DNA of 64,000 nucleotides from Planctomycetota bacterium (lineage in GTDB: Bacteria; Planctomycetota; UBA1135; UBA2386), in the NCBI GenBank assembly GCA_016794565.1, contig JAEUHQ010000124.1:62001-126000 (forward strand), written 5' to 3'. Each line of letters begins with the position of its first letter. Position 1 is the stretch's first letter. Shown one piece after another: positions 1-64,000 of this stretch. A program made the position numbers and the translations under genes. The notes beneath the pieces are model-generated. The model was given only the letters and a program-made list of their open reading frames with translations, did no database searches and was not told the DNA's origin.

Positions 1-813
1 ACCGGCTACCACGCCGCGCGGAGCGAAGCGGAGAAGGCGTTCAAGGACTCGACGGTCTACCTCGAGAAGTACATCGAGAAGCCGAGGCACGTCGAGATCC
101 AGATCATGGCCGACCAGCACGGCAACGTCGTGCACCTCGGGGAGCGCGACTGTTCGCTGCAGCGCCGCCACCAGAAGCTCGTCGAGGAGAGTCCCTGTCC
201 GGTGCTCGATCCGGAGACGCGCCAGGCGATGGGCGACGCCGCCGTGCGCCTCGCGAAGGCCGCGAACTACCACTCCGCGGGGACCGTCGAGTTCCTGCTC
301 GACCAGAGCAAGAACTTCTACTTCATCGAGATCAACTCGCGCATCCAGGTGGAGCACCCGGTGACCGAGATGGTCACCGACACCGACCTGATCCGCGAGA
401 TGATCAAGGTCGCTGCCGGAGAGCGCTTGTCCTTCCGCCAGGAGGACATCCGCATGCGAGGGCACGCGATGGAGTTCCGGATCAACGCCGAGGACCCGGA
501 CCACAACTTCAAGCCGAGCCCGGGGACGATCCACACGTTCGTTGCGCCCGCGGGCCCGGGTGTGCGCTGGGACAGCCACGTCTACCAGGGCTACACGGTG
601 CCGCCGCACTACGACTCGATGGTCGGCAAGCTGATCATCCATCGGCCGACGCGGAAGCAGACGATCGAAGTCGCGCGCCGCGCGCTGCACGAGCTGACCC
701 TCGAAGGGATTGCGACGACCGCGGGTCTGTTCCGGCGCATTCTCGACCACTCCGACTTCTGCGCGGGTGAAGTCGACACGGGATTCATCGACCGGTACTT
801 CTCACCGCGCTGA
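1..813 (+). CDS. accC: Biotin carboxylase (acetyl-CoA carboxylase subunit AccC), 5'-truncated
   Basis: Catalyses ATP-dependent carboxylation of biotin on BCCP, the first half-reaction of malonyl-CoA synthesis in the cytoplasm. The window starts inside the gene: frame 1 is open from base 1 and about 270 C-terminal residues are present, against roughly 450 for the family. Visible hallmarks are [26 protein letters not shown], the ATP-grasp segment [16 protein letters not shown] with the catalytic Arg/Glu residues, and the C-terminal [13 protein letters not shown] and YDSMVGKLI blocks. The stop overlaps the start of the next gene (TGATG). The BCCP gene accB commonly precedes accC and would lie outside the window. 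Confidence in the family is high; AccC rather than another biotin-dependent carboxylase subunit is supported by the gene ending right after the BC domain, with no biotinyl domain. Confidence 0.95.
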
Positions 814-1487
814 TGGCCTCGATCCGGCATCGTGTGGCCAGCCGGATGCTGCTCGTGGCGAATCTCTCCGTCGCGTCGGCGTCGGCGGCCGCGGTGGTGG
901 CTGCGTTCGTGCGTCCGGCGTTCTTCGGGGTGGACTTCGAACCGGCGAACGCCGCGTTCGGACGGGTGCTCCTGGTCAGGCTCGACACCGGCGTCGCGTG
1001 GGGCCTGTTCCTCGGTGGTGCCGTGCTGCTCGCGTGGAACCTGCTCTGGCTCGTGCGCGGCGACGAACGCCTGCCGCCCGGCAACTGGGTCGTGAGCGAC
1101 ACGCCGTCGGGGCTGGTGCGCGTCGCGCGCGAAGCGCTCGAGAACGGGTTGCGCCTCGCCGGGGAAGCGTTGCCGGAGATCACGCGCCTGCGGGTGCAGA
1201 TCGACACATCGGCGCAGAAACGGATCCTCGTGACAGCCCAGTTCCAGTGCGCCGAGGGCACGAGCAACCTCTCGGCGAGCCAGCGTCTCCGGCAGGTGAT
1301 GGTGGACCGCTTCGGCGAGATGGCACGCCCCGCCGACGGCAGCCGGGTCGAGTTCGATCTCGAGTTCCAGGGGTTCGCCGGTCGGCTGGGCAAGAAGGCG
1401 GGCGACGTGCCGCCGCCGGCCGAGACGGACCACTTCACCGGCCCGAAGTACCCGATCGACGACGAACCCTCGGGAGGCAGTTCATGA
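813..1487 (+). CDS. AmaP-like membrane protein (alkaline shock response anchor family)
   Basis: A 224-residue protein with two N-terminal hydrophobic segments (about residues 15-32 and 65-85, the second WGLFLGGAVLLAWNLLWLV), followed by a soluble domain. The soluble part reads like AmaP/Asp23-type folds: GLVRVAREALENGL, then two beta-rich stretches around ITRLRVQID and RILVTAQFQC, a helix NLSASQRLRQVM, and a last strand SRVEFDLEFQGF. In Gram-positives AmaP anchors Asp23 to the membrane; that role cannot be assumed here because no Asp23 gene is visible. It overlaps accC by 1 bp and the phosphofructokinase gene by 4 bp, so it is probably co-translated with both. The family call rests on topology and pattern only, hence moderate confidence; that it is a membrane protein is solid. 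Confidence 0.55.
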   Translation: MASIRHRVASRMLLVANLSVASASAAAVVAAFVRPAFFGVDFEPANAAFGRVLLVRLDTGVAWGLFLGGAVLLAWNLLWLVRGDERLPPGNWVVSDTPSGLVRVAREALENGLRLAGEALPEITRLRVQIDTSAQKRILVTAQFQCAEGTSNLSASQRLRQVMVDRFGEMARPADGSRVEFDLEFQGFAGRLGKKAGDVPPPAETDHFTGPKYPIDDEPSGGSS

Positions 1488-2536
1488 CGTTGCGTGTGGG
1501 TGTGTTGACCGGTGGCGGCGATGCACCGGGTCTGAATGCGGCGATCTGCGGGCTCGGTCGGCGTCTCCTTGCGAGCGGCGCGGAGCTGATCGGATTCGAA
1601 GACGGCTGGCGCGGCGCCATCGAGGATCGCACGCGGTCGCTGCGCGACGCGAACTTCCAGCATCTGCTCGTCTACGGCGGCACGCTTCTCGGGAGCAGCG
1701 GCGACAACCCGTACAAGAGGGCGGCCGAGTCGGTGCCGAAGGTCCTGGCCACGCTGCAGCGCCACCGGCTCGACGCGCTGGTCGCGATCGGCGGCGAAGG
1801 CACGCTCGGCGCCGCGGATCGTCTCCACCGCGAGCACCAGGTGCCGGTCGTCGGCGTGCCGAAGACGATCGACAACGACCTCGACGCGACGGACTTCACG
1901 TTCGGGTTCTTCTCCGCCGTCGAGGTCGCGACGCGCGCGATGGACGACCTGCGCAGCACGGCCGACTCGCACGGCCGCATCATGGTCGTCGAGTGCATGG
2001 GCCGGCACGCCGGCTGGATCACCGCGTACGCCGGCGTCGCCGCCGGTGCCGAAGCGATCCTCGTACCGGAGAGACCGGTGCACCTCGAAGAACTCTGCGA
2101 CAAGCTGCAGCGACTGCGGGCGACCGGCGCGCGCTCGGCCATCGTCGCCGTGGCCGAGGGGGCGCGCGTCTTCGAGGGTGGGAATTGCCTGTCGTCGACC
2201 GAGAAGGACGAATTCGGCGAGTGGAAGACCGGCGGCACTGCCCAGATCATCGCGCAGCGGCTGCAGGCACTGTTGTCGTGGGACTCGCGGCACCTCGTGC
2301 TCGGTCACCTGCAGCGCGCCGGCAAGCCGATCGCGTTCGATCGCATCTTCGCGCTGCGTCTCGGCGCCCGCGCCGCGCGCCTCGTGCTCGAGAAGCGATT
2401 TGGCTACATGGCCGCGATGCGCGCCGGTGAGATCGTCGACGTGCCCCTGCACGCCGCGGTCGCGGCGCGTAAGGTGCTCGGCGACCAGTTCCTGGATCGA
2501 TACGAGACCTTCTTCCTGCCGATCGGAGGACCATGA
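1484..2536 (+). CDS. pfkA: 6-phosphofructokinase
   Basis: A 350-residue protein that phosphorylates fructose 6-phosphate in glycolysis. The start is the ATG in the 4-bp overlap with the preceding gene, preceded by GGGAGG. Motifs in order: [13 protein letters not shown] (nucleotide loop), [35 protein letters not shown] (catalytic TIDND), CMGRHAGWI, and [10 protein letters not shown]. In E. coli numbering position 104 is Gly (GGEG) while position 124 is Lys (PKTIDND rather than PGTIDND). Gly104 argues for ATP as phosphoryl donor and against the PPi-dependent type (Asp104); the Gly104/Lys124 combination is known from group III actinobacterial ATP-PFKs. Donor use is an inference from these residues. 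Confidence 0.93.
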
Positions 2537-3810
2537 ACGTTGCCGCCGGACCGTCGCTCGGTGCTCGCTGCGCTGCGGCCGTGCTGGTGGCCGTCCTTGG
2601 AACCCGGCTCGTCGGCCAGGACCTGCCGCCAGCCCAACCGGCACAGCCGGCGACGCCGCCGCAGAACCCGGGCCTCTTGCCGGGTCAGTTGCCGACGGCG
2701 GGGCCGCAGGGGCAGTTGCCCGTGGTCGGGCGCGGGACGGCCGCCGGTCCGGGTCGCGTCGATCGTCCGCCGCCGAACCCGAACGACTCGACCTGGACGC
2801 AGCTGACCACACCGAGCTTCGCCGGCTTCCCGGTGTTCCCGTCGCGCCTGTCCGGCTACGGCGGGTATCCGCGATCGAGCGCGGCGCCCGGGCTCGGGCC
2901 GGTCGTGCCGCGGCTCCTGGCTTCGGCGGCGCCGGAACCGCCGGGCTGGCCGAAGTGGGCGCGGCTGCGCGACCGCGAGGCGCTGCCGTTCGGTCCCGAC
3001 GCGGCTCTGCTCGTCCGCAACGCGGATCGTGTGTGGTGGCGGTCGGAGCCGGATGCGGCGTTCGTGCCGCTGTTCTTCCACGACAAGATCGTTCCCGTGC
3101 GCGCCGGAGCCGAGGTGCAGGTGCGCCACGTCGGCGAGTTCGAACTGCTGTTCCACGACGGAGGACGCTGGATCGCCCTCGGTCCGGCCGACCTGCACAT
3201 CGCGCAGATGACGGAGACCGAGGTCGTGGGCGAACTGCGCTCGTTCACGCGTCTGCGGCTCCACGGCAGCCAGCGCGCCCACACCCTCGTCCTGCCCGAC
3301 GGTTCACGCCTTCGCATGCCGCCCACGCCGCTGGCCCCCGCGCCGGGTTCCGTGGACGCCAAGGCGGCGCTGCCTCTGCCCCTTCCGCCGCCGATGCTCG
3401 CGCTGCTCGGAGGCACCGCGCAGGAGAGTGCGGACCCCGGCGGGCCCGGCTTCGTTCTGCTCGATCGCGCCGACGAACCCGGCTGGCTCGGCGGGCGCCT
3501 GTCCTTGTTCAACCCGGGCCCCCGCGAGGTGACCGTGACCGGCCCCCTCGGCGAGACGAAGGTCGCGCCGGGGCACCGGATCTGGCTGTTCCTGCGCCCC
3601 TCCGAAGCACCCGTGCCCGCCGGCGTCGCCGCGGGGGACGCGGTGGCCGCGCTCGACGGCGCGGCCATGCGCCTCCAGGCAGCGGTCGACACGACCGTCT
3701 CCTGGTGCGGCGCGCGGATCCGCCTCTCTGCGGGTTGCGCCGCCCGGTTTCAGCCGATACAGGGCCGGCCCTTCGATTCGCCCGCGACATCGCGACCCAA
3801 GCTCCCATGA
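2533..3810 (+). CDS. Secreted protein of unknown function, Pro-rich N-terminus
   Basis: 425 residues. The N-terminus is hydrophobic ([20 protein letters not shown]) with a likely cleavage before QDLPP, so the protein is probably exported. Residues about 30-110 are rich in Pro/Gln/Gly and look disordered. A globular part follows (about 130-260) with many short strands, including [29 protein letters not shown] and [16 protein letters not shown] second beta-rich part (about 300-420) contains [18 protein letters not shown] and [16 protein letters not shown] recognise no catalytic motif. It is translationally coupled at both ends, overlapping the phosphofructokinase gene by 4 bp and the sugar-nucleotide SDR gene by 4 bp, so it is expressed with them; functional linkage is unproven. 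Confidence 0.75.
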
Positions 3811-4757
3811 CCGACAAACCACGTGCTCTCGTCACCGGCGGCGCCGGCTTCATCGGTTCGCACCTCTGCGAACGACTGCTGGCCGACGGCTGTCAGGTCG
3901 TGGCGATGGACAACCTGATCACCGGCGCGCTCGCCAACATCGAGCACCTCTTCGGAAATCCGGACTTCGTCTTCCATCACCACGACGTCACGAACTTCAT
4001 CCACGTCTCCGGACGCCTCGACTACATCCTGCACTTCGCGTCACCGGCGAGCCCGATCGACTACCTCGAACTGCCCATCCAGACCTTGAAGGTCGGCGCG
4101 CTCGGCACACACAAGGCGCTCGGCCTCGCGAAGGCGAAGGGTGCGCGCTTCCTGCTGGCGAGCACGAGCGAAGTCTACGGCGATCCGCTCGTGCACCCGC
4201 AGCGCGAGGACTACTGGGGCAACGTGAACCCGGTCGGTCCGCGCGGCGTCTACGACGAGGCGAAGCGCTTCGCCGAGGCGATGACGATGGCCTACCAGCG
4301 CACGCACGGTGTCGAGACCAGGATCGTGCGCATCTTCAACACGTACGGGCCGCGCATGCGGCTCAACGACGGGCGTGTGCTGCCCGCGTTCATGAGCCAG
4401 GCGCTCTCCGGCAAGGCTCTGACCGTCTTCGGCGACGGCTCGCAGACGCGCAGCTTCTGTTTCGTCGACGACCTCGTCGAAGGGATCCTGCGGCTGCTGC
4501 GCAGCAACGAGAAGGAGCCGGTGAACATCGGCAACCCGCGCGAGATGTCGATGCTGCAGTTCGGCGAAGCGGTGCAGAAGGCCGTCGGCTCGAAGGTCGC
4601 CATCGAGTTCAAGCCCCTGCCGGTCGACGATCCGAAGGTCCGCCGTCCCGACATCGGCAAGGCGCAGCGCGTGCTCGGGGGCTGGGAGCCGAAGGTGACC
4701 CTCGAAGAAGGGCTGCGTCGCACGACGGAGTACTTCCGCCGCAAGATGGGGAAGTGA
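3807..4757 (+). CDS. UDP-glucuronate decarboxylase-like SDR (UXS family)
   Basis: A 316-residue extended SDR. It has the Rossmann loop GGAGFIGSH at about residues 10-18, the catalytic segment [19 protein letters not shown] (YxxxK), IFNTYGPRM, and [15 protein letters not shown]. The block EVYGDPLxHPQ-YWGNVNPxGxRxxYDE is diagnostic of UDP-xylose synthases, which oxidise and decarboxylate UDP-glucuronate to UDP-xylose. It begins in a 4-bp overlap with the upstream secreted-protein gene and is followed 4 nt later by a PLP enzyme. It would supply UDP-xylose (or a 4-keto-pentose) to the downstream glycan locus, but no UDP-glucose 6-dehydrogenase lies in the window. Related epimerases remain possible; the UXS subfamily signature makes this the better call. 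Confidence 0.85.
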
Positions 4758-4761
4758 CGCC

Positions 4762-5736
4762 GTGGCCGACGTCGCGGCGATCGCGCTCGAAGTGGGCGCC
4801 GCCGCGCGGCGGATCGAACCGCGGGTCGTGCGCACGCCGTGTCTGCCGGCGGCGCGACTGTCGGCGCTCTGCGGGGCCGAAGTGCGGTGGAAGCTCGAGA
4901 ACGTGCAGCGCACCGGCTCGTTCAAACTGCGCGGCGCCACGAACGCCCTGCTCTGCATGGATCCGGCCACTCGGGCCCGGGGCGTTGTCGCCGCGTCGTC
5001 GGGCAACCACGGACTCGGTCTCGCGGCTGCCGGAGCAGCACTCGGCGCGCGCGTCGCGGTGTTCGTGCCCGAAGCGACGCCGGACGCCAAGGTCGCCGCG
5101 ATCCGTTCGTTCGGCGCGGAGGTCGCTCGTCACGGCGACGACTGCGTCGTGACCGAAGCGTTCGCGCGGGCGGAAGCCGAACGGACCGCCCGTGCCTACG
5201 TGTCGCCGTACAACGACCGCGACGTGATGGCGGGCCAGGGGAGCGTGGCGGTGGAACTGCTCGAGCAGTGGCCCGAGGCGGAGGTCCTCGTGGTTGCCCT
5301 CGGGGGCGGGGGCCTGATCGCGGGAATGGCGGCCTACGCGAAGGCGCTGCGGCCGGACATGGAGGTGATCGCATGTTCGCCGGCGGCGTCGCCGGCGATG
5401 GCGGAGTGCGTGCGGCGGGGCCGCATCGTCGACGTCGTCTGCGGCGAGACCTTGTCCGACAGCACCGCCGGCGGCGTGGAGTCGGACGCGATCACGTTCC
5501 CGCTCTGCTGCGCGCTGGTCGACCGCTTCGTCGAGGTGGAAGAACGCGCCATCGCCCGCGCGATCGTCGACACGCTCGACCACGACCACTTGCTGGTCGA
5601 GGGAGCCGCCGCCGTCGCGATCGCGGCGGCCGCCGCGGACCCGGCGCTGCGCGGCCGCCGGGCCGCCGTCGTGGTGTGCGGCGGCAACCTGCCGGCACCG
5701 CTGCTCGTCCGGGCGCGCGCTCTCGCTGGGGGCTGA
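4762..5736 (+). CDS. PLP-dependent threonine/serine dehydratase-like enzyme
   Basis: 324 residues with a GTG start 4 nt after the preceding stop; no ATG fits the reading frame near it. It is a fold-type II PLP enzyme: the Schiff-base lysine lies in TGSFKLRGA, the Asn loop in SSGNHGLGLA, and the phosphate-binding glycine loop in ALGGGGLIAG. VEGAAAVAIAA and VVCGGN are C-terminal markers of the family. The length matches catabolic threonine dehydratases and serine racemase/hydroxyaspartate ammonia-lyases without an ACT regulatory domain. The likely reaction is deamination of Thr/Ser to a 2-oxo acid; substrate specificity cannot be read from sequence. Its location between two sugar-nucleotide genes may be incidental. 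Confidence 0.85.
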   Translation: MADVAAIALEVGAAARRIEPRVVRTPCLPAARLSALCGAEVRWKLENVQRTGSFKLRGATNALLCMDPATRARGVVAASSGNHGLGLAAAGAALGARVAVFVPEATPDAKVAAIRSFGAEVARHGDDCVVTEAFARAEAERTARAYVSPYNDRDVMAGQGSVAVELLEQWPEAEVLVVALGGGGLIAGMAAYAKALRPDMEVIACSPAASPAMAECVRRGRIVDVVCGETLSDSTAGGVESDAITFPLCCALVDRFVEVEERAIARAIVDTLDHDHLLVEGAAAVAIAAAAADPALRGRRAAVVVCGGNLPAPLLVRARALAGG

Positions 5737-5742
5737 CGGTCG

Positions 5743-5775
5743 TTCAAGTCGGCTGCACGCCGCCACCGATAGGCC
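5743..5775 (+). promoter_or_regulatory. Putative promoter element (TTCAAG ... CGATAGG) ahead of the heptose genes
   Basis: TTCAAG at 5743-5748 and CGAT at 5767-5770 are separated so that CAAG and CGAT lie 18 nt apart. The same arrangement occurs at 17562-17594 and 25363-25390, each before a glycan gene. It lies in the 81-nt gap before hddC-gmhB and leaves a leader of about 36 nt with a GAGAGGA ribosome site. Found by eye; no promoter mapping. Confidence 0.35.
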
Positions 5776-5817
5776 GATGACAGCGGTGCCTCGGTGGTGC
5801 CGCGTCGAGAGGATCGA

Positions 5818-7122
5818 ATGCAGTCGGCGACGACAACGGGAACGGCTCCGGGCGAAGGCGGCGCGTCCGCGCGCTCCGGCTTCACGGCCATGGTGCTCGC
5901 GGGCGGGTTCGGGACGCGTCTGCGTCCGGTTCTCGCCGATCGCCCGAAGGCGTTGGCGCCCGTCGCCGGCGAACCGTTCCTCGCGCGCGTGCTCGACCAG
6001 CTCGCACGCGCCGGCTGCACGAGGGCGATCCTGTGCACCGGCCATCTCGGGGAACAGATCGAACGCGAGTTCGGTCACGACCACGGCGGCATGCCGATCG
6101 TGTACTCGCGCGAAGGCATCCCGCTCGGCACCGCGGGCGCCCTGCGTCACGCGCTGCCGCTCGTCGAGGACGAGGCCGCGCTCGTGGTGAACGGCGACTC
6201 GTACGTCGACGTCGATCTCGCCGCGTTCGTCGCCTGGGCGCGCAGCCGCGGCGACGCACCCTCGCTGATCGCAGTCGACGTACAGGACACCGCGCGCTTC
6301 GGCGCGCTCGGCATCGGCCCCGATGGCCGGGTGGAGTCGTTCGGAGAGAAGGCGGGCTCCGGGCCGGGTGCGATCAACGCCGGTGTCTACTGGCTGCCGC
6401 GCGCCGTGCTCGAGGCCGGACCGTTCGTCGCCCCGTCGTCGCTCGAACGTGACACGCTGCCGCGCTTCGTCGGCCGCGGCCTCGGCGCGTTCCGCTGCGC
6501 CGATCCGTTCCTCGACATCGGCACGCCCGAGTCGTTCGCCCGGTGTGAGGAGTTCTTCGCGTCGTGCGCGGCGCGCGCGCGGCGCGATCGCAGGGGACTG
6601 CTCGTCGTCGATCGAGACGGGACCCTGATCGTCGAACGGAACTACCTCGCCAGCCCGTCGGGCGTCGAACTGCTGCCCGGGGTCGTCGACGGACTGCGCG
6701 CGTTCGCCGAGCACGGCTACGACATCGCCGTCGTGACGAACCAGTCCGGCCTCGCGCGCGGCTACTTCGACGGGCCGACGCTCGACGCGATCCACTCGGA
6801 ACTCGCACGCCAGCTGGCCGACGCGGGCGTCGCGCTGCGCGGCATCTGGCACTGCCCGCATCATCCGGAGCACGGCTGCCGATGCCGGAAGCCGGAGCCG
6901 GAGCTGCTCGAGCGCGCGATGACGACGCTCGGATACTCGCCCGAACAGTGCCTCGTCGTCGGCGACAAGGCCTGTGACATCGAACTCGGCGCACGCCTCG
7001 GTGTGCGCACGGCGCTGGTCCGCACGGGCTACGGCGCCGGCACCGAACGCGACGGGTTGTGTGCCCCGGACGTGGTGGTGGACTCGCTCGCCGCGCTCGC
7101 TGCGCTGGAGGTCCGCTCGTGA
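5818..7122 (+). CDS. hddC-gmhB: Fused heptose-1-phosphate guanylyltransferase (HddC) and heptose-bisphosphate phosphatase (GmhB)
   Basis: 434 residues, two enzymes of one pathway in one chain. Residues about 22-250 form a sugar-phosphate nucleotidyltransferase: LAGGFGTRLRP (27-37), DRPKALAPV, GTAGALR, and the metal-binding NGDSYVDVD. Residues about 260-430 form an HAD phosphatase of the GmhB type: DRDGTL (265-270), VVTNQSGLARG, the zinc ligands CPHHPEHGCRCRKPEP, and GDKACDIE. GmhB removes the 7-phosphate from heptose 1,7-bisphosphate, and HddC then makes the GDP-heptose. The ATG at 5818 is preferred over an in-frame GTG at 5794 because GAGAGGA lies just upstream. The hddA kinase gene follows with a 4-bp overlap, giving the phosphorylation, dephosphorylation and activation steps as a unit. 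No gmhA isomerase gene is visible. Confidence 0.88.
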   Translation: MQSATTTGTAPGEGGASARSGFTAMVLAGGFGTRLRPVLADRPKALAPVAGEPFLARVLDQLARAGCTRAILCTGHLGEQIEREFGHDHGGMPIVYSREGIPLGTAGALRHALPLVEDEAALVVNGDSYVDVDLAAFVAWARSRGDAPSLIAVDVQDTARFGALGIGPDGRVESFGEKAGSGPGAINAGVYWLPRAVLEAGPFVAPSSLERDTLPRFVGRGLGAFRCADPFLDIGTPESFARCEEFFASCAARARRDRRGLLVVDRDGTLIVERNYLASPSGVELLPGVVDGLRAFAEHGYDIAVVTNQSGLARGYFDGPTLDAIHSELARQLADAGVALRGIWHCPHHPEHGCRCRKPEPELLERAMTTLGYSPEQCLVVGDKACDIELGARLGVRTALVRTGYGAGTERDGLCAPDVVVDSLAALAALEVRS

Positions 7123-8252
7123 TCATCAGCAGGACGCCGTTCCGGCTGTCGTTCTTCGGTGGCGGCACGGACTACCCGGAGTGGTACCGGACGCACGGCG
7201 GCGCGGTGCTGTCGACCACGATCGACAAGTACTGCTATCTCAGCTGCCGCTACCTGCCGCCGTTCTTCGACTACCGGTACCGGGTCGTCTGGTCGAAGGT
7301 CGAGAACCGCCGCAGCATCGCCGAGATCGAACATCCCGTCGTACGGTGCCTGCTCGCGCACCACGGTTTCACGCGCGGCGTCGAGGTTCACCACGTCGGC
7401 GACCTGCCGGCGCGCAGCGGCATGGGATCGAGCTCGACGTTCACCGTCGGGCTCCTCCACGCGCTACACGCGCTGCAGGGACGCATGGTCGGCAAGCAGG
7501 CGCTGATGCAGGAGGCGCTGCACGTCGAGCAGGAACTGCTGCGCGAGACCGTCGGCTCTCAGGATCAGGCCGCAGCGGCGCACGGCGGTTTCAACAAGAT
7601 CACGTTCGCGACGACGGGGGAGATCCTCGTGTCGCCGGTCGTGCTGCGTCCCGGGCGCGTGGAAGAACTCGATTCGCACCTGATGCTCTTCTACACGGGC
7701 ATCGTGCGCACCGCCTCGACGGTGGCCGCGACGTACGTCACCGACCTCGGACGAAAGCGGCGTCAGCTGCGGGTCATGCGGGACATGGTCGACGAGGCGA
7801 TCGAGCTGCTCGCGAGCGTCCGGCCGATCGACGGCTTCGGCACGCTCCTCGACGAAGCGTGGTCGATGAAGCGGAGCCTCGGCGCCGGCATCAGCAACGA
7901 CGACGTCGACGACGCGTACGCCCGCGCGAAGGCGGCGGGGGCGCTCGGCGGCAAGATCACGGGCGCGGGAGGCGGCGGTTTCCTCCTGCTGTTCGTGCCG
8001 CCTGACCGGCAGGCGGCGGTCGCGGACGCGCTGCCGGAGCTGGTGCAGGTGCCGTTCCGCTTCGAGTCGTCCGGCAGCCAGATCATCTTCTACGACCGCG
8101 AAGAGGACTTCGCCGAGGCCGAGGCCGCGCGCGAGGGGCGCACGATCCGCGCCTTCCGCGAGGCTTCGCCCGCAACGGGGCAGGTCGCGAGCGACGAATG
8201 GGCGATCCCGCGGCCGCTCGTCGGCGCCGGGGCGCGAGAGGGTCTCGAATGA
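7119..8252 (+). CDS. hddA: D-glycero-alpha-D-manno-heptose 7-phosphate kinase (GHMP kinase)
   Basis: 377 residues with a GTG start inside a 4-bp overlap with hddC-gmhB. It phosphorylates C1 of heptose 7-phosphate using ATP. The N-terminus IISRTPFRLSFFGGGTDYPEW is typical of HddA and related sugar kinases; the GHMP phosphate loop is LPARSGMGSSST (about residues 96-107). HGGFNKITF and the C-terminal KITGAGGGGFLLLF complete the family signature. Length matches HddA (about 340-370). Fucose kinase-like GHMP enzymes share this fold, but the direct coupling to a GmhB-HddC fusion makes the heptose kinase the best reading. It overlaps the following E1 alpha gene by 4 bp. Confidence 0.87.
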   Translation: MIISRTPFRLSFFGGGTDYPEWYRTHGGAVLSTTIDKYCYLSCRYLPPFFDYRYRVVWSKVENRRSIAEIEHPVVRCLLAHHGFTRGVEVHHVGDLPARSGMGSSSTFTVGLLHALHALQGRMVGKQALMQEALHVEQELLRETVGSQDQAAAAHGGFNKITFATTGEILVSPVVLRPGRVEELDSHLMLFYTGIVRTASTVAATYVTDLGRKRRQLRVMRDMVDEAIELLASVRPIDGFGTLLDEAWSMKRSLGAGISNDDVDDAYARAKAAGALGGKITGAGGGGFLLLFVPPDRQAAVADALPELVQVPFRFESSGSQIIFYDREEDFAEAEAAREGRTIRAFREASPATGQVASDEWAIPRPLVGAGAREGLE

Positions 8253-9202
8253 ACATGGAACGAACCAGCACGATCAAACGCGACGACGGCCTGTGGCTGC
8301 TCGAGCGCATGCGCCTCGTCCGGCAGACCAGCCAGCGCATCGCGAAGCTCTATCCGACGAACGTGATGGAGACGCCCGTGCACCTGTGCATCGGTCAGGA
8401 GGCGGTCGCGGCCGGCGTGTGCCGTCACCTCGGCGCGGTCGACAAGCTGTTCCTCGGTCACCGCACGCACGGCCCTGCACTCTGCAAGGGGCTTCCGCTC
8501 GAGAAGCTGATGGCGGAGCTCTATGGCCGCACGACGGGCTGCTCGCACGCGTTCGGCGGTTCGATGCACCTGATCGACGTGGAGCACGGACTGCCCGGCT
8601 CGTCCGCGATCGTCGGCGGCAGCATCGCGCTCGGCACAGGCGCCGCGCTCGCCGCGCAGATGACGGGGCAGCCGTTCGTCGGTGTGTCCTGGTTCGGCGA
8701 CGCCGCCACGAACGCGGGCGTCTTCTACGAGAGCATGAACTTCGCCGCGCTGCGCCGGCTGCCGGTGCTGTTCGTCTGCGAGGACAACGGCTGGTCGAAC
8801 GTGATGCCGAAGAGCGCGCACTCGGCGCACGACATCACGAGCGTCGCCGCGCAGTTCATGCCCACGTCGTGCGCAGACGGCACGGACGTGCTGTCGGTGT
8901 ACGACCTCGCGGGCGCCGCGCTGCGCTCGATCCGCGCCGGCGAAGGGCCCCGCTTCCTGCACTGCAAGACGAAGCGCTGGATGAAACACCAGGGCCCCGA
9001 TGCGTGCGATCTGCCCGACAACGGCATCGACCGGGAGCGCGACTGCCCGATCCGGAAGCTCGAAGCGTTCCTGGCGAAGGCGGGGCTCGCGCAGGCGAAC
9101 GAGTTCTCCGCGCTCGAAGCGCGCATCGAGAAGCAGATCGACGCCGCGATCCGGTTCGCCGAGACCTCGCCGTTCCCGTCCACCGACCTGCTGGAGGTCT
9201 GA
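8249..9202 (+). CDS. Thiamine-diphosphate-dependent E1 component, alpha subunit
   Basis: 317 residues, an E1-alpha-like subunit of the 2-oxo-acid dehydrogenase/transketolase superfamily. Visible are CIGQEAVAAGV near the N-terminus, LGHRTHGPALCKG, the HAFGGSMH segment, GSSAIVGGSIALGTG, and the ThDP/Mg motif running from GDAATNAG to CEDN. The usual GDG is GDA here. The start ATG overlaps hddA by 4 bp, and the beta subunit starts 3 nt after its stop. No lipoyl E2 or E3 gene is nearby, so these subunits probably do not serve a pyruvate dehydrogenase complex. A stand-alone decarboxylase/carboligase role in sugar modification would fit the setting, but this is inference. Confidence 0.85.
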   Translation: MNMERTSTIKRDDGLWLLERMRLVRQTSQRIAKLYPTNVMETPVHLCIGQEAVAAGVCRHLGAVDKLFLGHRTHGPALCKGLPLEKLMAELYGRTTGCSHAFGGSMHLIDVEHGLPGSSAIVGGSIALGTGAALAAQMTGQPFVGVSWFGDAATNAGVFYESMNFAALRRLPVLFVCEDNGWSNVMPKSAHSAHDITSVAAQFMPTSCADGTDVLSVYDLAGAALRSIRAGEGPRFLHCKTKRWMKHQGPDACDLPDNGIDRERDCPIRKLEAFLAKAGLAQANEFSALEARIEKQIDAAIRFAETSPFPSTDLLEV

Positions 9203-9205
9203 GCC

Positions 9206-10252
9206 ATGCCCTGGAGCAAGTTCGACAGCAACCACGAGGCGCCGAAGGGCGACCGGACCCTCACCTACTGCCAGGCGATCCGCGAGGCGATCGACCAGGC
9301 CATGTGCCACGACCCGCGCGTGTTCTGCATCGGCCTCGACGCGGACGACAAGTTCGGCGTGTTCGGGTCGATGAGCGACCTCACGCACAGGGAGCGGGTG
9401 ATCGGTACGCCGATCTCCGAGAACGCGATGACCGGCGTGGCGCTCGGCGCTGCGCTGTCGGGTCTGCGGCCGGTGCACGTGCACCTGCGCAACGACTTCC
9501 TGTTGGTCGCGATGGACCAGATCGTGAACTACGTCGCGAAGTGGGAGGACATGTTCGACCGGCAGGTCCGCGTGCCGCTCGTGATCCGCTCGATCATCGG
9601 GCGCGGGTGGGGATGCGGGGCGCAGCACTCGCAGTCGCTGCACGGCCTCTTCGCGCAGATCCCGGGCCTCAAGGTCGTGATGCCGTCGACGCCGTACGAC
9701 GCGAAGGGACTGTTCTTCGAAGCGGTGAAGGACGACTCGCCGGTGCTCTTCCTCGAGCACCGCTGGCTCTACAAGAACACGGGCGACGTGCCGACGGGCA
9801 TCTACACGCTGCCGTTCGGCAAGGCGAACCGTCTGCACGAGGGAGGGAGCCTCACCGTGGTCGCGCCGTCCCTCGCGGCGATGCACTGCCTCGTCGCGTG
9901 CGAGCAGCACGGGCTCGACGTCGACCTGATCGACCCGCGCACGATCAAACCGTTGGACCTGCCGACCATCGTCGCGTCGGTCCAGAAGACCCGGCGTCTG
10001 CTCGTCGTCGACTACGACTTTCCGTTCGGCGGCTTCGGCGCCGAGGTGTGCGCGCGCGTCACCGAAGCGGCGTTCGCGCATCTGGACGCCCCGCCGCAGC
10101 GCATCTCGTTCCCCGACCGCGGCATGCCCGCGAGCGGTCCGCTGGAACGCGCCTACTACCAGACGCCGGACCGCCTCGCCGCCGCGATGCGGACGATCCT
10201 CGAGGGCGGGTGCGTTCCGGTCGGTGCGGCGAACGAACTGTCGACCCGTTGA
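9206..10252 (+). CDS. Thiamine-diphosphate-dependent E1 component, beta subunit
   Basis: 348 residues, partner of the alpha subunit 3 nt upstream. The family features are GTPISENAMTGVALGAAL (the catalytic Glu region), RPVHVHLRNDF, YVAKWEDMF, the GCGAQHSQSLHG loop and VMPSTPYDAKGL. The C-terminal transketolase-type domain shows GGSLTVVAP, DLIDPRTIKPLD and VDYDFPFGGFGAEV. Together with the alpha subunit it would form the usual alpha2beta2 E1 with two active sites at the interfaces. It sits between heptose-activation genes and a radical SAM gene, which argues for a biosynthetic role rather than central metabolism; the substrate is unknown. Confidence 0.86.
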   Translation: MPWSKFDSNHEAPKGDRTLTYCQAIREAIDQAMCHDPRVFCIGLDADDKFGVFGSMSDLTHRERVIGTPISENAMTGVALGAALSGLRPVHVHLRNDFLLVAMDQIVNYVAKWEDMFDRQVRVPLVIRSIIGRGWGCGAQHSQSLHGLFAQIPGLKVVMPSTPYDAKGLFFEAVKDDSPVLFLEHRWLYKNTGDVPTGIYTLPFGKANRLHEGGSLTVVAPSLAAMHCLVACEQHGLDVDLIDPRTIKPLDLPTIVASVQKTRRLLVVDYDFPFGGFGAEVCARVTEAAFAHLDAPPQRISFPDRGMPASGPLERAYYQTPDRLAAAMRTILEGGCVPVGAANELSTR

Positions 10253-10256
10253 ACCC

Positions 10257-11792
10257 ATGACTTCGTCGCACCGTCCGCTGGACCTGTTGCTCGTGAACCC
10301 CGGCGGGCACCGCCGCATCTACCAGAACCTCGGCAAGGACCTGGTCGCGAAGGAGCCGCCGATCTGGGCGGGCCTGCTGGCGACGGCGGCGCGGCACCGC
10401 GGTCACTCCGTCGCGATCCTCGACGCGAACGCGCTCGAACTCACGCCGGAGGAGACGGCTCGGCAGGTCGCGGACCTGGCGCCCGTGCTCACCGTCGTCG
10501 TCGTCTACGGCCACAATCCGAACGCGTCGACGTTCGCGATGCCAGGCGCCCAGGACATCTGCGAGGCGATCGCGCAGCACGCGCCGGAGCGGAAGGTGAT
10601 GCTGCTCGGTGGACACGTGGCTGCGCTGCCGGAGCGCACGGCGCGCGAAGAGAACGTCGACTTCGTGTGCTCGGGCGAGGGCGCCTACACGATCCACGAA
10701 CTGATCGAGGCGCTGCGCGCCGGCGGCGCGTCGCAGGATCTCGCGAGAGTGCGCGGGCTGCTGTGGTGGGACGGCGACGAGCTGCGCACGAACGCCGCGG
10801 CGCCGATCGTGCGCGATCTGCCTGCCGAGATGCCCGGCGTCGCCTGGGACCTGCTCCCGATGCGGCTCTACCGCGCGCACAACTGGCACTGCTTCGGTCG
10901 CGAGAGCCGTGAGCCCTACGCGGCGCTCTACACCACTCTCGGCTGCCCGTTCACGTGCACCTTCTGCTGCATCCAGGCGCCCTTCAAGGCGGGCGAGGCG
11001 GCTGCCGGATTCGATCCGTCACTGAACAGCTACCGCAAGTTCGACCCCGACCACGTGATCGCGCAGATCACGAACCTCGTCGACGAACACGGCATCCGCA
11101 ACATCAAGATCGCGGACGAGCTCTTCCTCCTGCACAAGGCGCACGTGGGCCGCATCTGCGACGGTCTCGCCGCGCTGAACGCGGACCTGAACATCTGGGC
11201 GTATGCGCGTGTCGACACGTGCCGCGACCACGAGTTGCTCGCGCGGATGCGCGCTGCCGGCGTGCGCTGGCTCGCGATCGGCATCGAATCGGCCAGCGAG
11301 AAGGTGCGTGCCGACGTCGACAAGGGCTACCGGCCCGAGGCGATCCAGAAGGCGATCGGCCTCGTGCGCGACGCGGGCATCCACGTGATGGGGAACTACA
11401 TCTTCGGCCTGCCCGAGGACGACCTGGGCACGATGCGCGAGACCCTCGACTTCGCGAAGTCGTTGAACACCGAGTTCGCGAACTTCTTCTCGGCGATGGC
11501 CTATCCGGGTTCGCAGCTCTATCGCGACGCGAACGAGCGCGGCTGGCCGCTGCCGGAGAAGTGGTCCGGCTACTCGCAGCACAGCCGGGACTGCCTCCCG
11601 CTGCCGACGAAGCATCTGTCGGGCAAGGAAGTGCTCGCGTTCCGCGACGCGGCGTTCCGCGAGTACTTCGACCGGCCCGAGTACTTCGCGGTGGTGGAGC
11701 GCACGTTCGGCGCCGAGACGGTGCAGGAAGTGCGGCGCATGGTCGCGCAACCGCTGGCGCGCGAACACGGCGCGGCGCTGGTGAAGGCGTGA
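10257..11792 (+). CDS. B12-binding-domain radical SAM protein
   Basis: 511 residues. Residues about 1-160 look like a cobalamin-binding Rossmann domain: LLLVNPGG, PIWAGLLATAARHRGHSVAILDAN, VVVYGHNPNAS, VMLLGGHVAALPE and CSGEGAYTI. The radical SAM core follows, with the [4Fe-4S] ligands C230, C234 and C237 in GCPFTCTFC, then IKIADELFLL, AIGIESASEKVRADVDKGY and MGNYIFGLPEDD. The family carries out methylations and other radical chemistry on unactivated carbons; the substrate is not predictable. It starts 4 nt after the E1 beta stop and overlaps the next glycosyltransferase gene by 4 bp, so it is likely part of glycan tailoring. The canonical DxHxxG cobalamin-ligand motif is not evident, so B12 may be bound base-off or not at all. 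Confidence 0.85.
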   Translation: MTSSHRPLDLLLVNPGGHRRIYQNLGKDLVAKEPPIWAGLLATAARHRGHSVAILDANALELTPEETARQVADLAPVLTVVVVYGHNPNASTFAMPGAQDICEAIAQHAPERKVMLLGGHVAALPERTAREENVDFVCSGEGAYTIHELIEALRAGGASQDLARVRGLLWWDGDELRTNAAAPIVRDLPAEMPGVAWDLLPMRLYRAHNWHCFGRESREPYAALYTTLGCPFTCTFCCIQAPFKAGEAAAGFDPSLNSYRKFDPDHVIAQITNLVDEHGIRNIKIADELFLLHKAHVGRICDGLAALNADLNIWAYARVDTCRDHELLARMRAAGVRWLAIGIESASEKVRADVDKGYRPEAIQKAIGLVRDAGIHVMGNYIFGLPEDDLGTMRETLDFAKSLNTEFANFFSAMAYPGSQLYRDANERGWPLPEKWSGYSQHSRDCLPLPTKHLSGKEVLAFRDAAFREYFDRPEYFAVVERTFGAETVQEVRRMVAQPLAREHGAALVKA

Positions 11793-13018
11793 CCGAGCCG
11801 ATCGCGACCGCGCTGGTCTCGACGTGGTCGAGCGCCGGATACCTGCGAGGTTGCCTCGACGACCTGGTGCAGCAGAGCCTCGGCGACCGGCTCGAGATCC
11901 TCGTCATCGACGCGTGCTCGCCCGAGAACGAGGGCGAGATCGTGCGCGAGTACCAGGGTTCGCACCCGAACATCCGCTACGTGCGTTCTCCGGTCCGCGA
12001 GTCGACCTCGGCGGCGTTCGACCGCGGCACCGCGATGGCACGCGGACGGTACCTCTCGACCGCGAACACGGACGATCGCCATCACCCGGAGTTCTTCGCG
12101 ACGATGGTCGCGGCGCTGGAGCAGCATCCCGAGTTCGGCCTCGCCTACGCCGACGCGCTGATCACGAACGGCGACAACGAGACGTGGCAGCAGAACACGG
12201 CTTCGAAGCGCTTTGCCTGGCCCGACTACACACCGGCCACCGCGCTGTCGTGCTGCCTGTTCGGCGCGCAGCCGGTCTGGCGGCGCTCGGTGCACGCAGC
12301 GGTCGGCGGCTGGGATGGCGGGCATCGCCACGCGAACGACCAGGACATGTTCCTCCGCATCGCGCGCAGATTCGGCGCAGTGCACGTGCGCGAACTGCTC
12401 GGGCTCTTCCTGCAGCGACCGGACAGCGTCGCCGGCAGCGGCAGCGGCGAGGCGACGCTGCGCTGTGCGATGGCGGTCTTCCGGAAACACCGGCGGGCGT
12501 GGGGGCTCGAGGAGGTGTTCCCAGGCCTCTGCACCGATCCGTCGCCGTTCGCACGCGCGGCGGCGTTGTTCGAGTTCGGCAATGCGGCCGTGCTCGGACC
12601 GTACACCGATGGCGAGTTCGCCCTTCGATGCTGGCAGCAGGCGCTCGCGCTGCCGCTCGAGGGCGAAGACGGCCGGCGCGTGCGCGATGCCTTCGCGAAC
12701 AACACCGGGTGCCTGTTCGCCGCGGCGGGACTCGGCGACGCTGCGACCAAGGCGTTCGCTGCGTGCACGGACCGCGACCTCGTGGCGCGGAATCGTCGGG
12801 CAGGGGCGGTGCACTCCCCGCTGCGGGCGACGGAGTTTGCCGGGTTGCCGCACGAGGTCGTCGAGGCGAGTCGCCGCACCCGGGGACTCCGGGTGGACGC
12901 GTCGGGACGCCTGTCTTGGTCGAATCCTCACTCGCAGTTGCCGTGGGACGTGTTCGACGGACCGAACGGCGTGCCGCTGCGCGGCTCCGCGGTCGTGCCC
13001 ATGCTGTCGGGCGTGTGA
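11789..13018 (+). CDS. Family 2 glycosyltransferase
   Basis: 409 residues with a GTG start in a 4-bp overlap with the radical SAM gene. The N-terminal GT-A domain begins ALVSTWSSAGYLRGCLDDLV, then LEILVIDACSPENEG, IRYVRSP, and the nucleotide/metal segment RYLSTANTDDRHHPEF. GGWDGGHRHANDQDMF carries the acceptor-side acidic residues. The C-terminal ~150 residues (from about 260) are helical with no recognised domain. It transfers a sugar from a nucleotide donor, most likely in building the surface glycan whose precursors are made upstream; donor and acceptor are unknown. It is the last gene of this overlapping run, followed by about 160 nt without a gene, in which I see only a 12-bp palindrome (13034-13045). 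Confidence 0.88.
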   Translation: MTEPIATALVSTWSSAGYLRGCLDDLVQQSLGDRLEILVIDACSPENEGEIVREYQGSHPNIRYVRSPVRESTSAAFDRGTAMARGRYLSTANTDDRHHPEFFATMVAALEQHPEFGLAYADALITNGDNETWQQNTASKRFAWPDYTPATALSCCLFGAQPVWRRSVHAAVGGWDGGHRHANDQDMFLRIARRFGAVHVRELLGLFLQRPDSVAGSGSGEATLRCAMAVFRKHRRAWGLEEVFPGLCTDPSPFARAAALFEFGNAAVLGPYTDGEFALRCWQQALALPLEGEDGRRVRDAFANNTGCLFAAAGLGDAATKAFAACTDRDLVARNRRAGAVHSPLRATEFAGLPHEVVEASRRTRGLRVDASGRLSWSNPHSQLPWDVFDGPNGVPLRGSAVVPMLSGV

Positions 13019-13179
13019 CGCGGTCGCGCGCCGGTGCCGCGGCACGCCGCACCCGCGCGGGGTAGCCTCGTGCGCGGATTCCGCGATTGCACGGAACCGC
13101 GCCGACTCGTCCGTTCGTCAGGCAGGCGTGCCGGGACGAGATCCCTGTCGACTCGTGTTCCCGGCCTCTGCCGCACCCC

Positions 13180-15138
13180 ATGAAAACACAGCTTTCCCTC
13201 CTGGCCCTCGCGGCCTTTGCCAGTGCCGTGTCGGCACAGAACCTCCTCCTCCCCGACAACCACCACCTCTACGAATCAGCGACGCAACAAGCCGCGACCA
13301 GCACGACCAACTGGTGGGGCACGACGGCCGCGGGTCGTCGTTTCCAGGTCCTCTACGAGGCGAGCCACTTCACGGGCAAGGCCGGCGTTTCGGGTCCGAT
13401 CCTGCTCCAACACCTCCGTTTCCGGGGTGAGGACGGCGAGGTGAACACGGGCGGGCAGGTCTACAGCAACGTGACGGTGAACGTCTGCAAGACCGCCACG
13501 GCAGCTGCCGGCATGAGCACCACGTTCGCCACGAACCTGCCGGCGTCGCTCGGCGGGACGTCGGCGGTGACGACGGCGCTCGGTTCGGTCGTGATCCCGA
13601 CCCTGACGGTCCTGCCGTCCAGCGGCTCGGTGCCGAACAACTGGAACGTCGACCTCGATCTCACCGCGGCGGTCCTGAGCGTCTTCGATCCGGCGACCGA
13701 CCCCGCCGGCCAGGTCAATCTGCTGATCGACGTCTCGTGGACGGGCTACGTCGCCGGGCCGGCCATTGCCCCGGCAACCGCGCACATCGCCATCGTTCCC
13801 ACGCAGGACACGACGGCGCACGGCGCGGGCGTCCGCGGTCGCGGTGTCTACGGAACGACGCCCGCTGCAGCCACCGGCACGTCGTCGACCGCGCCGCCCG
13901 TGGTCGGCGTCGAGTTCCTCGGTGGCGGCGGATACCCGACACTGATTCCCGCCAAGACGGAGTACATCGGTGCGTCGTGCGGTGGCAGCGCTTCCGGGTT
14001 CTACCAGCTCTTCTCGAACTGCAACCGCTTCGACTTGGCCAACTCCGGCCTCACGATGACGCCCGACAACCCCGTGACGCCGAACATCTACACGGTGTCC
14101 TCCGGAGCGCCGCCCGTCGACGTGACGAAGGTCGGGGTCACGCCGAACACGACCGACGACTCGGTGGTCACGTTCCCGCTCGGCTACACCTTCAACTACC
14201 CGGGTGGGAGCACGACGACCATCAAGCCGTGCACGAACGGCTTCATCTGGCTCGATCCGGCGATGACGGTGACGGACTACAACCCGACGCTGATCGAGTG
14301 GCTCGGCAACACCGCGGCGACGCCGTACACCGCCCGGGTGGCTCCGTTCTGGCACGACTTCGTCGGCACGCGCAACACGGCATCGCACCCGAACTGCGGA
14401 CTGCACGTCCTCAACGACACTGCAGGTGGCCCGGGCAACACGGTCACCTACGTGACGTGGCTCAACACCTCGTCGATCAACTGCGTGACCGGCGGCGGCC
14501 AGTCGGTGTGCACGATGCAGTGCGTCTTCTACGAGGCGACCGGCCAGATCGAGTTCCGCTACGGCTCGTTCACGGAGTTCTCTGCCTCCACGACCACGCT
14601 GAGCAACATCACCGGCATCGTCGGGTTCACCCGCGGCCGCATCGGTGGCGTCAACTCGGTCGATCCGCGTTCACGCGACCTGTCGCACGAAGCGCTCGTC
14701 CCGTTCACGACGGGCGTCGAACTCACCTCGTCGCCCCACATCTTCGCCACGTCGTCCCCGCTCGCCGCGGATCCGACCTATGGCGCGCGCATGTTCGGCG
14801 GCCAGTCGGTCACGTTCGGCGTCAGTGATGTCCCCGCGGGCACGGTGCTCATGCTGATCAACCTGGACATCGTGGCGCTGCAGCCGGGCGTGCAGGTGCC
14901 GGGCATCACGGCACCGGGCTGCATGATCAGCACCGGCGTCCCGCCGCTCATCTTCGGCTGGGAGTCGGCGTTCTTCCCGGGCGCTACGTGGAACGGCGCT
15001 CTGCCGCTCGTGATTCCCCACCTGGTCTGGGACGGCGTCACGATCACGGCCCAGGCGATGGAACTCGACATCGGCGGCGGCCCGAACCTGGTCAAGTGGG
15101 CCAGCGACACGATGAAGTTCACGGTCGGCCTCGACTGA
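13180..15138 (+). CDS. Large secreted beta-rich protein, tandem paralog A
   Basis: 652 residues starting at the ATG before a clear signal peptide (KTQLSLLALAAFASAVSAQ); an earlier in-frame ATG at 13087 would place 31 residues before the signal and is rejected. The N-terminal half (about 20-260) is Thr/Ser-rich with repeated strands. Residues about 270-480 resemble a nidogen-like (NIDO) sandwich: YTARVAPFWHDF, VTYVTWLNTSS, MQCVFYEATGQIEFRYGS, GIVGFTRGRIGG. The C-terminus carries APGCMISTGVPPLIFGW and ITAQAMELDIGGGP, a module that recurs in other secreted proteins of this window. The next gene is a clear paralog of the same size. No enzyme motif is visible; a structural or adhesive surface role is a guess. 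A strong hairpin follows the stop. Confidence 0.85.
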   Translation: MKTQLSLLALAAFASAVSAQNLLLPDNHHLYESATQQAATSTTNWWGTTAAGRRFQVLYEASHFTGKAGVSGPILLQHLRFRGEDGEVNTGGQVYSNVTVNVCKTATAAAGMSTTFATNLPASLGGTSAVTTALGSVVIPTLTVLPSSGSVPNNWNVDLDLTAAVLSVFDPATDPAGQVNLLIDVSWTGYVAGPAIAPATAHIAIVPTQDTTAHGAGVRGRGVYGTTPAAATGTSSTAPPVVGVEFLGGGGYPTLIPAKTEYIGASCGGSASGFYQLFSNCNRFDLANSGLTMTPDNPVTPNIYTVSSGAPPVDVTKVGVTPNTTDDSVVTFPLGYTFNYPGGSTTTIKPCTNGFIWLDPAMTVTDYNPTLIEWLGNTAATPYTARVAPFWHDFVGTRNTASHPNCGLHVLNDTAGGPGNTVTYVTWLNTSSINCVTGGGQSVCTMQCVFYEATGQIEFRYGSFTEFSASTTTLSNITGIVGFTRGRIGGVNSVDPRSRDLSHEALVPFTTGVELTSSPHIFATSSPLAADPTYGARMFGGQSVTFGVSDVPAGTVLMLINLDIVALQPGVQVPGITAPGCMISTGVPPLIFGWESAFFPGATWNGALPLVIPHLVWDGVTITAQAMELDIGGGPNLVKWASDTMKFTVGLD

Positions 15139-15176
15139 TCGACGGACGCATCGACGGTACCGCGTGTACCGAGTGC

Positions 15177-15212
15177 GAAGGCCCGCGCCGCATCCGTGCT
15201 GCGCGGGCCTTC
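15177..15212 (+). terminator. Hairpin terminator after paralog A
   Basis: GAAGGCCCGCGC pairs perfectly with GCGCGGGCCTTC (12-bp stem, 12-nt loop), 38 nt after the stop codon. No U-run follows. The stem core is nearly the same as in the hairpin after paralog B. Confidence 0.7.
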
Positions 15213-15355
15213 TGCCATCATGCTGTCCTCCCGTCCGGTGCGTGGTGCCGCTCGAACGAGGCGCGTGGATTCCGCTCCGTTGGATGCGCACGCGTCTTCA
15301 TTCCCGACCGCTTGCCGCATCGAGTTCTCCGTGCAACTCTTTGCCGCCAGCTGGC

Positions 15356-15361
15356 TATCCG
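15356..15361 (+). promoter_or_regulatory. Possible -10 hexamer (TATCCG) 7 nt before the start of paralog B
   Basis: TATCCG sits 7 nt before the ATG, which would put transcription start at or next to the A of ATG. No convincing -35 is visible. Confidence 0.3.
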
Positions 15362-15368
15362 CGCATCC

Positions 15369-17333
15369 ATGAAATCCCTTTCCATCCTCGCCATCGCGGC
15401 GTTTGCGAGCGCCGTCTCGGCGCAGAATCTCCTCCTTCCGGACAACCACCACCTGGGCGAACTCGCGACCCAGGCTCAGGCCTCCGGGTCGACGAACTGG
15501 TGGGGCACCACCGCTGCCGGTCGTCGCTTCCAGGTGCTCTACGAAGCGAGCCACTTCACGGGCAAGGCGGGCGTCGCCGGCCCGATCGACATCACGCACG
15601 TGAAGTTCCGCGGTGAAGACACCGAGAAGAACACCGGCGGTCAGACCTACTCGAACGTCACGGTCAACGTCTACAAGACGACGCTGACGTCGGCGACGAT
15701 GTCGACGACGGTGTTCGCGACCAACACGGCGCCGGTTGCGCCCGCCACGACGACGCTGCTGAAGTCGGCGACGATCCCGACGGTCGTCGTCGCGCCGTCG
15801 CTCGGCACCGGGCCCAACAACTGGATGATCGATCTCGATCTCAGCGCGGCCCTGCCGCTCGGCGTGTTCGATCCGTTGAACGACGCGGCGAGCGAGTTCA
15901 ACCTGCTGGTCGACATCACATGGACCGGGTACACGGCCGGTCCGGCGATTCCGCCGTCGACCGCGACGATCCCGATCATCGCGACGCAGGACACCACGGC
16001 GCACGGCGCCGGCATCCGCGGCCGCGGCATCTACGCCACCACGCCGACGGCGACTTCCGGTACGGCCAGCACGAGCCCGCCCGTCGTCGGGATCGAGTTC
16101 GCCGGCGGCGGCGGCTATGCGTCGCTGATCCCTGCCACGACCGAGTACATCGGTGCGTCCTGCGGCGGCTCCGCGTCGGGGTTCTACCAGCTCTTCGTGC
16201 ACAACCAGCCGTTCGACCTGGCCAACAACGGCCTGACGCTGACGCCCGACGTGCCTCCGCCCGCGGCGCCGAACTTCTACACCGTGTCCCTCGGGGCGCC
16301 GCCCGTCGACGTCACGAAGGTCAACGCGGTCGCCAACTCCACGATCGACGACGCGGTCCTCGCGTCGACGTCGATGGGATTCAGCACGCCGTTCCGGTTC
16401 CCGGGTGGATCGACGTCGTCGATCCGCCCGTGCACCAACGGTTTCGTGTGGATGGACGTCGCGATGAGCGCGTCCGACTCCACGCCGTCGCTCGTCGAGT
16501 GGCTCGGCAACACGGCGGCGACGCCGTACACCGCGCGGTTCGCGCCGTTCTGGCACGATTTCGACGGCGGTGAGAACACGGTGACGCACCCCGGTTCGGG
16601 CCTGCACGTGGTGGCCGAGACCGTCGCCCCCGGTGCGAACCGCTGCTGGGTCACGTGGCTCAACACCGGTGAGTTCAACACGGTCGCCGGCGGCGGCCAG
16701 TCGGTGAACACGCTCCAGTGCGTGTTCCACGAAGCGACCGGCGTCGTCGAGTTCCGCTACGGGGCGATGAGCCTCATCACCGACAGCAGCATCGGCAACT
16801 TCACGAACGGGATCGTCGGCTTCACCCGTGGCCGCATCGGCAGCGTCAACTCGGTCGACCCGCGTTCGCGCGACCTGTTGCCCGAAGCGATCGTGCCGTT
16901 CACGACGGGGGTCGAGCTGGCGTCGTCGCCGCACATCTTCGCGACGTCGACTCCGCTCGCCGCGGCCGCGACCTACGGCGCACGCCTGTTCGGCGGGCAG
17001 TCGGTGACGTTCGGCGTCAGCGACGTGCCCCCTGGCACCGTGCTGATGATGGTGAACCTGGACATCGTGGCCCTCCAGCCGGGCCTGCAGCTTCCGGGCG
17101 TCACCGCTCCCGGGTGCATGATCAGCACCGGCATCCCGCCGCTCATCTTCGGCTGGGAGTCGGCTTTCTTCCCCGGTGCGACGTGGAACGGCACCCTGCC
17201 GCTCGTGATCCCGCACGTCGTGTGGGACGGCGTCACGATCACCGCCCAGGCGATCGAACTCGACATCAGCGGCGGCCCCAACCTCGTGAAGTGGGCCAGC
17301 GACACGATGAAGTTCACCGTCGGCCTCGACTGA
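15369..17333 (+). CDS. Large secreted beta-rich protein, tandem paralog B
   Basis: 654 residues. The signal peptide KSLSILAIAAFASAVSAQ is nearly that of paralog A, and both continue with NLLLPDNHHL. Similarity runs end to end: STNWWGTTAAGRRFQVLYEA, FTGKAGV, GIRGRGIYATTP, TEYIGASCGGSASGFYQLF, GIVGFTRGRIGSVNSVD, and a nearly identical last ~200 residues ending KWASDTMKFTVGLD. Domain order is therefore signal peptide, beta-rich N-half, NIDO-like sandwich, shared C-terminal GC-module. A tandem duplication that has since diverged mainly in the N-half explains the pair. It has its own upstream gap (230 nt) and its own terminator, so it is probably transcribed separately from paralog A. Confidence 0.86.
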   Translation: MKSLSILAIAAFASAVSAQNLLLPDNHHLGELATQAQASGSTNWWGTTAAGRRFQVLYEASHFTGKAGVAGPIDITHVKFRGEDTEKNTGGQTYSNVTVNVYKTTLTSATMSTTVFATNTAPVAPATTTLLKSATIPTVVVAPSLGTGPNNWMIDLDLSAALPLGVFDPLNDAASEFNLLVDITWTGYTAGPAIPPSTATIPIIATQDTTAHGAGIRGRGIYATTPTATSGTASTSPPVVGIEFAGGGGYASLIPATTEYIGASCGGSASGFYQLFVHNQPFDLANNGLTLTPDVPPPAAPNFYTVSLGAPPVDVTKVNAVANSTIDDAVLASTSMGFSTPFRFPGGSTSSIRPCTNGFVWMDVAMSASDSTPSLVEWLGNTAATPYTARFAPFWHDFDGGENTVTHPGSGLHVVAETVAPGANRCWVTWLNTGEFNTVAGGGQSVNTLQCVFHEATGVVEFRYGAMSLITDSSIGNFTNGIVGFTRGRIGSVNSVDPRSRDLLPEAIVPFTTGVELASSPHIFATSTPLAAAATYGARLFGGQSVTFGVSDVPPGTVLMMVNLDIVALQPGLQLPGVTAPGCMISTGIPPLIFGWESAFFPGATWNGTLPLVIPHVVWDGVTITAQAIELDISGGPNLVKWASDTMKFTVGLD

Positions 17334-17358
17334 GCCCGACGACGGCTGCGGCCGACCT

Positions 17359-17396
17359 CGAAGGCCCGCGCGGCGTGATCGCCGCGCGGGCCTTCG
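17359..17396 (+). terminator. Hairpin terminator after paralog B
   Basis: A perfect 16-bp stem (CGAAGGCCCGCGCGGC with its complement) closes a 6-nt loop, 25 nt after the stop. It is among the strongest hairpins I see in the window and shares GAAGGCCCGCGC with the terminator after paralog A. Confidence 0.8.
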
Positions 17397-17561
17397 GCGT
17401 TCGTGGCTGCGGGTGCCGGCCACGAGGTCGAGACCGGGCTCCCGGGTCGGCGTGGCGCCATCGCATGCTCTCGTCGAGCGCAGCGACCACCGTTCGGGCT
17501 CGCCCGCGGTTTCACGTGCCGCGGCGGGCCGCCGCGGGACCGGCGCCCGGGCCACCGGGCA

Positions 17562-17594
17562 TTCAAGCCCGCGTCGCGGCACGCCCGATAGGAC
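17562..17594 (+). promoter_or_regulatory. Putative promoter element (TTCAAG ... CGATAGGAC)
   Basis: TTCAAG 17562-17567 and CGATAGG from 17586, with 18 nt between CAAG and CGAT exactly as at 5743 and 25363. The TAGGAC hexamer (17589-17594) ends 6 nt before the ATG of the RmlC-like gene, consistent with a leaderless transcript. The rest of 17397-17588 holds no gene that I can support. Confidence 0.38.
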
Positions 17595-17600
17595 CGGGGC

Positions 17601-18122
17601 ATGCGCGTCACCGCCACGGAGCTGCACGGCGTCCTCCGGATCGAGCCGGAGGCGTTCACGGACCATCGCGGCTCGTACGTCGAGATCTTCGACACCGACA
17701 AGTACCGCGAGATCACCGGCGGTCGCACGTTCGTGCAGGACGACATCTCCGTGTCGCACACGAACGTCTTGCGCGGGCTGCACGGCGACTGGCAGACGAC
17801 GAAGCTCGTCAGCGTGTTGCACGGCGAAGGCTACGCGCTGCTCGCCGACAACCGTCCCGACTCGCCGACGTACCGCCGCTGGCAGTCGTTCGCGCTGACC
17901 GGCGACAACCGTGTGCAGCTGCTGATCCCGCCGGGCATCGGCAACTCGGTGCTCGCCGTGCAGGGGCCGCTCGTCTACTGGTACAAGCAGGATCAGCACT
18001 GGGCGCCGGGACGACAGTTCACGATCCGCTGGGACGATTCGGAGTGGGGGTTCGAGTGGCCGATCGCCGCGCCGATCCTCTCCGCACGCGACACGAAGGG
18101 GGGCTATGTCCAGGCGACCTAG
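17601..18122 (+). CDS. dTDP-4-dehydrorhamnose 3,5-epimerase-like protein (RmlC family)
   Basis: 173 residues, a single cupin of the RmlC type. Family landmarks: FVQDDISVSHTNVLRGLHGD with the catalytic His61, Lys68 in TTKLV, the IPPGIGN turn, Tyr126/Tyr128 in LVYWYK, and the closing ILSARDTKGG with the Asp that pairs with the His. It epimerises C3/C5 of 4-keto-6-deoxy nucleotide sugars. The next gene, overlapping by 17 bp, is a 4,6-dehydratase-like SDR, so the pair would form and epimerise one 4-keto intermediate. Given the upstream HddA/GmhB/HddC genes, the substrate could be a GDP-6-deoxy-4-keto-heptose, as for the Campylobacter DdahB/MlghB enzymes, rather than the dTDP sugar; no RmlA/B/D is present. 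Substrate is inference. Confidence 0.82.
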   Translation: MRVTATELHGVLRIEPEAFTDHRGSYVEIFDTDKYREITGGRTFVQDDISVSHTNVLRGLHGDWQTTKLVSVLHGEGYALLADNRPDSPTYRRWQSFALTGDNRVQLLIPPGIGNSVLAVQGPLVYWYKQDQHWAPGRQFTIRWDDSEWGFEWPIAAPILSARDTKGGYVQAT

Positions 18123-19122
18123 AGCGTTCGTCACCGGCTTCACCGGCATGGTCGGCAGCCATCTCGCCGACTGGCTGCTCGCGAACTCGGACTGGGACGT
18201 GCACGGGTTCCTCAGATGGAACGAGGACCTGGCGAACGTCGACCATCTCTTGCCACGCGTCAACGACCGCGACCGGGTGCATCTCGTCTACGGCGACCTG
18301 AACGACCATCCCTCGCTCGAACGCGCCGTGGCGAAGGTCCAGCCCGACTACGTGTTCCACCTGGCGGCGCAGAGCTACCCGCAGACGAGCTTCACCGCGC
18401 CGATCGAGACGTTGCAGACGAACATCCTCGGCACGGCGGCGCTGCTGGAGGCGATTCGTCACGGGGGCGGCAAGCCCGTCGTGCACGTCTGCGCCTCGTC
18501 GGAGGTCTTCGGTCGTGTGCCGGCGAAGTTCCTGCCGATCGACGAGGACGTTCCCTTCCATCCGGCTTCGCCGTACGCGATCAGCAAGGTCGGGACCGAC
18601 CTCGTCGGCCGCTTCTACGCCGAGGCCTACGGCATGTGCGTGATGACGACGCGCATGTTCACGCACACCGGGCCGCGGCGCGGCGACGTGTTCGCCGAGT
18701 CGACGTTCGCGAAGCAGATCGCGTTGATCGAGGAGGGGCGGATCCCGCCCGTGCTCCGCACGGGCAACCTCGAGTCGATGCGTACGTGGTCGGACGTGCG
18801 GGATGCGGTGCGTGCCTACCACCTCCTCGTCACGAAGGACCCGACCCCAGGCGCGTACTACAACATCGGCGGCTCCTTCTCGTGCACCGTCGGCGACATG
18901 CTGAAGCACCTGCTGTCGTTGTCGACGCGCGACGACATCGAAGTGGTCACGGACCCAGAACGCCTGCGTCCGATCGACGCGGACCTGCAGGTGCCGGACA
19001 CCACGAAGTTCCGGCGCCACACCGGCTGGGAGCCGGTGATCCCGTTCGAGCAGACGATGCAGGACCTGCTCGACCACTGGCGCGATCGCGTTCGCAGCGG
19101 ACGCAACTTCCTCGTCCGCTGA
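18106..19122 (+). CDS. GDP-sugar 4,6-dehydratase-like SDR
   Basis: 338 residues, an extended SDR of the GDP-mannose 4,6-dehydratase type. It has the NAD(P) loop TGFTGMVGSH (10-19), HLAAQSYPQTSF, the catalytic triad area ASSEVFG (Ser131-Glu133) and SPYAISK (Tyr157, Lys161), MFTHTGPRRGD, and a GMD-like C-terminus TKFRRHTGWEP. The dehydratase-specific acidic residue is the Glu of SSE. It starts inside the RmlC-like gene (17-bp overlap). With the heptose kinase/phosphatase/guanylyltransferase genes in the same locus, a GDP-heptose 4,6-dehydratase (DmhA/WcbK/DdahA-like) is the most economical function; GDP-mannose as substrate is the alternative. Confidence 0.83.
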   Translation: MSRRPRAFVTGFTGMVGSHLADWLLANSDWDVHGFLRWNEDLANVDHLLPRVNDRDRVHLVYGDLNDHPSLERAVAKVQPDYVFHLAAQSYPQTSFTAPIETLQTNILGTAALLEAIRHGGGKPVVHVCASSEVFGRVPAKFLPIDEDVPFHPASPYAISKVGTDLVGRFYAEAYGMCVMTTRMFTHTGPRRGDVFAESTFAKQIALIEEGRIPPVLRTGNLESMRTWSDVRDAVRAYHLLVTKDPTPGAYYNIGGSFSCTVGDMLKHLLSLSTRDDIEVVTDPERLRPIDADLQVPDTTKFRRHTGWEPVIPFEQTMQDLLDHWRDRVRSGRNFLVR

Positions 19123-19133
19123 ACGGTGCTGGC

Positions 19134-20993
19134 GTGACGGTGCTCGTGCCCGTGCAGCAGATCGACGAGGTCGCCCGGCGCAATCCTGGCGGCGGCGCGG
19201 GGTACCACGAACAGCAGACCCGCGACCTGTACGACCCCGCGATCGAGCATCCGCGGCAGGTCTTCCACGAACTGCTCTGTCAGGCGGTCGCGGCAGGTCC
19301 GGTGCGCACGGTCCTGGAGATCGGTGTGGGCAGGCACGGCGCCCGCCATCACGCGCTGCGGCTCGTCGCGGAACGGGTCGTCAGCGTGGACTCCGCGGCG
19401 CGGCTCCGTCGCCTCGAGGAGGGCAGGGTCATGGACCGCGAACGCTCCGTGTGCATCGTCGGCGAAGGGCACGAGCCCGAGGTGCGGGCCGAAGTCGAAC
19501 GCGCGGCGAGCGGCTGCGACGTGCTCCTGATCGACGCCGGCGACCGGTACGCCAGGACCGCCGCGGCGTGGCGCGGTTTCGCCGGCCTCGTGCGGCCCGG
19601 CGGCCTCGTCGCGATCGTGGATCGGTGCCAGGCGTGGCCGCGGGCAGCGCGACACGACGGCGTGGATCGCTTCGCGTACGACCTCGCGACGCGCTGGCTC
19701 GGACCGCGGGGTCGCGTGCTGGAGCGCCTCGGCTCCGACCACGCGATCCACTGCTACCGGCGTGTCGCCGACGACGACGAGGGCGCCGCGTTCTGGCCGA
19801 TGCCGGCCGCGGAGCCGGGACCCGTTCCCGTCGGTGGGGCGCCGGCCGGCTTCTGCTGGTTCGTCGACGGCGAACGCTGGATCGCGGCGCGGGGCGACTT
19901 CGACGTCTTCGACGCGGTCGATGTCGAACGCGGCGGCGCATCGCTCGCGTTCGTCGCCGACTCGGAGGCGGCGCTGCGGTCGGCCACCGACCGGTGGCTG
20001 CGGGCGGAGCGACTCGCGCACGACGTGCTGCGCGCGCTGGCACGGCGCGACGAACCGGGGTTCCGGCGGTCGTGCGACGAAGCAGCTGCAGGCCTGGCGG
20101 CGGAAGGGGCGTGGTGGGTGGACGCCTTGCAGCGCACGCCGCACAGCACGCCCTTGCTGCGCGTGGCCGGGGCACTCGAGTGTGTGCTCGGTCGCCACGA
20201 CGTCGCGGCCGCGCTGCTGCGCGCCGCCGTGGATCTCGACTTCGCCGATTCGGGCGGGATCGCGGCGCTCGTCGCCGTCGAGCAGTGGCTGCGCGGCGAC
20301 GACGCGGCCGCGAAGGAACTGCTCTCGACACTGAAGCGCCGCGTCGCCGCGCGCGAACGGACCCGCGTCTGCCTGGCGGAGCTCTCGGGGCACGTTCTGT
20401 GGACGCAGCCGCGCCTCCTGCACGAACGCTCGGCGATCACATGGGTCGGTCCGGGCGGCGGCGACGCGATGGCCGCGGCGCGTCGACTCGGCATGCAGAT
20501 CACGTGGATCCCGAACGGCCACGCGGTGCCGGCGGCGGCTGCTCCTGGCGCTCGCATCGTGCCGCGGGTGATCGGCGGGGCGCCGGGTCGGTCGTCGTTG
20601 TGGCTCGATCCGGAGGACGGGTCGCTCGCGGTGCAGCGGTGGGCGCCCGCGTTCGAACGCGAACGGCGGACGACGCAGCGCGAGATCGGACCCGTGGCCA
20701 CCACGACGCTCGACGTGCTGCTCGAAGAGGGCGGCCTCGTGCCCGCGGATCTCGACGTGCTGGTGCTCGATGTGCCCGGTGCCGCTGCCGCGGTGCTGCG
20801 GGGCGCCGAACGGTCGCTCGCCCACGTGCGCACACTCTGTCTCGCGGTGCGGCACCAGTCGGTGTTCCCGGACTCCCTGCCGCACCCGGAAGTGCTGCAG
20901 CGGGTGACCGAGACGGGACTGCACTTCGCCGGGTGCGAGCCGGGGCTCCGGGCGTCCGAGGCCTTCGCGTTCTTCCAGAGGCCGGTGCCATGA
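19134..20993 (+). CDS. Two-domain methyltransferase-like protein with a degenerate FkbM-type half
   Basis: 619 residues with a GTG start 11 nt after the preceding stop. Residues about 50-215 form a class I SAM-methyltransferase domain: VLEIGVGRHGARHHAL (SAM loop), DVLLIDAG, GLVRPGGLVAIVD. Residues about 290-420 are helical and Ala-rich. The last ~200 residues align in order with the FkbM protein encoded at 21799-23040: HVLWTQPRLLHERSAITWVG corresponds to HVLWRRPDLVRTIRGVVQVG there. In this copy the SAM loop GANVG reads GPGGG and the acidic FEP motif reads IPN, so that half has probably lost catalysis. It likely methylates a sugar of the glycan with its N-terminal domain. It overlaps the next gene by 4 bp. 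Confidence 0.72.
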   Translation: MTVLVPVQQIDEVARRNPGGGAGYHEQQTRDLYDPAIEHPRQVFHELLCQAVAAGPVRTVLEIGVGRHGARHHALRLVAERVVSVDSAARLRRLEEGRVMDRERSVCIVGEGHEPEVRAEVERAASGCDVLLIDAGDRYARTAAAWRGFAGLVRPGGLVAIVDRCQAWPRAARHDGVDRFAYDLATRWLGPRGRVLERLGSDHAIHCYRRVADDDEGAAFWPMPAAEPGPVPVGGAPAGFCWFVDGERWIAARGDFDVFDAVDVERGGASLAFVADSEAALRSATDRWLRAERLAHDVLRALARRDEPGFRRSCDEAAAGLAAEGAWWVDALQRTPHSTPLLRVAGALECVLGRHDVAAALLRAAVDLDFADSGGIAALVAVEQWLRGDDAAAKELLSTLKRRVAARERTRVCLAELSGHVLWTQPRLLHERSAITWVGPGGGDAMAAARRLGMQITWIPNGHAVPAAAAPGARIVPRVIGGAPGRSSLWLDPEDGSLAVQRWAPAFERERRTTQREIGPVATTTLDVLLEEGGLVPADLDVLVLDVPGAAAAVLRGAERSLAHVRTLCLAVRHQSVFPDSLPHPEVLQRVTETGLHFAGCEPGLRASEAFAFFQRPVP

Positions 20994-21817
20994 GAACGCC
21001 GCACGTCTATGTGTTCGACAACGGGCCGCAGAGATTGCGTGTCGTGCAGCGTGCGGTGGTCCGCCACTTCGCGGCTTGCGGCGTGCGCGTGGCGATCGGC
21101 GTGCCGTCCGGCGACGAATGGGTGTTCGGGGATCTCGCCGGCGCGAACGTCGAACTCGTCGTGTCGCCGCTGCCGGCGAGCGCTCGAGGCACGATCGTGG
21201 ACCTGGCGCGGTGGTGCCCCCGCGGTGCCGCAGCGATCGACCTGTCGCTCGATCGGTATCCGGACACACGCTCGCCGAACTGGAAGTCCCTGGCGCTCGT
21301 GGCCGCTCGCGGCGTTCGCGCCGCCGGACTCCCGGACGCGCTCGAGCCCGACGCGACCGTCGTGCCGATGGCGGACCTGCCGCAAGTCGCACTGCCGTGG
21401 ACGCCGGAACGGCCGTCGGTCTGGCTCGATCTCGATCGCTGTCGCGACCCGCAGGTGCACTTCGTGTTCGACGTCGAGCGCCTGCTCGCGGTGCTGCCCG
21501 AGCACGACTTCGTGTGCAGCGCGCCGGTTCGGCTCGCCCATGGGCGTCTTCGCGACGTGAGCGCGTGGAGCCTGCTCCAGCGCGCGACGATGTCGACGAA
21601 GTGCGATCTGCTCGTCGGTAGCAGCTGGTCGTCGTTCGCACTCACGTTGCACGAGGCGAACCGCTGGAAGCCGAAGATCGTCTGCGGCTACGACCCGTTC
21701 ACCTACGCGCCGCTCTGGGACTACTCCGGGAGTCCGCTCGAACACGTCGCGACGATGGCGCAGCTCGCCGATTTCCTGCGGTCGCAGGCCGCGGCGCTTC
21801 AGACCGCGCGGGCGTAG
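20990..21817 (+). CDS. GT9-like glycosyltransferase-related protein
   Basis: 275 residues, ATG in a 4-bp overlap with the methyltransferase gene. It is a paralog of the protein encoded at 23031-23864: both begin with a short strand (HVYVFDNG / IPLYLFNN) and end in CGYDPFTYAPLWDYSGSPL / CGYRSETSPTFWDYPGNPL. Other features are ELVVSPLPASARGTIVDLARW, WLDLDRCRDPQVHFVFDVERLL and CDLLVGSSWSSFALTLHEANRW, the last resembling the C-terminal donor-binding half of GT-B enzymes such as heptosyltransferases (GT9). The protein is shorter than typical GT9 (about 330), so the assignment is tentative. Its 3' end overlaps the convergent FkbM gene by 19 bp. Confidence 0.6.
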   Translation: MRTPHVYVFDNGPQRLRVVQRAVVRHFAACGVRVAIGVPSGDEWVFGDLAGANVELVVSPLPASARGTIVDLARWCPRGAAAIDLSLDRYPDTRSPNWKSLALVAARGVRAAGLPDALEPDATVVPMADLPQVALPWTPERPSVWLDLDRCRDPQVHFVFDVERLLAVLPEHDFVCSAPVRLAHGRLRDVSAWSLLQRATMSTKCDLLVGSSWSSFALTLHEANRWKPKIVCGYDPFTYAPLWDYSGSPLEHVATMAQLADFLRSQAAALQTARA

Positions 21818-23040
21818 ATCGCGTCGAGCTGCTCGGGGAAGCCGTTCGGTGCCGAATCGACGCGGCGGAAGCCGAGTTCGGCCAGGAGCGCGTCCATGCG
21901 CGGCGCCGTCCACGACCCCGCGTAGATCTCCGTCTCGCTCAGCTCCAGCACCAGCAGATCGAACGCGCGAAGCGAGCGCCGTGCGCCGGCGAGAACCCGG
22001 TGCTCCACGCCCTGCACGTCGATGTAGAGCAGGTTGCACGCCGCGAGGGCGGCGGGCTCGGCAGCGAACCAGTCGTCGAGGGTCACGGTGGGCACCTCGA
22101 TGCGGTGCGCGTGCCGATTCTGCTGGTGGAAGGCCGAGCGTTCGGGATGCAGCTCGAGGAACGAGCTGTTGCCGGTCTGTTCCCCGACCCAGAAGGGCAG
22201 CGTGCCGCGTTCGTCGGAGATCGCGACGGGCACGGTGCGCCAGTCGGCGTCGGCGGGGGCGTGGGCCGCCGCTGTCCTGACGAGTTCCTCGTACGCGGCC
22301 GGAACGGGCTCGAAGGCGACGAGCGTGCGGATCCCGAGGCGGCCCCAGCACGGCAGTTCGTCGCCGACGTTCGCGCCGACCTGCACGACGCCCCGGATCG
22401 TGCGCACGAGGTCGGGACGTCGCCACAGGACGTGGGGCGGGAACGTCGCCGTGATCTCCGCCGTGCGCGCCACGTCGAGCTGCGTCCGCCACGCGACGAG
22501 CAGGCGCTTGCCGAGTTCGGCCCGGCCGAGCCAGCGAGCTGCGTTGGCAGCGAGGACGACGGCGCGATGCGCCGTCGGATGCGCGCGGAGAAGCTCGGGC
22601 CGGGGTCCGACCGCGAGCATGTGGTACTGCCCCGGGATGGCGCGCAGCAGGTGGAACATGGCCTCGCCGGTCCGGCCCGCGGCGGCGCAGCACAGAGCGA
22701 GCGCACGCTGCGTGGGGAGGTGGTCCGGTGCGGCAAGGTGGCTGTCGCGCAGCGTCCCGAGCACCGCCGGTACGAACGGCGCCAGCTCCTCCGCGGCGAG
22801 TGCGATCGTGTCGGATCGGATTTCGAGCAGGGCGGCGGCGAGCGGTGCGAGGCGGGCCAGCACGGGAGCGAGTGCGTCGAGGGCGCTGCGTTCGGCATCG
22901 GCGTGCCGCGTGCTCACGCGCACTTCCGGGAGCAGGTCGCCGCCCTCGGGCACGGCAGTGACGGCGACGCGGGTCCCGTCGGCCGCGGTCTCGTGGCGCC
23001 ACGTCGGAACGAGCGCCGTGGGGGGCGGAGTCAGCAGCAT
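21799..23040 (-). CDS. FkbM family methyltransferase with helical N-terminal domain
   Basis: 413 residues. The C-terminal half is a complete FkbM-type SAM-methyltransferase: GVVQVGANVGDELPCW (SAM loop), LVAFEPVPAAYEEL (acidic ribose ligand), VAISDERGTLPFWVGE, VPTVTLDDWF, NLLYIDVQGVEHRVLAGA and LLVLELSETEIY. The N-terminal ~220 residues are helical and Ala-rich. The start ATG overlaps the end of the upstream GT gene by 10 bp, making a minus-strand operon CgeB-like GT, GT9-like protein, FkbM. It would O-methylate a glycan sugar. The +strand gene at 19134 carries a degenerate version of this same two-part architecture. Confidence 0.88.
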   Translation of the reverse strand: MLLTPPPTALVPTWRHETAADGTRVAVTAVPEGGDLLPEVRVSTRHADAERSALDALAPVLARLAPLAAALLEIRSDTIALAAEELAPFVPAVLGTLRDSHLAAPDHLPTQRALALCCAAAGRTGEAMFHLLRAIPGQYHMLAVGPRPELLRAHPTAHRAVVLAANAARWLGRAELGKRLLVAWRTQLDVARTAEITATFPPHVLWRRPDLVRTIRGVVQVGANVGDELPCWGRLGIRTLVAFEPVPAAYEELVRTAAAHAPADADWRTVPVAISDERGTLPFWVGEQTGNSSFLELHPERSAFHQQNRHAHRIEVPTVTLDDWFAAEPAALAACNLLYIDVQGVEHRVLAGARRSLRAFDLLVLELSETEIYAGSWTAPRMDALLAELGFRRVDSAPNGFPEQLDAIYARAV

Positions 23041-23864
23041 CCGAGCACCTCCGGCGTGCGGCGGCGAAGCGACGCGGCGACAAACTCGAGCACGGCTTCC
23101 ATGGTGTCGAGGTACTGCAGCGGGTTGCCCGGATAGTCCCAGAACGTCGGCGACGTCTCGGATCGGTAGCCGCACACGGCGCGCGGGCGACGGCGGTTGG
23201 GTTCCGTGTAGGTGCAGCAGAACGGCCCGCTGCCCTTGCCGAGCACGACCGCGCACTGCTCGCTGACGGCAGACAGATCGCGCAGGTCGAGGTGCGAGAC
23301 GTCGACCACGTTCGCCGCGTTCACGGCCTGATGGCGCGTACAGAGGAGCAGGTGGTTCGGGAATGCGCGTGCCATCGCATCGAGGTCGAAGGTGAAGTCC
23401 GATTGCCCGCTGCGGCAGACGCTGTTGTCGACGTAGATCGCCGGGCGCGTCACCCGTGGCGTCACCGCGCGCGGCGCGAAGTCGATCATCGGGACGCGGT
23501 CGAGGAGCGCGGACGGATCCCACGCGACGCCGTGCGCGGCGAGCTGGCGCCGGCAGACTTCGACGACGTTGCGCCACTGGTGGTTGCCGGTGTCCTCGTA
23601 CTCGCCGAGCCAGGTGCTCACGGCGAAGTGGCGGTCCGGGCAGTCGGCGGCGAGATCGTAGAGCACTGTTCGGCCGCGCTCGGGGTAGGCGGATCGCTGC
23701 ACGGTGAGGCGCTGGCCGGCGAGGTCCTCGAAGAGGTACGCCTGGTTCGCGTACGCACCGAGCACCACGAGGAAGCGCGGGTCGGCCGCGAGTGCCCGGT
23801 ACAGGGGCCGACTGAACAGCTGGTCGCCCGCGTGCAGGTTGTTGAAGAGGTAGAGCGGGATCAT
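23031..23864 (-). CDS. GT9-like glycosyltransferase-related protein (paralog)
   Basis: 277 residues starting IPLYLFNNLHAGDQLFSRPLYRAL; the N-LHAGDQL stretch is like the acceptor-side start of heptosyltransferase-type GT-B folds. Further features are FDLDAMARAFPNHLLLCTRHQAV, NVVDVSHLDLRDLSAVSEQC, and the C-terminal AVCGYRSETSPTFWDYPGNPLQYLDTM. Similarity to the 20990-21817 product is clear in the last third, so the two are divergent paralogs on opposite strands. It overlaps the upstream CgeB-like gene by 4 bp and the downstream FkbM gene by 10 bp. No catalytic residue can be assigned with confidence. Confidence 0.62.
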   Translation of the reverse strand: MIPLYLFNNLHAGDQLFSRPLYRALAADPRFLVVLGAYANQAYLFEDLAGQRLTVQRSAYPERGRTVLYDLAADCPDRHFAVSTWLGEYEDTGNHQWRNVVEVCRRQLAAHGVAWDPSALLDRVPMIDFAPRAVTPRVTRPAIYVDNSVCRSGQSDFTFDLDAMARAFPNHLLLCTRHQAVNAANVVDVSHLDLRDLSAVSEQCAVVLGKGSGPFCCTYTEPNRRRPRAVCGYRSETSPTFWDYPGNPLQYLDTMEAVLEFVAASLRRRTPEVLGCC

Positions 23865-25261
23865 GTGGCACCGGCGTCGGGGCCGAACAGGCGCAAGAAC
23901 AGCGCGTCCCAGAACACCCGGGCCGTGTAGCAGCGGTTCGCCCTGCGGCTGCCGGCTTCGGCGATGGCGCGGCGTTCGTCTTCGTGGGCGAGGTACCAAC
24001 GAGCCTTCGCGACGAGGTCTTCGTAGTCGCGGAAGGGCACGTACTCGCGGAAGGGCACGAAGAAGCGGTCGACGTACGGATTCACGTCGCAGAGCAACAT
24101 TGCGCCGCACAACGGCACTTCGAAGATGCGGCCCTTCAACTGGCGAACGCGGTCCTTGGTCAAGACGATCGAGATGCGCGATCGCTGGTAGACGCGGGCG
24201 TACTCGGCGTTCGAGAGTCGTCGCGCCGGGTCGGTGGCGCTCGAACCCGGAGCGTGGATCTCGATGCGGCCGTCGGCGCGCAGGCGGGGCAGGAGGTCTT
24301 TCCTCTGCTGCAGGAAGCGCATCTCGCCGAGGAGCGAGACGTCGATGGGGCGGTCGCCGCCGGGGTCGTGGTACCACGCCGGGTTCTTGGGCGTGAAGGA
24401 CGGCCACGCCCGCGGCAGGTCGAACTCCGTCGCGTCCAGCACGACGTTCAGGTCCGCGAGGTCGGAGTGAGCGCGGTCGTGCTTCAGGATGCGGCTGTCG
24501 AGCCACACGTACGCGACCTTGCTGCCGGCCGCCTGTGCGGCGCGAAGCGCGGACGGCGCGGGGTTGCCGCCGTGCGCGAAGTCGTACGTGCACAGCACCG
24601 CGTGTGCGTCGGTGCCGGGCGGCGCGGCGAGATCCGCGGCGGTGATGGGACGCCCGTCGTGCAGGCGCTCGTCGTGGAGCAGGAGGGACGACGTCGCCGC
24701 GTCGGTCTGGCGCAGTGAGTCGACGAGGTTGTCGTGGTTGATCGACGGCCCCGAGGTGCCCCAGGTGCTCGAGTAGCGTTCGATGACGAAGGTCACGTGC
24801 ACGCGCCGGCGCGGGCGGACGACGAGCCAGCGGCGCCCGTTCGCTTCGGCCGTGTTCGCACGGTGCCGTGGGTCCCAGAGATGGAGCTGGTCGGCGAGGT
24901 CGGCGGCGGAGCGTGGCCCCTTGGCGTGGGCCAGCGGGAGCAGCAGCACGCCCTCGCCGCGCGGCAGCAGGTAGATGCACCTGGCGACGTGCGCCTCGTC
25001 GAGGTCGTTGCCCGCGACCACCCAGAGCGTGGTCGGCGGAAAGCGCCCGAGCAGGTCGCGCAGGGCATCGGGTGCGGAGCCCGGATGTGCGTCGCCTCGC
25101 CCGGTGCCCAGCGTGGCGAGGTTCGGCACCGCCTCGCGAAGGCGCCGCAGTTCGCCCGCGGGCAAGGTGCCGGCGACCACGACGTCGGTGAGGCCGTGGG
25201 CCGCGACGAGCCGGAGGACCAGCGACGCGGTGTCCGCGCGATCCGGGGAGAGCGTGTGCAT
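23861..25261 (-). CDS. CgeB-like family 1 glycosyltransferase
   Basis: 466 residues. The N-terminal ~150 residues (TDVVVAGTLPAGELRRLREA, TTLWVVAGNDLDEAHVA) look like a small alpha/beta, possibly methyltransferase-derived domain. From about residue 155 the protein follows the CgeB/Glyco_trans_1_2 pattern: VHVTFVIERYSSTWGTSG, AYVWLDSRI, a central RPIDVSLLGEM, and the C-terminal donor-binding half YQRSRISIVLTKDRVRQLKG, RIFEVPLCGAMLLCD and YLAHEDERRAIAEAGSRRA. It likely transfers a sugar in the surface-glycan pathway. It is the first gene of the minus-strand trio. The start ATG at 25261 has no evident ribosome site. Confidence 0.8.
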   Translation of the reverse strand: MHTLSPDRADTASLVLRLVAAHGLTDVVVAGTLPAGELRRLREAVPNLATLGTGRGDAHPGSAPDALRDLLGRFPPTTLWVVAGNDLDEAHVARCIYLLPRGEGVLLLPLAHAKGPRSAADLADQLHLWDPRHRANTAEANGRRWLVVRPRRRVHVTFVIERYSSTWGTSGPSINHDNLVDSLRQTDAATSSLLLHDERLHDGRPITAADLAAPPGTDAHAVLCTYDFAHGGNPAPSALRAAQAAGSKVAYVWLDSRILKHDRAHSDLADLNVVLDATEFDLPRAWPSFTPKNPAWYHDPGGDRPIDVSLLGEMRFLQQRKDLLPRLRADGRIEIHAPGSSATDPARRLSNAEYARVYQRSRISIVLTKDRVRQLKGRIFEVPLCGAMLLCDVNPYVDRFFVPFREYVPFRDYEDLVAKARWYLAHEDERRAIAEAGSRRANRCYTARVFWDALFLRLFGPDAGAT

Positions 25262-25362
25262 CCGGGGGCGGCGCGGGGGCGCCGTTCGACGGGCATCGGC
25301 ACTCGGCGAGCGGCCCCTTGAGCGGCGGGCCCCGATGGGAACGGGCTCTCGGCGCGGTCGGT

Positions 25363-25390
25363 CTCAAGCCGGGGGGCGCACCCGTTCGAT
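25363..25390 (+). promoter_or_regulatory. Putative promoter element (CTCAAG ... CGAT) before the DUF4254 gene
   Basis: TCAAG at 25364-25368 and CGAT at 25387-25390, again with 18 nt between CAAG and CGAT. It lies in the 148-nt divergent gap between the CgeB-like and DUF4254 genes. Confidence 0.3.
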
Positions 25391-25409
25391 GCCTTGCGGC
25401 AGAGAAACG

Positions 25410-25967
25410 ATGGCCGAGCCACCTCCTGCGCCGCCCGACTCCCGCGCCGTGACCGCGGCCTGCGCAGGCGCTTTCGCCGCGGCCGACGAGTGGTTCGCGG
25501 CGGGGAGGACGCTCTTCGATCTGGAGCCCGCGGCCACGACAGGACTCGACGAACTCGTCCGGCGCCTGCTCTTCCACAACCTGCAAGTGTGGCACTACGA
25601 AGACCACGGTCGCACCGACGAGGACGCGCTGATCCTGATCGGGTGGCGGGGTGCGATGCGGCACAACAAGCACCGCAACGAGAGCATCAACGCGATCGAC
25701 GCGCTGTTCCTCGCGAACCATGCGCCGACCGCGCCGCTGCACTCGGAGTCGCTCGGCGCGCTGCTCGATCGGATCACGATCCTCGACCTGAAGCGGCGCA
25801 ACTTCCGCCTGCGCGACACGGCAACCGCGGATGCGGTCCGGCAGCAGCGCGACGAACTCGTCGACTACGCGGCGGATCTCGCGGACCGCCTCGCGAGTGG
25901 CCGGGTGCGGGTGCAGAAAGTTCCGCGCCTCAAGCTCTACCTGCCCGTGGCACCGGTCGGCGGCTGA
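25410..25967 (+). CDS. DUF4254 domain protein
   Basis: 185 residues, mainly helical. The segment LLFHNLQVWHYEDHGR followed by the Asn-rich stretch HNKHRNESINAIDALF, and later the KRRNFRLRD helix, match the conserved pattern of DUF4254, a family of unknown function usually encoded next to LPS or O-antigen glycosyltransferase genes. An in-frame ATG 21 nt upstream (25389) is an alternative start; 25410 is preferred because AGAGA lies just before it. It diverges from the CgeB-like glycosyltransferase gene. Biochemical activity is unknown; context supports a role in surface-glycan assembly. Confidence 0.75.
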   Translation: MAEPPPAPPDSRAVTAACAGAFAAADEWFAAGRTLFDLEPAATTGLDELVRRLLFHNLQVWHYEDHGRTDEDALILIGWRGAMRHNKHRNESINAIDALFLANHAPTAPLHSESLGALLDRITILDLKRRNFRLRDTATADAVRQQRDELVDYAADLADRLASGRVRVQKVPRLKLYLPVAPVGG

Positions 25968-26003
25968 CGGGAACGCAGGGATGCGAGCGCCGGGGCGCTG
26001 CGG

Positions 26004-26009
26004 TAAGGT
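26004..26009 (+). promoter_or_regulatory. Possible -10 hexamer (TAAGGT) 6 nt before the PPC-domain gene
   Basis: TAAGGT ends exactly 6 nt before ATG 26016, the spacing expected for a transcript starting at the start codon. No -35 recognised. Confidence 0.35.
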
Positions 26010-26015
26010 CTCCGC

Positions 26016-27264
26016 ATGCTGCGCGCCGTGCTCTCGTGGTCGTGGATCGTGACCTCGCTGCTCGCGCAGCAGGTCGCGGAGGGCCCTGAACCGAACCAGA
26101 CACCCGCGACCGCCACCGTGCTCGCGTGCGGGCGCGAAGGCGTCGGTTCGATCTCCACGTCGCTCGACGTCGACTGGTGGAAGATCACCGTCGTGGCGGG
26201 GAGCGAGATCCTCGTCGAGACCATGCCGGGCGCCGGCACACAGATCGGCGACACCGTCGTGACGTTGTTCGACTCGAGCGGCGCGCCGCTCCGCACGAAC
26301 GACGACGGTGTCGGTTGCGGCCGCTACTCGCGGCTGCGCCTCGCCGACCTCGCCGCGGGCACGTACTACCTCGCCGTCGAGCGAGGGGCGTTCGCCGCGC
26401 TGTCCGGGAGCTACGTACTCGACGTGCGTTGCGCCGTCCCGGCGACGCTCGGTGCGCCGCTGATCGTGAACGAGGGCGCCGAGAACAACGACCCGCGCTC
26501 CGGTGGCACACCGACCACGATCGTGCCCGACGTGCGCGTCAACGGGCTCCTGTCGTCGACGGGCAGCACGGGCGATCACGACTTCTACCGCTTCACCCTG
26601 GCGCAGGCATCGTTCGTCCGCGCGAGCGTCGCGGCGACCGCGTCGCATCCGACGCCGCCCGTGGCCGACGACCTCGTGCTGGCTCTGTACGACAACACGG
26701 TCCCGCCCGCTGTGCTCGCGTCGTCCTTCACGGGAAATGGCTTCGGCGCCTTCGACGCGTCGATCGGCATCTGGCTCGCGCCGGGCACCTACCAGGTCGC
26801 GGTGCGCGGATGGCGCGGCAGCATCGCCGGTCGCTACTACCTGGACGTGCGGACGACGGTCGGCGCGACCGCCTCGGCGAACGCGAACGGTTGCGCCGGG
26901 CGCGCTCTCGACGTCGCACGGACGAACAGCGGCCCCGGCGCGCCACTCGGCCTCGAACGCCCGGTACTGGGCCGTACCTACGCGTTGCAGGGCAGCGGGC
27001 TCGGCGGCTCGTCGATCGGAATCCACCTGTTCGGCGTGACGCCGGCGTCGCTCGACCTCGGGCCGTTCGGGGCAGCGGGTTGCACGCTCGCGCTGTCGTG
27101 GATCGACCTGCTGGCGTTCATCACGGACGCTGCGGGCAATGCCGCGGTCGTGTTGGCGCTCGGCGAGGATCCTTCGCTGCTCGGCGTGCCGCTCGAGACG
27201 CAGGTCGCGATGCTCGACGGTTCGAATGCGCTGGGCATGACGTTCAGCAACAGCGTTTCCGCGG

Positions 27265-27278
<14 letters not shown>
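26016..27278 (+). CDS. Secreted protein with two PPC-type domains and shared C-terminal module
   Basis: 420 residues with a short signal peptide (RAVLSWSWIVTSLLAQQ). Two bacterial pre-peptidase C-terminal (PPC)-like domains follow. The first shows DVDWWKITVVAGSEILVET, TLFDSSGAPL and LAAGTYYLAVER. The second shows GDHDFYRFTLAQASFVRAS, DDLVLALYDN and LAPGTYQVAVRG. PPC domains are beta-sandwiches found on secreted proteins and proteases, but no protease domain is present. The last ~110 residues (DLGPFGAAGCTLALSWIDLL, then LETQVAMLDGSNALG) are the GC-module seen in other secreted proteins here. The 3' end overlaps the convergent histidine kinase gene by 14 bp. Function unknown; probably cell-surface. 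Confidence 0.8.
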
Positions 27279-28765
<1,487 letters not shown>

Positions 28766-28782
<17 letters not shown>

Positions 28783-29443
28783 GTCGCCAAACGAGGTCGA
28801 GGCCGATGGTGACCGCATGATCGTCGCGGAGGACGCCGAGGCGGCTGCGCCGGGGCAGGCCGTACTCGGTGACGTCGACGGTCCCGTGGCCCTGCAGTCG
28901 CAGCGGCTGGCCGGCGAGGCTGCATTGCCACGTCTGCATCGGCTGGCGGACGAGTCGACCGTCGAGCTGCAGACCGCCGAGCCAGACGCGCTCGAGCACA
29001 CCGGGCACGGGCGACGTCGAAGTGCGCACGAGCTTGCCCCGGTAGTGGATCTCGCTGCCGGTGTGGACGCCGAGCAGACGGCGAAGGTCCACTTCGGCCA
29101 GTGCGTGGCCCACGGGCGACAGGGACCCGAGGTCGAGGCGGAGTTCGAACTCGGAACCCTCCGGCTTCGGATCGAGGCGCAGGTTGCCGGTGAAGCGCGT
29201 GCACGCGGTGAGAAGCTCGCCGTCGTCGCCCTCGACGAGGAAGCGGACCGTGGAGGCCTCGGTGTCGAGCGTGAACGTCGTCGCGGTCTTCGCCGGGGGC
29301 GCGACGGGCGGCGCCGGCAGTTCGATCGCACGCGGCGGAGGCGAAGGTGCTGGTCGCGGGGCCGGTCGCGCGCGGAGGGAGAACGCGACGGTGGCGGCGA
29401 GGAGCGGCACCAGGACGCGCGGATCCAGGAGCGTGCGGTTCAT
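28766..29443 (-). CDS. YceI-like protein with N-terminal membrane anchor or signal
   Basis: 225 residues. N-terminal hydrophobic segment (DPRVLVPLLAATVAFSL), a Pro-rich linker to about residue 55, then a YceI-like lipocalin fold: TTFTLDTEASTVRFLVEG, TRFTGNLRLDP, ELRLDLGSLSPVG, HYRGKL, and the final VTIGLDLVWRR. YceI proteins bind long-chain isoprenoid or fatty lipids in the periplasm. Here it is encoded between a flavoprotein and a histidine kinase gene in a locus with a type III polyketide synthase, so carriage or sensing of the phenolic lipid product is a reasonable inference. It overlaps the flavoprotein gene by 4 bp. The protein is more divergent from YceI than the one at 32802, so confidence is moderate. 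Confidence 0.7.
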
Positions 29444-30660
29444 GCGGACGCCGCGCGGAACGCGCGCCAGAACGACGGCTTGAGCAGGTCGCGTGGGTGG
29501 ATGCTGTCGCCGGTCAGAGTGACGACGAGGTCCGCGAGACCGGGGTGCTTCACGGCGTACGCGAGGAACCGCCGCACGAGCCAAGGGTGGCGCAGTGCGC
29601 GTTGGAGCAGCGCGGACGCTCGCGCGCGCGGAACGATTTCGCGGTTGCGCTCCACGACGTAGCCGCGCATCAGTGCCTTTTCTCGGGCCGGTTCGTGCAG
29701 CGACTCGGCGATGGCAGAGCCGAGGGCGCGCGCGCCGAAGAGCGCGAAGTAGATGCCTTCGCCGGTGAGCGGGTCCACGTAGCCGCACGCGTCGCCGACG
29801 AGCGCGACACCGGGCATGGTCTGTCGCGTCGTCGAGTACGCGAGCGGTCCGATGCCGCGCCACGGCGAAGTGCGGCGGGCCCCGGCGAGACGCGCCGCGA
29901 GGGCCGGGTGCTTCGCCACGTGCTGCCCGACGAACTCGTCCCAGTCGGCCGCGTCGCGCGTGCGCAACGCGCTCCGCGGCAGGATGAGGTTCACGCTGAA
30001 CTCGCCGCCGTCGATCGTCGTCGCGGCGAAGAAGCCGTCGGGGAACAGGTGCACCTCCGCCGTCGGCATCGGCGTGACGCCAGCGTAGTGCGTCACGAGA
30101 GCGAACCGGTCGAGCCACTTCGTCTGACGTTGGACGCCGAGAGCCCGGGCGACCCGCGAGTGCACACCGTCGGCGCCGACCACGAAGCGGGCGTCGCATC
30201 GGACCTCGTGGCCGTCCGCGGCGCGCAGCACCGCGCCCGTGACCCGCCCGTCGTCGTTCCGCCGCAGCGAGACGAACTCGTGGCGCGGCATCCATTCGGC
30301 GCCGGCGGCCTCGGCGGCGTCGCACAAGAGCATGTCGAGGCGTTCGCGCCGGACGCCGATACCGTGGGACGCGCTCGCCGGCCGGTCGGAAAGGCGCCGG
30401 AAGCGGCCGAGCGCTTCGGCGCCGTAGCCGTGGAGACGCATGCCCCGCACGAGGAGCGGTCCGAGGGCCGCGAGCGGTGCGTCGATCCCGAGCGCTGCGA
30501 GGTACGGTTCGCATTGCGGACTGAGGAACTCGCCGCACGGCTTCTCGCGTGGGAACTGCTTCTTGTCCGCGAGGCGGACCTCGAAGCCGTCGCGCGCGAG
30601 CCGGTTCGCCAGAGCGCTGCCGCCGGGGCCGGCGCCGATGACGAGCACGTCACACCGCAT
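29440..30660 (-). CDS. FAD-dependent oxidoreductase (geranylgeranyl reductase / aromatic hydroxylase family)
   Basis: 406 residues. Dinucleotide-binding VLVIGAGPGGSALANRLA at the start, then REKPCGEFLSP (typical of the geranylgeranyl-reductase group), DARFVVGADGVHSRVARAL (DG motif), and GVALVGDACGYVDPLTGEGI (GD motif binding the FAD ribose). Enzymes of this superfamily reduce polyprenyl chains or hydroxylate aromatic rings. In Streptomyces the flavoprotein SrsC hydroxylates the alkylresorcinol made by the type III PKS SrsA; the locus here includes matching PKS and methyltransferase genes, so ring hydroxylation of a phenolic lipid is the leading inference, with chain reduction as alternative. 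It overlaps the exporter gene by 11 bp and the YceI gene by 4 bp. Confidence 0.88.
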   Translation of the reverse strand: MRCDVLVIGAGPGGSALANRLARDGFEVRLADKKQFPREKPCGEFLSPQCEPYLAALGIDAPLAALGPLLVRGMRLHGYGAEALGRFRRLSDRPASASHGIGVRRERLDMLLCDAAEAAGAEWMPRHEFVSLRRNDDGRVTGAVLRAADGHEVRCDARFVVGADGVHSRVARALGVQRQTKWLDRFALVTHYAGVTPMPTAEVHLFPDGFFAATTIDGGEFSVNLILPRSALRTRDAADWDEFVGQHVAKHPALAARLAGARRTSPWRGIGPLAYSTTRQTMPGVALVGDACGYVDPLTGEGIYFALFGARALGSAIAESLHEPAREKALMRGYVVERNREIVPRARASALLQRALRHPWLVRRFLAYAVKHPGLADLVVTLTGDSIHPRDLLKPSFWRAFRAASA

Positions 30661-32614
30661 GCTGCCTCCCGATGCGTCGGTCGGCTCCCGCGAGCAGGAG
30701 CGGCAGGACCACGAGGGCCATGAAGGCGCCGGCTGCGATCGTCGTCGTCGCGAGAAGCGAGAACTCGATCGTCGTGGCAAGGCGGCTCGTGGCCGTGACG
30801 AGGAACCCGAGCATCAAGAGGCCGCTCGACAGTGCCATTCCCCGACCGCAGTGCCGCAACGCGGTGCGCACGGCGGAGAGCGGCTCTTCGTGGATCCGGT
30901 GCAGGCGATAGTCGTGCAGCAGGTGGAGCGAGTTGTCGACGATGAGTCCGAGCATCGTGCTCGCGATCATCGCCGTGGCGACGGAGACGGGCCGGCCGAG
31001 CCAGGCCACGATGCCGTACACCCACAGGCACGGCACGAGGTTCGGCAGCATCGTGAGTGCTCCGAGCCGGAACGAACGGAGCCCTGCGCTCGCAGCGAGG
31101 AAGAGGACGAGCAGCGTGAGCCAGAAGCTGCTGAAGAGCCCGTTCATCAGCGCGACGGAGTCGCGCGCGATTTGCACCGAGGGGCCGGCCGCGACCAGCC
31201 CGTCGAGGCCGAGCACTCGCGCCGCGCGGTCGATCTCGTCGAACAGCGGTGCGCGGACGCCGCTGCCGCCGGCGGACAGCAGCAGTGGGACGGCCAGATC
31301 TCCTTCGGACCCCGATCGTGCGGGACCGGCCAGGCCCGCGGCACCGGGCAGCGTGTGCACGGCGGCGACGAAGGGCAGAAGGCGCGACGCGACCGTGCCG
31401 GGGGATCGTTCCGGAGCGAAGAGATGGAACGTCTCGACGCCCCCGAGCCGGTGTGCAAGGGTGTCGTGGTCGGCGCGGCACGGATCGGTCGCCGGCAGCA
31501 GCGTGAGGGGATCGTTGTCGGTGTGGAGGTCCGGAAAGCCGGCCAGCGCGAACGCGGTCGCCGCCGCCGTCGCCGAGAGCAGCAGTCCGCGGCGCCGCAG
31601 GATGGCGTCGAGCCACGGCACGCTCGGAGCACCGGGTCCGGGTTCGGCCGGCGCGACGCCGCCCTTCGCCGTGGCGAGCCAGGCGGGCAGGAGGAGGAAG
31701 TTGAACGCGTGCACCAACGCCACGCCGAAGGCCGCCCGGACACCGAAGTCGAGCACGGCGGGGATCGAACTCGTGCACAGCGACGCGAGGCCGACCATCG
31801 TCGTGGCCGTGGCGAGGAACGCGGGCTGCACCTGCACCTTGCTGGCGAACGTCGCCGCTTCGTCCGGCGGCAAGCCGTCCCTGCGACCGCGAAGGTGCGA
31901 CTCGACGAAGTGCACCGACGACGCGACTCCGATCGTCAGGAGCACCGGGTCGAGAAGGGCGCCGACGGGATCGAGCGTGTTGCCGAACAGCGCCACGAGG
32001 CCGCCGGTCCACGCGATGCCGGCGAGGGCCGGCATCAGCACGGCCGCACCGAGCCGGAGGCTGCGGTAGAGAGCCGTCGCGGCGACGAGCAGGACGCCGA
32101 CGAGCCAGGGCACCACGTGGTCCCGCTCCGCCGCGACGATGTCGGCGATGCGGCCTTCGATCAGCGGGAGGCCGGTCGCCAGCACCCGCAGCGTGGTGGG
32201 TGCTCGCGCGTGGGCGAACTCGACGATCCGCCGGGCGTCCGTGACCGGGTCCTCGCTGCGCAGCGACACGGTGACGAGTGCGAGCCCCGGATCGTCGATC
32301 GGCGGCGCGGCGGTGTCCGAGACGCCGGGCAGTTCGCCGATTCCGCGGCGACACTCCTCGAGCGATGCGCGATCCCCGGGCAGGATCGCGAGGTCGCCGG
32401 GGACCGAGAACCCGAGCAGCACCACTGCGTCGCCCGGAACGACGTCCGCCAGTCGGTCGAGGTTCGCTCGATCGGTGCTGTTCGGGTCCTTGAGGGCGTG
32501 GTTCTGCGCGTCGACGCGCTGCCCGCGCTGCGCCAGGGCGAAGAACGCCGTCACCGGCACGAAGACGCAGGCCAGCGCCAGAAGCCGAAGCCGGCGTCGA
32601 CGTTCACGGGGCAT
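30650..32614 (-). CDS. RND-superfamily MMPL-type exporter
   Basis: 654 residues with about 12 predicted membrane helices in two similar halves: one near the N-terminus, five in 170-320 (such as VVPWLVGVLLVAATALY), then the same again from about 345 with LTLLVLFLAASAGL and a final FMALVVLPLLLAG. Two large extracytoplasmic loops lie after helices 1 and 7. LDPVLLTIGVASSVHFVES and STMLGLIVDNSLHLLHDYR are the paired helix-4 motifs of MMPL/HpnN-like lipid transporters, with conserved polar residues. It would export a lipid using proton motive force. It heads the minus-strand operon and is divergent from the PKS-side genes. ATG 32614 is chosen; an in-frame ATG at 32638 is possible. Confidence 0.9.
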   Translation of the reverse strand: MPRERRRRLRLLALACVFVPVTAFFALAQRGQRVDAQNHALKDPNSTDRANLDRLADVVPGDAVVLLGFSVPGDLAILPGDRASLEECRRGIGELPGVSDTAAPPIDDPGLALVTVSLRSEDPVTDARRIVEFAHARAPTTLRVLATGLPLIEGRIADIVAAERDHVVPWLVGVLLVAATALYRSLRLGAAVLMPALAGIAWTGGLVALFGNTLDPVGALLDPVLLTIGVASSVHFVESHLRGRRDGLPPDEAATFASKVQVQPAFLATATTMVGLASLCTSSIPAVLDFGVRAAFGVALVHAFNFLLLPAWLATAKGGVAPAEPGPGAPSVPWLDAILRRRGLLLSATAAATAFALAGFPDLHTDNDPLTLLPATDPCRADHDTLAHRLGGVETFHLFAPERSPGTVASRLLPFVAAVHTLPGAAGLAGPARSGSEGDLAVPLLLSAGGSGVRAPLFDEIDRAARVLGLDGLVAAGPSVQIARDSVALMNGLFSSFWLTLLVLFLAASAGLRSFRLGALTMLPNLVPCLWVYGIVAWLGRPVSVATAMIASTMLGLIVDNSLHLLHDYRLHRIHEEPLSAVRTALRHCGRGMALSSGLLMLGFLVTATSRLATTIEFSLLATTTIAAGAFMALVVLPLLLAGADRRIGRQHAV

Positions 32615-32645
32615 GGTCGGGTCGGGAGCACATGACATGCCGTTC

Positions 32646-32661
32646 GCCCTCCTCGGAGGGC
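32646..32661. repeat. Inverted repeat in the divergent promoter region
   Basis: GCCCTCC-TC-GGAGGGC, perfect 7-bp arms, 32 nt upstream of the exporter start. It could be an operator or a transcript hairpin in the exporter leader. Confidence 0.4.
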
Positions 32662-32680
32662 CGTGGCCGGGGCGAGGCGC

Positions 32681-32697
32681 AGGAACGTGCACGTCCT
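32681..32697. promoter_or_regulatory. Near-palindrome, candidate enhancer site
   Basis: AGGAACGTGCACGTCCT is a near-perfect 17-bp palindrome. Its centre lies about 113 bp before ATG 32802, the usual distance of an NtrC-type activator site from its promoter. Binding by the regulator at 36867-38264 is inferred only from position. Confidence 0.35.
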
Positions 32698-32775
32698 GCA
32701 TGCCCGTTGCAAGAGTTGCCCGCTCCGGAGCGCGCGAACGGCCAGCACCAGGGCGGCCTCGGGTTCTGGGGCTGC

Positions 32776-32791
32776 GGGCACGTGCGTTGCA
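32776..32791 (+). promoter_or_regulatory. Candidate sigma54 promoter (GGGCACG-N4-TTGCA)
   Basis: GGGCACGTGCGTTGCA matches the -24/-12 consensus TGGCACG-N4-TTGCA at all but the first base, with the invariant GG and GC correctly spaced. The predicted start is at or next to ATG 32802. A competing reading is the -10-like CATGAT at 32790-32795, 6 nt before the ATG. Confidence 0.5.
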
Positions 32792-32801
32792 TGATCGGGG
32801 C

Positions 32802-33923
32802 ATGGTGCAGAAGCTCCTTCAGTGGGCGGGGGCCCTGTTCGTGGTCGGGCTGCTCGGCGCGTCGGTGTTCGCACTCACGATCGTGAAGGACCGTATCCGG
32901 GTCGTGGTTGCCGCAGACGAAGCCGGCGCCGGGCCGGACCCGATGGCGCTGCTGCGCGACGACCTGCAAACCGTCTCGCGGACCGTCGACGAACTGCGCA
33001 TGGCGCTCGGCGGCAACTTCGAACGCCTCGGCGCGGCGCTCGAGGAGCGGGCGGAGGCTCGCCACGCCGACGTGCAGGGCATCGCGCGCGACGTGACGTC
33101 GGTGCGCGACGGGTCGGCGGCGGTGCAGCACCAACTCGCTTCGATCCTGGCGCGGATCGAAGCGCTCGAAGTGCGTGTGCAAGCGCGCGGAACGGGCGTG
33201 GCGGCAGCGCCCGTGGCCGCGGCCGAGCCACCGGCCGCGCCGGTCGAGAAACCGGTCGAGAAACCGGTCGATCCGCCGGCGCAGAGGCCCGCCGAACAAA
33301 CCCCGGAGAAGCCGGCCGAGAAGCCGGCCGCGAAAACCGGGTTCCTGTCGTTCTCGGTGCCGACGGTCGCGTTCCGGTTCGACGAGCGGCAGGACTACGT
33401 GCTCGCGCCGGACCTGTGCCGTGTCGGGTTCGACGCGAAGAGCACGCTGCACGACTTCACGGGGGCTACGAGCAAGGTCACGGGCCGGTTCGCCGCCGAC
33501 ATGGACGATCCGGCTGGCGCATGGACCGGCGAAGTCGTGTGCGACGCGACGACCCTCGTCACCGGCGTCGAGGGGCGCGACACGAATATGTACGAGCACC
33601 TCGACACGAAGGCGCACCCGAAGATCACGTTCACGATCACGCGGTTCGTGCCGGCCGAGGGCGGTGTCGACGTCGGCAAGCAGACCGCGCGCGGCGAGAT
33701 CCTCGGCACGATGTCGATCCGTGGCGTGCAGCGCGAGCTGAAGATGCCGGTCGCGATCGAAGTGGACGCGAGCAAGCGGCTCGTCGTGAAGGGCCAGACG
33801 CCGCTGAAGCTCTCCGATTACCAGGTGCCGGTGCCGAGCCAGCTCGGCCTCATCAACATGCAGGACGAGGTCGTCGTCTGGGTCGCGCTGCTCGCGCGCG
33901 TGCAGACGGGAGGCAAGAAGTGA
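32802..33923 (+). CDS. Membrane-anchored YceI-domain protein
   Basis: 373 residues in four parts. One N-terminal membrane helix (LLQWAGALFVVGLLGASVFALTIV, here only outlined by its ends) is followed by a predicted coiled coil (about 48-120, LRDDLQTVSRTVDELRMAL). A Pro/Glu/Lys linker with repeats such as VEKPVEKPV follows, and then a full YceI domain (about 190-373). The YceI domain shows VGFDAKSTLHDFTGATSKVTG, TTLVTGVEGRDTNMYEHLD, HPKITFTITRF and MSIRGVQRELKMPVAIEV. YceI folds bind amphiphilic lipids. The anchor and coiled coil would hold the domain at a distance from the inner membrane. It is the first gene of the rightward operon ending in the type III PKS gene; a role in carrying the phenolic lipid to or from the MMPL exporter is inference. 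Confidence 0.9.
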   Translation: MVQKLLQWAGALFVVGLLGASVFALTIVKDRIRVVVAADEAGAGPDPMALLRDDLQTVSRTVDELRMALGGNFERLGAALEERAEARHADVQGIARDVTSVRDGSAAVQHQLASILARIEALEVRVQARGTGVAAAPVAAAEPPAAPVEKPVEKPVDPPAQRPAEQTPEKPAEKPAAKTGFLSFSVPTVAFRFDERQDYVLAPDLCRVGFDAKSTLHDFTGATSKVTGRFAADMDDPAGAWTGEVVCDATTLVTGVEGRDTNMYEHLDTKAHPKITFTITRFVPAEGGVDVGKQTARGEILGTMSIRGVQRELKMPVAIEVDASKRLVVKGQTPLKLSDYQVPVPSQLGLINMQDEVVVWVALLARVQTGGKK

Positions 33924-34354
33924 GAGCCGCGTCCACCGTGCGCGTCGTGCTGCTCGCCGCCGCGGCCTTGCCGCTCGCGTCGTGCATCGCGTCGAACGTC
34001 GTCGCGGAACAGGACCGCATGGTCGTGCGGCCCGTCGCGTCGCTCGAGTTCCGGCCGGTGACAGCACTCGCGCTCGACGGCCTCTGGGAGTCGGTCGAAC
34101 TCACCGGCGACGTCGCGGTGTCGCTGCGTCGCATCTGGTACGTGTTCAGCGCGGGTGGCTCGTACACGGCCGCGGCGCTCGCGGAAGTGGACGGCGCGCC
34201 GTCGTTCCAGACCCTGAGCGGGACCTGGGCGATGTCGCCGGAGGGTCTGTCCCTCGACGGCGCAGCGCCCGTACCGGTCGAAGAAGCCGACGGGCACGTG
34301 CGCATCAGTGCATCCACGGGCCGCGTCGTGCTTCGCAAGGGGGCGCTGCAGTGA
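33920..34354 (+). CDS. Small lipoprotein, lipocalin-like
   Basis: 144 residues, GTG start in a 4-bp overlap with the YceI gene and preceded by GGGAGGCAAG. The N-terminus RVVLLAAAALPLASC is a lipoprotein signal with Cys22 as the lipidated residue. The mature part is a run of beta strands (LDGLWESVELTGDVAVS, IWYVFSAGGSYTAAAL, LSGTWAMSPEGLSL, RVVLRKG) that resembles small lipocalin-like domains with GxW turns. It could be an outer-membrane acceptor of the lipid product. I recognise no named family. It overlaps the methyltransferase gene by 4 bp. Confidence 0.78.
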   Translation: MRAASTVRVVLLAAAALPLASCIASNVVAEQDRMVVRPVASLEFRPVTALALDGLWESVELTGDVAVSLRRIWYVFSAGGSYTAAALAEVDGAPSFQTLSGTWAMSPEGLSLDGAAPVPVEEADGHVRISASTGRVVLRKGALQ

Positions 34355-35046
34355 TCGACGCAGCCGAGCGCCTGTTCGACCGGACGGACTGGTGGGACCT
34401 CGAGTGCCGCGAGTTCGCGTCACTGCGTTCGGTCAGCGCCTTCCGTCTCGACCTGCTTCGCCGGTGGCTGCCGGGTGAGTGGGGGAACCGCACGGTGGTC
34501 GACCTCGGTTGCGGCGGCGGGTTCCTCGCGGTGCCGCTCGCGCGGGCGGGAGCTCGCGTGCTCGGCGTCGACACCGCGCGTCGTGCGCTCCTCGCCGGCA
34601 TGGGGCGCGAACGCACGTTCCTCCCGGTCGCCGGCGATCTGCTCACGGCGCCGTTCGCCGACGGCTCGGCCGACGTCGTGCTGCTCGCGGACGTTCTCGA
34701 GCACGTGGTCGAGCCGCGACTCGCGATCCGCGAAGCGGCGCGACTGCTGCGCCCGGGCGGCCACCTGTTCGTGAACACCATCCACCGGACGTGGCGGTCG
34801 CGAGTGCTGGCGATCACGCTGGGCGAAGGGCTCGGCTTCATCCCGCGCGGCACGCACCGCTGGTCGATGTTCGTCACGCCCGACGAACTCGACGTCATGA
34901 CCGCCGATTCCGGCCTGCAGCGCCGCGCCCGCACGGGCGAAGCGCCGGTCCTGTGGCGGACCGCGATCTCGCGCACCGTCGTGCTGCGCGAGTCGCCGAG
35001 TCTCGCCGTGGGCTACGCGGCCCTGTTCCAACGCATCTCCGCATGA
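34351..35046 (+). CDS. UbiG-like class I SAM methyltransferase
   Basis: 231 residues with a GTG start in a 4-bp overlap. It shows VVDLGCGGGFLAVPLA (SAM loop), LGVDTARRAL, DLLTAPFADGSADVVLLADV, LEHVVEPRLAIREAARLLRPGG and LFVNTIHRTWRSR, the last typical of UbiG-type 3-O-methyltransferases, as is HRWSMFVTPDEL. UbiG methylates a phenolic hydroxyl of a polyprenylated ring; here the acceptor would be a hydroxylated phenolic lipid produced by the neighbouring PKS and flavoprotein. This is inferred from family and context. No ubiquinone genes are nearby. Confidence 0.88.
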   Translation: MIDAAERLFDRTDWWDLECREFASLRSVSAFRLDLLRRWLPGEWGNRTVVDLGCGGGFLAVPLARAGARVLGVDTARRALLAGMGRERTFLPVAGDLLTAPFADGSADVVLLADVLEHVVEPRLAIREAARLLRPGGHLFVNTIHRTWRSRVLAITLGEGLGFIPRGTHRWSMFVTPDELDVMTADSGLQRRARTGEAPVLWRTAISRTVVLRESPSLAVGYAALFQRISA

Positions 35047-35780
35047 ACGACGTACGTCGCATCCTCACCGCTCTCGCGATGGCAGTGTTCTGCCACGCGG
35101 CCTTCGTGCTCGCCGTCGGTTCGATGGCGTTTGCGCTGGCAACCGGCCTGCAGCACGGCCAGGGCACGCTGACCGGTCTCGCCGCGGGCGCGGCGAACAC
35201 GCTGCTCATCGCCCAATTCCCGCTGCTGCACTCGTTCCTGCTCGGCAAGCGCGGTCGGCCGTGGCTCGCGCGCCTGTCGCCGGTCGGGAGCGGCCGCGCG
35301 CTCGCGCTCAGCACGTACGTGTTCCTGGGCTCGCTGCAGCTTCTGCTGACGTTCTGGGCGTGGTCGCCGTCGGGGATCGTGTGGCACGTGCCGCACGGCT
35401 TCTCGGGGGGGCTGCAGTACGCGCTGTTCGCGGCGGCGTGGCTCTTCCTCGTGAAGGCGCTGTCCGACGCCGGCCTCGCGGTTCAGTCGGGCGCTGCGGG
35501 CTGGTGGGCGCTGCTCTGGAACCGGCCCGTCGAATACGGCCCGATGCCGACGACCGGCCTGTTCGCAGCGTGCCGCCAGCCGATCTACCTCGGCTTCGCG
35601 CTCGTGCTCTGGACGGCGCCGGTGTGGAATGTCGACTGGCTGGCGCTCACCGCGGGCTGGACCGTCTACTGCGTGCTCGGTCCGCGGCTGAAGGAGGCCC
35701 GCTGGCAAACGATGTTCGGCGAGCAGTTCCGTTCCTACCGAGCTACCGTGCCTTACCTCGTACCGAGATTCCGCCGTTGA
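35043..35780 (+). CDS. Isoprenylcysteine-methyltransferase-like membrane methyltransferase (SrsB/BpsB type)
   Basis: 245 residues with about six membrane helices (for example AVFCHAAFVLAVGSMAFAL and YALFAAAWLFLVKAL). The C-terminal SAM-binding hallmark is present: CRQPIYLGFALVLW and RLKEARWQTMFGEQFRSYRATV, the ExxxxxxFGxxYxxY pattern of the isoprenylcysteine carboxyl methyltransferase/phospholipid methyltransferase superfamily. In Streptomyces SrsB and Bacillus BpsB, members of this group encoded next to a type III PKS methylate alkylresorcinols or alkylpyrones. It overlaps the PKS gene by 4 bp, so the same role is likely here. Confidence 0.86.
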   Translation: MNDVRRILTALAMAVFCHAAFVLAVGSMAFALATGLQHGQGTLTGLAAGAANTLLIAQFPLLHSFLLGKRGRPWLARLSPVGSGRALALSTYVFLGSLQLLLTFWAWSPSGIVWHVPHGFSGGLQYALFAAAWLFLVKALSDAGLAVQSGAAGWWALLWNRPVEYGPMPTTGLFAACRQPIYLGFALVLWTAPVWNVDWLALTAGWTVYCVLGPRLKEARWQTMFGEQFRSYRATVPYLVPRFRR

Positions 35781-36826
35781 AGATCGCCGCCGTCGCCACC
35801 GCGTTCCCCGACCACTGGTACGACCAGCGGACGCTCACCGAGTACCTCGTCGCCGCGTATGGCGGATCGTCGAGCCTCACCGACCGGATGCGGTCGATGC
35901 ACGCGAACTCGGGCATCGACGGCCGCTACCTCACGCTGCCCCTCGAGGCCTACGCAGGGCTCACCGATTTCACGAAGTGCAACGAGGCGTGGCTGCAAGG
36001 CGCCCTGCATCTCGGGGAGAAGGCGATCCGAGGCGCACTCGAACGCGCGGGGCTGCGGCCGGAGGACGTCGACGTCGTCTTCTTCTCGACGGTGACCGGG
36101 CTCGCGAGTCCGTCCGTCGAGGCGCGGCTGATGAACCGCCTCGCGATGCGGCCCGACTGCAAGCGGGTGCCGATGTTCGGCCTCGGCTGCGTCGCCGGTG
36201 CGGCGGCCGTGTCGCGCGCCGCCGACTACCTGAAGGGTCACCCGAACGGCGTCGCTGTCGCGCTGACGATCGAACTCTGTTCGCTCACGCTGCAGCGCGA
36301 AGACCGTTCGGTGGCGAACCTCATCAGTGTCGGTCTGTTCGGCGACGGCGCGGCCGCGGCAGTGGTCGTCGGCGATGCGCGGCGGGCGAAGGGGCCCGAG
36401 ATCCTGCAGACGCGTTCGGTCTTCTATCCGGACACGGAGGACGTGATGGGCTGGCAGATCGGTGCGCACGGCTTCCGCATCGTGCTGTCGGCCGAGGTGC
36501 CGAACGTCGCGCGCGAGCGGGTGCCCGAAGACGTGGATGCGTTCCTGCAGAGTGCGGGTCGGAAGCGCGCGGACGTGCGGCGCTGGATCGCGCATCCGGG
36601 CGGCCCGAAGGTGCTGCAGGCGCTGCAGGAGGGCCTTGGTGTGACGAAGGACGATCTGGCGTGCAGCTGGCGCAGTCTCGCGCGTGCGGGCAACCTGTCG
36701 AGCGCGTCGGTGCTGATGATCCTCGAGGAGACGCTGCGAACGAACCCCGGCGCGGCCGGCGACCTGGGCGTGATGCTCGCGATGGGCCCGGGCTTCTGCA
36801 GCGAGTTCCTGCTGCTCCGGTTCTGA
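35777..36826 (+). CDS. Type III polyketide synthase (chalcone synthase-like, alkylresorcinol/alkylpyrone type)
   Basis: 349 residues with a TTG start in a TTGA overlap; no ATG or GTG fits. The catalytic triad is intact: Cys138 in FGLGCVAGAA, His273 in IAHPGGPKVL and Asn306 in ARAGNLSSAS. GDGAAAAVVVG and the final MLAMGPGFCSEFLLLRF (GPG loop) are family signatures. These homodimers extend a fatty acyl starter with malonyl-CoA and cyclise it to resorcinols or pyrones. The accompanying flavoprotein, ICMT-like methyltransferase, UbiG-like methyltransferase, exporter and YceI genes argue for a membrane phenolic lipid. Starter length cannot be read from sequence. Confidence 0.94.
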   Translation: MKIAAVATAFPDHWYDQRTLTEYLVAAYGGSSSLTDRMRSMHANSGIDGRYLTLPLEAYAGLTDFTKCNEAWLQGALHLGEKAIRGALERAGLRPEDVDVVFFSTVTGLASPSVEARLMNRLAMRPDCKRVPMFGLGCVAGAAAVSRAADYLKGHPNGVAVALTIELCSLTLQREDRSVANLISVGLFGDGAAAAVVVGDARRAKGPEILQTRSVFYPDTEDVMGWQIGAHGFRIVLSAEVPNVARERVPEDVDAFLQSAGRKRADVRRWIAHPGGPKVLQALQEGLGVTKDDLACSWRSLARAGNLSSASVLMILEETLRTNPGAAGDLGVMLAMGPGFCSEFLLLRF

Positions 36827-36849
36827 GCCCGCGCCCCTCGGCCGCGGGC
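36827..36849. terminator. Possible bidirectional hairpin between PKS and response-regulator genes
   Basis: GCCCGCG pairs with CGCGGGC around a 9-nt loop, in the 40-nt gap between two convergent genes. No U-run. Confidence 0.4.
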
Positions 36850-36866
36850 CTTCGCGGGGCTGCGGC

Positions 36867-38264
36867 TCAGCCTGCCGCATCGGGCTTCGGCTCGTCGCCC
36901 GCGCCCTCGGTCGCGGCGTTGAGACGGTTGTAGAGCGTCTTCAGCGCGATCCCGAGCGCCTGGGCCGCCTTGGTCTTGTTGCCGTCGAATCGCTGCAGCG
37001 CGGCGGCGATCGCGAGACGTTCGAGTTCGGCCAGCTCGAGCGTGGGCAGCGTGCCGATCGACGTCGTCGCGCGTTTGCCGGCGAAGACGTGTTCGTCGAC
37101 GTCCGCCGCGGTCACGACGGGTCCGTCGGCGAGCACACCGAGCCGCACGACCGCGTTCTCGAGTTCGCGCACGTTGCCGGGCCAGCGGTGCTGTCGAAGG
37201 CGCGAGACCGCCGTCTCGTCGAACGTCAGGTTCCGGCCCGAACGGGCGGCCTCGCGGGCGAGCAGCGCGCGCGCGAGCGCGGCCACGTCTTCGGGCCGAT
37301 CGCGCAGCGGAGGCACATGGACCTCGAGCACCGCGAGGCGGTAGTAGAGATCCTCGCGGAACACACCGCTGTCCACTCGAGCACGCAAGTCGCGGTTGGT
37401 CGCGGCGACGATGCGCACGTCGACACGCTTCGTGGTGTCGCTGCCGACGGGGCGGATCTCGCCGAACTGCACGGCGCGCAGCAACGCCGGCTGCACGTCG
37501 GGCGGCAGTTCGCCGACCTCGTCGAGGAAGATGGTTCCGCCGTGCGCTGCGTCGAAGAGACCCGGTCGCTTCTGGTCGGCCCCGGTGAACGCACCCTTCA
37601 CGTGGCCGAACAGTTCGCTCTCGACGAGCTGGCGCGGCACGGCGCCGCAGTGGAGCACGACGAACGGCTGGGCGTGGCGAGCGGACAGCGCATGCAGTCG
37701 TCGCGCGACCAGTTCTTTCCCGGTGCCGCTCTCGCCGGTGACCAGCACACTCTGCTCGGCCGACGCGAGGCGCGCGACGAGCTGGTCGAGGCGGCGGCCG
37801 GCCTCGCTCTCGGGGGGGACCGCGACGGTCGCCGTCGCCGCGAGCGCCGCCGCTCGGCGCAGGCGCTGGTTGTCGCGCAGGAGCGCGGCGTGGTTCACGG
37901 CGCGCCGGATGGTCTGCTCCAGGACGTCGAGCGCGATCGGCTTCGTCAGGAAGTCGAAGGCGCCGCGTCGCATCGCTTCCACGGCGACTCCGACCGTGCC
38001 GTGTCCGGTGCACACGACGACCGGAAGGTCCGGATCGTGCTGCTGGAGCGCGCCGAGCACGTCGATGCCGGGAGCGCCGGGCAGGTGCAGGTCGAGGAGC
38101 ACGACGTCGGGCTCGTGGCGGCGCACGGCCTCGACGACCTGGGTGCCGGTGGCGTGGGTCGCGACGTCGAACCGCGCACGCCGAAGTTCGCTGGCGAGGA
38201 CCGTGCGCAGACTCTCGTCGTCTTCGACGAGCAACACGCGCGGGTTGGGCGGCGCCGCCGTCAT
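36867..38264 (-). CDS. Sigma54-dependent response regulator (NtrC family)
   Basis: 465 residues. Receiver domain (1-125): VLLVEDDESLR, phospho-acceptor Asp58 in VVLLDLHLPG, VVCTGHG, and Lys in LTKPI. The AAA+ domain has GESGTGKE (Walker A), the sigma54-contacting GAFTGA loop in HVKGAFTGADQKRPG, GGTIFLDEVGEL (Walker B), and RWPGNVRELENAV. A Fis-type HTH closes it: NKTKAAQALGIALKTLYNRL. It activates sigma54 promoters after phosphorylation. The gene follows the ThuA/DUF1080 gene with a 4-bp overlap and converges on the PKS gene. The histidine kinase at 27265-28782 is the likely partner, and a sigma54-like promoter precedes the PKS-side operon. Confidence 0.95.
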   Translation of the reverse strand: MTAAPPNPRVLLVEDDESLRTVLASELRRARFDVATHATGTQVVEAVRRHEPDVVLLDLHLPGAPGIDVLGALQQHDPDLPVVVCTGHGTVGVAVEAMRRGAFDFLTKPIALDVLEQTIRRAVNHAALLRDNQRLRRAAALAATATVAVPPESEAGRRLDQLVARLASAEQSVLVTGESGTGKELVARRLHALSARHAQPFVVLHCGAVPRQLVESELFGHVKGAFTGADQKRPGLFDAAHGGTIFLDEVGELPPDVQPALLRAVQFGEIRPVGSDTTKRVDVRIVAATNRDLRARVDSGVFREDLYYRLAVLEVHVPPLRDRPEDVAALARALLAREAARSGRNLTFDETAVSRLRQHRWPGNVRELENAVVRLGVLADGPVVTAADVDEHVFAGKRATTSIGTLPTLELAELERLAIAAALQRFDGNKTKAAQALGIALKTLYNRLNAATEGAGDEPKPDAAG

Positions 38265-39712
38265 CTGGCCTTCACCCGCAGGTTGCGGTAGGCGACTTCG
38301 TCGCCGTGGTCCTGGAGTGCGATGCGGCCGCGGGGCACCTGGTTGAACGGCCAGTCGCGGAACTTGCTCGCCTTCACCATGGCGTCCCACTCGGGGCCGG
38401 CACACGGTGCGTCGACGACGAGCGCGCCGTTGAGCCAGTGCTTCACGCGACCGTCCTGCACGAGGATGCGTCCCTCGTTCCATTCGCCAGGGGTGCGCGC
38501 GACGTCCGCGGCCGGGGCGACGAGGTCGTAGAGCGCGCCCTGCCGGTGTTTCGCGTCCACTCCGTCGGCGTGGCCGCGGTCGTCCAGCACCTGGTATTCG
38601 GGCCCGGACATGAACGTGTGGTCGTTCGTCTCGGTGACGTGCCACATCACGCCGCTGTTGCCCTTGGGCGCGATGCGGAACGAGAAGCGGAAATCGAAGT
38701 CGCCGTACTCGTCGACCGTCACGAGGTCGCCGGCGCCGCTCCCGGGGCTGCACACGATCGCCGCGTCGCGCACGGTCCAGCCGCTCCTCGGCGCCTCGCT
38801 GCGGAAGCCGCGCCAGCGCTCGATGCGGAGGCCGTCGAAGAGCGAGACGAAGCCGTCCTTCTCCTCGTCCGCGGACAGGCGGTTCAGCGGGACCGGCGGC
38901 AGCGTGACGGCCCAGCCGGACGCCCACTGCGCCCCGCGTGCGACGAGCAGGCGCAGTTGCGGATCGGCCCACGTGGCGCGGGTCGCCGGCACGCCGGTCC
39001 AGACGTGGCCGAGCGTCGTGTGGAACACGCGGCCCTTGCCGAAGGTGCCGGCCGTAGCCATCGGTTCGTGGCGACCGGTGCCGCCCTGCTTCGGGTCGCT
39101 GAACGCACTCAGCAGCACCCGGTGGTCGCTGCCCTGGGCCGACCGGAGGTGGTGGTAGATCTCGTCGGGGTGCAGGCGCAGGTCGGCCATGCTCGCCGTG
39201 ATCGGATGCGCGTGGTCGACGACGACGACGTCGAACGGGTGGTAGGTGCCGTGCCCGCTGCCGTCGCGCCAGAGCAGGCCGACCATCTGCTCGTACTCGG
39301 TCCAGCCGGCGAACGCGTTGTTCGCGGCGTGCACGACGACGACACCGACGCCTTCGTCCTTCACCATGCGGACGAAGGTCGCCTCGGCTTCGGCGCCCCA
39401 ACGGGGACCGTTGTAGTCGAGGACGAGCACACATGGCCGCTCCGCCCCGGCTGCCGCCTGGCGCACGAAGAACGCCGCCGGGTCCTTCTCGACGGAGGCG
39501 GAGAACGCGCCCGTCTCGACGAGCGCCGACGCGATCTCGTTCGAGGTCCACTGCCACTCGTGGTTGTTCGCGCCGGTCAGGACGACGGCCGGCAGCGTCG
39601 GACGGGGCGGCGATGGCGGCGCCGGCGCCGGGCCGGCCTGGAGACCCTGTTGCAGCAGGACGGCGAAGGCGGTGAGCAACATGCCAGCGAGGGTAGCGAC
39701 AGGAGCGCGCAC
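38261..39712 (-). CDS. Secreted ThuA-like plus DUF1080 (3-keto-disaccharide hydrolase-type) protein
   Basis: 483 residues. The GTG start at 39712 gives a signal sequence with a positive N-end (RAPVATLAGMLLTAFAVLL); an ATG at 39682 would give a shorter, uncharged one. Residues about 40-270 are ThuA-like: VVLTGANNHEWQW, CVLVLDYNGPRWG, GVVVVHAANNAFAGW, GRVFHTTLGHVW. Residues about 290-480 are the DUF1080/laminin-G-like sandwich: EEKDGFVSLFDGLRIERWRG, DFDFRFSFRIAPKGNSGVMW, PEYQVLDDRGHADG and GRIALQDHGDEVAYRNLRV. DUF1080 proteins act on 3-keto-glucosides; ThuA domains occur in trehalose/sucrose utilisation. The combination is common in planctomycetes. It is co-transcribed with the downstream regulator gene; whether the two are functionally linked is open. 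Confidence 0.87.
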   Translation of the reverse strand: MRAPVATLAGMLLTAFAVLLQQGLQAGPAPAPPSPPRPTLPAVVLTGANNHEWQWTSNEIASALVETGAFSASVEKDPAAFFVRQAAAGAERPCVLVLDYNGPRWGAEAEATFVRMVKDEGVGVVVVHAANNAFAGWTEYEQMVGLLWRDGSGHGTYHPFDVVVVDHAHPITASMADLRLHPDEIYHHLRSAQGSDHRVLLSAFSDPKQGGTGRHEPMATAGTFGKGRVFHTTLGHVWTGVPATRATWADPQLRLLVARGAQWASGWAVTLPPVPLNRLSADEEKDGFVSLFDGLRIERWRGFRSEAPRSGWTVRDAAIVCSPGSGAGDLVTVDEYGDFDFRFSFRIAPKGNSGVMWHVTETNDHTFMSGPEYQVLDDRGHADGVDAKHRQGALYDLVAPAADVARTPGEWNEGRILVQDGRVKHWLNGALVVDAPCAGPEWDAMVKASKFRDWPFNQVPRGRIALQDHGDEVAYRNLRVKAR

Positions 39713-39735
39713 TGGCGACGACCGGGCGCATCCTG

Positions 39736-39741
39736 TATCTG
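39736..39741 (+). promoter_or_regulatory. Possible -10 hexamer (TATCTG) 6 nt before dacB
   Basis: TATCTG ends exactly 6 nt before ATG 39748, consistent with a leaderless transcript. The 35-nt gap to the divergent ThuA-type gene must hold both promoters. Confidence 0.35.
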
Positions 39742-39747
39742 ACGGGC

Positions 39748-41124
39748 ATGCGGTGGCTGGGCACGGTGGGTGGTGTTCTCTTCGCGCTCGCTTCGTTGCG
39801 CGCGCAGACGATCGCTCGTGAGATCGAGGCCGCCGAAGCGCTCGGCGCGCGAACGGGGGTCGTCGTGTGCGACGGCGACGGGCGCATCCTGTGGAAGAAC
39901 CGCGCGACCGAGGCGTTCGCGCCAGCGAGCAACATGAAGTTGCTCACGGCTGCCGCGTGCATCGCGGGGTTGGGCGCCGAACACGCGTTCGAAACGACGT
40001 TCTCGCTGCGTTCGGGCCGACTCGCCGTGATCGCCAGCGGCGACCCGAACTGGATCCACGACTCGGTGCACGCGCCGGAGGTCGTGTTCGGCGAGGTGGC
40101 CGCTGCGTTGCGGCGGCTCGGGGTGAAGACGATCGCGGGCATCGAACTCGACCGAGGCACCTTCGTCGGACCCGATCGCCCGGCCGACTGGCCGCCGGAC
40201 CAGCTCTACACCTACTACTGCGCGCCGACCGGGCCCTTCGTGCTCGAACAGGGCACGCTGCTCGTCGCGATCGACGGCGCAGGTGGCGGCGCGGATGCCC
40301 ACGTCGAACTCGTGGCGCCGCCCGCCGACCTGCCGGTGCGCGGCGCGATCGCTCTCGTCGACGCGAAGAAGGGAGCGACCTACGGCGCTTCGGACGTCGG
40401 CGACGCCGTGCTGGTGCGCGGCAAGTTCCCGCGCCGATCGCCGCCCGTGCAGATCCGTTCCGCGGTGCGCAATCCCGCGGTGTGGTTCGAGGCCTCGCTG
40501 CGTCGGGTGCTCACGGCGAACGGCATTTCGCTCGGCGGGGATCCCGGCGTGCGCGACCAGGTCGTGCACACGCATCGCAGCGAGTTGCGGCAGGCGCTGC
40601 TGCGCATGCTCGAGGATTCGTCGAACTTCGACGCGGAGCAGTGCCTGCGGGTGCTCGGCGACCGCACGGCACGGGACGGTTCGCTCGCCGGCGGGCTCGC
40701 CGCGATGCACTCGCAGCTCGAGAAGCTGGTGGGTCGGATCCCGGAGGGAGTCGTCCTCCGCGACGGTTCGGGCCTGTCGAAGGACAGCCGCGTGACACCC
40801 GGACTGCTGCTCGTCGCGATGTACTCGGCGAGCAGATCCAAGGGCGGAGCGTTGCTGCGCGACTGCCTGCCGGTCTCGGGGCAGAGCGGCACGCTCGCGG
40901 ACCGCTTCGTCGGCACGCCGCTCGTCGGTCGCGTGCACGCGAAGACCGGATGGATCCGTGGCGTGTCGTCCTTGTCGGGCCTCGTCGTGGGCCGGAGCGG
41001 CTCGGTGCGCTGGTTCTCGATCCTGATGAACTACGACCCGAAGACCAACGGACTCAACAAGGACCTGAAGGCGGCGCAGGAGCGCATCGTGGCTGCGATC
41101 GACGCGATGGACGTCGAGCGATGA
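39748..41124 (+). CDS. dacB: D-alanyl-D-alanine carboxypeptidase/endopeptidase (PBP4, peptidase S13)
   Basis: 458 residues with a signal peptide (RWLGTVGGVLFALASLRAQ). The three active-site motifs of penicillin-binding proteins are present: SxxK as S61-N-M-K64 in FAPASNMKLLTAAA, SxN in LEDSSNFDAEQ, and KTG in HAKTGWIRGVSSLSG. SGDPNW and LRDGSGLSKDSRVTP are S13 landmarks. It trims or cleaves peptidoglycan stem peptides in the periplasm, implying a peptidoglycan wall. The length is typical of PBP4. It overlaps the next gene by 4 bp. Confidence 0.93.
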   Translation: MRWLGTVGGVLFALASLRAQTIAREIEAAEALGARTGVVVCDGDGRILWKNRATEAFAPASNMKLLTAAACIAGLGAEHAFETTFSLRSGRLAVIASGDPNWIHDSVHAPEVVFGEVAAALRRLGVKTIAGIELDRGTFVGPDRPADWPPDQLYTYYCAPTGPFVLEQGTLLVAIDGAGGGADAHVELVAPPADLPVRGAIALVDAKKGATYGASDVGDAVLVRGKFPRRSPPVQIRSAVRNPAVWFEASLRRVLTANGISLGGDPGVRDQVVHTHRSELRQALLRMLEDSSNFDAEQCLRVLGDRTARDGSLAGGLAAMHSQLEKLVGRIPEGVVLRDGSGLSKDSRVTPGLLLVAMYSASRSKGGALLRDCLPVSGQSGTLADRFVGTPLVGRVHAKTGWIRGVSSLSGLVVGRSGSVRWFSILMNYDPKTNGLNKDLKAAQERIVAAIDAMDVER

Positions 41125-41951
41125 CGGTTGCGCCGGCCGAACTGCAGGCGTTCGCGGGCCGCGCGCTGCAGCTCGCACGAACCGCCGGCGACGAACTGTT
41201 GCGTCTGCGGCCGCAAGCGGCCGCGCGGCCGGAGTCGAAGGGTCTGCGGCGCGAACTCGTGACGGCGGCGGACCGGGCCGCGGAGCACGTCGTCGTCGGC
41301 GGACTGCTCGCTTCGTTCCCGGACCACGCGGTGCTCGCCGAAGAGGGTGTGCTGACGACGCAGGGGCGCGCGAGCAAGAGTTCGGACTGGACGTGGATCG
41401 TCGATCCGCTCGACGGCACGACCAACTACGTGCACGGGCTGCCGTTCTTCGCGGTGGCGATCGGCCTCGCGCATCGGCACGTGCCGCTCGTCGGCGTGGT
41501 GCACGCACCCGCACTCGGCCAGACCTTCGTCGCGTGGCGCGGCGGCGGCGCCCGGCTGCTGGACGCCGGTGGCGAACGAGCGATTGCCGTGACGAGCACC
41601 GCGGAACTGGCCGATGCGCTGCTGGCGACGGGCTTCAGCTACGTGCGCAACGAGCCGGGCAAGGACGACAACTCGGGGCGCCTCGCGCGCGTGCTGCCGC
41701 ATTGTCGCGATCTGCGCCGTCTCGGGTCCGCCGAACTCGACCTCTGCTACGTCGCCTCCGGCGTCTACGACGGGTACTGGGAGTTGTATCTCGCGCCGTA
41801 CGACGTCGCGGCCGGTGCGGTGATCGTGCAGGAAGCAGGCGGGCGGGTGACCGACCTGCGGGGCGGCGACGAGTGGTTGTTCGGCGGCGAAGTGCTCGCG
41901 ACGAACGGACGCCTGCACGACGCTCTTCGCGGCCACGTCGGCACGCGCTGA
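41121..41951 (+). CDS. Inositol-monophosphatase family phosphatase
   Basis: 276 residues. The family metal sites are visible: the Glu in VLAEEGV, IVDPLDGTTNYVHGLPFFAV (DPxDGT), and the C-terminal YLAPYDVAAGAVIVQEAGG. GSAELDLCYVASGVYDGYWE precedes the last. It hydrolyses a sugar or inositol monophosphate with Mg2+; histidinol-phosphatase (HisN) and CysQ-like members share the fold, and specificity cannot be decided here. It is coupled to dacB by an ATGA overlap. The interval 41952-42043 downstream shows no gene. Confidence 0.88.
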   Translation: MTVAPAELQAFAGRALQLARTAGDELLRLRPQAAARPESKGLRRELVTAADRAAEHVVVGGLLASFPDHAVLAEEGVLTTQGRASKSSDWTWIVDPLDGTTNYVHGLPFFAVAIGLAHRHVPLVGVVHAPALGQTFVAWRGGGARLLDAGGERAIAVTSTAELADALLATGFSYVRNEPGKDDNSGRLARVLPHCRDLRRLGSAELDLCYVASGVYDGYWELYLAPYDVAAGAVIVQEAGGRVTDLRGGDEWLFGGEVLATNGRLHDALRGHVGTR

Positions 41952-42043
41952 GCCCGCTCGTCCCGCAGGTCGGTGCACGGCGCGAGGTCCCGAACGCCGC
42001 GACGCATCCGGTCGCCGCTGCGGCCGCGTGCAAGCATCGCCGA

Positions 42044-42196
42044 TCAGCGGCGGCGGAACGTCAGCTTCATCGGCCTGCCACCCACGGCGTTCTCGATCGT
42101 GAACGACGAGCCGTCGAAGTCGGCGCCTTGCGTGTCGTCCTGGTCGCCCTTCGCGCACGGGCCGAAGTCCCGCCAGCTCCGGTCGGGCGATCCCGT
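42044..42196 (-). other. Coding-like 50-codon segment in frame after the pepN stop
   Basis: Directly after the TGA of pepN, the same frame continues for 50 codons to another TGA. Nearly every third position is G or C, as in real genes here. The translation includes SWRDFGPCAKGDQDDTQG and FTIENAVGGRPMKLTFRRR, which looks like a genuine protein C-terminus, but no ATG, GTG or TTG lies upstream of most of it. It may be the stranded 3' end of a deleted gene. I do not recognise the family. Confidence 0.4.
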
Positions 42197-44785
42197 TCAG
42201 GCGAGCGTGCGCTCGACGACCTCGCGGGAGTTCGCCGAGAGTTCGCCAGTTGCGATCGACTCGAGCGCCGCGCGCGCGTGCCGCTGCCGTTCCTCGTCGA
42301 AGCGGCGCCAGCTCTCGAACGGCAGGGCCAGTCGCGCGGCCGCGGCCGGGTTCTGGCGGTCGACGGCGCGAACGACGTCCGCGAGGAAGCGGTAGCCCGA
42401 GCCGTCCTTCGCGTGGAATGCGCGCACGTTGCGCGTCGCGAAGGCGGACGCGAGCGCGCGCACGCGGTTCGGCGTCCGCAGGTCGAAGTCCGGGTGGTGG
42501 CGAAGTGTCTGCACGCGGGCGAGTGCGTCGGGCCTCGGCGCGCCGGCTTGCGCGGAGAACCACTTGTCGAGCACGAGCGGTCGTTCGTGCCAGCGGGCGT
42601 GGAACGTGCACAGGGCCGCGTCGAAGCGGGCGCCGCCGCATGCTCCCAGTGCCTCGATCGACGCGAGGGACTCGGACATCGTGGCCGCGGTCGCGAACGC
42701 GCGGTGCAGGCGCTCCTCCTCGGCGGTGCCCAGCGCTGCGAGCAGGTCCAGCGCCGCGGCTTTGAGGTGGCGACCGCCCGAATCCGGCGCCGGCCGGTCG
42801 ACGATGGCGACGAGTTCCGCGCGCAGCGCGGTCGCGATGCCCCGGCGCACCGCGTCGCGCGCGTCGCCGAGGCGGTCGGGATCCGGGCGTTCGGTCGCCT
42901 GCAGCAGCTCGGGCAGATCCGGCAGGCGCATCGCCGTCGCGGCGAACGCGGGATCGGCGGCGGCGCGCTGGAGTTCGGCGCGCAGGGCGTTCCCGAGATC
43001 GCCGATCGTCACCGCGGCCAGCTCGACACCGCCGGTGGCCAGCATCGCGTCGCGCGCGAGGGTTTGTCCCGCGTTCCAGCGCGTGAAGGGGTCGGGGTCG
43101 TGCGCCATCTGCACGAGCCTCTCGGCCGGCGCGAGTCCGTCGTCGACAGTGACCGGTGCGCAGAATCCGCGGAGCACGGTGGGGATCGGCGCAGCCGGCA
43201 CGCCCGTGAAGCGGTACGACGCCACGTCGGTCGTGAGCAGCACGCGGTGTTCTTCGGCCGCGGCGCCGTCCGTGAGCCGCGCGACCGCGGGGCGGCCGTT
43301 CGCGCCGAGCAGGCCGATGCGCAGCGGGATCACCAGCGGCGCCTTCTGCGGCTGGCCCGGCGTCGCGGGCGTCGACTGCCGGACGGTGAGCACGTAGGTG
43401 CCCGATGCGGCGTCGTGCGTGCCGCGCACGTGCAAGTGCGGCGTGCCCGCCTGTTCGTACCACCGGAGGAAGTGCGACAGGTCGCGGCTCGACGCGTCGG
43501 CGAAGCACGCCACGAAGTCCTCGACCGTCGAAGCAGTGCCGTCACGTCGCACGAAGTAGAGCTGCATCCCGTCGGCGAACGCGCGTTCGCCGACGACTTC
43601 GCGAAGCACTCGGATCACCTCGGCGCCCTTCTCGTACACCGTGGCGGTGTAGAAGTTGTCGATCTTGCGGTAGCTCGCGGGCCGCACGGCGTGGGCGAGC
43701 GGGCCCGCGTCCTCGGCGAACTGGCGCAGCCGCAGACGCCGCACGTCCTTGATGCGCTGCACGGGCCGCGAGCGCATGTCGGCGCTGAACTCCTGCTCGC
43801 GGAACACGGTCAGCCCCTCTTTCAGCGAGAGCTGGAACCAGTCGCGGCACGTGATGCGGTTGCCGGTCCAGTTGTGGAAGTACTCGTGACCGACGACGGC
43901 CTCGATGGCTTCGTAGTCGCCGTCCGTGGCGCTCTCGTCGTCGGCCAGCACGTAGGCCGAGTTGAAGATGTTCAGCCCCTTGTTCTCCATCGCGCCGAAG
44001 TTGAAGTCGCGGACCGCGACGATGTGGAACTCGCCGAGGTCGTACTCGCGCTTCCACGTGTCCTCGTCCCAGCGCATCGCGCGGACCAGGCTGTCGAGCG
44101 CGAACTGCGCGCGCGAACCCTCGCCCGGATCGACGTGCACGGACAGCGCGACGCGCTTGCCCGATCGCGTCGTGAACTCGCCCCGGATCGTCTCGTAGGT
44201 GCCGGCGGCGAGGGCGAACAGATACGTCGGCTTCTTGTGCGGGTCGTGCCACTCCGCGAAGTGTCGGCCGCCCGGCAGTTCTCCCGCGCCGACCTGGTTG
44301 CCGTTCGACAGCAGCGTCGGGAACGCGGCGCGGTCGGCTTCGATGCGCACGTGGTAGCGCGTCATCACGTCGGGCCGGTCCATCGCGAACGTGATGTGGC
44401 GGAAGCCTTCGGCCTCGCACTGCGTGCAGAAGCGGCCGCCGGACGTGTAGAGGCCTTCGAGCGACGTGTTGTTCGCGGGATCGAGGACCGTCACGGCTTC
44501 GAGCGTGAACTCGGCGGGCGGGGAGTGCAGTGTGAGTCCGCGCGAGTCGTGCGTGGCGGCGTCGGCGGCGAGCGGCGCGCCGTCGAGGCGCAGCGAGCGG
44601 ACCGTGAAGCCCTCCCCGTGCAGGAACAACGGTGCGGGCGCGGTACCGCGCCTCTGGAAGCGGGTGACGGCCGTCACGACGGTCGCGTGCAGGGCCAGCT
44701 CGAACCGCAGCTCGATACCGAGCACGTCGTGCGTCGGGGGACGGTAGTCGGACAGGCGAACGGTCGCGGCGGAGGGGTCGTTCAT
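42197..44785 (-). CDS. pepN: Aminopeptidase N (peptidase M1)
   Basis: 862 residues, cytoplasmic M1 metallo-aminopeptidase that removes N-terminal residues from peptides. The exopeptidase motif GAMEN is at 264-268, and the zinc site H300-EYF-H304 lies in VVGHEYFHNWTGNRITCRDW with the third ligand Glu323 in LSLKEG. TVYEKGAEVIRVL is typical of the E. coli PepN subgroup, which also matches the length (about 870). ATG 44785 gives MNDPSAATVRLSDYRPP, matching the known N-terminus of this group; the longer in-frame extension is rejected. A 122-residue acidic-protein gene ends 14 nt upstream. An unexplained coding-like tail follows the stop. Confidence 0.95.
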   Translation of the reverse strand: MNDPSAATVRLSDYRPPTHDVLGIELRFELALHATVVTAVTRFQRRGTAPAPLFLHGEGFTVRSLRLDGAPLAADAATHDSRGLTLHSPPAEFTLEAVTVLDPANNTSLEGLYTSGGRFCTQCEAEGFRHITFAMDRPDVMTRYHVRIEADRAAFPTLLSNGNQVGAGELPGGRHFAEWHDPHKKPTYLFALAAGTYETIRGEFTTRSGKRVALSVHVDPGEGSRAQFALDSLVRAMRWDEDTWKREYDLGEFHIVAVRDFNFGAMENKGLNIFNSAYVLADDESATDGDYEAIEAVVGHEYFHNWTGNRITCRDWFQLSLKEGLTVFREQEFSADMRSRPVQRIKDVRRLRLRQFAEDAGPLAHAVRPASYRKIDNFYTATVYEKGAEVIRVLREVVGERAFADGMQLYFVRRDGTASTVEDFVACFADASSRDLSHFLRWYEQAGTPHLHVRGTHDAASGTYVLTVRQSTPATPGQPQKAPLVIPLRIGLLGANGRPAVARLTDGAAAEEHRVLLTTDVASYRFTGVPAAPIPTVLRGFCAPVTVDDGLAPAERLVQMAHDPDPFTRWNAGQTLARDAMLATGGVELAAVTIGDLGNALRAELQRAAADPAFAATAMRLPDLPELLQATERPDPDRLGDARDAVRRGIATALRAELVAIVDRPAPDSGGRHLKAAALDLLAALGTAEEERLHRAFATAATMSESLASIEALGACGGARFDAALCTFHARWHERPLVLDKWFSAQAGAPRPDALARVQTLRHHPDFDLRTPNRVRALASAFATRNVRAFHAKDGSGYRFLADVVRAVDRQNPAAAARLALPFESWRRFDEERQRHARAALESIATGELSANSREVVERTLA

Positions 44786-44799
44786 TCGGGGCTCGCGCG

Positions 44800-45168
44800 T
44801 CAGAGCGGGATGCGGGTCCGCTGCGGCTCGCCGTCGCCGTCCGCGACCATGCGCACGAGGTGCCCGCCGCGGCACAGCGGCGATTTCTTCAGCAGCGGGT
44901 GCAGCGTGCGTTGCAGCGCGTCGACATCCTTGCCGCAGAAGAACAGGATGCACTCGCCACCGCCAACCTCGTCGCCGTCGTACTCACCGACTCCCGCTTC
45001 GGTGACCGCCGCTTCCAGCTGCTCGGCGAACTCCTCGAGTTCGAGGCGCTCGGTGGCAGTCCCCATCTGGCGGTTGGACAGGCGGAGCACGACGAGCAGG
45101 TCTTGTTCCTCGGCGCCCTCGCCATCGCGGTCGTCGTCGTCTTCGGGATCGGATCGCATCGACGGCAT
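44800..45168 (-). CDS. Small acidic protein of unknown function
   Basis: 122 residues. The first ~25 are very acidic (SDPEDDDDRDGEGAEEQD), then a compact alpha/beta domain: LLVVLRLSNRQMG, ERLELEEFAEQLEAAV, GGGECILFFCGKDVDALQRTL, and SPLCRGGHLVRMVADG. I recognise no named family. It lies 14 nt upstream of pepN on the same strand, so the two probably form an operon. The start ATG 45168 was chosen as the first that precedes the acidic stretch. Confidence 0.65.
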   Translation of the reverse strand: MPSMRSDPEDDDDRDGEGAEEQDLLVVLRLSNRQMGTATERLELEEFAEQLEAAVTEAGVGEYDGDEVGGGECILFFCGKDVDALQRTLHPLLKKSPLCRGGHLVRMVADGDGEPQRTRIPL

Positions 45169-45217
45169 AGGTGACCGCCGGTGCGTGTCGTGCACAAGCA
45201 GTCCCCGTACGCGAAAG

Positions 45218-45241
45218 GGCCAGCGCGCTGAGGCGCTGGCC
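45218..45241 (-). terminator. Hairpin terminator after the beta-propeller protein gene
   Basis: GGCCAGCGC pairs perfectly with GCGCTGGCC (9 bp, 6-nt loop). Read on the minus strand it follows the stop of the 45294-47258 gene by about 53 nt, with CTTTCG after the stem. Confidence 0.65.
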
Positions 45242-45293
45242 GTCTTGCACCGCGGAACGAGGCGGGGTCCGTTCGTCGCCCGCCTGGATCGGA

Positions 45294-47258
45294 TCACTGC
45301 GTCTGCGTGATGCTGCGCACGGCGTTGCTCAGCAGGAAGCCACTCGACTCGCCGTTCGGCAACGCGAAGGAGCCATCGTACAGGCCGACGCCCTGCGCGC
45401 CGATGACGTTGCCCGGTGCGAAGGTCGGCGTCGAGAAGGTCAGCGGGACCGTGTTGAACGGCGTCGCGGTGATCGCGCCGCCGATGTTGACGTCGAGTGC
45501 GGACAGGTAGAGCTTGCAACCCGGCACCGTCGTGAGGATCCCGACGAGGTCGAGCCCGGTCGGGAACGGGTTGACGGTCAGGATCAGGGTCGAGAAGTAG
45601 AGGCCCGCGCCGGGGAAGAGCTCCGGCACGCCGCCGATCGTGTAGGTCACGTTCGTGCCCGGACTGATGACCGGCGCCGGCGCCGCGGACAGGGTCATCG
45701 GCGACAGGACGACGTCGGGCGACAGCGTGAGCGGCGTGGCCGTCGCGAGGGTCTGCGACACCGGGACGACGCCCGCGCCCGCCAGCGTGCAGCCGACGAT
45801 CACGTCGGAGGTCGAGTTGCTGGACGAGAACGTCGTCCAGAGCATGACGACGTCGCCCGTGGTCTCGTTGATCTGCCACTGGAAGGTGCTCGGCGCCAGG
45901 GTCGGTGTGCCGCCGCTGAACTCGACACCCTCGAACGTGATGAAGAGCACGCCGCCGAGCTCCTCCCACTTGACCTTGCCGCTGCTGGCCTCCGCGGGGT
46001 TGTGGTTGGCCCACGTGTAGAACGCGAGACCGGTCGCGGTCGAGGTCGAGGTCAGGGTGCCGGGCGACGTGGTCGTCTGGTTGCCCGCGCTCCCGGCCGT
46101 CACCACACCGTTGGACGACACGGTCCACGTGGCCGTGGTGCCGCCGGGCACGGGGATCGCGACGGACGGCGTGATCGTCGTGGTGATCGAATCGGCGTTG
46201 GCGATGATCGGCGCGGCGAGCGACGGGGGCACGTAGATGCCGCTTGCTACTCCGGCCAGCCATGTCGCGGTGTAGCCAGTGCCGGTGAACGCGAAGTGGA
46301 GTGCGTTCCCGTCGAGCGCCGCCTTCGCCTGACCGACGTCGGCGAACAGCTGGAACAGGTTCGACTTGTCGATCGTGCCGACGTGGCAGCCCGTGCCGTA
46401 CTTGATGTGGTTCGCGTTCGGCAGCACGGGGAAGAGGTTGTAGTTGCTGCCCGCGCGCACCAGCGTGTTGGTCGCTGTGCCGAAGTCGTGGACCCAGGTG
46501 CCGCTGGTGTTCGTCCAGAGCAGGTTGCCGTTCTGCAGTTCGAACACGCCGCGTGCGTTGTCGGTCGGCACCGTCTGCAGGATGTTGGCGCCGTTCGACG
46601 CGTCGAGCTTGAGGATCGTGTCCGACGTGAAGGTCGAGACCCACACGTTGCCGTCGCTGGCGATGCATGCCGCGTGGCCGAAGCCGATCGCCGCCGAGTT
46701 GTGGAACGTGCCCAGCGACACGCCGCTGGTGCTGTACCGGTGCAGGTCGTCGGTCGCCGAGGACGAAACAACGAGCAGGTCACCGCCGAACGGCAGCACC
46801 GTGAACGGCGACGGCGAGAACGCGAGCGGGATCGTGCCGAGGTAGTTGCCCGCCGGATCGAAGGTGACCAGTGAGTCCGCCGTGGCGCCGTTGCCCGTGC
46901 CGTCGTTCGTGACGTAGACGATGCCGTTGATGAAGTTCAGCCCGCGGATGTTGTCCATCCCGCCGCCCGGCAGCGTCGGGCCCATCGACCCGAGAACGTT
47001 GCCCATCGTGTCGTAGCGCACGACACGATCGCCGGTCTGCTCGGTGACCCAGATCTCACCGTTCACGTCGATCGCCCCGACCTGCACGCTGTTCGGGATC
47101 GAGAACATGTTGTCGCTGATCAGGCTGCCGTCGACGGGGCTGAACGCGATCAGGCGGTCGCTTGCGTCGTCGGTCGTGACCACGTACTGGGCCGTGGCGA
47201 GAGAAGTGAGGGTCACTGCGGTGCACGCGGCGCGGCACGCGAGGGAGAGTTGCGTCAT
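45294..47258 (-). CDS. Secreted protein: NHL-like beta-propeller, NIDO-like sandwich and C-terminal module
   Basis: 654 residues. Signal peptide TQLSLACRAACTAVTLTSLATAQ. Residues about 25-300 are repeated propeller-type strands (for example AIDVNGEIWVTEQTGDRVVRYD, IASDGNVWVSTFTSDTILKLD, VFELQNGNLLWTN), as in NHL/SMP-30-like folds. Residues about 330-520 match the NIDO-like part of paralogs A and B: FYTWANHNPAEASSGKVKWE, GVLFITFEGVEFSGG, FQWQINETTGDVVMLWTTF. The C-terminus shows VPELFPGAGLYFSTLIL and VPGCKLYLSALD, then NVIGAQGVGLYDGSF, the recurrent GC-module. It has the same length and domain order as paralogs A and B, with a propeller as N-half. Function unknown; likely surface-exposed. Confidence 0.84.
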   Translation of the reverse strand: MTQLSLACRAACTAVTLTSLATAQYVVTTDDASDRLIAFSPVDGSLISDNMFSIPNSVQVGAIDVNGEIWVTEQTGDRVVRYDTMGNVLGSMGPTLPGGGMDNIRGLNFINGIVYVTNDGTGNGATADSLVTFDPAGNYLGTIPLAFSPSPFTVLPFGGDLLVVSSSATDDLHRYSTSGVSLGTFHNSAAIGFGHAACIASDGNVWVSTFTSDTILKLDASNGANILQTVPTDNARGVFELQNGNLLWTNTSGTWVHDFGTATNTLVRAGSNYNLFPVLPNANHIKYGTGCHVGTIDKSNLFQLFADVGQAKAALDGNALHFAFTGTGYTATWLAGVASGIYVPPSLAAPIIANADSITTTITPSVAIPVPGGTTATWTVSSNGVVTAGSAGNQTTTSPGTLTSTSTATGLAFYTWANHNPAEASSGKVKWEELGGVLFITFEGVEFSGGTPTLAPSTFQWQINETTGDVVMLWTTFSSSNSTSDVIVGCTLAGAGVVPVSQTLATATPLTLSPDVVLSPMTLSAAPAPVISPGTNVTYTIGGVPELFPGAGLYFSTLILTVNPFPTGLDLVGILTTVPGCKLYLSALDVNIGGAITATPFNTVPLTFSTPTFAPGNVIGAQGVGLYDGSFALPNGESSGFLLSNAVRSITQTQ

Positions 47259-47434
47259 GATGCGGGGTCTGTGAGGTCTTGATGGCCGACGCGGGGGAGG
47301 AGTCGAACCAGGAGCAAAGAGGAGAGAACACTCTAGCCTCGCACGGCCCGACAGGGCGGAAGTCGTTCCCGGGAGTCGCGGCGCCCGGGTATCCGAACGC
47401 GGAAACAGTCCCGAAGCGCGACGGACGGGCGGTC

Positions 47435-49054
47435 CTACTGGAGACGCAGCGCGTGCATCGCCGTGGCGGCGTGGTTGCCGGTCGCGGGATCGACGACGAG
47501 CCACTGGGCTGTGACGCCGAGGCCGGTTCCCGACGCACTGAGCTGGAAGGGCAGGTCGATGGCGGCATACCCGCGATCGATGCCGGTCGCACCGAGCGTG
47601 CGCAACCACGCGGCATCGGCGCTGACGTAGAGACTGCAGCCGGTCAGTCCGAACGGCGACAGGTCGACCGGCGCCGGAAGCGGCTGGATGCTGAGCCAGA
47701 GCGCGGCGACGCCGTTCGGGTGTGACTTCGCGATCGTGATGCGGGAGCCGCTCGCGGTCTTGCGCACGCCGATCTGCGGCAACGTGCCGTCGCTGGTGCA
47801 CGGTGTGCCCAGCACGGGGCCCTGGCCGGCACGGGTCGCGTGGAATCCCCGCACTCGCCCCCACGCCAGATTCATCATCTGGGAGTGGTCGACGAACATC
47901 AGGTCCATCCACGCGACCGCTGGGTAGGGGCTGCCCGGTTGCACGCCGAGGCCGGCAGCGAATCGTCCCCAGCCGGTCGACGGCTGCCCGGAGCCCTGGA
48001 AGTTGTCGACGGTCCAGAGTTCCGTGCCGTCGCGACCGGAGATCGCCTGGCTACGGCCGTACAGTTGGGGCGGGCTGATCGGATACTCCCAGCCGAGAAC
48101 GAGGTCGTTCACGCCGTCGAGATCGAGGTCCTGGTCGGCAACGACCGACTCGGCATAGACACCGGGCAAAGTCCGAATCAACGCGCCGGTTGCACCGGAC
48201 CAGAGGCACGGCATCAGGCGCGACGCGGACCACCACGGGAACGCGGCATAGTCGTTGACGCCGTCGCCGTCGATGTCGCCGAGGTTGGTCGTGTTGAAGA
48301 ACGTCTTGTCGCCCGGCAGCAGGCCCTGGCTGATGCGGAGGATGTTGCCGTTCTTTCCGGACACCAGCAGCACGATGCCGCGCGCGCCCGTCAGGTAGTC
48401 GCTGCAGCCGACGAGGAAATCGTCGCAATGGTCGCCGTCAATGTCGCCCATCTTCGCGAGGCTGAGGGCTTCGAGGCCGACGGCGAAGCACGGCAGCGTG
48501 TAGCGGAGCGAACCCGCGTTGTCGTAGACGAACACTTCCGACTGCCAGCTGCGCGTCAAGGTCACCAGGTCGGGGGCGCCGTCGCCATCCGTGTCGAGAT
48601 CCCCGACGAGGTCGAAGCCGAACGTTCCGCTGTAGGGGCCGAGCACGGACCAGATCTCCTGGTTGGTACCCGTGGACCACACGACGACGGCGCTGCCCCC
48701 CGAGCCTCCGTTGTCTCGCATCGCAAAGTCGGGCAGGCCGTCCCGGTCCATGTCGCCAGCGGGACGCACGAATTGGAAGCCATGCGCGAAGCCGACGGCC
48801 ACACTCTGCCACAGCACGGCGCCGGTGGGTCCCGAGAGAACGACGACGTCGTGCAAGTACGAGAGCGGGTGCGGGACCCCGTACGGGAATACCGAGACGA
48901 GCAGGTCGCGGTTCCCGTCGTTGTCGAAGTCGGCAAACCGGGCCATCGACGTGTACTGGTGGTCGTAGGGACCGAAGACCTGCCAGTCTTGTTGCTGCGC
49001 CGGAAGCGCGACCGCCAACACGAGGGCAACCAGTGATGCCGCGGAACCCTTCAC
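47435..49054 (-). CDS. Secreted FG-GAP/VCBS repeat protein
   Basis: 539 residues, GTG start overlapping the pseudogene stop (GTGA). Signal peptide KGSAASLVALVLAVALPAQ. The body is a repeat beta-propeller with calcium-binding loops of the DxDxDG type: DFDNDGNRD, DMDRDGLPD, DLDTDGDGAPD, DIDGDHCDD, DIDGDGVND and DLDLDGVND, i.e. about six or seven FG-GAP blades as in integrin-alpha propellers. The C-terminal ~110 residues contain LSPFGLTGCSLYVSADAAWL and GLGVTAQWLVVDPATGN, the GC-module shared with the PPC protein at 26016. Likely an extracellular, Ca2+-stabilised binding protein. I see nothing notable in the 176 nt between its stop and the next minus-strand gene. Confidence 0.87.
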   Translation of the reverse strand: MKGSAASLVALVLAVALPAQQQDWQVFGPYDHQYTSMARFADFDNDGNRDLLVSVFPYGVPHPLSYLHDVVVLSGPTGAVLWQSVAVGFAHGFQFVRPAGDMDRDGLPDFAMRDNGGSGGSAVVVWSTGTNQEIWSVLGPYSGTFGFDLVGDLDTDGDGAPDLVTLTRSWQSEVFVYDNAGSLRYTLPCFAVGLEALSLAKMGDIDGDHCDDFLVGCSDYLTGARGIVLLVSGKNGNILRISQGLLPGDKTFFNTTNLGDIDGDGVNDYAAFPWWSASRLMPCLWSGATGALIRTLPGVYAESVVADQDLDLDGVNDLVLGWEYPISPPQLYGRSQAISGRDGTELWTVDNFQGSGQPSTGWGRFAAGLGVQPGSPYPAVAWMDLMFVDHSQMMNLAWGRVRGFHATRAGQGPVLGTPCTSDGTLPQIGVRKTASGSRITIAKSHPNGVAALWLSIQPLPAPVDLSPFGLTGCSLYVSADAAWLRTLGATGIDRGYAAIDLPFQLSASGTGLGVTAQWLVVDPATGNHAATAMHALRLQ

Positions 49055-49553
49055 TGCAGCACCACCCAGACGGCGTGCGACACCGAGCCGTGGTTGGTGA
49101 GCAAGAAGAGCATGTAGATGCCGCGCGGAGCGTGCTTGTCGCTGGGCGGGGTCGTGATCACGACCTCGTTCGGAGCGCCAGGCTCCGAGGCCAGGCCGAC
49201 GTAGCGCTGGTGCATGTCGCTGTGGTGCGTGCACGCGCCGGGCGCGATCAGCACGCCCTTCTGCAGCGCGACTCCGAGGGGCAGGGCGTTGCACTGGAGG
49301 CGATGCTTCTGTCCGTAGCCGATTTCGAACGCGGTGACAACGAGGGCTTCGTAGTGACGTTGACTGCCGGATCCGTGCTGAGGTCGTCGACGCTGCCACC
49401 TGACACGACGGCGACTTCGCGGGACCAAGACTGGGCCACGGTGGCGCTCGCAAGGTGGGCGGCGATCACCGCTCCAACGAACCGCTGCGCGACCTTTCCT
49501 TCCTTCCTTCCTTCCTTCCTTCCTTCCTTCCCGAAGTGCATGGCGACCTCCAT
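49051..49553 (-). pseudogene. Frameshifted, internally deleted galactose-oxidase-like gene remnant
   Basis: The start ATG 49553 (or 49541) opens a frame with EGRK repeats from the tetranucleotide tract, then a signal-like stretch AQRFVGAVIAAHLASATVAQS and REVAVVSGGSVDDLSTD, but that frame stops after about 95 residues. A second frame supplies the C-terminus: EALVVTAFEIGYGQKHRL, GACTHHSDMHQRYVGLA and APRGIYMLFLLTNHGSVSHA. The latter resembles the end of DUF1929/galactose-oxidase-like copper radical proteins, where a His-x-x-DMxQRY segment and an APPGYYMLF-type strand are typical. Signal peptide and C-terminus lie in different frames and the ~400-residue propeller is missing. Its stop overlaps the VCBS gene start. 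Confidence 0.6.
49496..49531. repeat. Tetranucleotide tandem repeat (TTCC)9
   Basis: Nine perfect TTCC units (GGAA on the minus strand) lie 10 bp inside the downstream ATG (49541) of the remnant gene. The tract is open in all three minus-strand frames (Glu-Gly-Arg-Lys). It is the only long microsatellite I see in the window. Gain or loss of a unit would shift the frame after the start codon. Confidence 0.95.
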
Positions 49554-49719
49554 CGCGTGAGGCAGGCGCAGTAGAGCAAGGGAACCCACTGCGCGAGCAA
49601 GGCGCCGAACGTACCGCCGCTCCCAGGCACGTCTGCCCCCGCGCACGCGTTGCCACGGGGGCGCCGCACCAGCCTTCTGGCCAACCTCCCCTCGCCCGCT
49701 ATGCTGCGGGGTTCGTCGC

Positions 49720-52700
49720 TTGGCCACCAACTCGAAGAAGACGGCCCGCAGGGCCGCCGAGGCTGCTTCCGCCCGGGCTCCGCACGGGGCCGCCGGCCAC
49801 ACGTCGGTGGTCGTCAAAGGCGCGCGCGAACACAACTTGAAGGGGGTCGACCTGACCTTCCCGCGCGACAGCCTGACCACGTTCACGGGCGTCTCCGGGT
49901 CGGGCAAGTCGAGCCTCGCGTACCACACGATCTACCAGGAAGGGCAGCGCCGCTTCCTCGAGAGCCTCAGCTCGTACGCGCGGCAGTTCCTCGGCCGGAT
50001 GGAGAAGCCGAAGGTCGACCTCGTCGAGGGCCTCTCGCCGACGGTGTCGATCGACCAGAAGCAAGGCAGCCACTCCGCGCGGTCGACGGTCGGCACGCTG
50101 ACCGAGGTCGCGGATTTCCTGCGCCTCCTGTGGTCGCGCCTCGGCGACCCGAGCTGTCCCGAGTGCGGTGCGGCGATCGAGGCGTGGTCGGTCGATCGCG
50201 TCGTCGACGCGATCGTGCAGGAGCACACCGGGCAGGCGACGATGGTGCTCGCTCCGGTCGTGCGCGAGCGAAAGGGCGAGTACCGCAAGGAGCTCGCCGA
50301 GTGGGCGCAGAAGGGTTTCGTGCGCGCGCGCATCGACGGCGTCGTGCGCCGCCTCGACGAGGACATCCAGCTCCAGCGCTACGCGTACCACACGATCGAA
50401 CTGGTGATCGACCGGCTGACGGTCTCGGCCGAGACGAAGTCGCGCCTCGCCGAAGCGGTCGAGCAGGCCGTGCAGCTCGGCGACGGGTCGTGCGCACTCG
50501 CGCACGGAGACAGCGGCTACCGTCTGTTCTCGACGAAACGCAGCTGCCCGAACGGGCACGGCTCGCTGCCCGAACTCGAGCCGCGCCTGTTCTCGTTCAA
50601 CAGTCCGAGCGGCGCGTGCCCGGGCTGCGAGGGACTCGGCGAGACGTTCGGGTTCGCGCCCGACCTGCTCGTGCGCGACCGGACCAAGTCGATCCGCGAC
50701 GGTGCGCTGCACGCCTTCACCGACGACGGCAAGCTCGTCTACGGCCGCCTCACACTCGACCACCTCGCCGAGGTCGGTCGCGCGTTCGGCTTCGACCTCG
50801 ACACGCCGTGGCAGAAGCTGCCGGCGAAGGCGAAGAAGATCGTGCTGCACGGTTCGGGCAGCCAGACGTTCGAGTTCCGCTGGAAGCGGCAGAGCGCGAT
50901 GTTCACGACGACCGGCAGCGACCGGATCGCGTTCCCGGGCATCCTCGGCCACCTGCAGAACGTCTACCGCCCCTCGCGCGCGCGCCACCTCGACCGCTTC
51001 CGCGCCGCAGTGCCGTGCGAGACATGCAAGGGCACGCGCCTGTCGCCCGCGGCGCGCGCGGTGAAGTTCCAGGGGCGCGCCCTGCCCGAGGTGCTGGCGC
51101 TGTCGATCGACGGCGCGCTCGCCTGGTCGATCGGGCTCCGTCTCGCGGGCAACGCCGAGCGCATCGGCGCGGAGATCCGGAAGGAGGTCGAACGGCGCCT
51201 GTCGTTCCTCTGCGACGTCGGCCTCGGCTATCTCACCCTCGACCGTCGCGCGCCGACGCTGTCGGGCGGCGAGTCGCAGCGCATCCGCCTCGCGGCGCAG
51301 GTCGGCGCCGGACTGCGCGGCATCCTGTACGTGCTCGACGAACCGTCGATCGGCCTGCACGCGCGCGACCAGGAGCGCCTGCTCTCCACGCTCGAGGCGC
51401 TGCGCGACCGCGGCAACACCGTCGTAGTCGTCGAACACGACGAAGAGACGATGCAGCGCAGCGACTTCCTCGTCGACATCGGGCCCGGTGCGGGCGCGCA
51501 CGGCGGTGAAGTGGTGGTCGCGGGCACACCGGACGAAGTGCGCGCGTTCGCGTCGTCGCTGACGGGGCAGTACCTGCGCGGCGAACGCACGGTGCCGATG
51601 CCGGCGTCGCGCCGCTCGACGGACCGCGGTGCACTCGCGATCCGCGGTGCGCGGCACCACAACCTCGGCGGACTCGACGTGCAGATCCCGCTCGGACGCC
51701 TGGTCGCGGTCACGGGCGTCTCGGGCTCCGGCAAGTCGACGCTCGTGCACCACGTGCTCGTGCCGGCGCTGATGCGCGAACTGATGGGTGCGGACGCCGG
51801 CGTGTCGCACTGCGAAGGCATCGACGGCATCGCGCAGCTCGACAAGGTCGTCGAGATCGACCAGGCGCCGATCGGCCGGACGCCGCGCAGCAACCCGGCG
51901 ACCTACACCGATCTCTGGACGCAGGTGCGCGACCTCTTCGCACTCTTGCCGGAGTCGAAGCTGCGGCAGTACGAGAAGGGGCGCTTCTCGTTCAACGTGC
52001 CCGGCGGCCGCTGCGAAGCGTGCCAGGGCGCCGGCGTCACGACGCTCGAGATGAACTTCCTCGCGCCGGTCGAGGTCGTCTGCGAGGAGTGCGGCGGGGC
52101 CCGCTTCCACGCCGAGACGCTGACGATCCGCTGGAAGGACAAGAACGTGCACGACATCCTCGAGATGTCGGTCGACGACGCCGCGGCGTTCTTCGCCGAC
52201 CTGCCCAAGATCGCGCGCGGCCTGCGCGCGCTGCAGGACGTCGGTCTCGGTTACGTGCGGCTCGGGCAGCCGTCGACGACGCTGTCGGGCGGCGAGGCGC
52301 AGCGTGTGAAGCTCGCGACGGAGCTGCAGCGACCGGCGACCGGGAAGACGTTCTACGTGCTCGACGAGCCGACGACGGGACTGCACTTCCACGACGTCGC
52401 CAAGCTGATGGAGTCGCTGCAGCGGCTCGTCGAGGCGGGCAACACGGTGCTCGTCATCGAGCACAATCTCGACGTCGTGCGTGCGGCGGACTGGATCGTC
52501 GACCTCGGCCCCGAGGGCGGCGCCGGTGGCGGCAACGTGGTCGCAACGGGCACGCCCGAAGACGTCGCGCAGAACGCCGCGTCGCACACGGGCAGGGCGC
52601 TGCGCGCGATCGGGATCGGCCAGAAGGGCGGCAAGGCGCCCGCGGTCGCGAGTCGGCCGGCGAAGGCGCTCGCGGCGCCGCTCGTCCGCCCGACGCACGT

Positions 52701-55611
52701 GCAGGTCCGCGGCGCCCGCACCCACAACCTCCAGTCGGTCGACTGCGACGTGCCTCTCGGCAAGTTCACGGTGGTGACCGGGCCGTCCGGCTCGGGCAAG
52801 TCGAGCCTCGCGTTCGACACGATCTTCCAGGAAGGGCAGCGCCGCTTCCTCGAGAGCATGTCGACCTACGCGCGGCGCTTCCTCGGCCGCATGGACCGTG
52901 CGCCGGTCGACCGCCTCGACGGCCTCGGCCCGGCGATCGCGATCGACCAGAAGCGCACGACGCGCAGCCCGCGGTCGACGGTCGCGACGACGACGGAGAT
53001 CCACGACTATCTGCGCCTGCTGTACGCGCGCATCGGCCGCCACCACTGTCCCGTGCACGGCCAGGAACTCACGGCGTGGTCGCCGAGCAAGGCCGCCGCC
53101 GCGGTCGTCGCGGAGTGGCGCGGTCGCCGCGCGCACCTGCTCGCGCCGATCGCCGTGCCCGACGACGTTCGTTCGAAGCCGAAGGAAGCCGCCGCCTGGC
53201 TCGCCGCGCTGCGGACCGAGTGGCAGAAGAAGGGCTTCGTGCGCGCGCTGCTCGACGGCAAGGAGCTGCGGCTCGACGCGGAGTGGCCGGCGGCGACGGC
53301 GGCGCAGATCGACCTCGTGATCGACCGCATCACGATCGACGACCGGGCGCGGCTCGCGGATGCGATCGAACAGGCGCAGGAGGCTGCGCACGAACACGGG
53401 GGCCCGCGCGCCGCCGTCGTGCAGATCGCCGACGGCGCCGGCGCCGGGGAGAGGCACTGGTATCGCGCGGACCAGGGCTGCCATCTGTGCGGCTACGTCG
53501 CGCCGGCCGAAGTGCACCCGCGCTGGTTCTCGTTCAACCACCACAGCGCCGCGTGCACGAGCTGCCTCGGTCTCGGCGAGGTCGTCGTCTGCGCCGAGGA
53601 ACTGCTGGTGAACCATCCGGATCGGCCGACCTTCGGCGGCGCGATCAAGCACCAGGGCCCGGCATTCACGTTCCTCACCAACCCGGAGGGCTGGTACGCG
53701 GAGGTCGCCGAGGTGGTCGCCGAACGGCACGGCTTCGACCTGCGCCAGCCGTGGCGCCGCCTCCCGGCCAAGGCGAAGCAGCTGCTTCTGCGCGGCTGCG
53801 GCGACGAACGTTTCGAGGTCGTGTTCAAGAAGGTCGAGTCCGGCAGGCGTCGGGAGTGGCGGATGAACGTGCCGTGGAAGGGGCTCGCGCGGCAGCTCGA
53901 GGAGTGGTTCTTCGGCAAGGACGGCGAGCACTCGGGCGACGAGCGGTTCCGGTCGGTGATGCGCACGCAGTCGTGCCCGGACTGCCACGGCGAGCGCCTG
54001 CAGCCGGGGCCGCGCAGCGTGCGGGTGGGCGGCACCCGCCTGCCCGAGCTGCTGCGGCTCACCGTCGATGCGGCGGCCGAACTGCTCGAACGCACGAAGC
54101 TGAATGCGAACGAAGCGCGCATCGCCGCCGACGTGCTGAAGGAACTGCGCCATCGCCTGTCGTTCCTGCGCGCGACCGGCCTCGGCTACCTGACGCTCGA
54201 CCGCTCGGCGGCGACGCTGTCCGGCGGGGAAGCGCAGCGCATCCGCCTCGCGACCCAGCTCGGCAACAAGCTGGTCGGGGTCACGTACGTGCTCGACGAG
54301 CCCACGGTCGGCCTGCACCCGAGGGACACCGAGCGACTGCTCGCGACCCTGCTCGAACTGCGCGACCTCGGCAACACGGTGATCGCGGTCGAGCACGACG
54401 AAGCGGTGATCCGCGCCGCCGACTGGCTGCTCGACCTCGGCCCCGGAGCCGGCAGCCGCGGCGGCCGCATCTGCGCGGCGGGCACTCCCGCCGAAGTCGC
54501 CCGGGGCGACAGCCCGACCGCCCCGTGGCTCCGCAACGAAGCGGAGATGCCGCGGCCCGAGCGCCGGCGCGAGCCGACCGGGCGCGTCGAGCTGCGCTCG
54601 GTCACGGTGCACAACTTGAAGGGAGTCGACGTCGACGTGCCGCTCGGCTGTTGCACCGCGATCACGGGCGTGTCGGGCTCGGGCAAGTCGTCCCTCGTGA
54701 TGGACGCCCTCGTTCCGTCGCTGCAGGCGGCGACGGCGACCGTGAAGTGGGACGACGGCACGCGCAAGCCGTACCAGATCGTCGTCGTCGACCAGGGGCC
54801 GATCGGCACGACGCCGGCGAGCAATCCGGCTACGTACACGGGGCTGTTCACGCACGTGCGCGACCTGTTCGCGCAGGTGCCGCTCGCGAAGCAGAAGGGC
54901 TTCGGGCCGGGCCGCTTCTCGTTCCACGTCGCGGACGGCCGCTGCTCGCACTGCGAAGGCAAGGGCCAGCTCCAGGTGGAGATGCACTTCCTCGCCGACG
55001 TCTGGGTCACGTGCGAGATCTGCCGCGGCCGCCGCTACAACGCGGAGACGCTGGCCGTCGAGTACCGGGGCAAGAACATCGCGCAGGTGCTCGAGATGGA
55101 CGTCGACGAAGCGCTCGCGTTCTTCGGCAACCACAAGCAGATCGCGCGTTCGCTGCAGCTGCTGCACGACACGGGGCTCGGCTACCTTCGCCTCGGCCAG
55201 CCCGCGAACACGTTCTCCGGCGGCGAGGCGCAGCGCATCAAACTGTGCACCGAGCTCGCGACGCGCCCGAAGGCGCACACGATCTACGTTCTCGACGAAC
55301 CGACGACGGGCTTGCACAAGGAGGACGTGCGCAAGCTGCTGCTCGTGCTGCAGCGGCTGCTCGATCGCGGCGACTCGGTCGTCGTGATCGAACACCACCT
55401 CGACGTGATCGCGGCGGCCGACGTGGTCCTCGAGATGGGGCCGGAGGCAGGCGAACACGGCGGGCGTGTCGTCGCGTTCGGAACGCCCGAAGCCGTGGCG
55501 GCCACGGCGGGCAGCCACACGGGGCGCTTCCTGCGGGATCGCGTCGCGGCAGCCGTTCCGCCGAAGAAGGGGCGACCTGGCGCGCGGCGGCGCGCCGTGG
55601 GGGACGGATGA
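49720..55611 (+). CDS. uvrA: Double-length UvrA: two complete UvrA modules in one chain
   Basis: 1963 residues, about twice a normal UvrA. Module 1 (about 25-965) has Walker [15 protein letters not shown] (57-), ABC signature [11 protein letters not shown], a second Walker [14 protein letters not shown] and [11 protein letters not shown]. Module 2 (about 987-1950) repeats the order: [50 protein letters not shown]. The C-terminal zinc modules (CEACxG...CEECGG and CSHCEG...CEICRG) are intact in both. The first-zinc site is normal in module 2 (CHLC...CTSC) but altered in module 1 (CPNGH...CPGC). UvrA recognises DNA damage in nucleotide excision repair. The start is TTG, 15 nt after a possible -10 (TATGCT, 49700-49705). 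The XPB gene overlaps its stop by 4 bp. Confidence 0.95.
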
Positions 55612-57308
55612 CGGAGCCACCGCTGATCGTGCAGACCGACCGCACGGTGCTGCTGGAGACGCAGCACCCCGGCTACGAAGCCGCGCGCGATCGGCTCGCG
55701 CGCTTCGCCGAACTGGAGAAGTCGCCGGAGTACGTGCACTTCTACCGGATCACGCCGGTCAGCATCTGGAACGCGGCGGCGCTCGGCGAGTCGGCCGACG
55801 ATGTACTCGCGTGGCTCGTCGCGAACTCGCGCTTCCCGATCGTTCCGGCGGTCACGGCGCAGATCCGGGAGTGGTTCCGCCGGTACGGTCTCTTGCGGCT
55901 CCTCCCGGGGCGCGACGACCGGCTGCGGCTCGTCGCGGACGACGCGGCGACCCTGCAGAAACTCGCGTCGCAGCCAGCGCTCGCCGGACTCGTCGATGTC
56001 GCGGCGGACGGCGAGTGCACGCTGCCGGCCGGTCGTCGCGGCGATCTGAAACAGGCCCTCGTGAAGCTGGGGTTCCCGGTCGACGACCGGGCCGGCTACA
56101 CGGCCGGTGACGCGCTGCAGTTCGCGATGCGCACCGAGAGTGTCGCCGGCCGCGGCTTCGCGCTGCGGGACTACCAGATCGCGGCGGCGGGCGCGTTCCA
56201 CGCAGGCGGCAGCGATCGCGGCGGGTGCGGTGTCGTCGTGCTGCCGTGCGGCGCCGGCAAGACCGTCGTCGGCATCGCGGCGATGCAGCTGTTGCAGACG
56301 AACACGCTCGTGCTGACGACGAACACCGTCGCGGTGCGGCAGTGGTGCCGCGAGGTCCTCGACAAGACGGACCTGCGGGAGGACCAGGTCGGCGAGTACA
56401 CCGGGGAGCAGAAGCAGATCCGGCCCGTGACGGTCGCGACGTACCAGATCCTCACGCACCGGAAGGGCAAGACCGACGCGTTCACGCACATGGACCTGTT
56501 CGATCGCGGCGGCTTCGGTCTCATCGTCTACGACGAAGTGCACCTGCTGCCGGCGCCGGTCTTCCGCGCCACCGCGGGCATCCAGGCTCGTCGCCGCCTC
56601 GGCCTCACCGCGACGCTCGTGCGCGAGGACGGCCGCGCGGACGAAGTGTTCTCCCTGATCGGCCCCAAGCGCTACGAGCTGCCGTGGAAGCTGCTGGAGC
56701 GTCAGGGCTTCCTGGCCCCGGCGCTGTGCACGGAGGTACGTGTGCCCATGTCCGCCGCGCGCCAGGCTCGCTACGCGGCGTCGGGGGCGCGCGCCCAGAT
56801 CCGCATCGCGGCGGACAACGAAGGCAAGGACGACGTCGTCGGTGCGCTGCTGGCGCGGCACGCGAACGACCGTGTGCTCGTGATCGGGCAGTACCTCGAA
56901 AGGCTGCAGCACCTCGCCACCATCTTCCACCTGCCGCTGATCACGGGTCAGACGTCGAACGCCGATCGCGAGCGCCTCTACGCTGCGTTCCGTCGCGGTG
57001 AGCTGCCGCGGCTCGTCGTGAGCAAGGTCGGCAACTTCGCGATCGACCTGCCCGATGCCAACGTCGCGATCCAGGTGTCCGGAACGTTCGGCAGCCGCCA
57101 GGAGGAGGCCCAGCGGCTCGGTCGCGTGCTGCGCCCGAAGGCGGACGGCGGCGTCGCGCGCTTCTACACGCTGGTCTCGGCGGACACGCGCGAACAGGAC
57201 TTCGCACGCAAGCGTCAGCTCTTCCTGACCGAGCAGGGCTACGCCTACGACATCGTCGGTGCCGATGCGCTCCTGTCCGCGGTCCGCCGCCGCGAGGAAC
57301 GGGCATGA
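55608..57308 (+). CDS. XPB/Rad25-type DNA repair helicase
   Basis: 566 residues, SF2 3'-5' helicase of the bacterial XPB family. An N-terminal ~175-residue domain precedes the helicase core (ALRDYQIAAAGAFH): Walker A LPCGAGKTVVG near residue 214, LVLTTNTVAVRQW, motif II as DEVH in LIVYDEVHLLPAP, LGLTATLVREDGRADEVF, and motif VI QRLGRVLRPK near 502. The insert ELPWKLLERQGFLAP is typical of XPB. It opens DNA around lesions; in eukaryotes XPB belongs to TFIIH, and in archaea it pairs with the nuclease Bax1. Here it is translationally coupled to UvrA upstream and to a p52-like protein downstream (4-bp overlaps on both sides), so a role in excision repair is well supported by context. Confidence 0.95.
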   Translation: MTEPPLIVQTDRTVLLETQHPGYEAARDRLARFAELEKSPEYVHFYRITPVSIWNAAALGESADDVLAWLVANSRFPIVPAVTAQIREWFRRYGLLRLLPGRDDRLRLVADDAATLQKLASQPALAGLVDVAADGECTLPAGRRGDLKQALVKLGFPVDDRAGYTAGDALQFAMRTESVAGRGFALRDYQIAAAGAFHAGGSDRGGCGVVVLPCGAGKTVVGIAAMQLLQTNTLVLTTNTVAVRQWCREVLDKTDLREDQVGEYTGEQKQIRPVTVATYQILTHRKGKTDAFTHMDLFDRGGFGLIVYDEVHLLPAPVFRATAGIQARRRLGLTATLVREDGRADEVFSLIGPKRYELPWKLLERQGFLAPALCTEVRVPMSAARQARYAASGARAQIRIAADNEGKDDVVGALLARHANDRVLVIGQYLERLQHLATIFHLPLITGQTSNADRERLYAAFRRGELPRLVVSKVGNFAIDLPDANVAIQVSGTFGSRQEEAQRLGRVLRPKADGGVARFYTLVSADTREQDFARKRQLFLTEQGYAYDIVGADALLSAVRRREERA

Positions 57309-59197
57309 CACGGGTGAGTCTGAGAACGCTGTTGCAGGGGGTCGGCGACGACGCGGTGCGCGAGTGTCTGCAGCGCTGGAGCATCGCTCCGGGCGACAGC
57401 AAGACCCGCGGCGTGGCGCGTGCGGCGGAAGCGATGGAGAACGACGCCGTCGTCTTCCAGCGAATGGGGGCGCTGCCGCGCAAGCTCCAGGACCTGCTCG
57501 AAGCGTTCTTCGGCGACGGCGGCCCGGTGCGCGGCGCGCACACGCTGTTCGTCGAGGTCGGACGACACTTCAAGAACCGGTTCGACTTCGAAGCGGCGCT
57601 GGCGGCGCTGCAGCGGGAAGCGTTCGTCTGGCCCGTACGCGATCGTGCCGGTGGGTCCGCGGAGCAGATCTGCTGGGCCGCGCCCACCGAACTCGTCGAG
57701 TGCGTGCAGAAGGCGCGGCGGCGGCGGCAGCATCACCTGCAGGATTCCCTCACGCTGCAGGGCTTCCTCGACCTCAGATTCTTCCGCGACCGGGACGCGG
57801 CACGCGACAAGGCGAAGGCCGCGCCGAAGAACGGCAAGAGCAAGTCTGGTGACGACAAGGCGGCGGAGGACAAGGCTGCCGACCACGCACGCAAGATCTA
57901 CAAGCTCTACACGCTGGACTCGGCGATTGCGCAGCGTCTGCAGAAGCTGCCGCGCACGGTGGGCGAGATCGTGAACGGCGCTCTCCAGAAGCACGGTGGC
58001 GTCGGTCCGTGGGACGAATTGCTGCGCGACCTCGAGCCGACCGACCCGCCCGATCCCGCGTTCGTCGGCAAGGCGCTCGAAGAAGCCCTGGTGGGAACGG
58101 TCGCCGATCTCGACCTCGCACGGATCGGCATCCAGCCGGCGCGGAACGCGATCGTCGTCTTCCACGAGGTCGCGCTCTACGCGTTGCGTCGACGCGGCGA
58201 GGAGCAGCCGCCGCAGGTCGCCGAAGAGCTGTCGTGCGGCGGCGACATGGCGACGAACGTCACTCGCTTCCTGCGCGAGCTGCAGCAGAGCAAGGTCCTG
58301 TTCACCGCGGACGGCGACCTGTTCAAGGCGTCGCAGAAGCGCATCGCGCAGATGCTGTTGCCGGTGCCCGGCGGATTCCTCGGCGAGGAGGCGCTGCTCG
58401 AGGTCGTCTACCGGTTCTGCCTGCACCGACGCCTGATCGATCGGCGGGGTGAGAGGGCGCTGCGGCCGACGCCGGCGGGCGGCGAGTTCGATCGGGCGCC
58501 ACTCGCCGAACAGGTGAAGATGCTGCTCGCGCACTTCGTCGAGGACCGCACGTTGTCGGGCGAGCCCTGGCACCAGACGCGCATGCGGCGCGTGCTGCTG
58601 CGACTCCTGCGCCGCGCAACGCCGATGCTGTGGCAGGACGTGTCGATCCTGCCGTTCCTCGCGCGGAACGCCTACCTCGCGCAGATCGACTGCAAGCAGG
58701 CGGAGGAGTTCTTCTCCGCGCGCTTCAAGGGCGGCGGCTACACGCCGACGGAGACGCTCCAGCAGATGTGCTGGAACCTGCTGCTCTGGGTGCGAAAGCG
58801 TCTCTACCCGCTGGGGCTCGTCGATGTCGGCATGCACGGCGGTCGCGTGACGGCGCTGCGCCTGTCGCGCCTCGGTGCGGAGCTGCTCGACACGGAACCG
58901 GCGGGCAAGGTGGGCGGCACACGGAGCACGGTGATCGTGCAGCCGGACTTCGAGGTCCTGCTCTTCCCCGGCGACGACGTGCACGACGTGGTGCACCTGT
59001 TCGACCGGTTCGCACGCCGCACGAAGACCGACCACGTGCATCAGTTCCGGCTGGAGGAAGAGACCGTGCGCGCCGGCGTGGCAGATGGCCTCTCCGGCAG
59101 CGCCATCCTGCAGGAGCTCACGGATCGTGCGCGCGCGCCGTTGCCGCAGAACGTGCTCTACACGCTCGAGGAGTGGACCCAGAAACCCGCGCCGTGA
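57305..59197 (+). CDS. XPB-associated protein with p52/Tfb2-like C-terminal region
   Basis: 630 residues, coupled to the XPB gene by a 4-bp overlap. The N-terminal ~150 residues are helical (VARAAEAMENDAVVFQRM, LPRKLQDLLEAFFGDGG). A Lys/Ala/Asp-rich linker (about 160-195) follows, then a long winged-helix-like middle. The C-terminal ~110 residues include STVIVQPDFEVLLFP and ILQELTDRARAPLPQNVLYTLEEW. That end follows the pattern of actinobacterial helicase-associated proteins encoded beside XPB (for example next to Mycobacterium ercc3), whose C-terminus resembles the TFIIH subunit p52/Tfb2 that stimulates XPB. No nuclease motif is visible, unlike archaeal Bax1. Assignment is from pattern and neighbourhood. 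Confidence 0.75.
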   Translation: MTRVSLRTLLQGVGDDAVRECLQRWSIAPGDSKTRGVARAAEAMENDAVVFQRMGALPRKLQDLLEAFFGDGGPVRGAHTLFVEVGRHFKNRFDFEAALAALQREAFVWPVRDRAGGSAEQICWAAPTELVECVQKARRRRQHHLQDSLTLQGFLDLRFFRDRDAARDKAKAAPKNGKSKSGDDKAAEDKAADHARKIYKLYTLDSAIAQRLQKLPRTVGEIVNGALQKHGGVGPWDELLRDLEPTDPPDPAFVGKALEEALVGTVADLDLARIGIQPARNAIVVFHEVALYALRRRGEEQPPQVAEELSCGGDMATNVTRFLRELQQSKVLFTADGDLFKASQKRIAQMLLPVPGGFLGEEALLEVVYRFCLHRRLIDRRGERALRPTPAGGEFDRAPLAEQVKMLLAHFVEDRTLSGEPWHQTRMRRVLLRLLRRATPMLWQDVSILPFLARNAYLAQIDCKQAEEFFSARFKGGGYTPTETLQQMCWNLLLWVRKRLYPLGLVDVGMHGGRVTALRLSRLGAELLDTEPAGKVGGTRSTVIVQPDFEVLLFPGDDVHDVVHLFDRFARRTKTDHVHQFRLEEETVRAGVADGLSGSAILQELTDRARAPLPQNVLYTLEEWTQKPAP

Positions 59198-59300
59198 AGC
59201 CGATGCCATGGTTTGGAGAAGAGCCGGAAGAAACTTCTCCTGATCGACTCGCCGAACGACGATCCAAGTTCCTCGCCGCCGCCTGCCGGACGGCCCGTTC

Positions 59301-60773
59301 ATGCAGAGCCCTCGCCTCGACACAGCCCCCAAGATCCTGATCCTCGGCGCCGGACCGGCCGGACTCGCTTGCGCGATGGAACTGTCGCGCAAGGGCATCC
59401 ACAGCACGATCGTCGAGCGCGACGAGCAGATCGGCGGCCTCGCGAAGACGTTGACGATCCGCGAGGGGGACCAGACGTTCCTCACGGACATCGGGCCGCA
59501 TCGCTTCTTCTCGAAGAACAAGTACCTCTACGACTTCATCGAGGACCTGCTGCACGAGGAGTGGCGCAAGGTGCCGCGCCTCACGCGACAGTTCATCGAC
59601 GGCAAGTTCTTCGACTATCCGGTGAACGTGAAGCAGGTCGTGAAGAACCTGGGCCTCTGGAAGAGCGCGCGCATCGGGATCGACTACTTCATGGCGCGAG
59701 TCGCGTACGGGCTGTTCCGAAAGCCCATGCGCACCTTCGAGGACTACGTGGTCGCGAACTTCGGCCGCACGCTGGCCGAGTTCAGCATGATCAACTACAC
59801 GGAGAAGATCTGGGGCATCCCGGTCGCCGACATCCACCCGGACTGGGCCAAACAACGCATCAGCGGCCTCAACCTCTGGAGCGTGTTCAAGAACGCGATC
59901 GGCCTCGGCAAGAAGAAGGGCAAGGGCTCGCCGAAGTCGCTCGTCGACGAGTTCTACTATCCGCAGTTCGGCACAGGCCGCATCTACGAGGAGATCGGCA
60001 AGCACCTGCGCGCCGAAGGTTCGACGATCGAGACGGGCGCCGAGCCGATCGCGGTGCGCCACGACGGAGTGCGCATCACGGAAGTCGACGTTCGCACGAA
60101 GGACGGTGTGCAGACGGTGCGGCCCGAGCGCGTCGTCGAATCGGTCCCGATCACGCGATTCCTCGAACTGCTCGATCCGCCGCCGCCCGAGCCCGTGCGC
60201 GCCGCGGCGAAGGCGCTGAAGTGGCGCGCGCAGGTCTACCTCTTCCTCACGCTCGACAAGGACTCCGTCACCAAGGACAACTGGATCTACTTCCCGAGCA
60301 AGGACATCCCGTTCGGCCGCACCAGCGAGATGAAGAACTTCAGCGCGGACATGTGCCCGCCGGGCAAGACCTCGTTGTTCGTCGAGTTCTTCGCGTTCGA
60401 GACGGACCCGATCTGGTCGATGACGAAGGAGCAGGTGCTCGATCTCGTCCTGCCCTACTTCGAGTCGTGGGGCTTCTTCACGCGGAAGGATGTTCGCAAC
60501 TGCTACCTGCTGAAGCGCCCGAACGTCTACCCCGTCTACGACGCGAGCTATGCCGAGCGCCTCGGAGTCGTGAAGGAGTGGCTCGACCGGTTGGAGAACC
60601 TGATCTACGTGGGGCGGCCGGGCCGCTTCAAGTACACGAACCAGGACCACAGCCTGGAGATGGGCATCGTCGCGAGCCGCATGGTGCTCGAGGGCCGCAA
60701 GTACGACATGGAACCGATCGGTTCCGAGAACGAGTACTTCGAGAAGGGCGTCATCTACGAGAAGCGGTTGTGA
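59301..60773 (+). CDS. FAD-dependent amine-oxidase-type protein (Glf/protoporphyrinogen-oxidase-like)
   Basis: 490 residues. FAD-binding ILILGAGPAGLACAMELSRKG and VERDEQIGGLAKTL at the N-terminus, then DIGPHRFFSKNKYLYDFIED and INYTEKIWGIPVADI, which are seen in UDP-galactopyranose-mutase-like and related FAD proteins of polysaccharide loci. The C-terminus NLIYVGRPGRFKYTNQDHSLEMG closes the FAD site. It probably oxidises or isomerises a nucleotide-linked sugar or an isoprenoid substrate; true UGM residues cannot be confirmed. It lies 103 nt after the XPB operon, in a gap where I see nothing else, and 52 nt before the ThiE-like gene. Confidence 0.8.
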   Translation: MQSPRLDTAPKILILGAGPAGLACAMELSRKGIHSTIVERDEQIGGLAKTLTIREGDQTFLTDIGPHRFFSKNKYLYDFIEDLLHEEWRKVPRLTRQFIDGKFFDYPVNVKQVVKNLGLWKSARIGIDYFMARVAYGLFRKPMRTFEDYVVANFGRTLAEFSMINYTEKIWGIPVADIHPDWAKQRISGLNLWSVFKNAIGLGKKKGKGSPKSLVDEFYYPQFGTGRIYEEIGKHLRAEGSTIETGAEPIAVRHDGVRITEVDVRTKDGVQTVRPERVVESVPITRFLELLDPPPPEPVRAAAKALKWRAQVYLFLTLDKDSVTKDNWIYFPSKDIPFGRTSEMKNFSADMCPPGKTSLFVEFFAFETDPIWSMTKEQVLDLVLPYFESWGFFTRKDVRNCYLLKRPNVYPVYDASYAERLGVVKEWLDRLENLIYVGRPGRFKYTNQDHSLEMGIVASRMVLEGRKYDMEPIGSENEYFEKGVIYEKRL

Positions 60774-60825
60774 TCCGGCGCGGCGCCGGGTGACGCCTTG
60801 CGCGGCGGACGCGCGGTGGTACGCC

Positions 60826-61509
60826 ATGCCGACGATGCGCACCGCTCCCCGCCGCTTCGACCCGTCCCTGCTCCGGCTCGTGCTCGTCACCGACGGGCAC
60901 GGCGATCTCGGCCGTCTCGAGCCGATCGTGCGCGCGGCTCTCGTCGGCGGTGTGAGGTGCGTGCAGCTCCGTGAGCCGCGGTGGACCGCCCGCATGCTTT
61001 TCCAGGCGTGCGAGCGCCTGCGCCCGATGGTGGACACCGTGGGCGGGATCCTGCTCGTGAACGACCGGCTCGACGTCGCGGCCGTCGGCGCGGCGCACGG
61101 CGCGCAGATCGGCCACAGGTCGCTGCCGCCGTCCGCGGCGCGCCAGCTTCTCGGCGAGGGAGCCGTGCTCGGGTTCTCGGCGCACGATCATGGCGAACTC
61201 GACGCGGCCGCCGATGCGGGCTGCGACTTCGCGCTGCTGTCGCCGGTCTGGGCGACGGAGAGCAAGCCCGGGTTGCCTCACCTCGGCGAGGGGCGCGCCG
61301 GCCTGCTCACGGCGAGTGCGCGGCTGCCCGTGGTGTGGCTCGGCGGCATCGGACCCGAACAGGCGGCGCTCGCCGCGGCGTTGCCGCCGGGCCGGCGTCC
61401 GGTCGGTCTGGCGGTGCGCGGCGCCGTGATGCACGCGGCCGACCCGCAGCGGGCTGGCGAAGCGCTGCTGCGTGCGTTCCCGGCCGCCGCCCAGCCACCA
61501 GCCGTCTAG
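60826..61509 (+). CDS. ThiE/TenI-like protein (thiamine-phosphate synthase family)
   Basis: 227 residues forming a TIM barrel of the ThiE/TenI type: [65 protein letters not shown] and [12 protein letters not shown]. These correspond in order to the ThiE landmarks, but the canonical QLRxK reads QLREP and the GQxD loop reads GAQIGH. It may therefore be a TenI-like or divergent ThiE rather than a standard synthase that couples HMP-PP to thiazole phosphate. ATG 60826 is used; an in-frame GTG at 60790 would add 12 residues. Its TAG stop overlaps the convergent pstB stop in the palindrome CTAG. Confidence 0.75.
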
Positions 61510-62441
61510 CCGAAGCGGCCCGACACGTAGTCTTCGGTCTCCGTCGTGAGCGGCCGCGTGAAGATCGTCTCGGTGGGGCCGTACTCGATGAGGCGACCGA
61601 GATAGAAGAACGCCGTGTAGTCGCTGCAGCGAGCGGCTTGCTGCATGTTGTGGGTGACGAGCACGACCGAGTAGGTGCCCTTCAGCTCCCAGATCAGGTC
61701 CTCGATCTTGCCGGTCGCGATCGGGTCGAGCGCGGAGCAAGGCTCGTCCATCAGAAGCACTTCGGGCTCCGCCGCGATCGCGCGCGCGATGCAGACGCGC
61801 TGCTGTTGACCGCCGGAGAGACGCAGCGCGGAGGCATGCAGCCGGTCCTTCACCTCGTCCCAGAGAGCGGCCCCGCGCAGACTGCGTTCGCACACTTCGT
61901 CGAGCATCGCCCGATCGCGCACACCGTCGATGCGCAGCGGGTACACGACGTTCTCGTAGATGCTCATCGGGAACGGGTTCGATTTCTGGAACACCATTCC
62001 CATGCGCTTGCGCAGCTCGATGACGTCCACGCGGGGTCCGTAGATCGAGTCGCCGTTCAGCTTCATGTCGCCGGCGATCCGCACGTTGTCGATCAGGTCG
62101 TTCAGACGGTTGATGGAGCGCAGCAGCGTGGACTTGCCGCAACCGGAGGGGCCGATCAGGGCCGTGACCTTGCCGCGCGGGACGCGCAGGTTCACGTCGT
62201 GCAGCGCCTTCGAGGGTCCGTAGAAGAGACTGAAGTTCTCGATGCCGAGTACCGGGTCCTCGTTGGCGACCTGTTCGTGGATTCGCGATTCGACACGCTC
62301 GCCGCGGGCGATCGCGTCGAGTACGCCGCTCGTGTGCCGGTCGCCGGTGCGCGGTTGCTCCGGGGGCGACGCGGGGAGCGGGCGCGGGGTCGGTTGCATC
62401 ATGTCCATCCTGCGCGGAATCTGCCTCTTCGGTTCGGCCAT
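61506..62441 (-). CDS. pstB: Phosphate ABC transporter ATP-binding protein PstB
   Basis: 311 residues. ATPase motifs: Walker [20 protein letters not shown] (the RSxNRxND tail is PstB-specific), [16 protein letters not shown], signature [15 protein letters not shown], Walker [13 protein letters not shown], and [14 protein letters not shown]. It energises high-affinity phosphate uptake. An N-terminal extension of about 60 residues, Pro- and Arg-rich, precedes the usual start of the domain; a downstream ATG could be the true start. pstA lies 20 nt upstream. Phosphate limitation is the usual signal, but no Pho box can be judged because the operon start is outside the window. Confidence 0.95.
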
Positions 62442-62461
62442 GGCCAGCGCTCGCTCGGGTT

Positions 62462-64000
62462 TCAGAACTGGGCGCCGACGAACCGGCGGCGCAGGCGGCT
62501 GCGCAACCAGACGGCGGTCACGTTGAGGAAGAGCACGACGCCGATCAGGAGCAGCGTCGTCGTGAAGACCATCGGCTTGTTCGCTTCGCTGTTCTGGCTC
62601 TGGAACCCGAGGTCGTAGATGTGGAACCCGAGGTGCATGAAGCTGCGCGAAGGGTGGAAGAACGGCGCGTCGCCGTCGAACGGCAGCCGTGGCGCGAGCT
62701 TGACCGCGCCGACGAGCATCAGCGGCGCCACTTCACCCGCACCGCGGGCCATCGCGAGGATCACGCCGGTCATCAGGCCCGGCATCGCACGCGGCAGTAC
62801 GATGCGGCGGATCGTCTGCCACTTGCTGGCGCCGCACGCGTAGCTGCCCTCGCGCATCGAGCTGGGCACCGCGGCGAGCGCCTCCTCGGTCGAGACGATG
62901 ACCACGGGCAGGGTCAGGAGGGCGAGAGTGAGCGAGGCCCAGATCAGGGCGCCGGTCCCGAAGGTCGGGTTCGGCAGTCGTTCCGGATAGAAGAGCGAGT
63001 CGATCGAACCGCCGATGATGTAGCAGAAGAAGCCGAGCCCGAAGACGCCGAACACGATGCTCGGCACGCCCGCCAGGTTGTTCACGGCGACGCGCACCGC
63101 GCTGATCAGGATGCCCGCCTTCGCGTACTCACGGATGTAGAGCGCCGCGAGCACGCCGAACGGCACGACGAGCAACGACATCAGCAGGGTCATCAGGACC
63201 GTGCAGAAGATGGCCGGCCAGACCCCGCCCTCCTGGTTCGTCTCGCGCGGCGCCGCCGTGAGGAACTCCCACCAGCGATCCGCATACACGGAGAGCTGGC
63301 CAGCCAGCGACAGGTCGTTCGGCGCGTGGATACGGACGACGTCGGCCAGGTGCAGCTTCTCGGTCCGTCCGTCGGCGTTCCGCAGGCGCAGCTGCCACCG
63401 TTCGTTCTCCGTGCGCAGTGCCGTGAGTTCGGTGTCGATCGCCTTGCGTGCCTGCACCTGCTCGACCCGCAGTGCGTCGAACGCGGCCTGCGCCAGGCCG
63501 TGCTGCGGCGAGTTCGCTCCGTGGCGCAGGTCCGCGCGTCGGATCGCGAGGCGCGCCTCTTCCTCGGCGTCCGCGAGGCGCCCGATCGCGTGTTCGCGCA
63601 GCGACTCGATCCGCTCGTTCCGCTGCATCGCGGCCGGGTGCTCCTTCGCGATGCGCGCCAGCGCGTCCCGCGGCGTCGTCGCGACGGGTTCGCCATCGAG
63701 CAGGAGCGCGTCCAGGTAACCGTACCACTTGCCCCAGGCCTCACGTTCGACCGAGGCGCGGCGGTCGATCACGACCGCGAGTTCGGGCCGGGTCTCCGCC
63801 GTGACCGCGAAGTCGTCGACCCAGCGGAAGTGGTCACCGGTGTTGCCGGTGCGCAAGAGGCGCCGGTGCGCCGTGCCGCCGCGCGACTGCACCGCAACGG
63901 TGGCGGCGGTGCGCCATTCGTCGGGAAGTTCCGCCAGCCGCTCGGCGGACGGCGTGTACGTGTCGTCGCGGGTCACTTCGCCGAGCAGCGTGGAGCCGTC
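62462..64000 (-). CDS. pstA: Phosphate ABC transporter permease PstA, long form, 5' end outside the window
   Basis: The frame is open to the end of the window, with [13 protein letters not shown] preceding the first internal start candidate, so at least 512 residues are present and the N-terminus is missing. The visible N-terminal ~230 residues are a soluble helical domain with coiled-coil character ([33 protein letters not shown]). The membrane part (from about 240) has six helices and the permease EAA-type loop [20 protein letters not shown]. Long PstA proteins with a periplasmic insertion are known from proteobacteria and other phyla. It should pair with a PstC encoded further upstream. 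Confidence 0.92.

Follow-up and report, generated by a model that had tools for sequence, protein, structure and literature searches.

We describe a putative envelope-polysaccharide operon of a Planctomycetota bacterium in which, on what we judge an even balance of probability, GDP-6-deoxy-4-keto-heptose would be formed and, after epimerisation, receive a branch from a thiamine carboligase, so that the product would be a branched higher-carbon sugar. Comparison with enzymes of solved structure supports the GDP-heptose route and the 6-deoxy step well; the branching step we infer to be the work of a stand-alone E1 alpha/beta pair.

Organisation of the operon

Positions are counted from the first letter of the window, the whole stretch of 64,000 nucleotides that was analysed. 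The genes considered are:

3807-4757, + strand: UDP-xylose-synthase-type (UXS) SDR
4762-5736, + strand: threonine/serine dehydratase-like PLP enzyme (start codon uncertain)
5818-7122, + strand: HddC-GmhB fusion, 434 aa in a single open frame
7119-8252, + strand: HddA-like GHMP kinase (predicted heptose 7-phosphate kinase)
8249-9202, + strand: ThDP-dependent E1 alpha subunit, stand-alone; adjoins HddA in related clusters
9206-10252, + strand: ThDP-dependent E1 beta subunit, stand-alone; present in related clusters
10257-11792, + strand: B12-binding radical-SAM protein; its family is distinct and has the invariant motif YRAHN(W/M)HCF
11789-13018, + strand: family 2 glycosyltransferase (GT2), retained in close relatives
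17601-18122, + strand: RmlC-like protein, predicted GDP-4-keto-heptose 3- and/or 5-epimerase
18106-19122, + strand: SDR, predicted GDP-heptose 4,6-dehydratase (DmhA type)

From 5818 to 13018, successive genes overlap or are separated by gaps of at most 4 nt, and the GTG start of HddA overlaps the stop of the HddC-GmhB fusion. The interval between HddA and the RmlC-like gene holds E1 alpha, E1 beta, the radical-SAM gene, GT2 and a tandem pair of genes for paralogous secreted proteins. The operon showed no promoter-like site, and terminator-like sites were not commoner in it than in shuffled sequences. This gene order is conserved in about ten Planctomycetota loci. An earlier note on this DNA had named the heptose genes, with two activities in one chain and overlapping RmlC-like and SDR genes downstream; all were confirmed at those places, the overlap being 17 nt, and its observation that RmlA, RmlB and RmlD are missing holds for the genes examined at about 3.7-25 kb.

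Directly upstream of the fusion lie the UXS-type SDR and the threonine/serine dehydratase. The latter is retained upstream in seven close relatives and is a possible source of pyruvate or 2-oxobutyrate. The UXS-type SDR, present in only one close relative, was rejected as a pathway member for want of conservation and is probably a mere neighbour. Diagnostic matches had E-values of 1e-31 to 1e-105, which excludes chance matches, and on sequence matches to solved relatives the folds of the operon proteins are settled.

Predicted enzymes of the GDP-heptose and 6-deoxyheptose route

For each of the five domains or proteins, the nearest relative of solved structure is an enzyme of a heptose pathway. 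For the kinase, the best PDB matches are heptose kinases; it scores 137 bits against the NCBIfam equivalog NF049969 (cut-off 600), which is nevertheless its best-matching family, and we therefore call it HddA-like. The SDR matches the Campylobacter GDP-heptose 4,6-dehydratase 7us5 with 354 bits (51.4% identity) and the E. coli GDP-mannose 4,6-dehydratase 1db3 with 153 bits (37% over the first 240 residues), a difference on which we rejected assignment as a GDP-mannose dehydratase. It carries the motifs ASSEVFG (SSE/TSE type) and YAISK (YxxxK), and its assignment as a DmhA-type enzyme is well supported by closest relative and motifs. Among RmlC folds, the predicted epimerase is closest to 7m14, the Campylobacter GDP-heptose 3,5-epimerase, with which it shares 42% identity and the same HGD and GNS motifs. 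The earlier note had proposed a GDP-heptose pathway and held that an absence of gmhA would refute it; gmhA was found elsewhere in the genome (C28:22044-22403; TIGR00441, its best family, 170 bits against a cut-off of 209), and together with the relationships of the dehydratase and epimerase this supports the proposal.

The GDP-heptose capsule pathways of Campylobacter jejuni comprise GmhA, HddA, GmhB, HddC, a C4,6-dehydratase, a C3/C5-epimerase and a C4-reductase (PMC10680097), the last catalysing the final step of known 6-deoxyheptose routes (PMC10680097). By homology, the same activities are present here up to 4-keto-6-deoxy-heptose and its epimers. Unlike the Campylobacter systems, the Planctomycetota operon has GmhB and HddC fused and contains E1 alpha/beta and a B12 radical-SAM protein, and no C4-reductase was found among the genes at 3.7-21.8 kb of the window; one could be encoded elsewhere in the genome. 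The deoxy-heptose logic of the earlier note thus stands for the GDP-heptose route and 6-deoxy step. As a simple deoxyheptose reading it is incomplete: no C4-reductase was found in the operon, and the conserved E1 pair and radical-SAM protein are left without use; these two point beyond a simple deoxyheptose.

The HddC-GmhB fusion

The N-terminal part of the fusion is an NTP_transferase/HddC domain (residues about 22-249 from the ATG at 5818, about 5881-6564), assigned as a sugar-1-phosphate guanylyltransferase and carrying the motif LAGGFGTRLRP. The C-terminal part (residues about 259-428, about 6592-7101) is a GmhB/HAD-IIIA domain, assigned as a heptose bisphosphate phosphatase, with DRDGT, TNQSG, the Cys/His zinc loop CPHHPEHGCRCRKP and GDKACDIELG. 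The HddC domain has a Yersinia 6-deoxy-heptose pathway protein as its best PDB match; it reaches 118 bits against the equivalog NF049965 (cut-off 300), slightly less than the 142 bits of a mannose-1-phosphate guanylyltransferase model, and is for these reasons named HddC-like. The GmhB domain scores 155 bits against PRK08942 (cut-off 178), with DxDGT, TNQSG and the zinc loop all present.

Eight syntenic Planctomycetota relatives have the fusion in one frame (best-domain identity 56-77%), so it is not an assembly error; in the relative L050, with the same gene order, HddC and GmhB are two adjacent separate genes. The fusion had been thought uncommon in the earlier note, a view that did not survive wider searching, and we no longer regard it as a novelty. 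With the fusion as query, 37 of 72 plasmid records matched over 80% or more of its length; among the matches listed, most did so as one uninterrupted match. Fusions annotated 'HAD-IIIA family hydrolase' occur on plasmids of Azospirillum, Rhizobium, Methylosinus and others, and also in Omnitrophota; five further fusions were confirmed at the domain level, one of them with the domain order reversed. The Azospirillum and Rhizobium plasmid proteins (e.g. WP_014189893, WP_136701517) share the domain order seen here but only about 28-35% identity. In A. lipoferum 4B, the fusion is clustered with HddA, E1 alpha/beta and the radical-SAM gene.

A stand-alone ThDP enzyme and a B12 radical-SAM protein

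The E1 alpha/beta proteins retain intact ThDP motifs and have pyruvate dehydrogenase E1 subunits as best curated matches, below the curated cut-offs. Both features speak for a conventional subunit of pyruvate (or acetoin) dehydrogenase, present here by chance. Searches with three annotated E2 (lipoyl acyltransferase) proteins as queries found E2 in none of 80 radical-SAM loci, although positive controls worked; no free-standing E2 was found in the organism's own assembly, whose sole E2 domain shares a reading frame with an E1 of its own. The pair is therefore not expected to belong to a pyruvate dehydrogenase complex. E2-linked reference E1 beta sequences also group apart in the E1 beta tree, and related loci exchange E1 alpha/beta for a split transketolase. 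We hold this reading to be very unlikely. The E1 beta sequences of heptose clusters do not form a single clade, with 15 label changes in the tree; this speaks against the pathway proposed below, as do the scores of HddA, HddC and GmhB below NCBIfam equivalog cut-offs.

E1-type enzymes are known to branch keto-sugars using pyruvate (PMC12247030, PMC4425429, PMC10338323). These alphaKADH2 enzymes include AviB1/AviB2 (avilamycin), Pau11/Pau12 (paulomycin), EvdU5/EvdS3 (everninomicin) and KbDH-alpha/beta (kibdelomycin) (PMC4425429, PMC10338323, PMC12247030). The likeness lies in gene pair and context: a pyruvate-dehydrogenase-like E1 alpha/beta pair with intact ThDP motifs in a cluster with keto-sugar genes, as in the alphaKADH2 (AviB1/B2) type, and a pathway with a keto-sugar intermediate. 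The known examples belong to antibiotic clusters and have substrates derived from hexoses or pentoses, whereas here the genes are those of GDP-heptose in polysaccharide-type clusters. YerE-like branching of the O-antigen sugars yersiniose and erwiniose shares the logic of a 4-keto deoxysugar nucleotide and a 2-oxo-acid-derived branch in an envelope polysaccharide; unlike the E1 pair, YerE is a member of the decarboxylase (acetolactate-synthase-type) superfamily, and its substrate is CDP-3,6-dideoxy-4-keto-glucose (PMC12247030).

The radical-SAM protein has its best NCBIfam matches in the HpnJ/BchE class, with which it shares domain layout; it falls far below those cut-offs (169 of 577 bits for HpnJ) and differs in forming a distinct family with its own invariant motif.

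Co-occurrence across phyla

Genes within 10 kb of 80 relatives of the radical-SAM protein, from many phyla, were counted. HddA was near 61 of them, HddC near 48 and a two-subunit ThDP enzyme near 73. The ThDP enzyme was E1 alpha/beta in 57 loci and split transketolase in 18, the two occurring together in two loci against 12.8 expected if independent. That one ThDP carboligase takes the place of another is consistent with a role in forming C-C bonds. DmhA and the RmlC-like gene were each present in only 11 loci, so the ThDP enzyme may use another intermediate in most clusters. A GDP-fucose-synthase-like SDR, a possible C4-reductase, lies beside the ThDP enzyme in 34 of the 80 clusters, an observation that counts against branching. 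When the dehydratase served as anchor, E1 or split transketolase accompanied DmhA/heptose genes in seven of 12 genomes of the phylum (recovered contigs); in Azospirillum sp. TSA2s, a split transketolase is near a DmhA of 71% identity. No description of the HddA/E1/radical-SAM combination was found in the literature searched, and these gene sets, found in many bacterial phyla, are apparently so far undescribed.

Proposed pathway and alternatives

In the proposed pathway, GmhA, encoded elsewhere, would isomerise sedoheptulose 7-phosphate; HddA would phosphorylate the heptose at C1, and the two halves of the fusion would remove the C7 phosphate and then guanylylate the sugar. DmhA would oxidise C4 and remove the C6 oxygen, and the RmlC-like enzyme would epimerise C3 and/or C5. 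In place of the C4-reductase step, E1 alpha/beta, by analogy with AviB1/AviB2, Pau11/Pau12 and KbDH-alpha/beta, would add an acetyl group (two carbons, from pyruvate) or three carbons (from 2-oxobutyrate) to the sugar ketone. The product would be a GDP-4-C-acyl-6-deoxyheptose, hence a branched sugar of the C9 or C10 class. The B12 radical-SAM enzyme may alter it once more, either ahead of its transfer by the glycosyltransferase or afterwards.

A less probable but substantial alternative is that the product is an unbranched GDP-6-deoxy-heptose, with a C4-reductase encoded elsewhere, and that E1 alpha/beta and the radical-SAM protein serve a different sugar, or a lipid, in that envelope polymer. 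The match of dehydratase and epimerase to the Campylobacter pathway is what this would predict; two unrelated genes separate their genes from the core run, and in most related clusters the ThDP enzyme is present but DmhA is not. It sits poorly with the translational packing of E1 alpha/beta with HddA (7119-10252), the tracking of HddA by the pair across phyla, and the direct adjacency of E1 and DmhA in G162 and G253. The split transketolase, or the E1 pair in its role, might instead supply sedoheptulose 7-phosphate for GmhA and HddA, since this is a normal transketolase product and the ThDP genes adjoin HddA. We consider this improbable: 57 of the 73 ThDP-bearing loci have E1 alpha/beta, a 2-oxo acid decarboxylating type for which we know of no transketolase action, and a dedicated radical-SAM partner would have no evident reason.

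Extended to the related loci, the branching hypothesis becomes slightly more tentative: GDP-heptoses that receive a C-branch from a stand-alone ThDP enzyme (E1 alpha/beta or, in its place, split transketolase) and a further modification from a dedicated B12 radical-SAM enzyme may form a widespread, undescribed class of envelope sugars in Planctomycetota, Cyanobacteria, Nitrospirota, Verrucomicrobiota, Omnitrophota, Myxococcota, Azospirillum and others.

The best-known deoxyheptoses are those in the capsules and O-antigens of a few pathogens. Two-carbon sugar branching by E1-type thiamine enzymes has been reported for antibiotics (PMC12247030). If the proposal is correct, the linkage of ThDP enzymes and heptose genes in a set conserved across many phyla would lead one to expect, in environmental bacteria, a new family of branched sugars with higher carbon numbers, and the exchange of E1 for transketolase would predict acetyl versus hydroxyacetyl branches. 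Hundreds of genes whose only annotation is 'radical SAM protein', 'kinase' or 'dehydrogenase E1' would gain a function, and the set would offer a source of new C-C bond-forming biocatalysts.

Heptose genes and operon layout

Gene prediction in the window (G000:C33:62001-126000 of the 5.07 Mb, 223-contig source assembly; GC ~70%) relied on open frames and codon-position GC. Six genes at 5818-13018 (+), each overlapping the next or at most 4 nt from it, place the two subunits of an E1-type thiamine-diphosphate (ThDP) enzyme and a B12-binding radical-SAM protein, left unused by the earlier note, in the same run as the heptose genes.

Genes of the operon
5818-7122, +, HddC-GmhB fusion (open frame, codon-position GC)
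7119-8252, +, HddA (open frame, codon-position GC)
8249-9202, +, E1 alpha (ThDP motifs intact)
9206-10252, +, E1 beta (ThDP motifs intact)
10257-11792, +, B12 radical-SAM protein (open frame, codon-position GC)
11789-13018, +, GT2 (open frame, codon-position GC)
about 13180-15138 and 15369-17333, +, tandem pair of secreted paralogues (signal peptide; C-terminal end ...LVKWASDTMKFTVGLD)
17601-18122, RmlC-like (overlaps SDR gene)
18106-19122, SDR, the dehydratase DmhA (overlaps RmlC-like gene)

The secreted paralogues, which have no Pfam match, sit between GT2 and RmlC, where the spacer varies among relatives. Close matches to the operon in a scan of species genomes are Planctomycetota MAGs, so its host is very probably a planctomycete. 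Directly upstream lies a threonine/serine dehydratase gene, retained in seven close relatives.

The GDP-heptose genes proposed earlier are indeed present. The closest relatives are the Yersinia 6-deoxy-heptose pathway protein 5xhw (5e-35) for the nucleotidyltransferase domain of the fusion, the D,D-heptose 1,7-bisphosphate phosphatase 4pnh for its phosphatase domain, heptose kinases (3k85, 4usk, 4n3o) for HddA, and the GDP-heptose 3,5-epimerase 7m14 (42%, with HGD and GNS motifs common to both) for the RmlC-like protein. HddA, HddC and GmhB all score below the curated NCBIfam equivalog level, so their exact substrates are deduced from pathway context. A genome search located gmhA on contig C28. 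A second GmhB-like domain of this genome follows a ~190-residue N-terminal stretch in one open frame (L063:8621-9760, G000:C134).

The HddC-GmhB fusion, called uncommon in the earlier note, is a recurring, ordinary architecture, as it occurs in several loci of the phylum and on many plasmids. Within the phylum it is clade-specific: eight close relatives carry it, a relative with the same gene order (L050) has two adjacent genes, and another genome has a 35%-identical fusion (L055). One genome of another family has the reversed GmhB-HddC fusion (G262; L052:287-1837), with HddA next and a split transketolase and RmlC-like gene nearby. Outside the phylum, the fusion is found on plasmids of Azospirillum, Rhizobium, Methylosinus, Methylovirgula and others, annotated as HAD-IIIA hydrolase; in A. 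thermophilum it immediately follows gmhA.

Next to the operon lie proteins matching FkbM methyltransferases (19134-20993, weak; inside frame 21799-24081 (-), strong; both within 19131-25285) and a GT1-like glycosyltransferase (23861-25285, -). Further on, 29440-36826 has the appearance of a small gene cluster for an aromatic lipid or polyketide, and also holds a YceI protein gene.

Genes within 29440-36826
29440-30813, -, FAD oxidoreductase, halogenase-like match
30650-32581, -, MMPL-like transporter
34363-35046, methyltransferase
35771-36826, type III polyketide synthase/chalcone-synthase-like gene

ThDP enzymes accompany the radical-SAM family

The radical-SAM protein, which among named families comes closest to HpnJ and BchE, has relatives in 12 of 294 genomes of the phylum; most neighbourhoods fetched there contain HddA and usually HddC. 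Scanning 85,000 species genomes gave at least 515 relatives; the analysis took the best 80, together with flanks of up to 10 kb in either direction. Many of these loci are MAG contigs; they come from a wide range of bacterial phyla, plus two archaeal MAGs, which may be binning errors. HddA lies nearby in 61/80 (50/54 among loci of at least 15 kb), HddC in 48, a DegT-family enzyme in 57, and SDRs in many.

E1 alpha/beta was found in 57 of the 80 loci and a split transketolase in 18, including 16 of the 23 without E1. The two occur together in two loci, against 12.8 expected if independent (hypergeometric P ~1e-9, ignoring shared descent; counts are not corrected for relatedness). Some two-subunit ThDP enzyme is thus present in 73 loci; of the other seven, three are contigs shorter than 5 kb. 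Cluster sequences do not all fall in one clade of the E1 beta tree. No E2 (lipoyl acyltransferase) was detected in any of the 80 loci by a search that does detect E2 in control loci. In the source assembly, the sole E2 catalytic domain shares a 1300-codon frame with its own E1_dh domain (L205; G000:C33:36998-39133, same contig, outside the window), presumably an enzyme like the actinobacterial OdhA-type 2-oxoglutarate dehydrogenase.

Two plasmid modules
Solidesulfovibrio magneticus RS-1 pDMC1: radical-SAM, NUDIX, HddA, E1 alpha, E1 beta, GDP-fucose-synthase-like SDR, DegT nearest RfbH, SDR, HddC, GmhA
Azospirillum lipoferum 4B AZO_p6: HddA, radical-SAM, SDR; DegT, E1 beta, E1 alpha, SDR, fusion

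Split transketolases replace E1 alpha/beta in other Azospirillum-plasmid GDP-heptose clusters (L197:16809-18450, L199:11045-12807).

The dehydratase provides an independent anchor. Twelve phylum genomes matched it at E<=1e-60, and in seven (G000, G227, G286, G162, G253, G223, G262) E1 or a split transketolase accompanies the dehydratase or heptose genes on the recovered contigs. Two of these genomes, G162 and G253, have the ThDP gene right next to DmhA, and G262 has it next to the RmlC-like gene; in Azospirillum sp. TSA2s, two genes separate a 71%-identical DmhA from a split transketolase.

Proposed route

The deoxyheptose pathway suggested by the earlier note is supported up to the keto intermediate, given gmhA and the heptose enzymes as closest solved relatives; no C4-reductase was found in the window operon. 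Campylobacter 6-deoxyheptose routes proceed through dehydratase, epimerase and then C4-reductase (PMC10680097), whereas here a ThDP enzyme stands in the reductase's place. It is possible that the pathway simply ends in 6-deoxyheptose, and the GDP-fucose-synthase-like SDR of many related clusters might reduce C4. That two distinct ThDP enzymes replace each other within one genomic setting is consistent with a C-C bond being formed on a sugar intermediate, and we infer ThDP branching in this operon. Transfer of an acetyl unit from pyruvate to a sugar ketone is an established or proposed role of E1-type ThDP enzymes for aldgamycin, kibdelomycin, avilamycin, paulomycin and everninomicin (PMC12247030, PMC4425429, PMC10338323); for miharamycin, addition of hydroxyacetyl by transketolases has been proposed (PMC12247030). 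E1 alpha/beta would similarly branch the keto-heptose with a 2-oxo-acid-derived unit, replacing C4 reduction; pyruvate or 2-oxobutyrate might come from the upstream threonine/serine dehydratase. The best reading of the locus is as one version of a GDP-heptose/ThDP/B12-radical-SAM module that is widespread and apparently undescribed.
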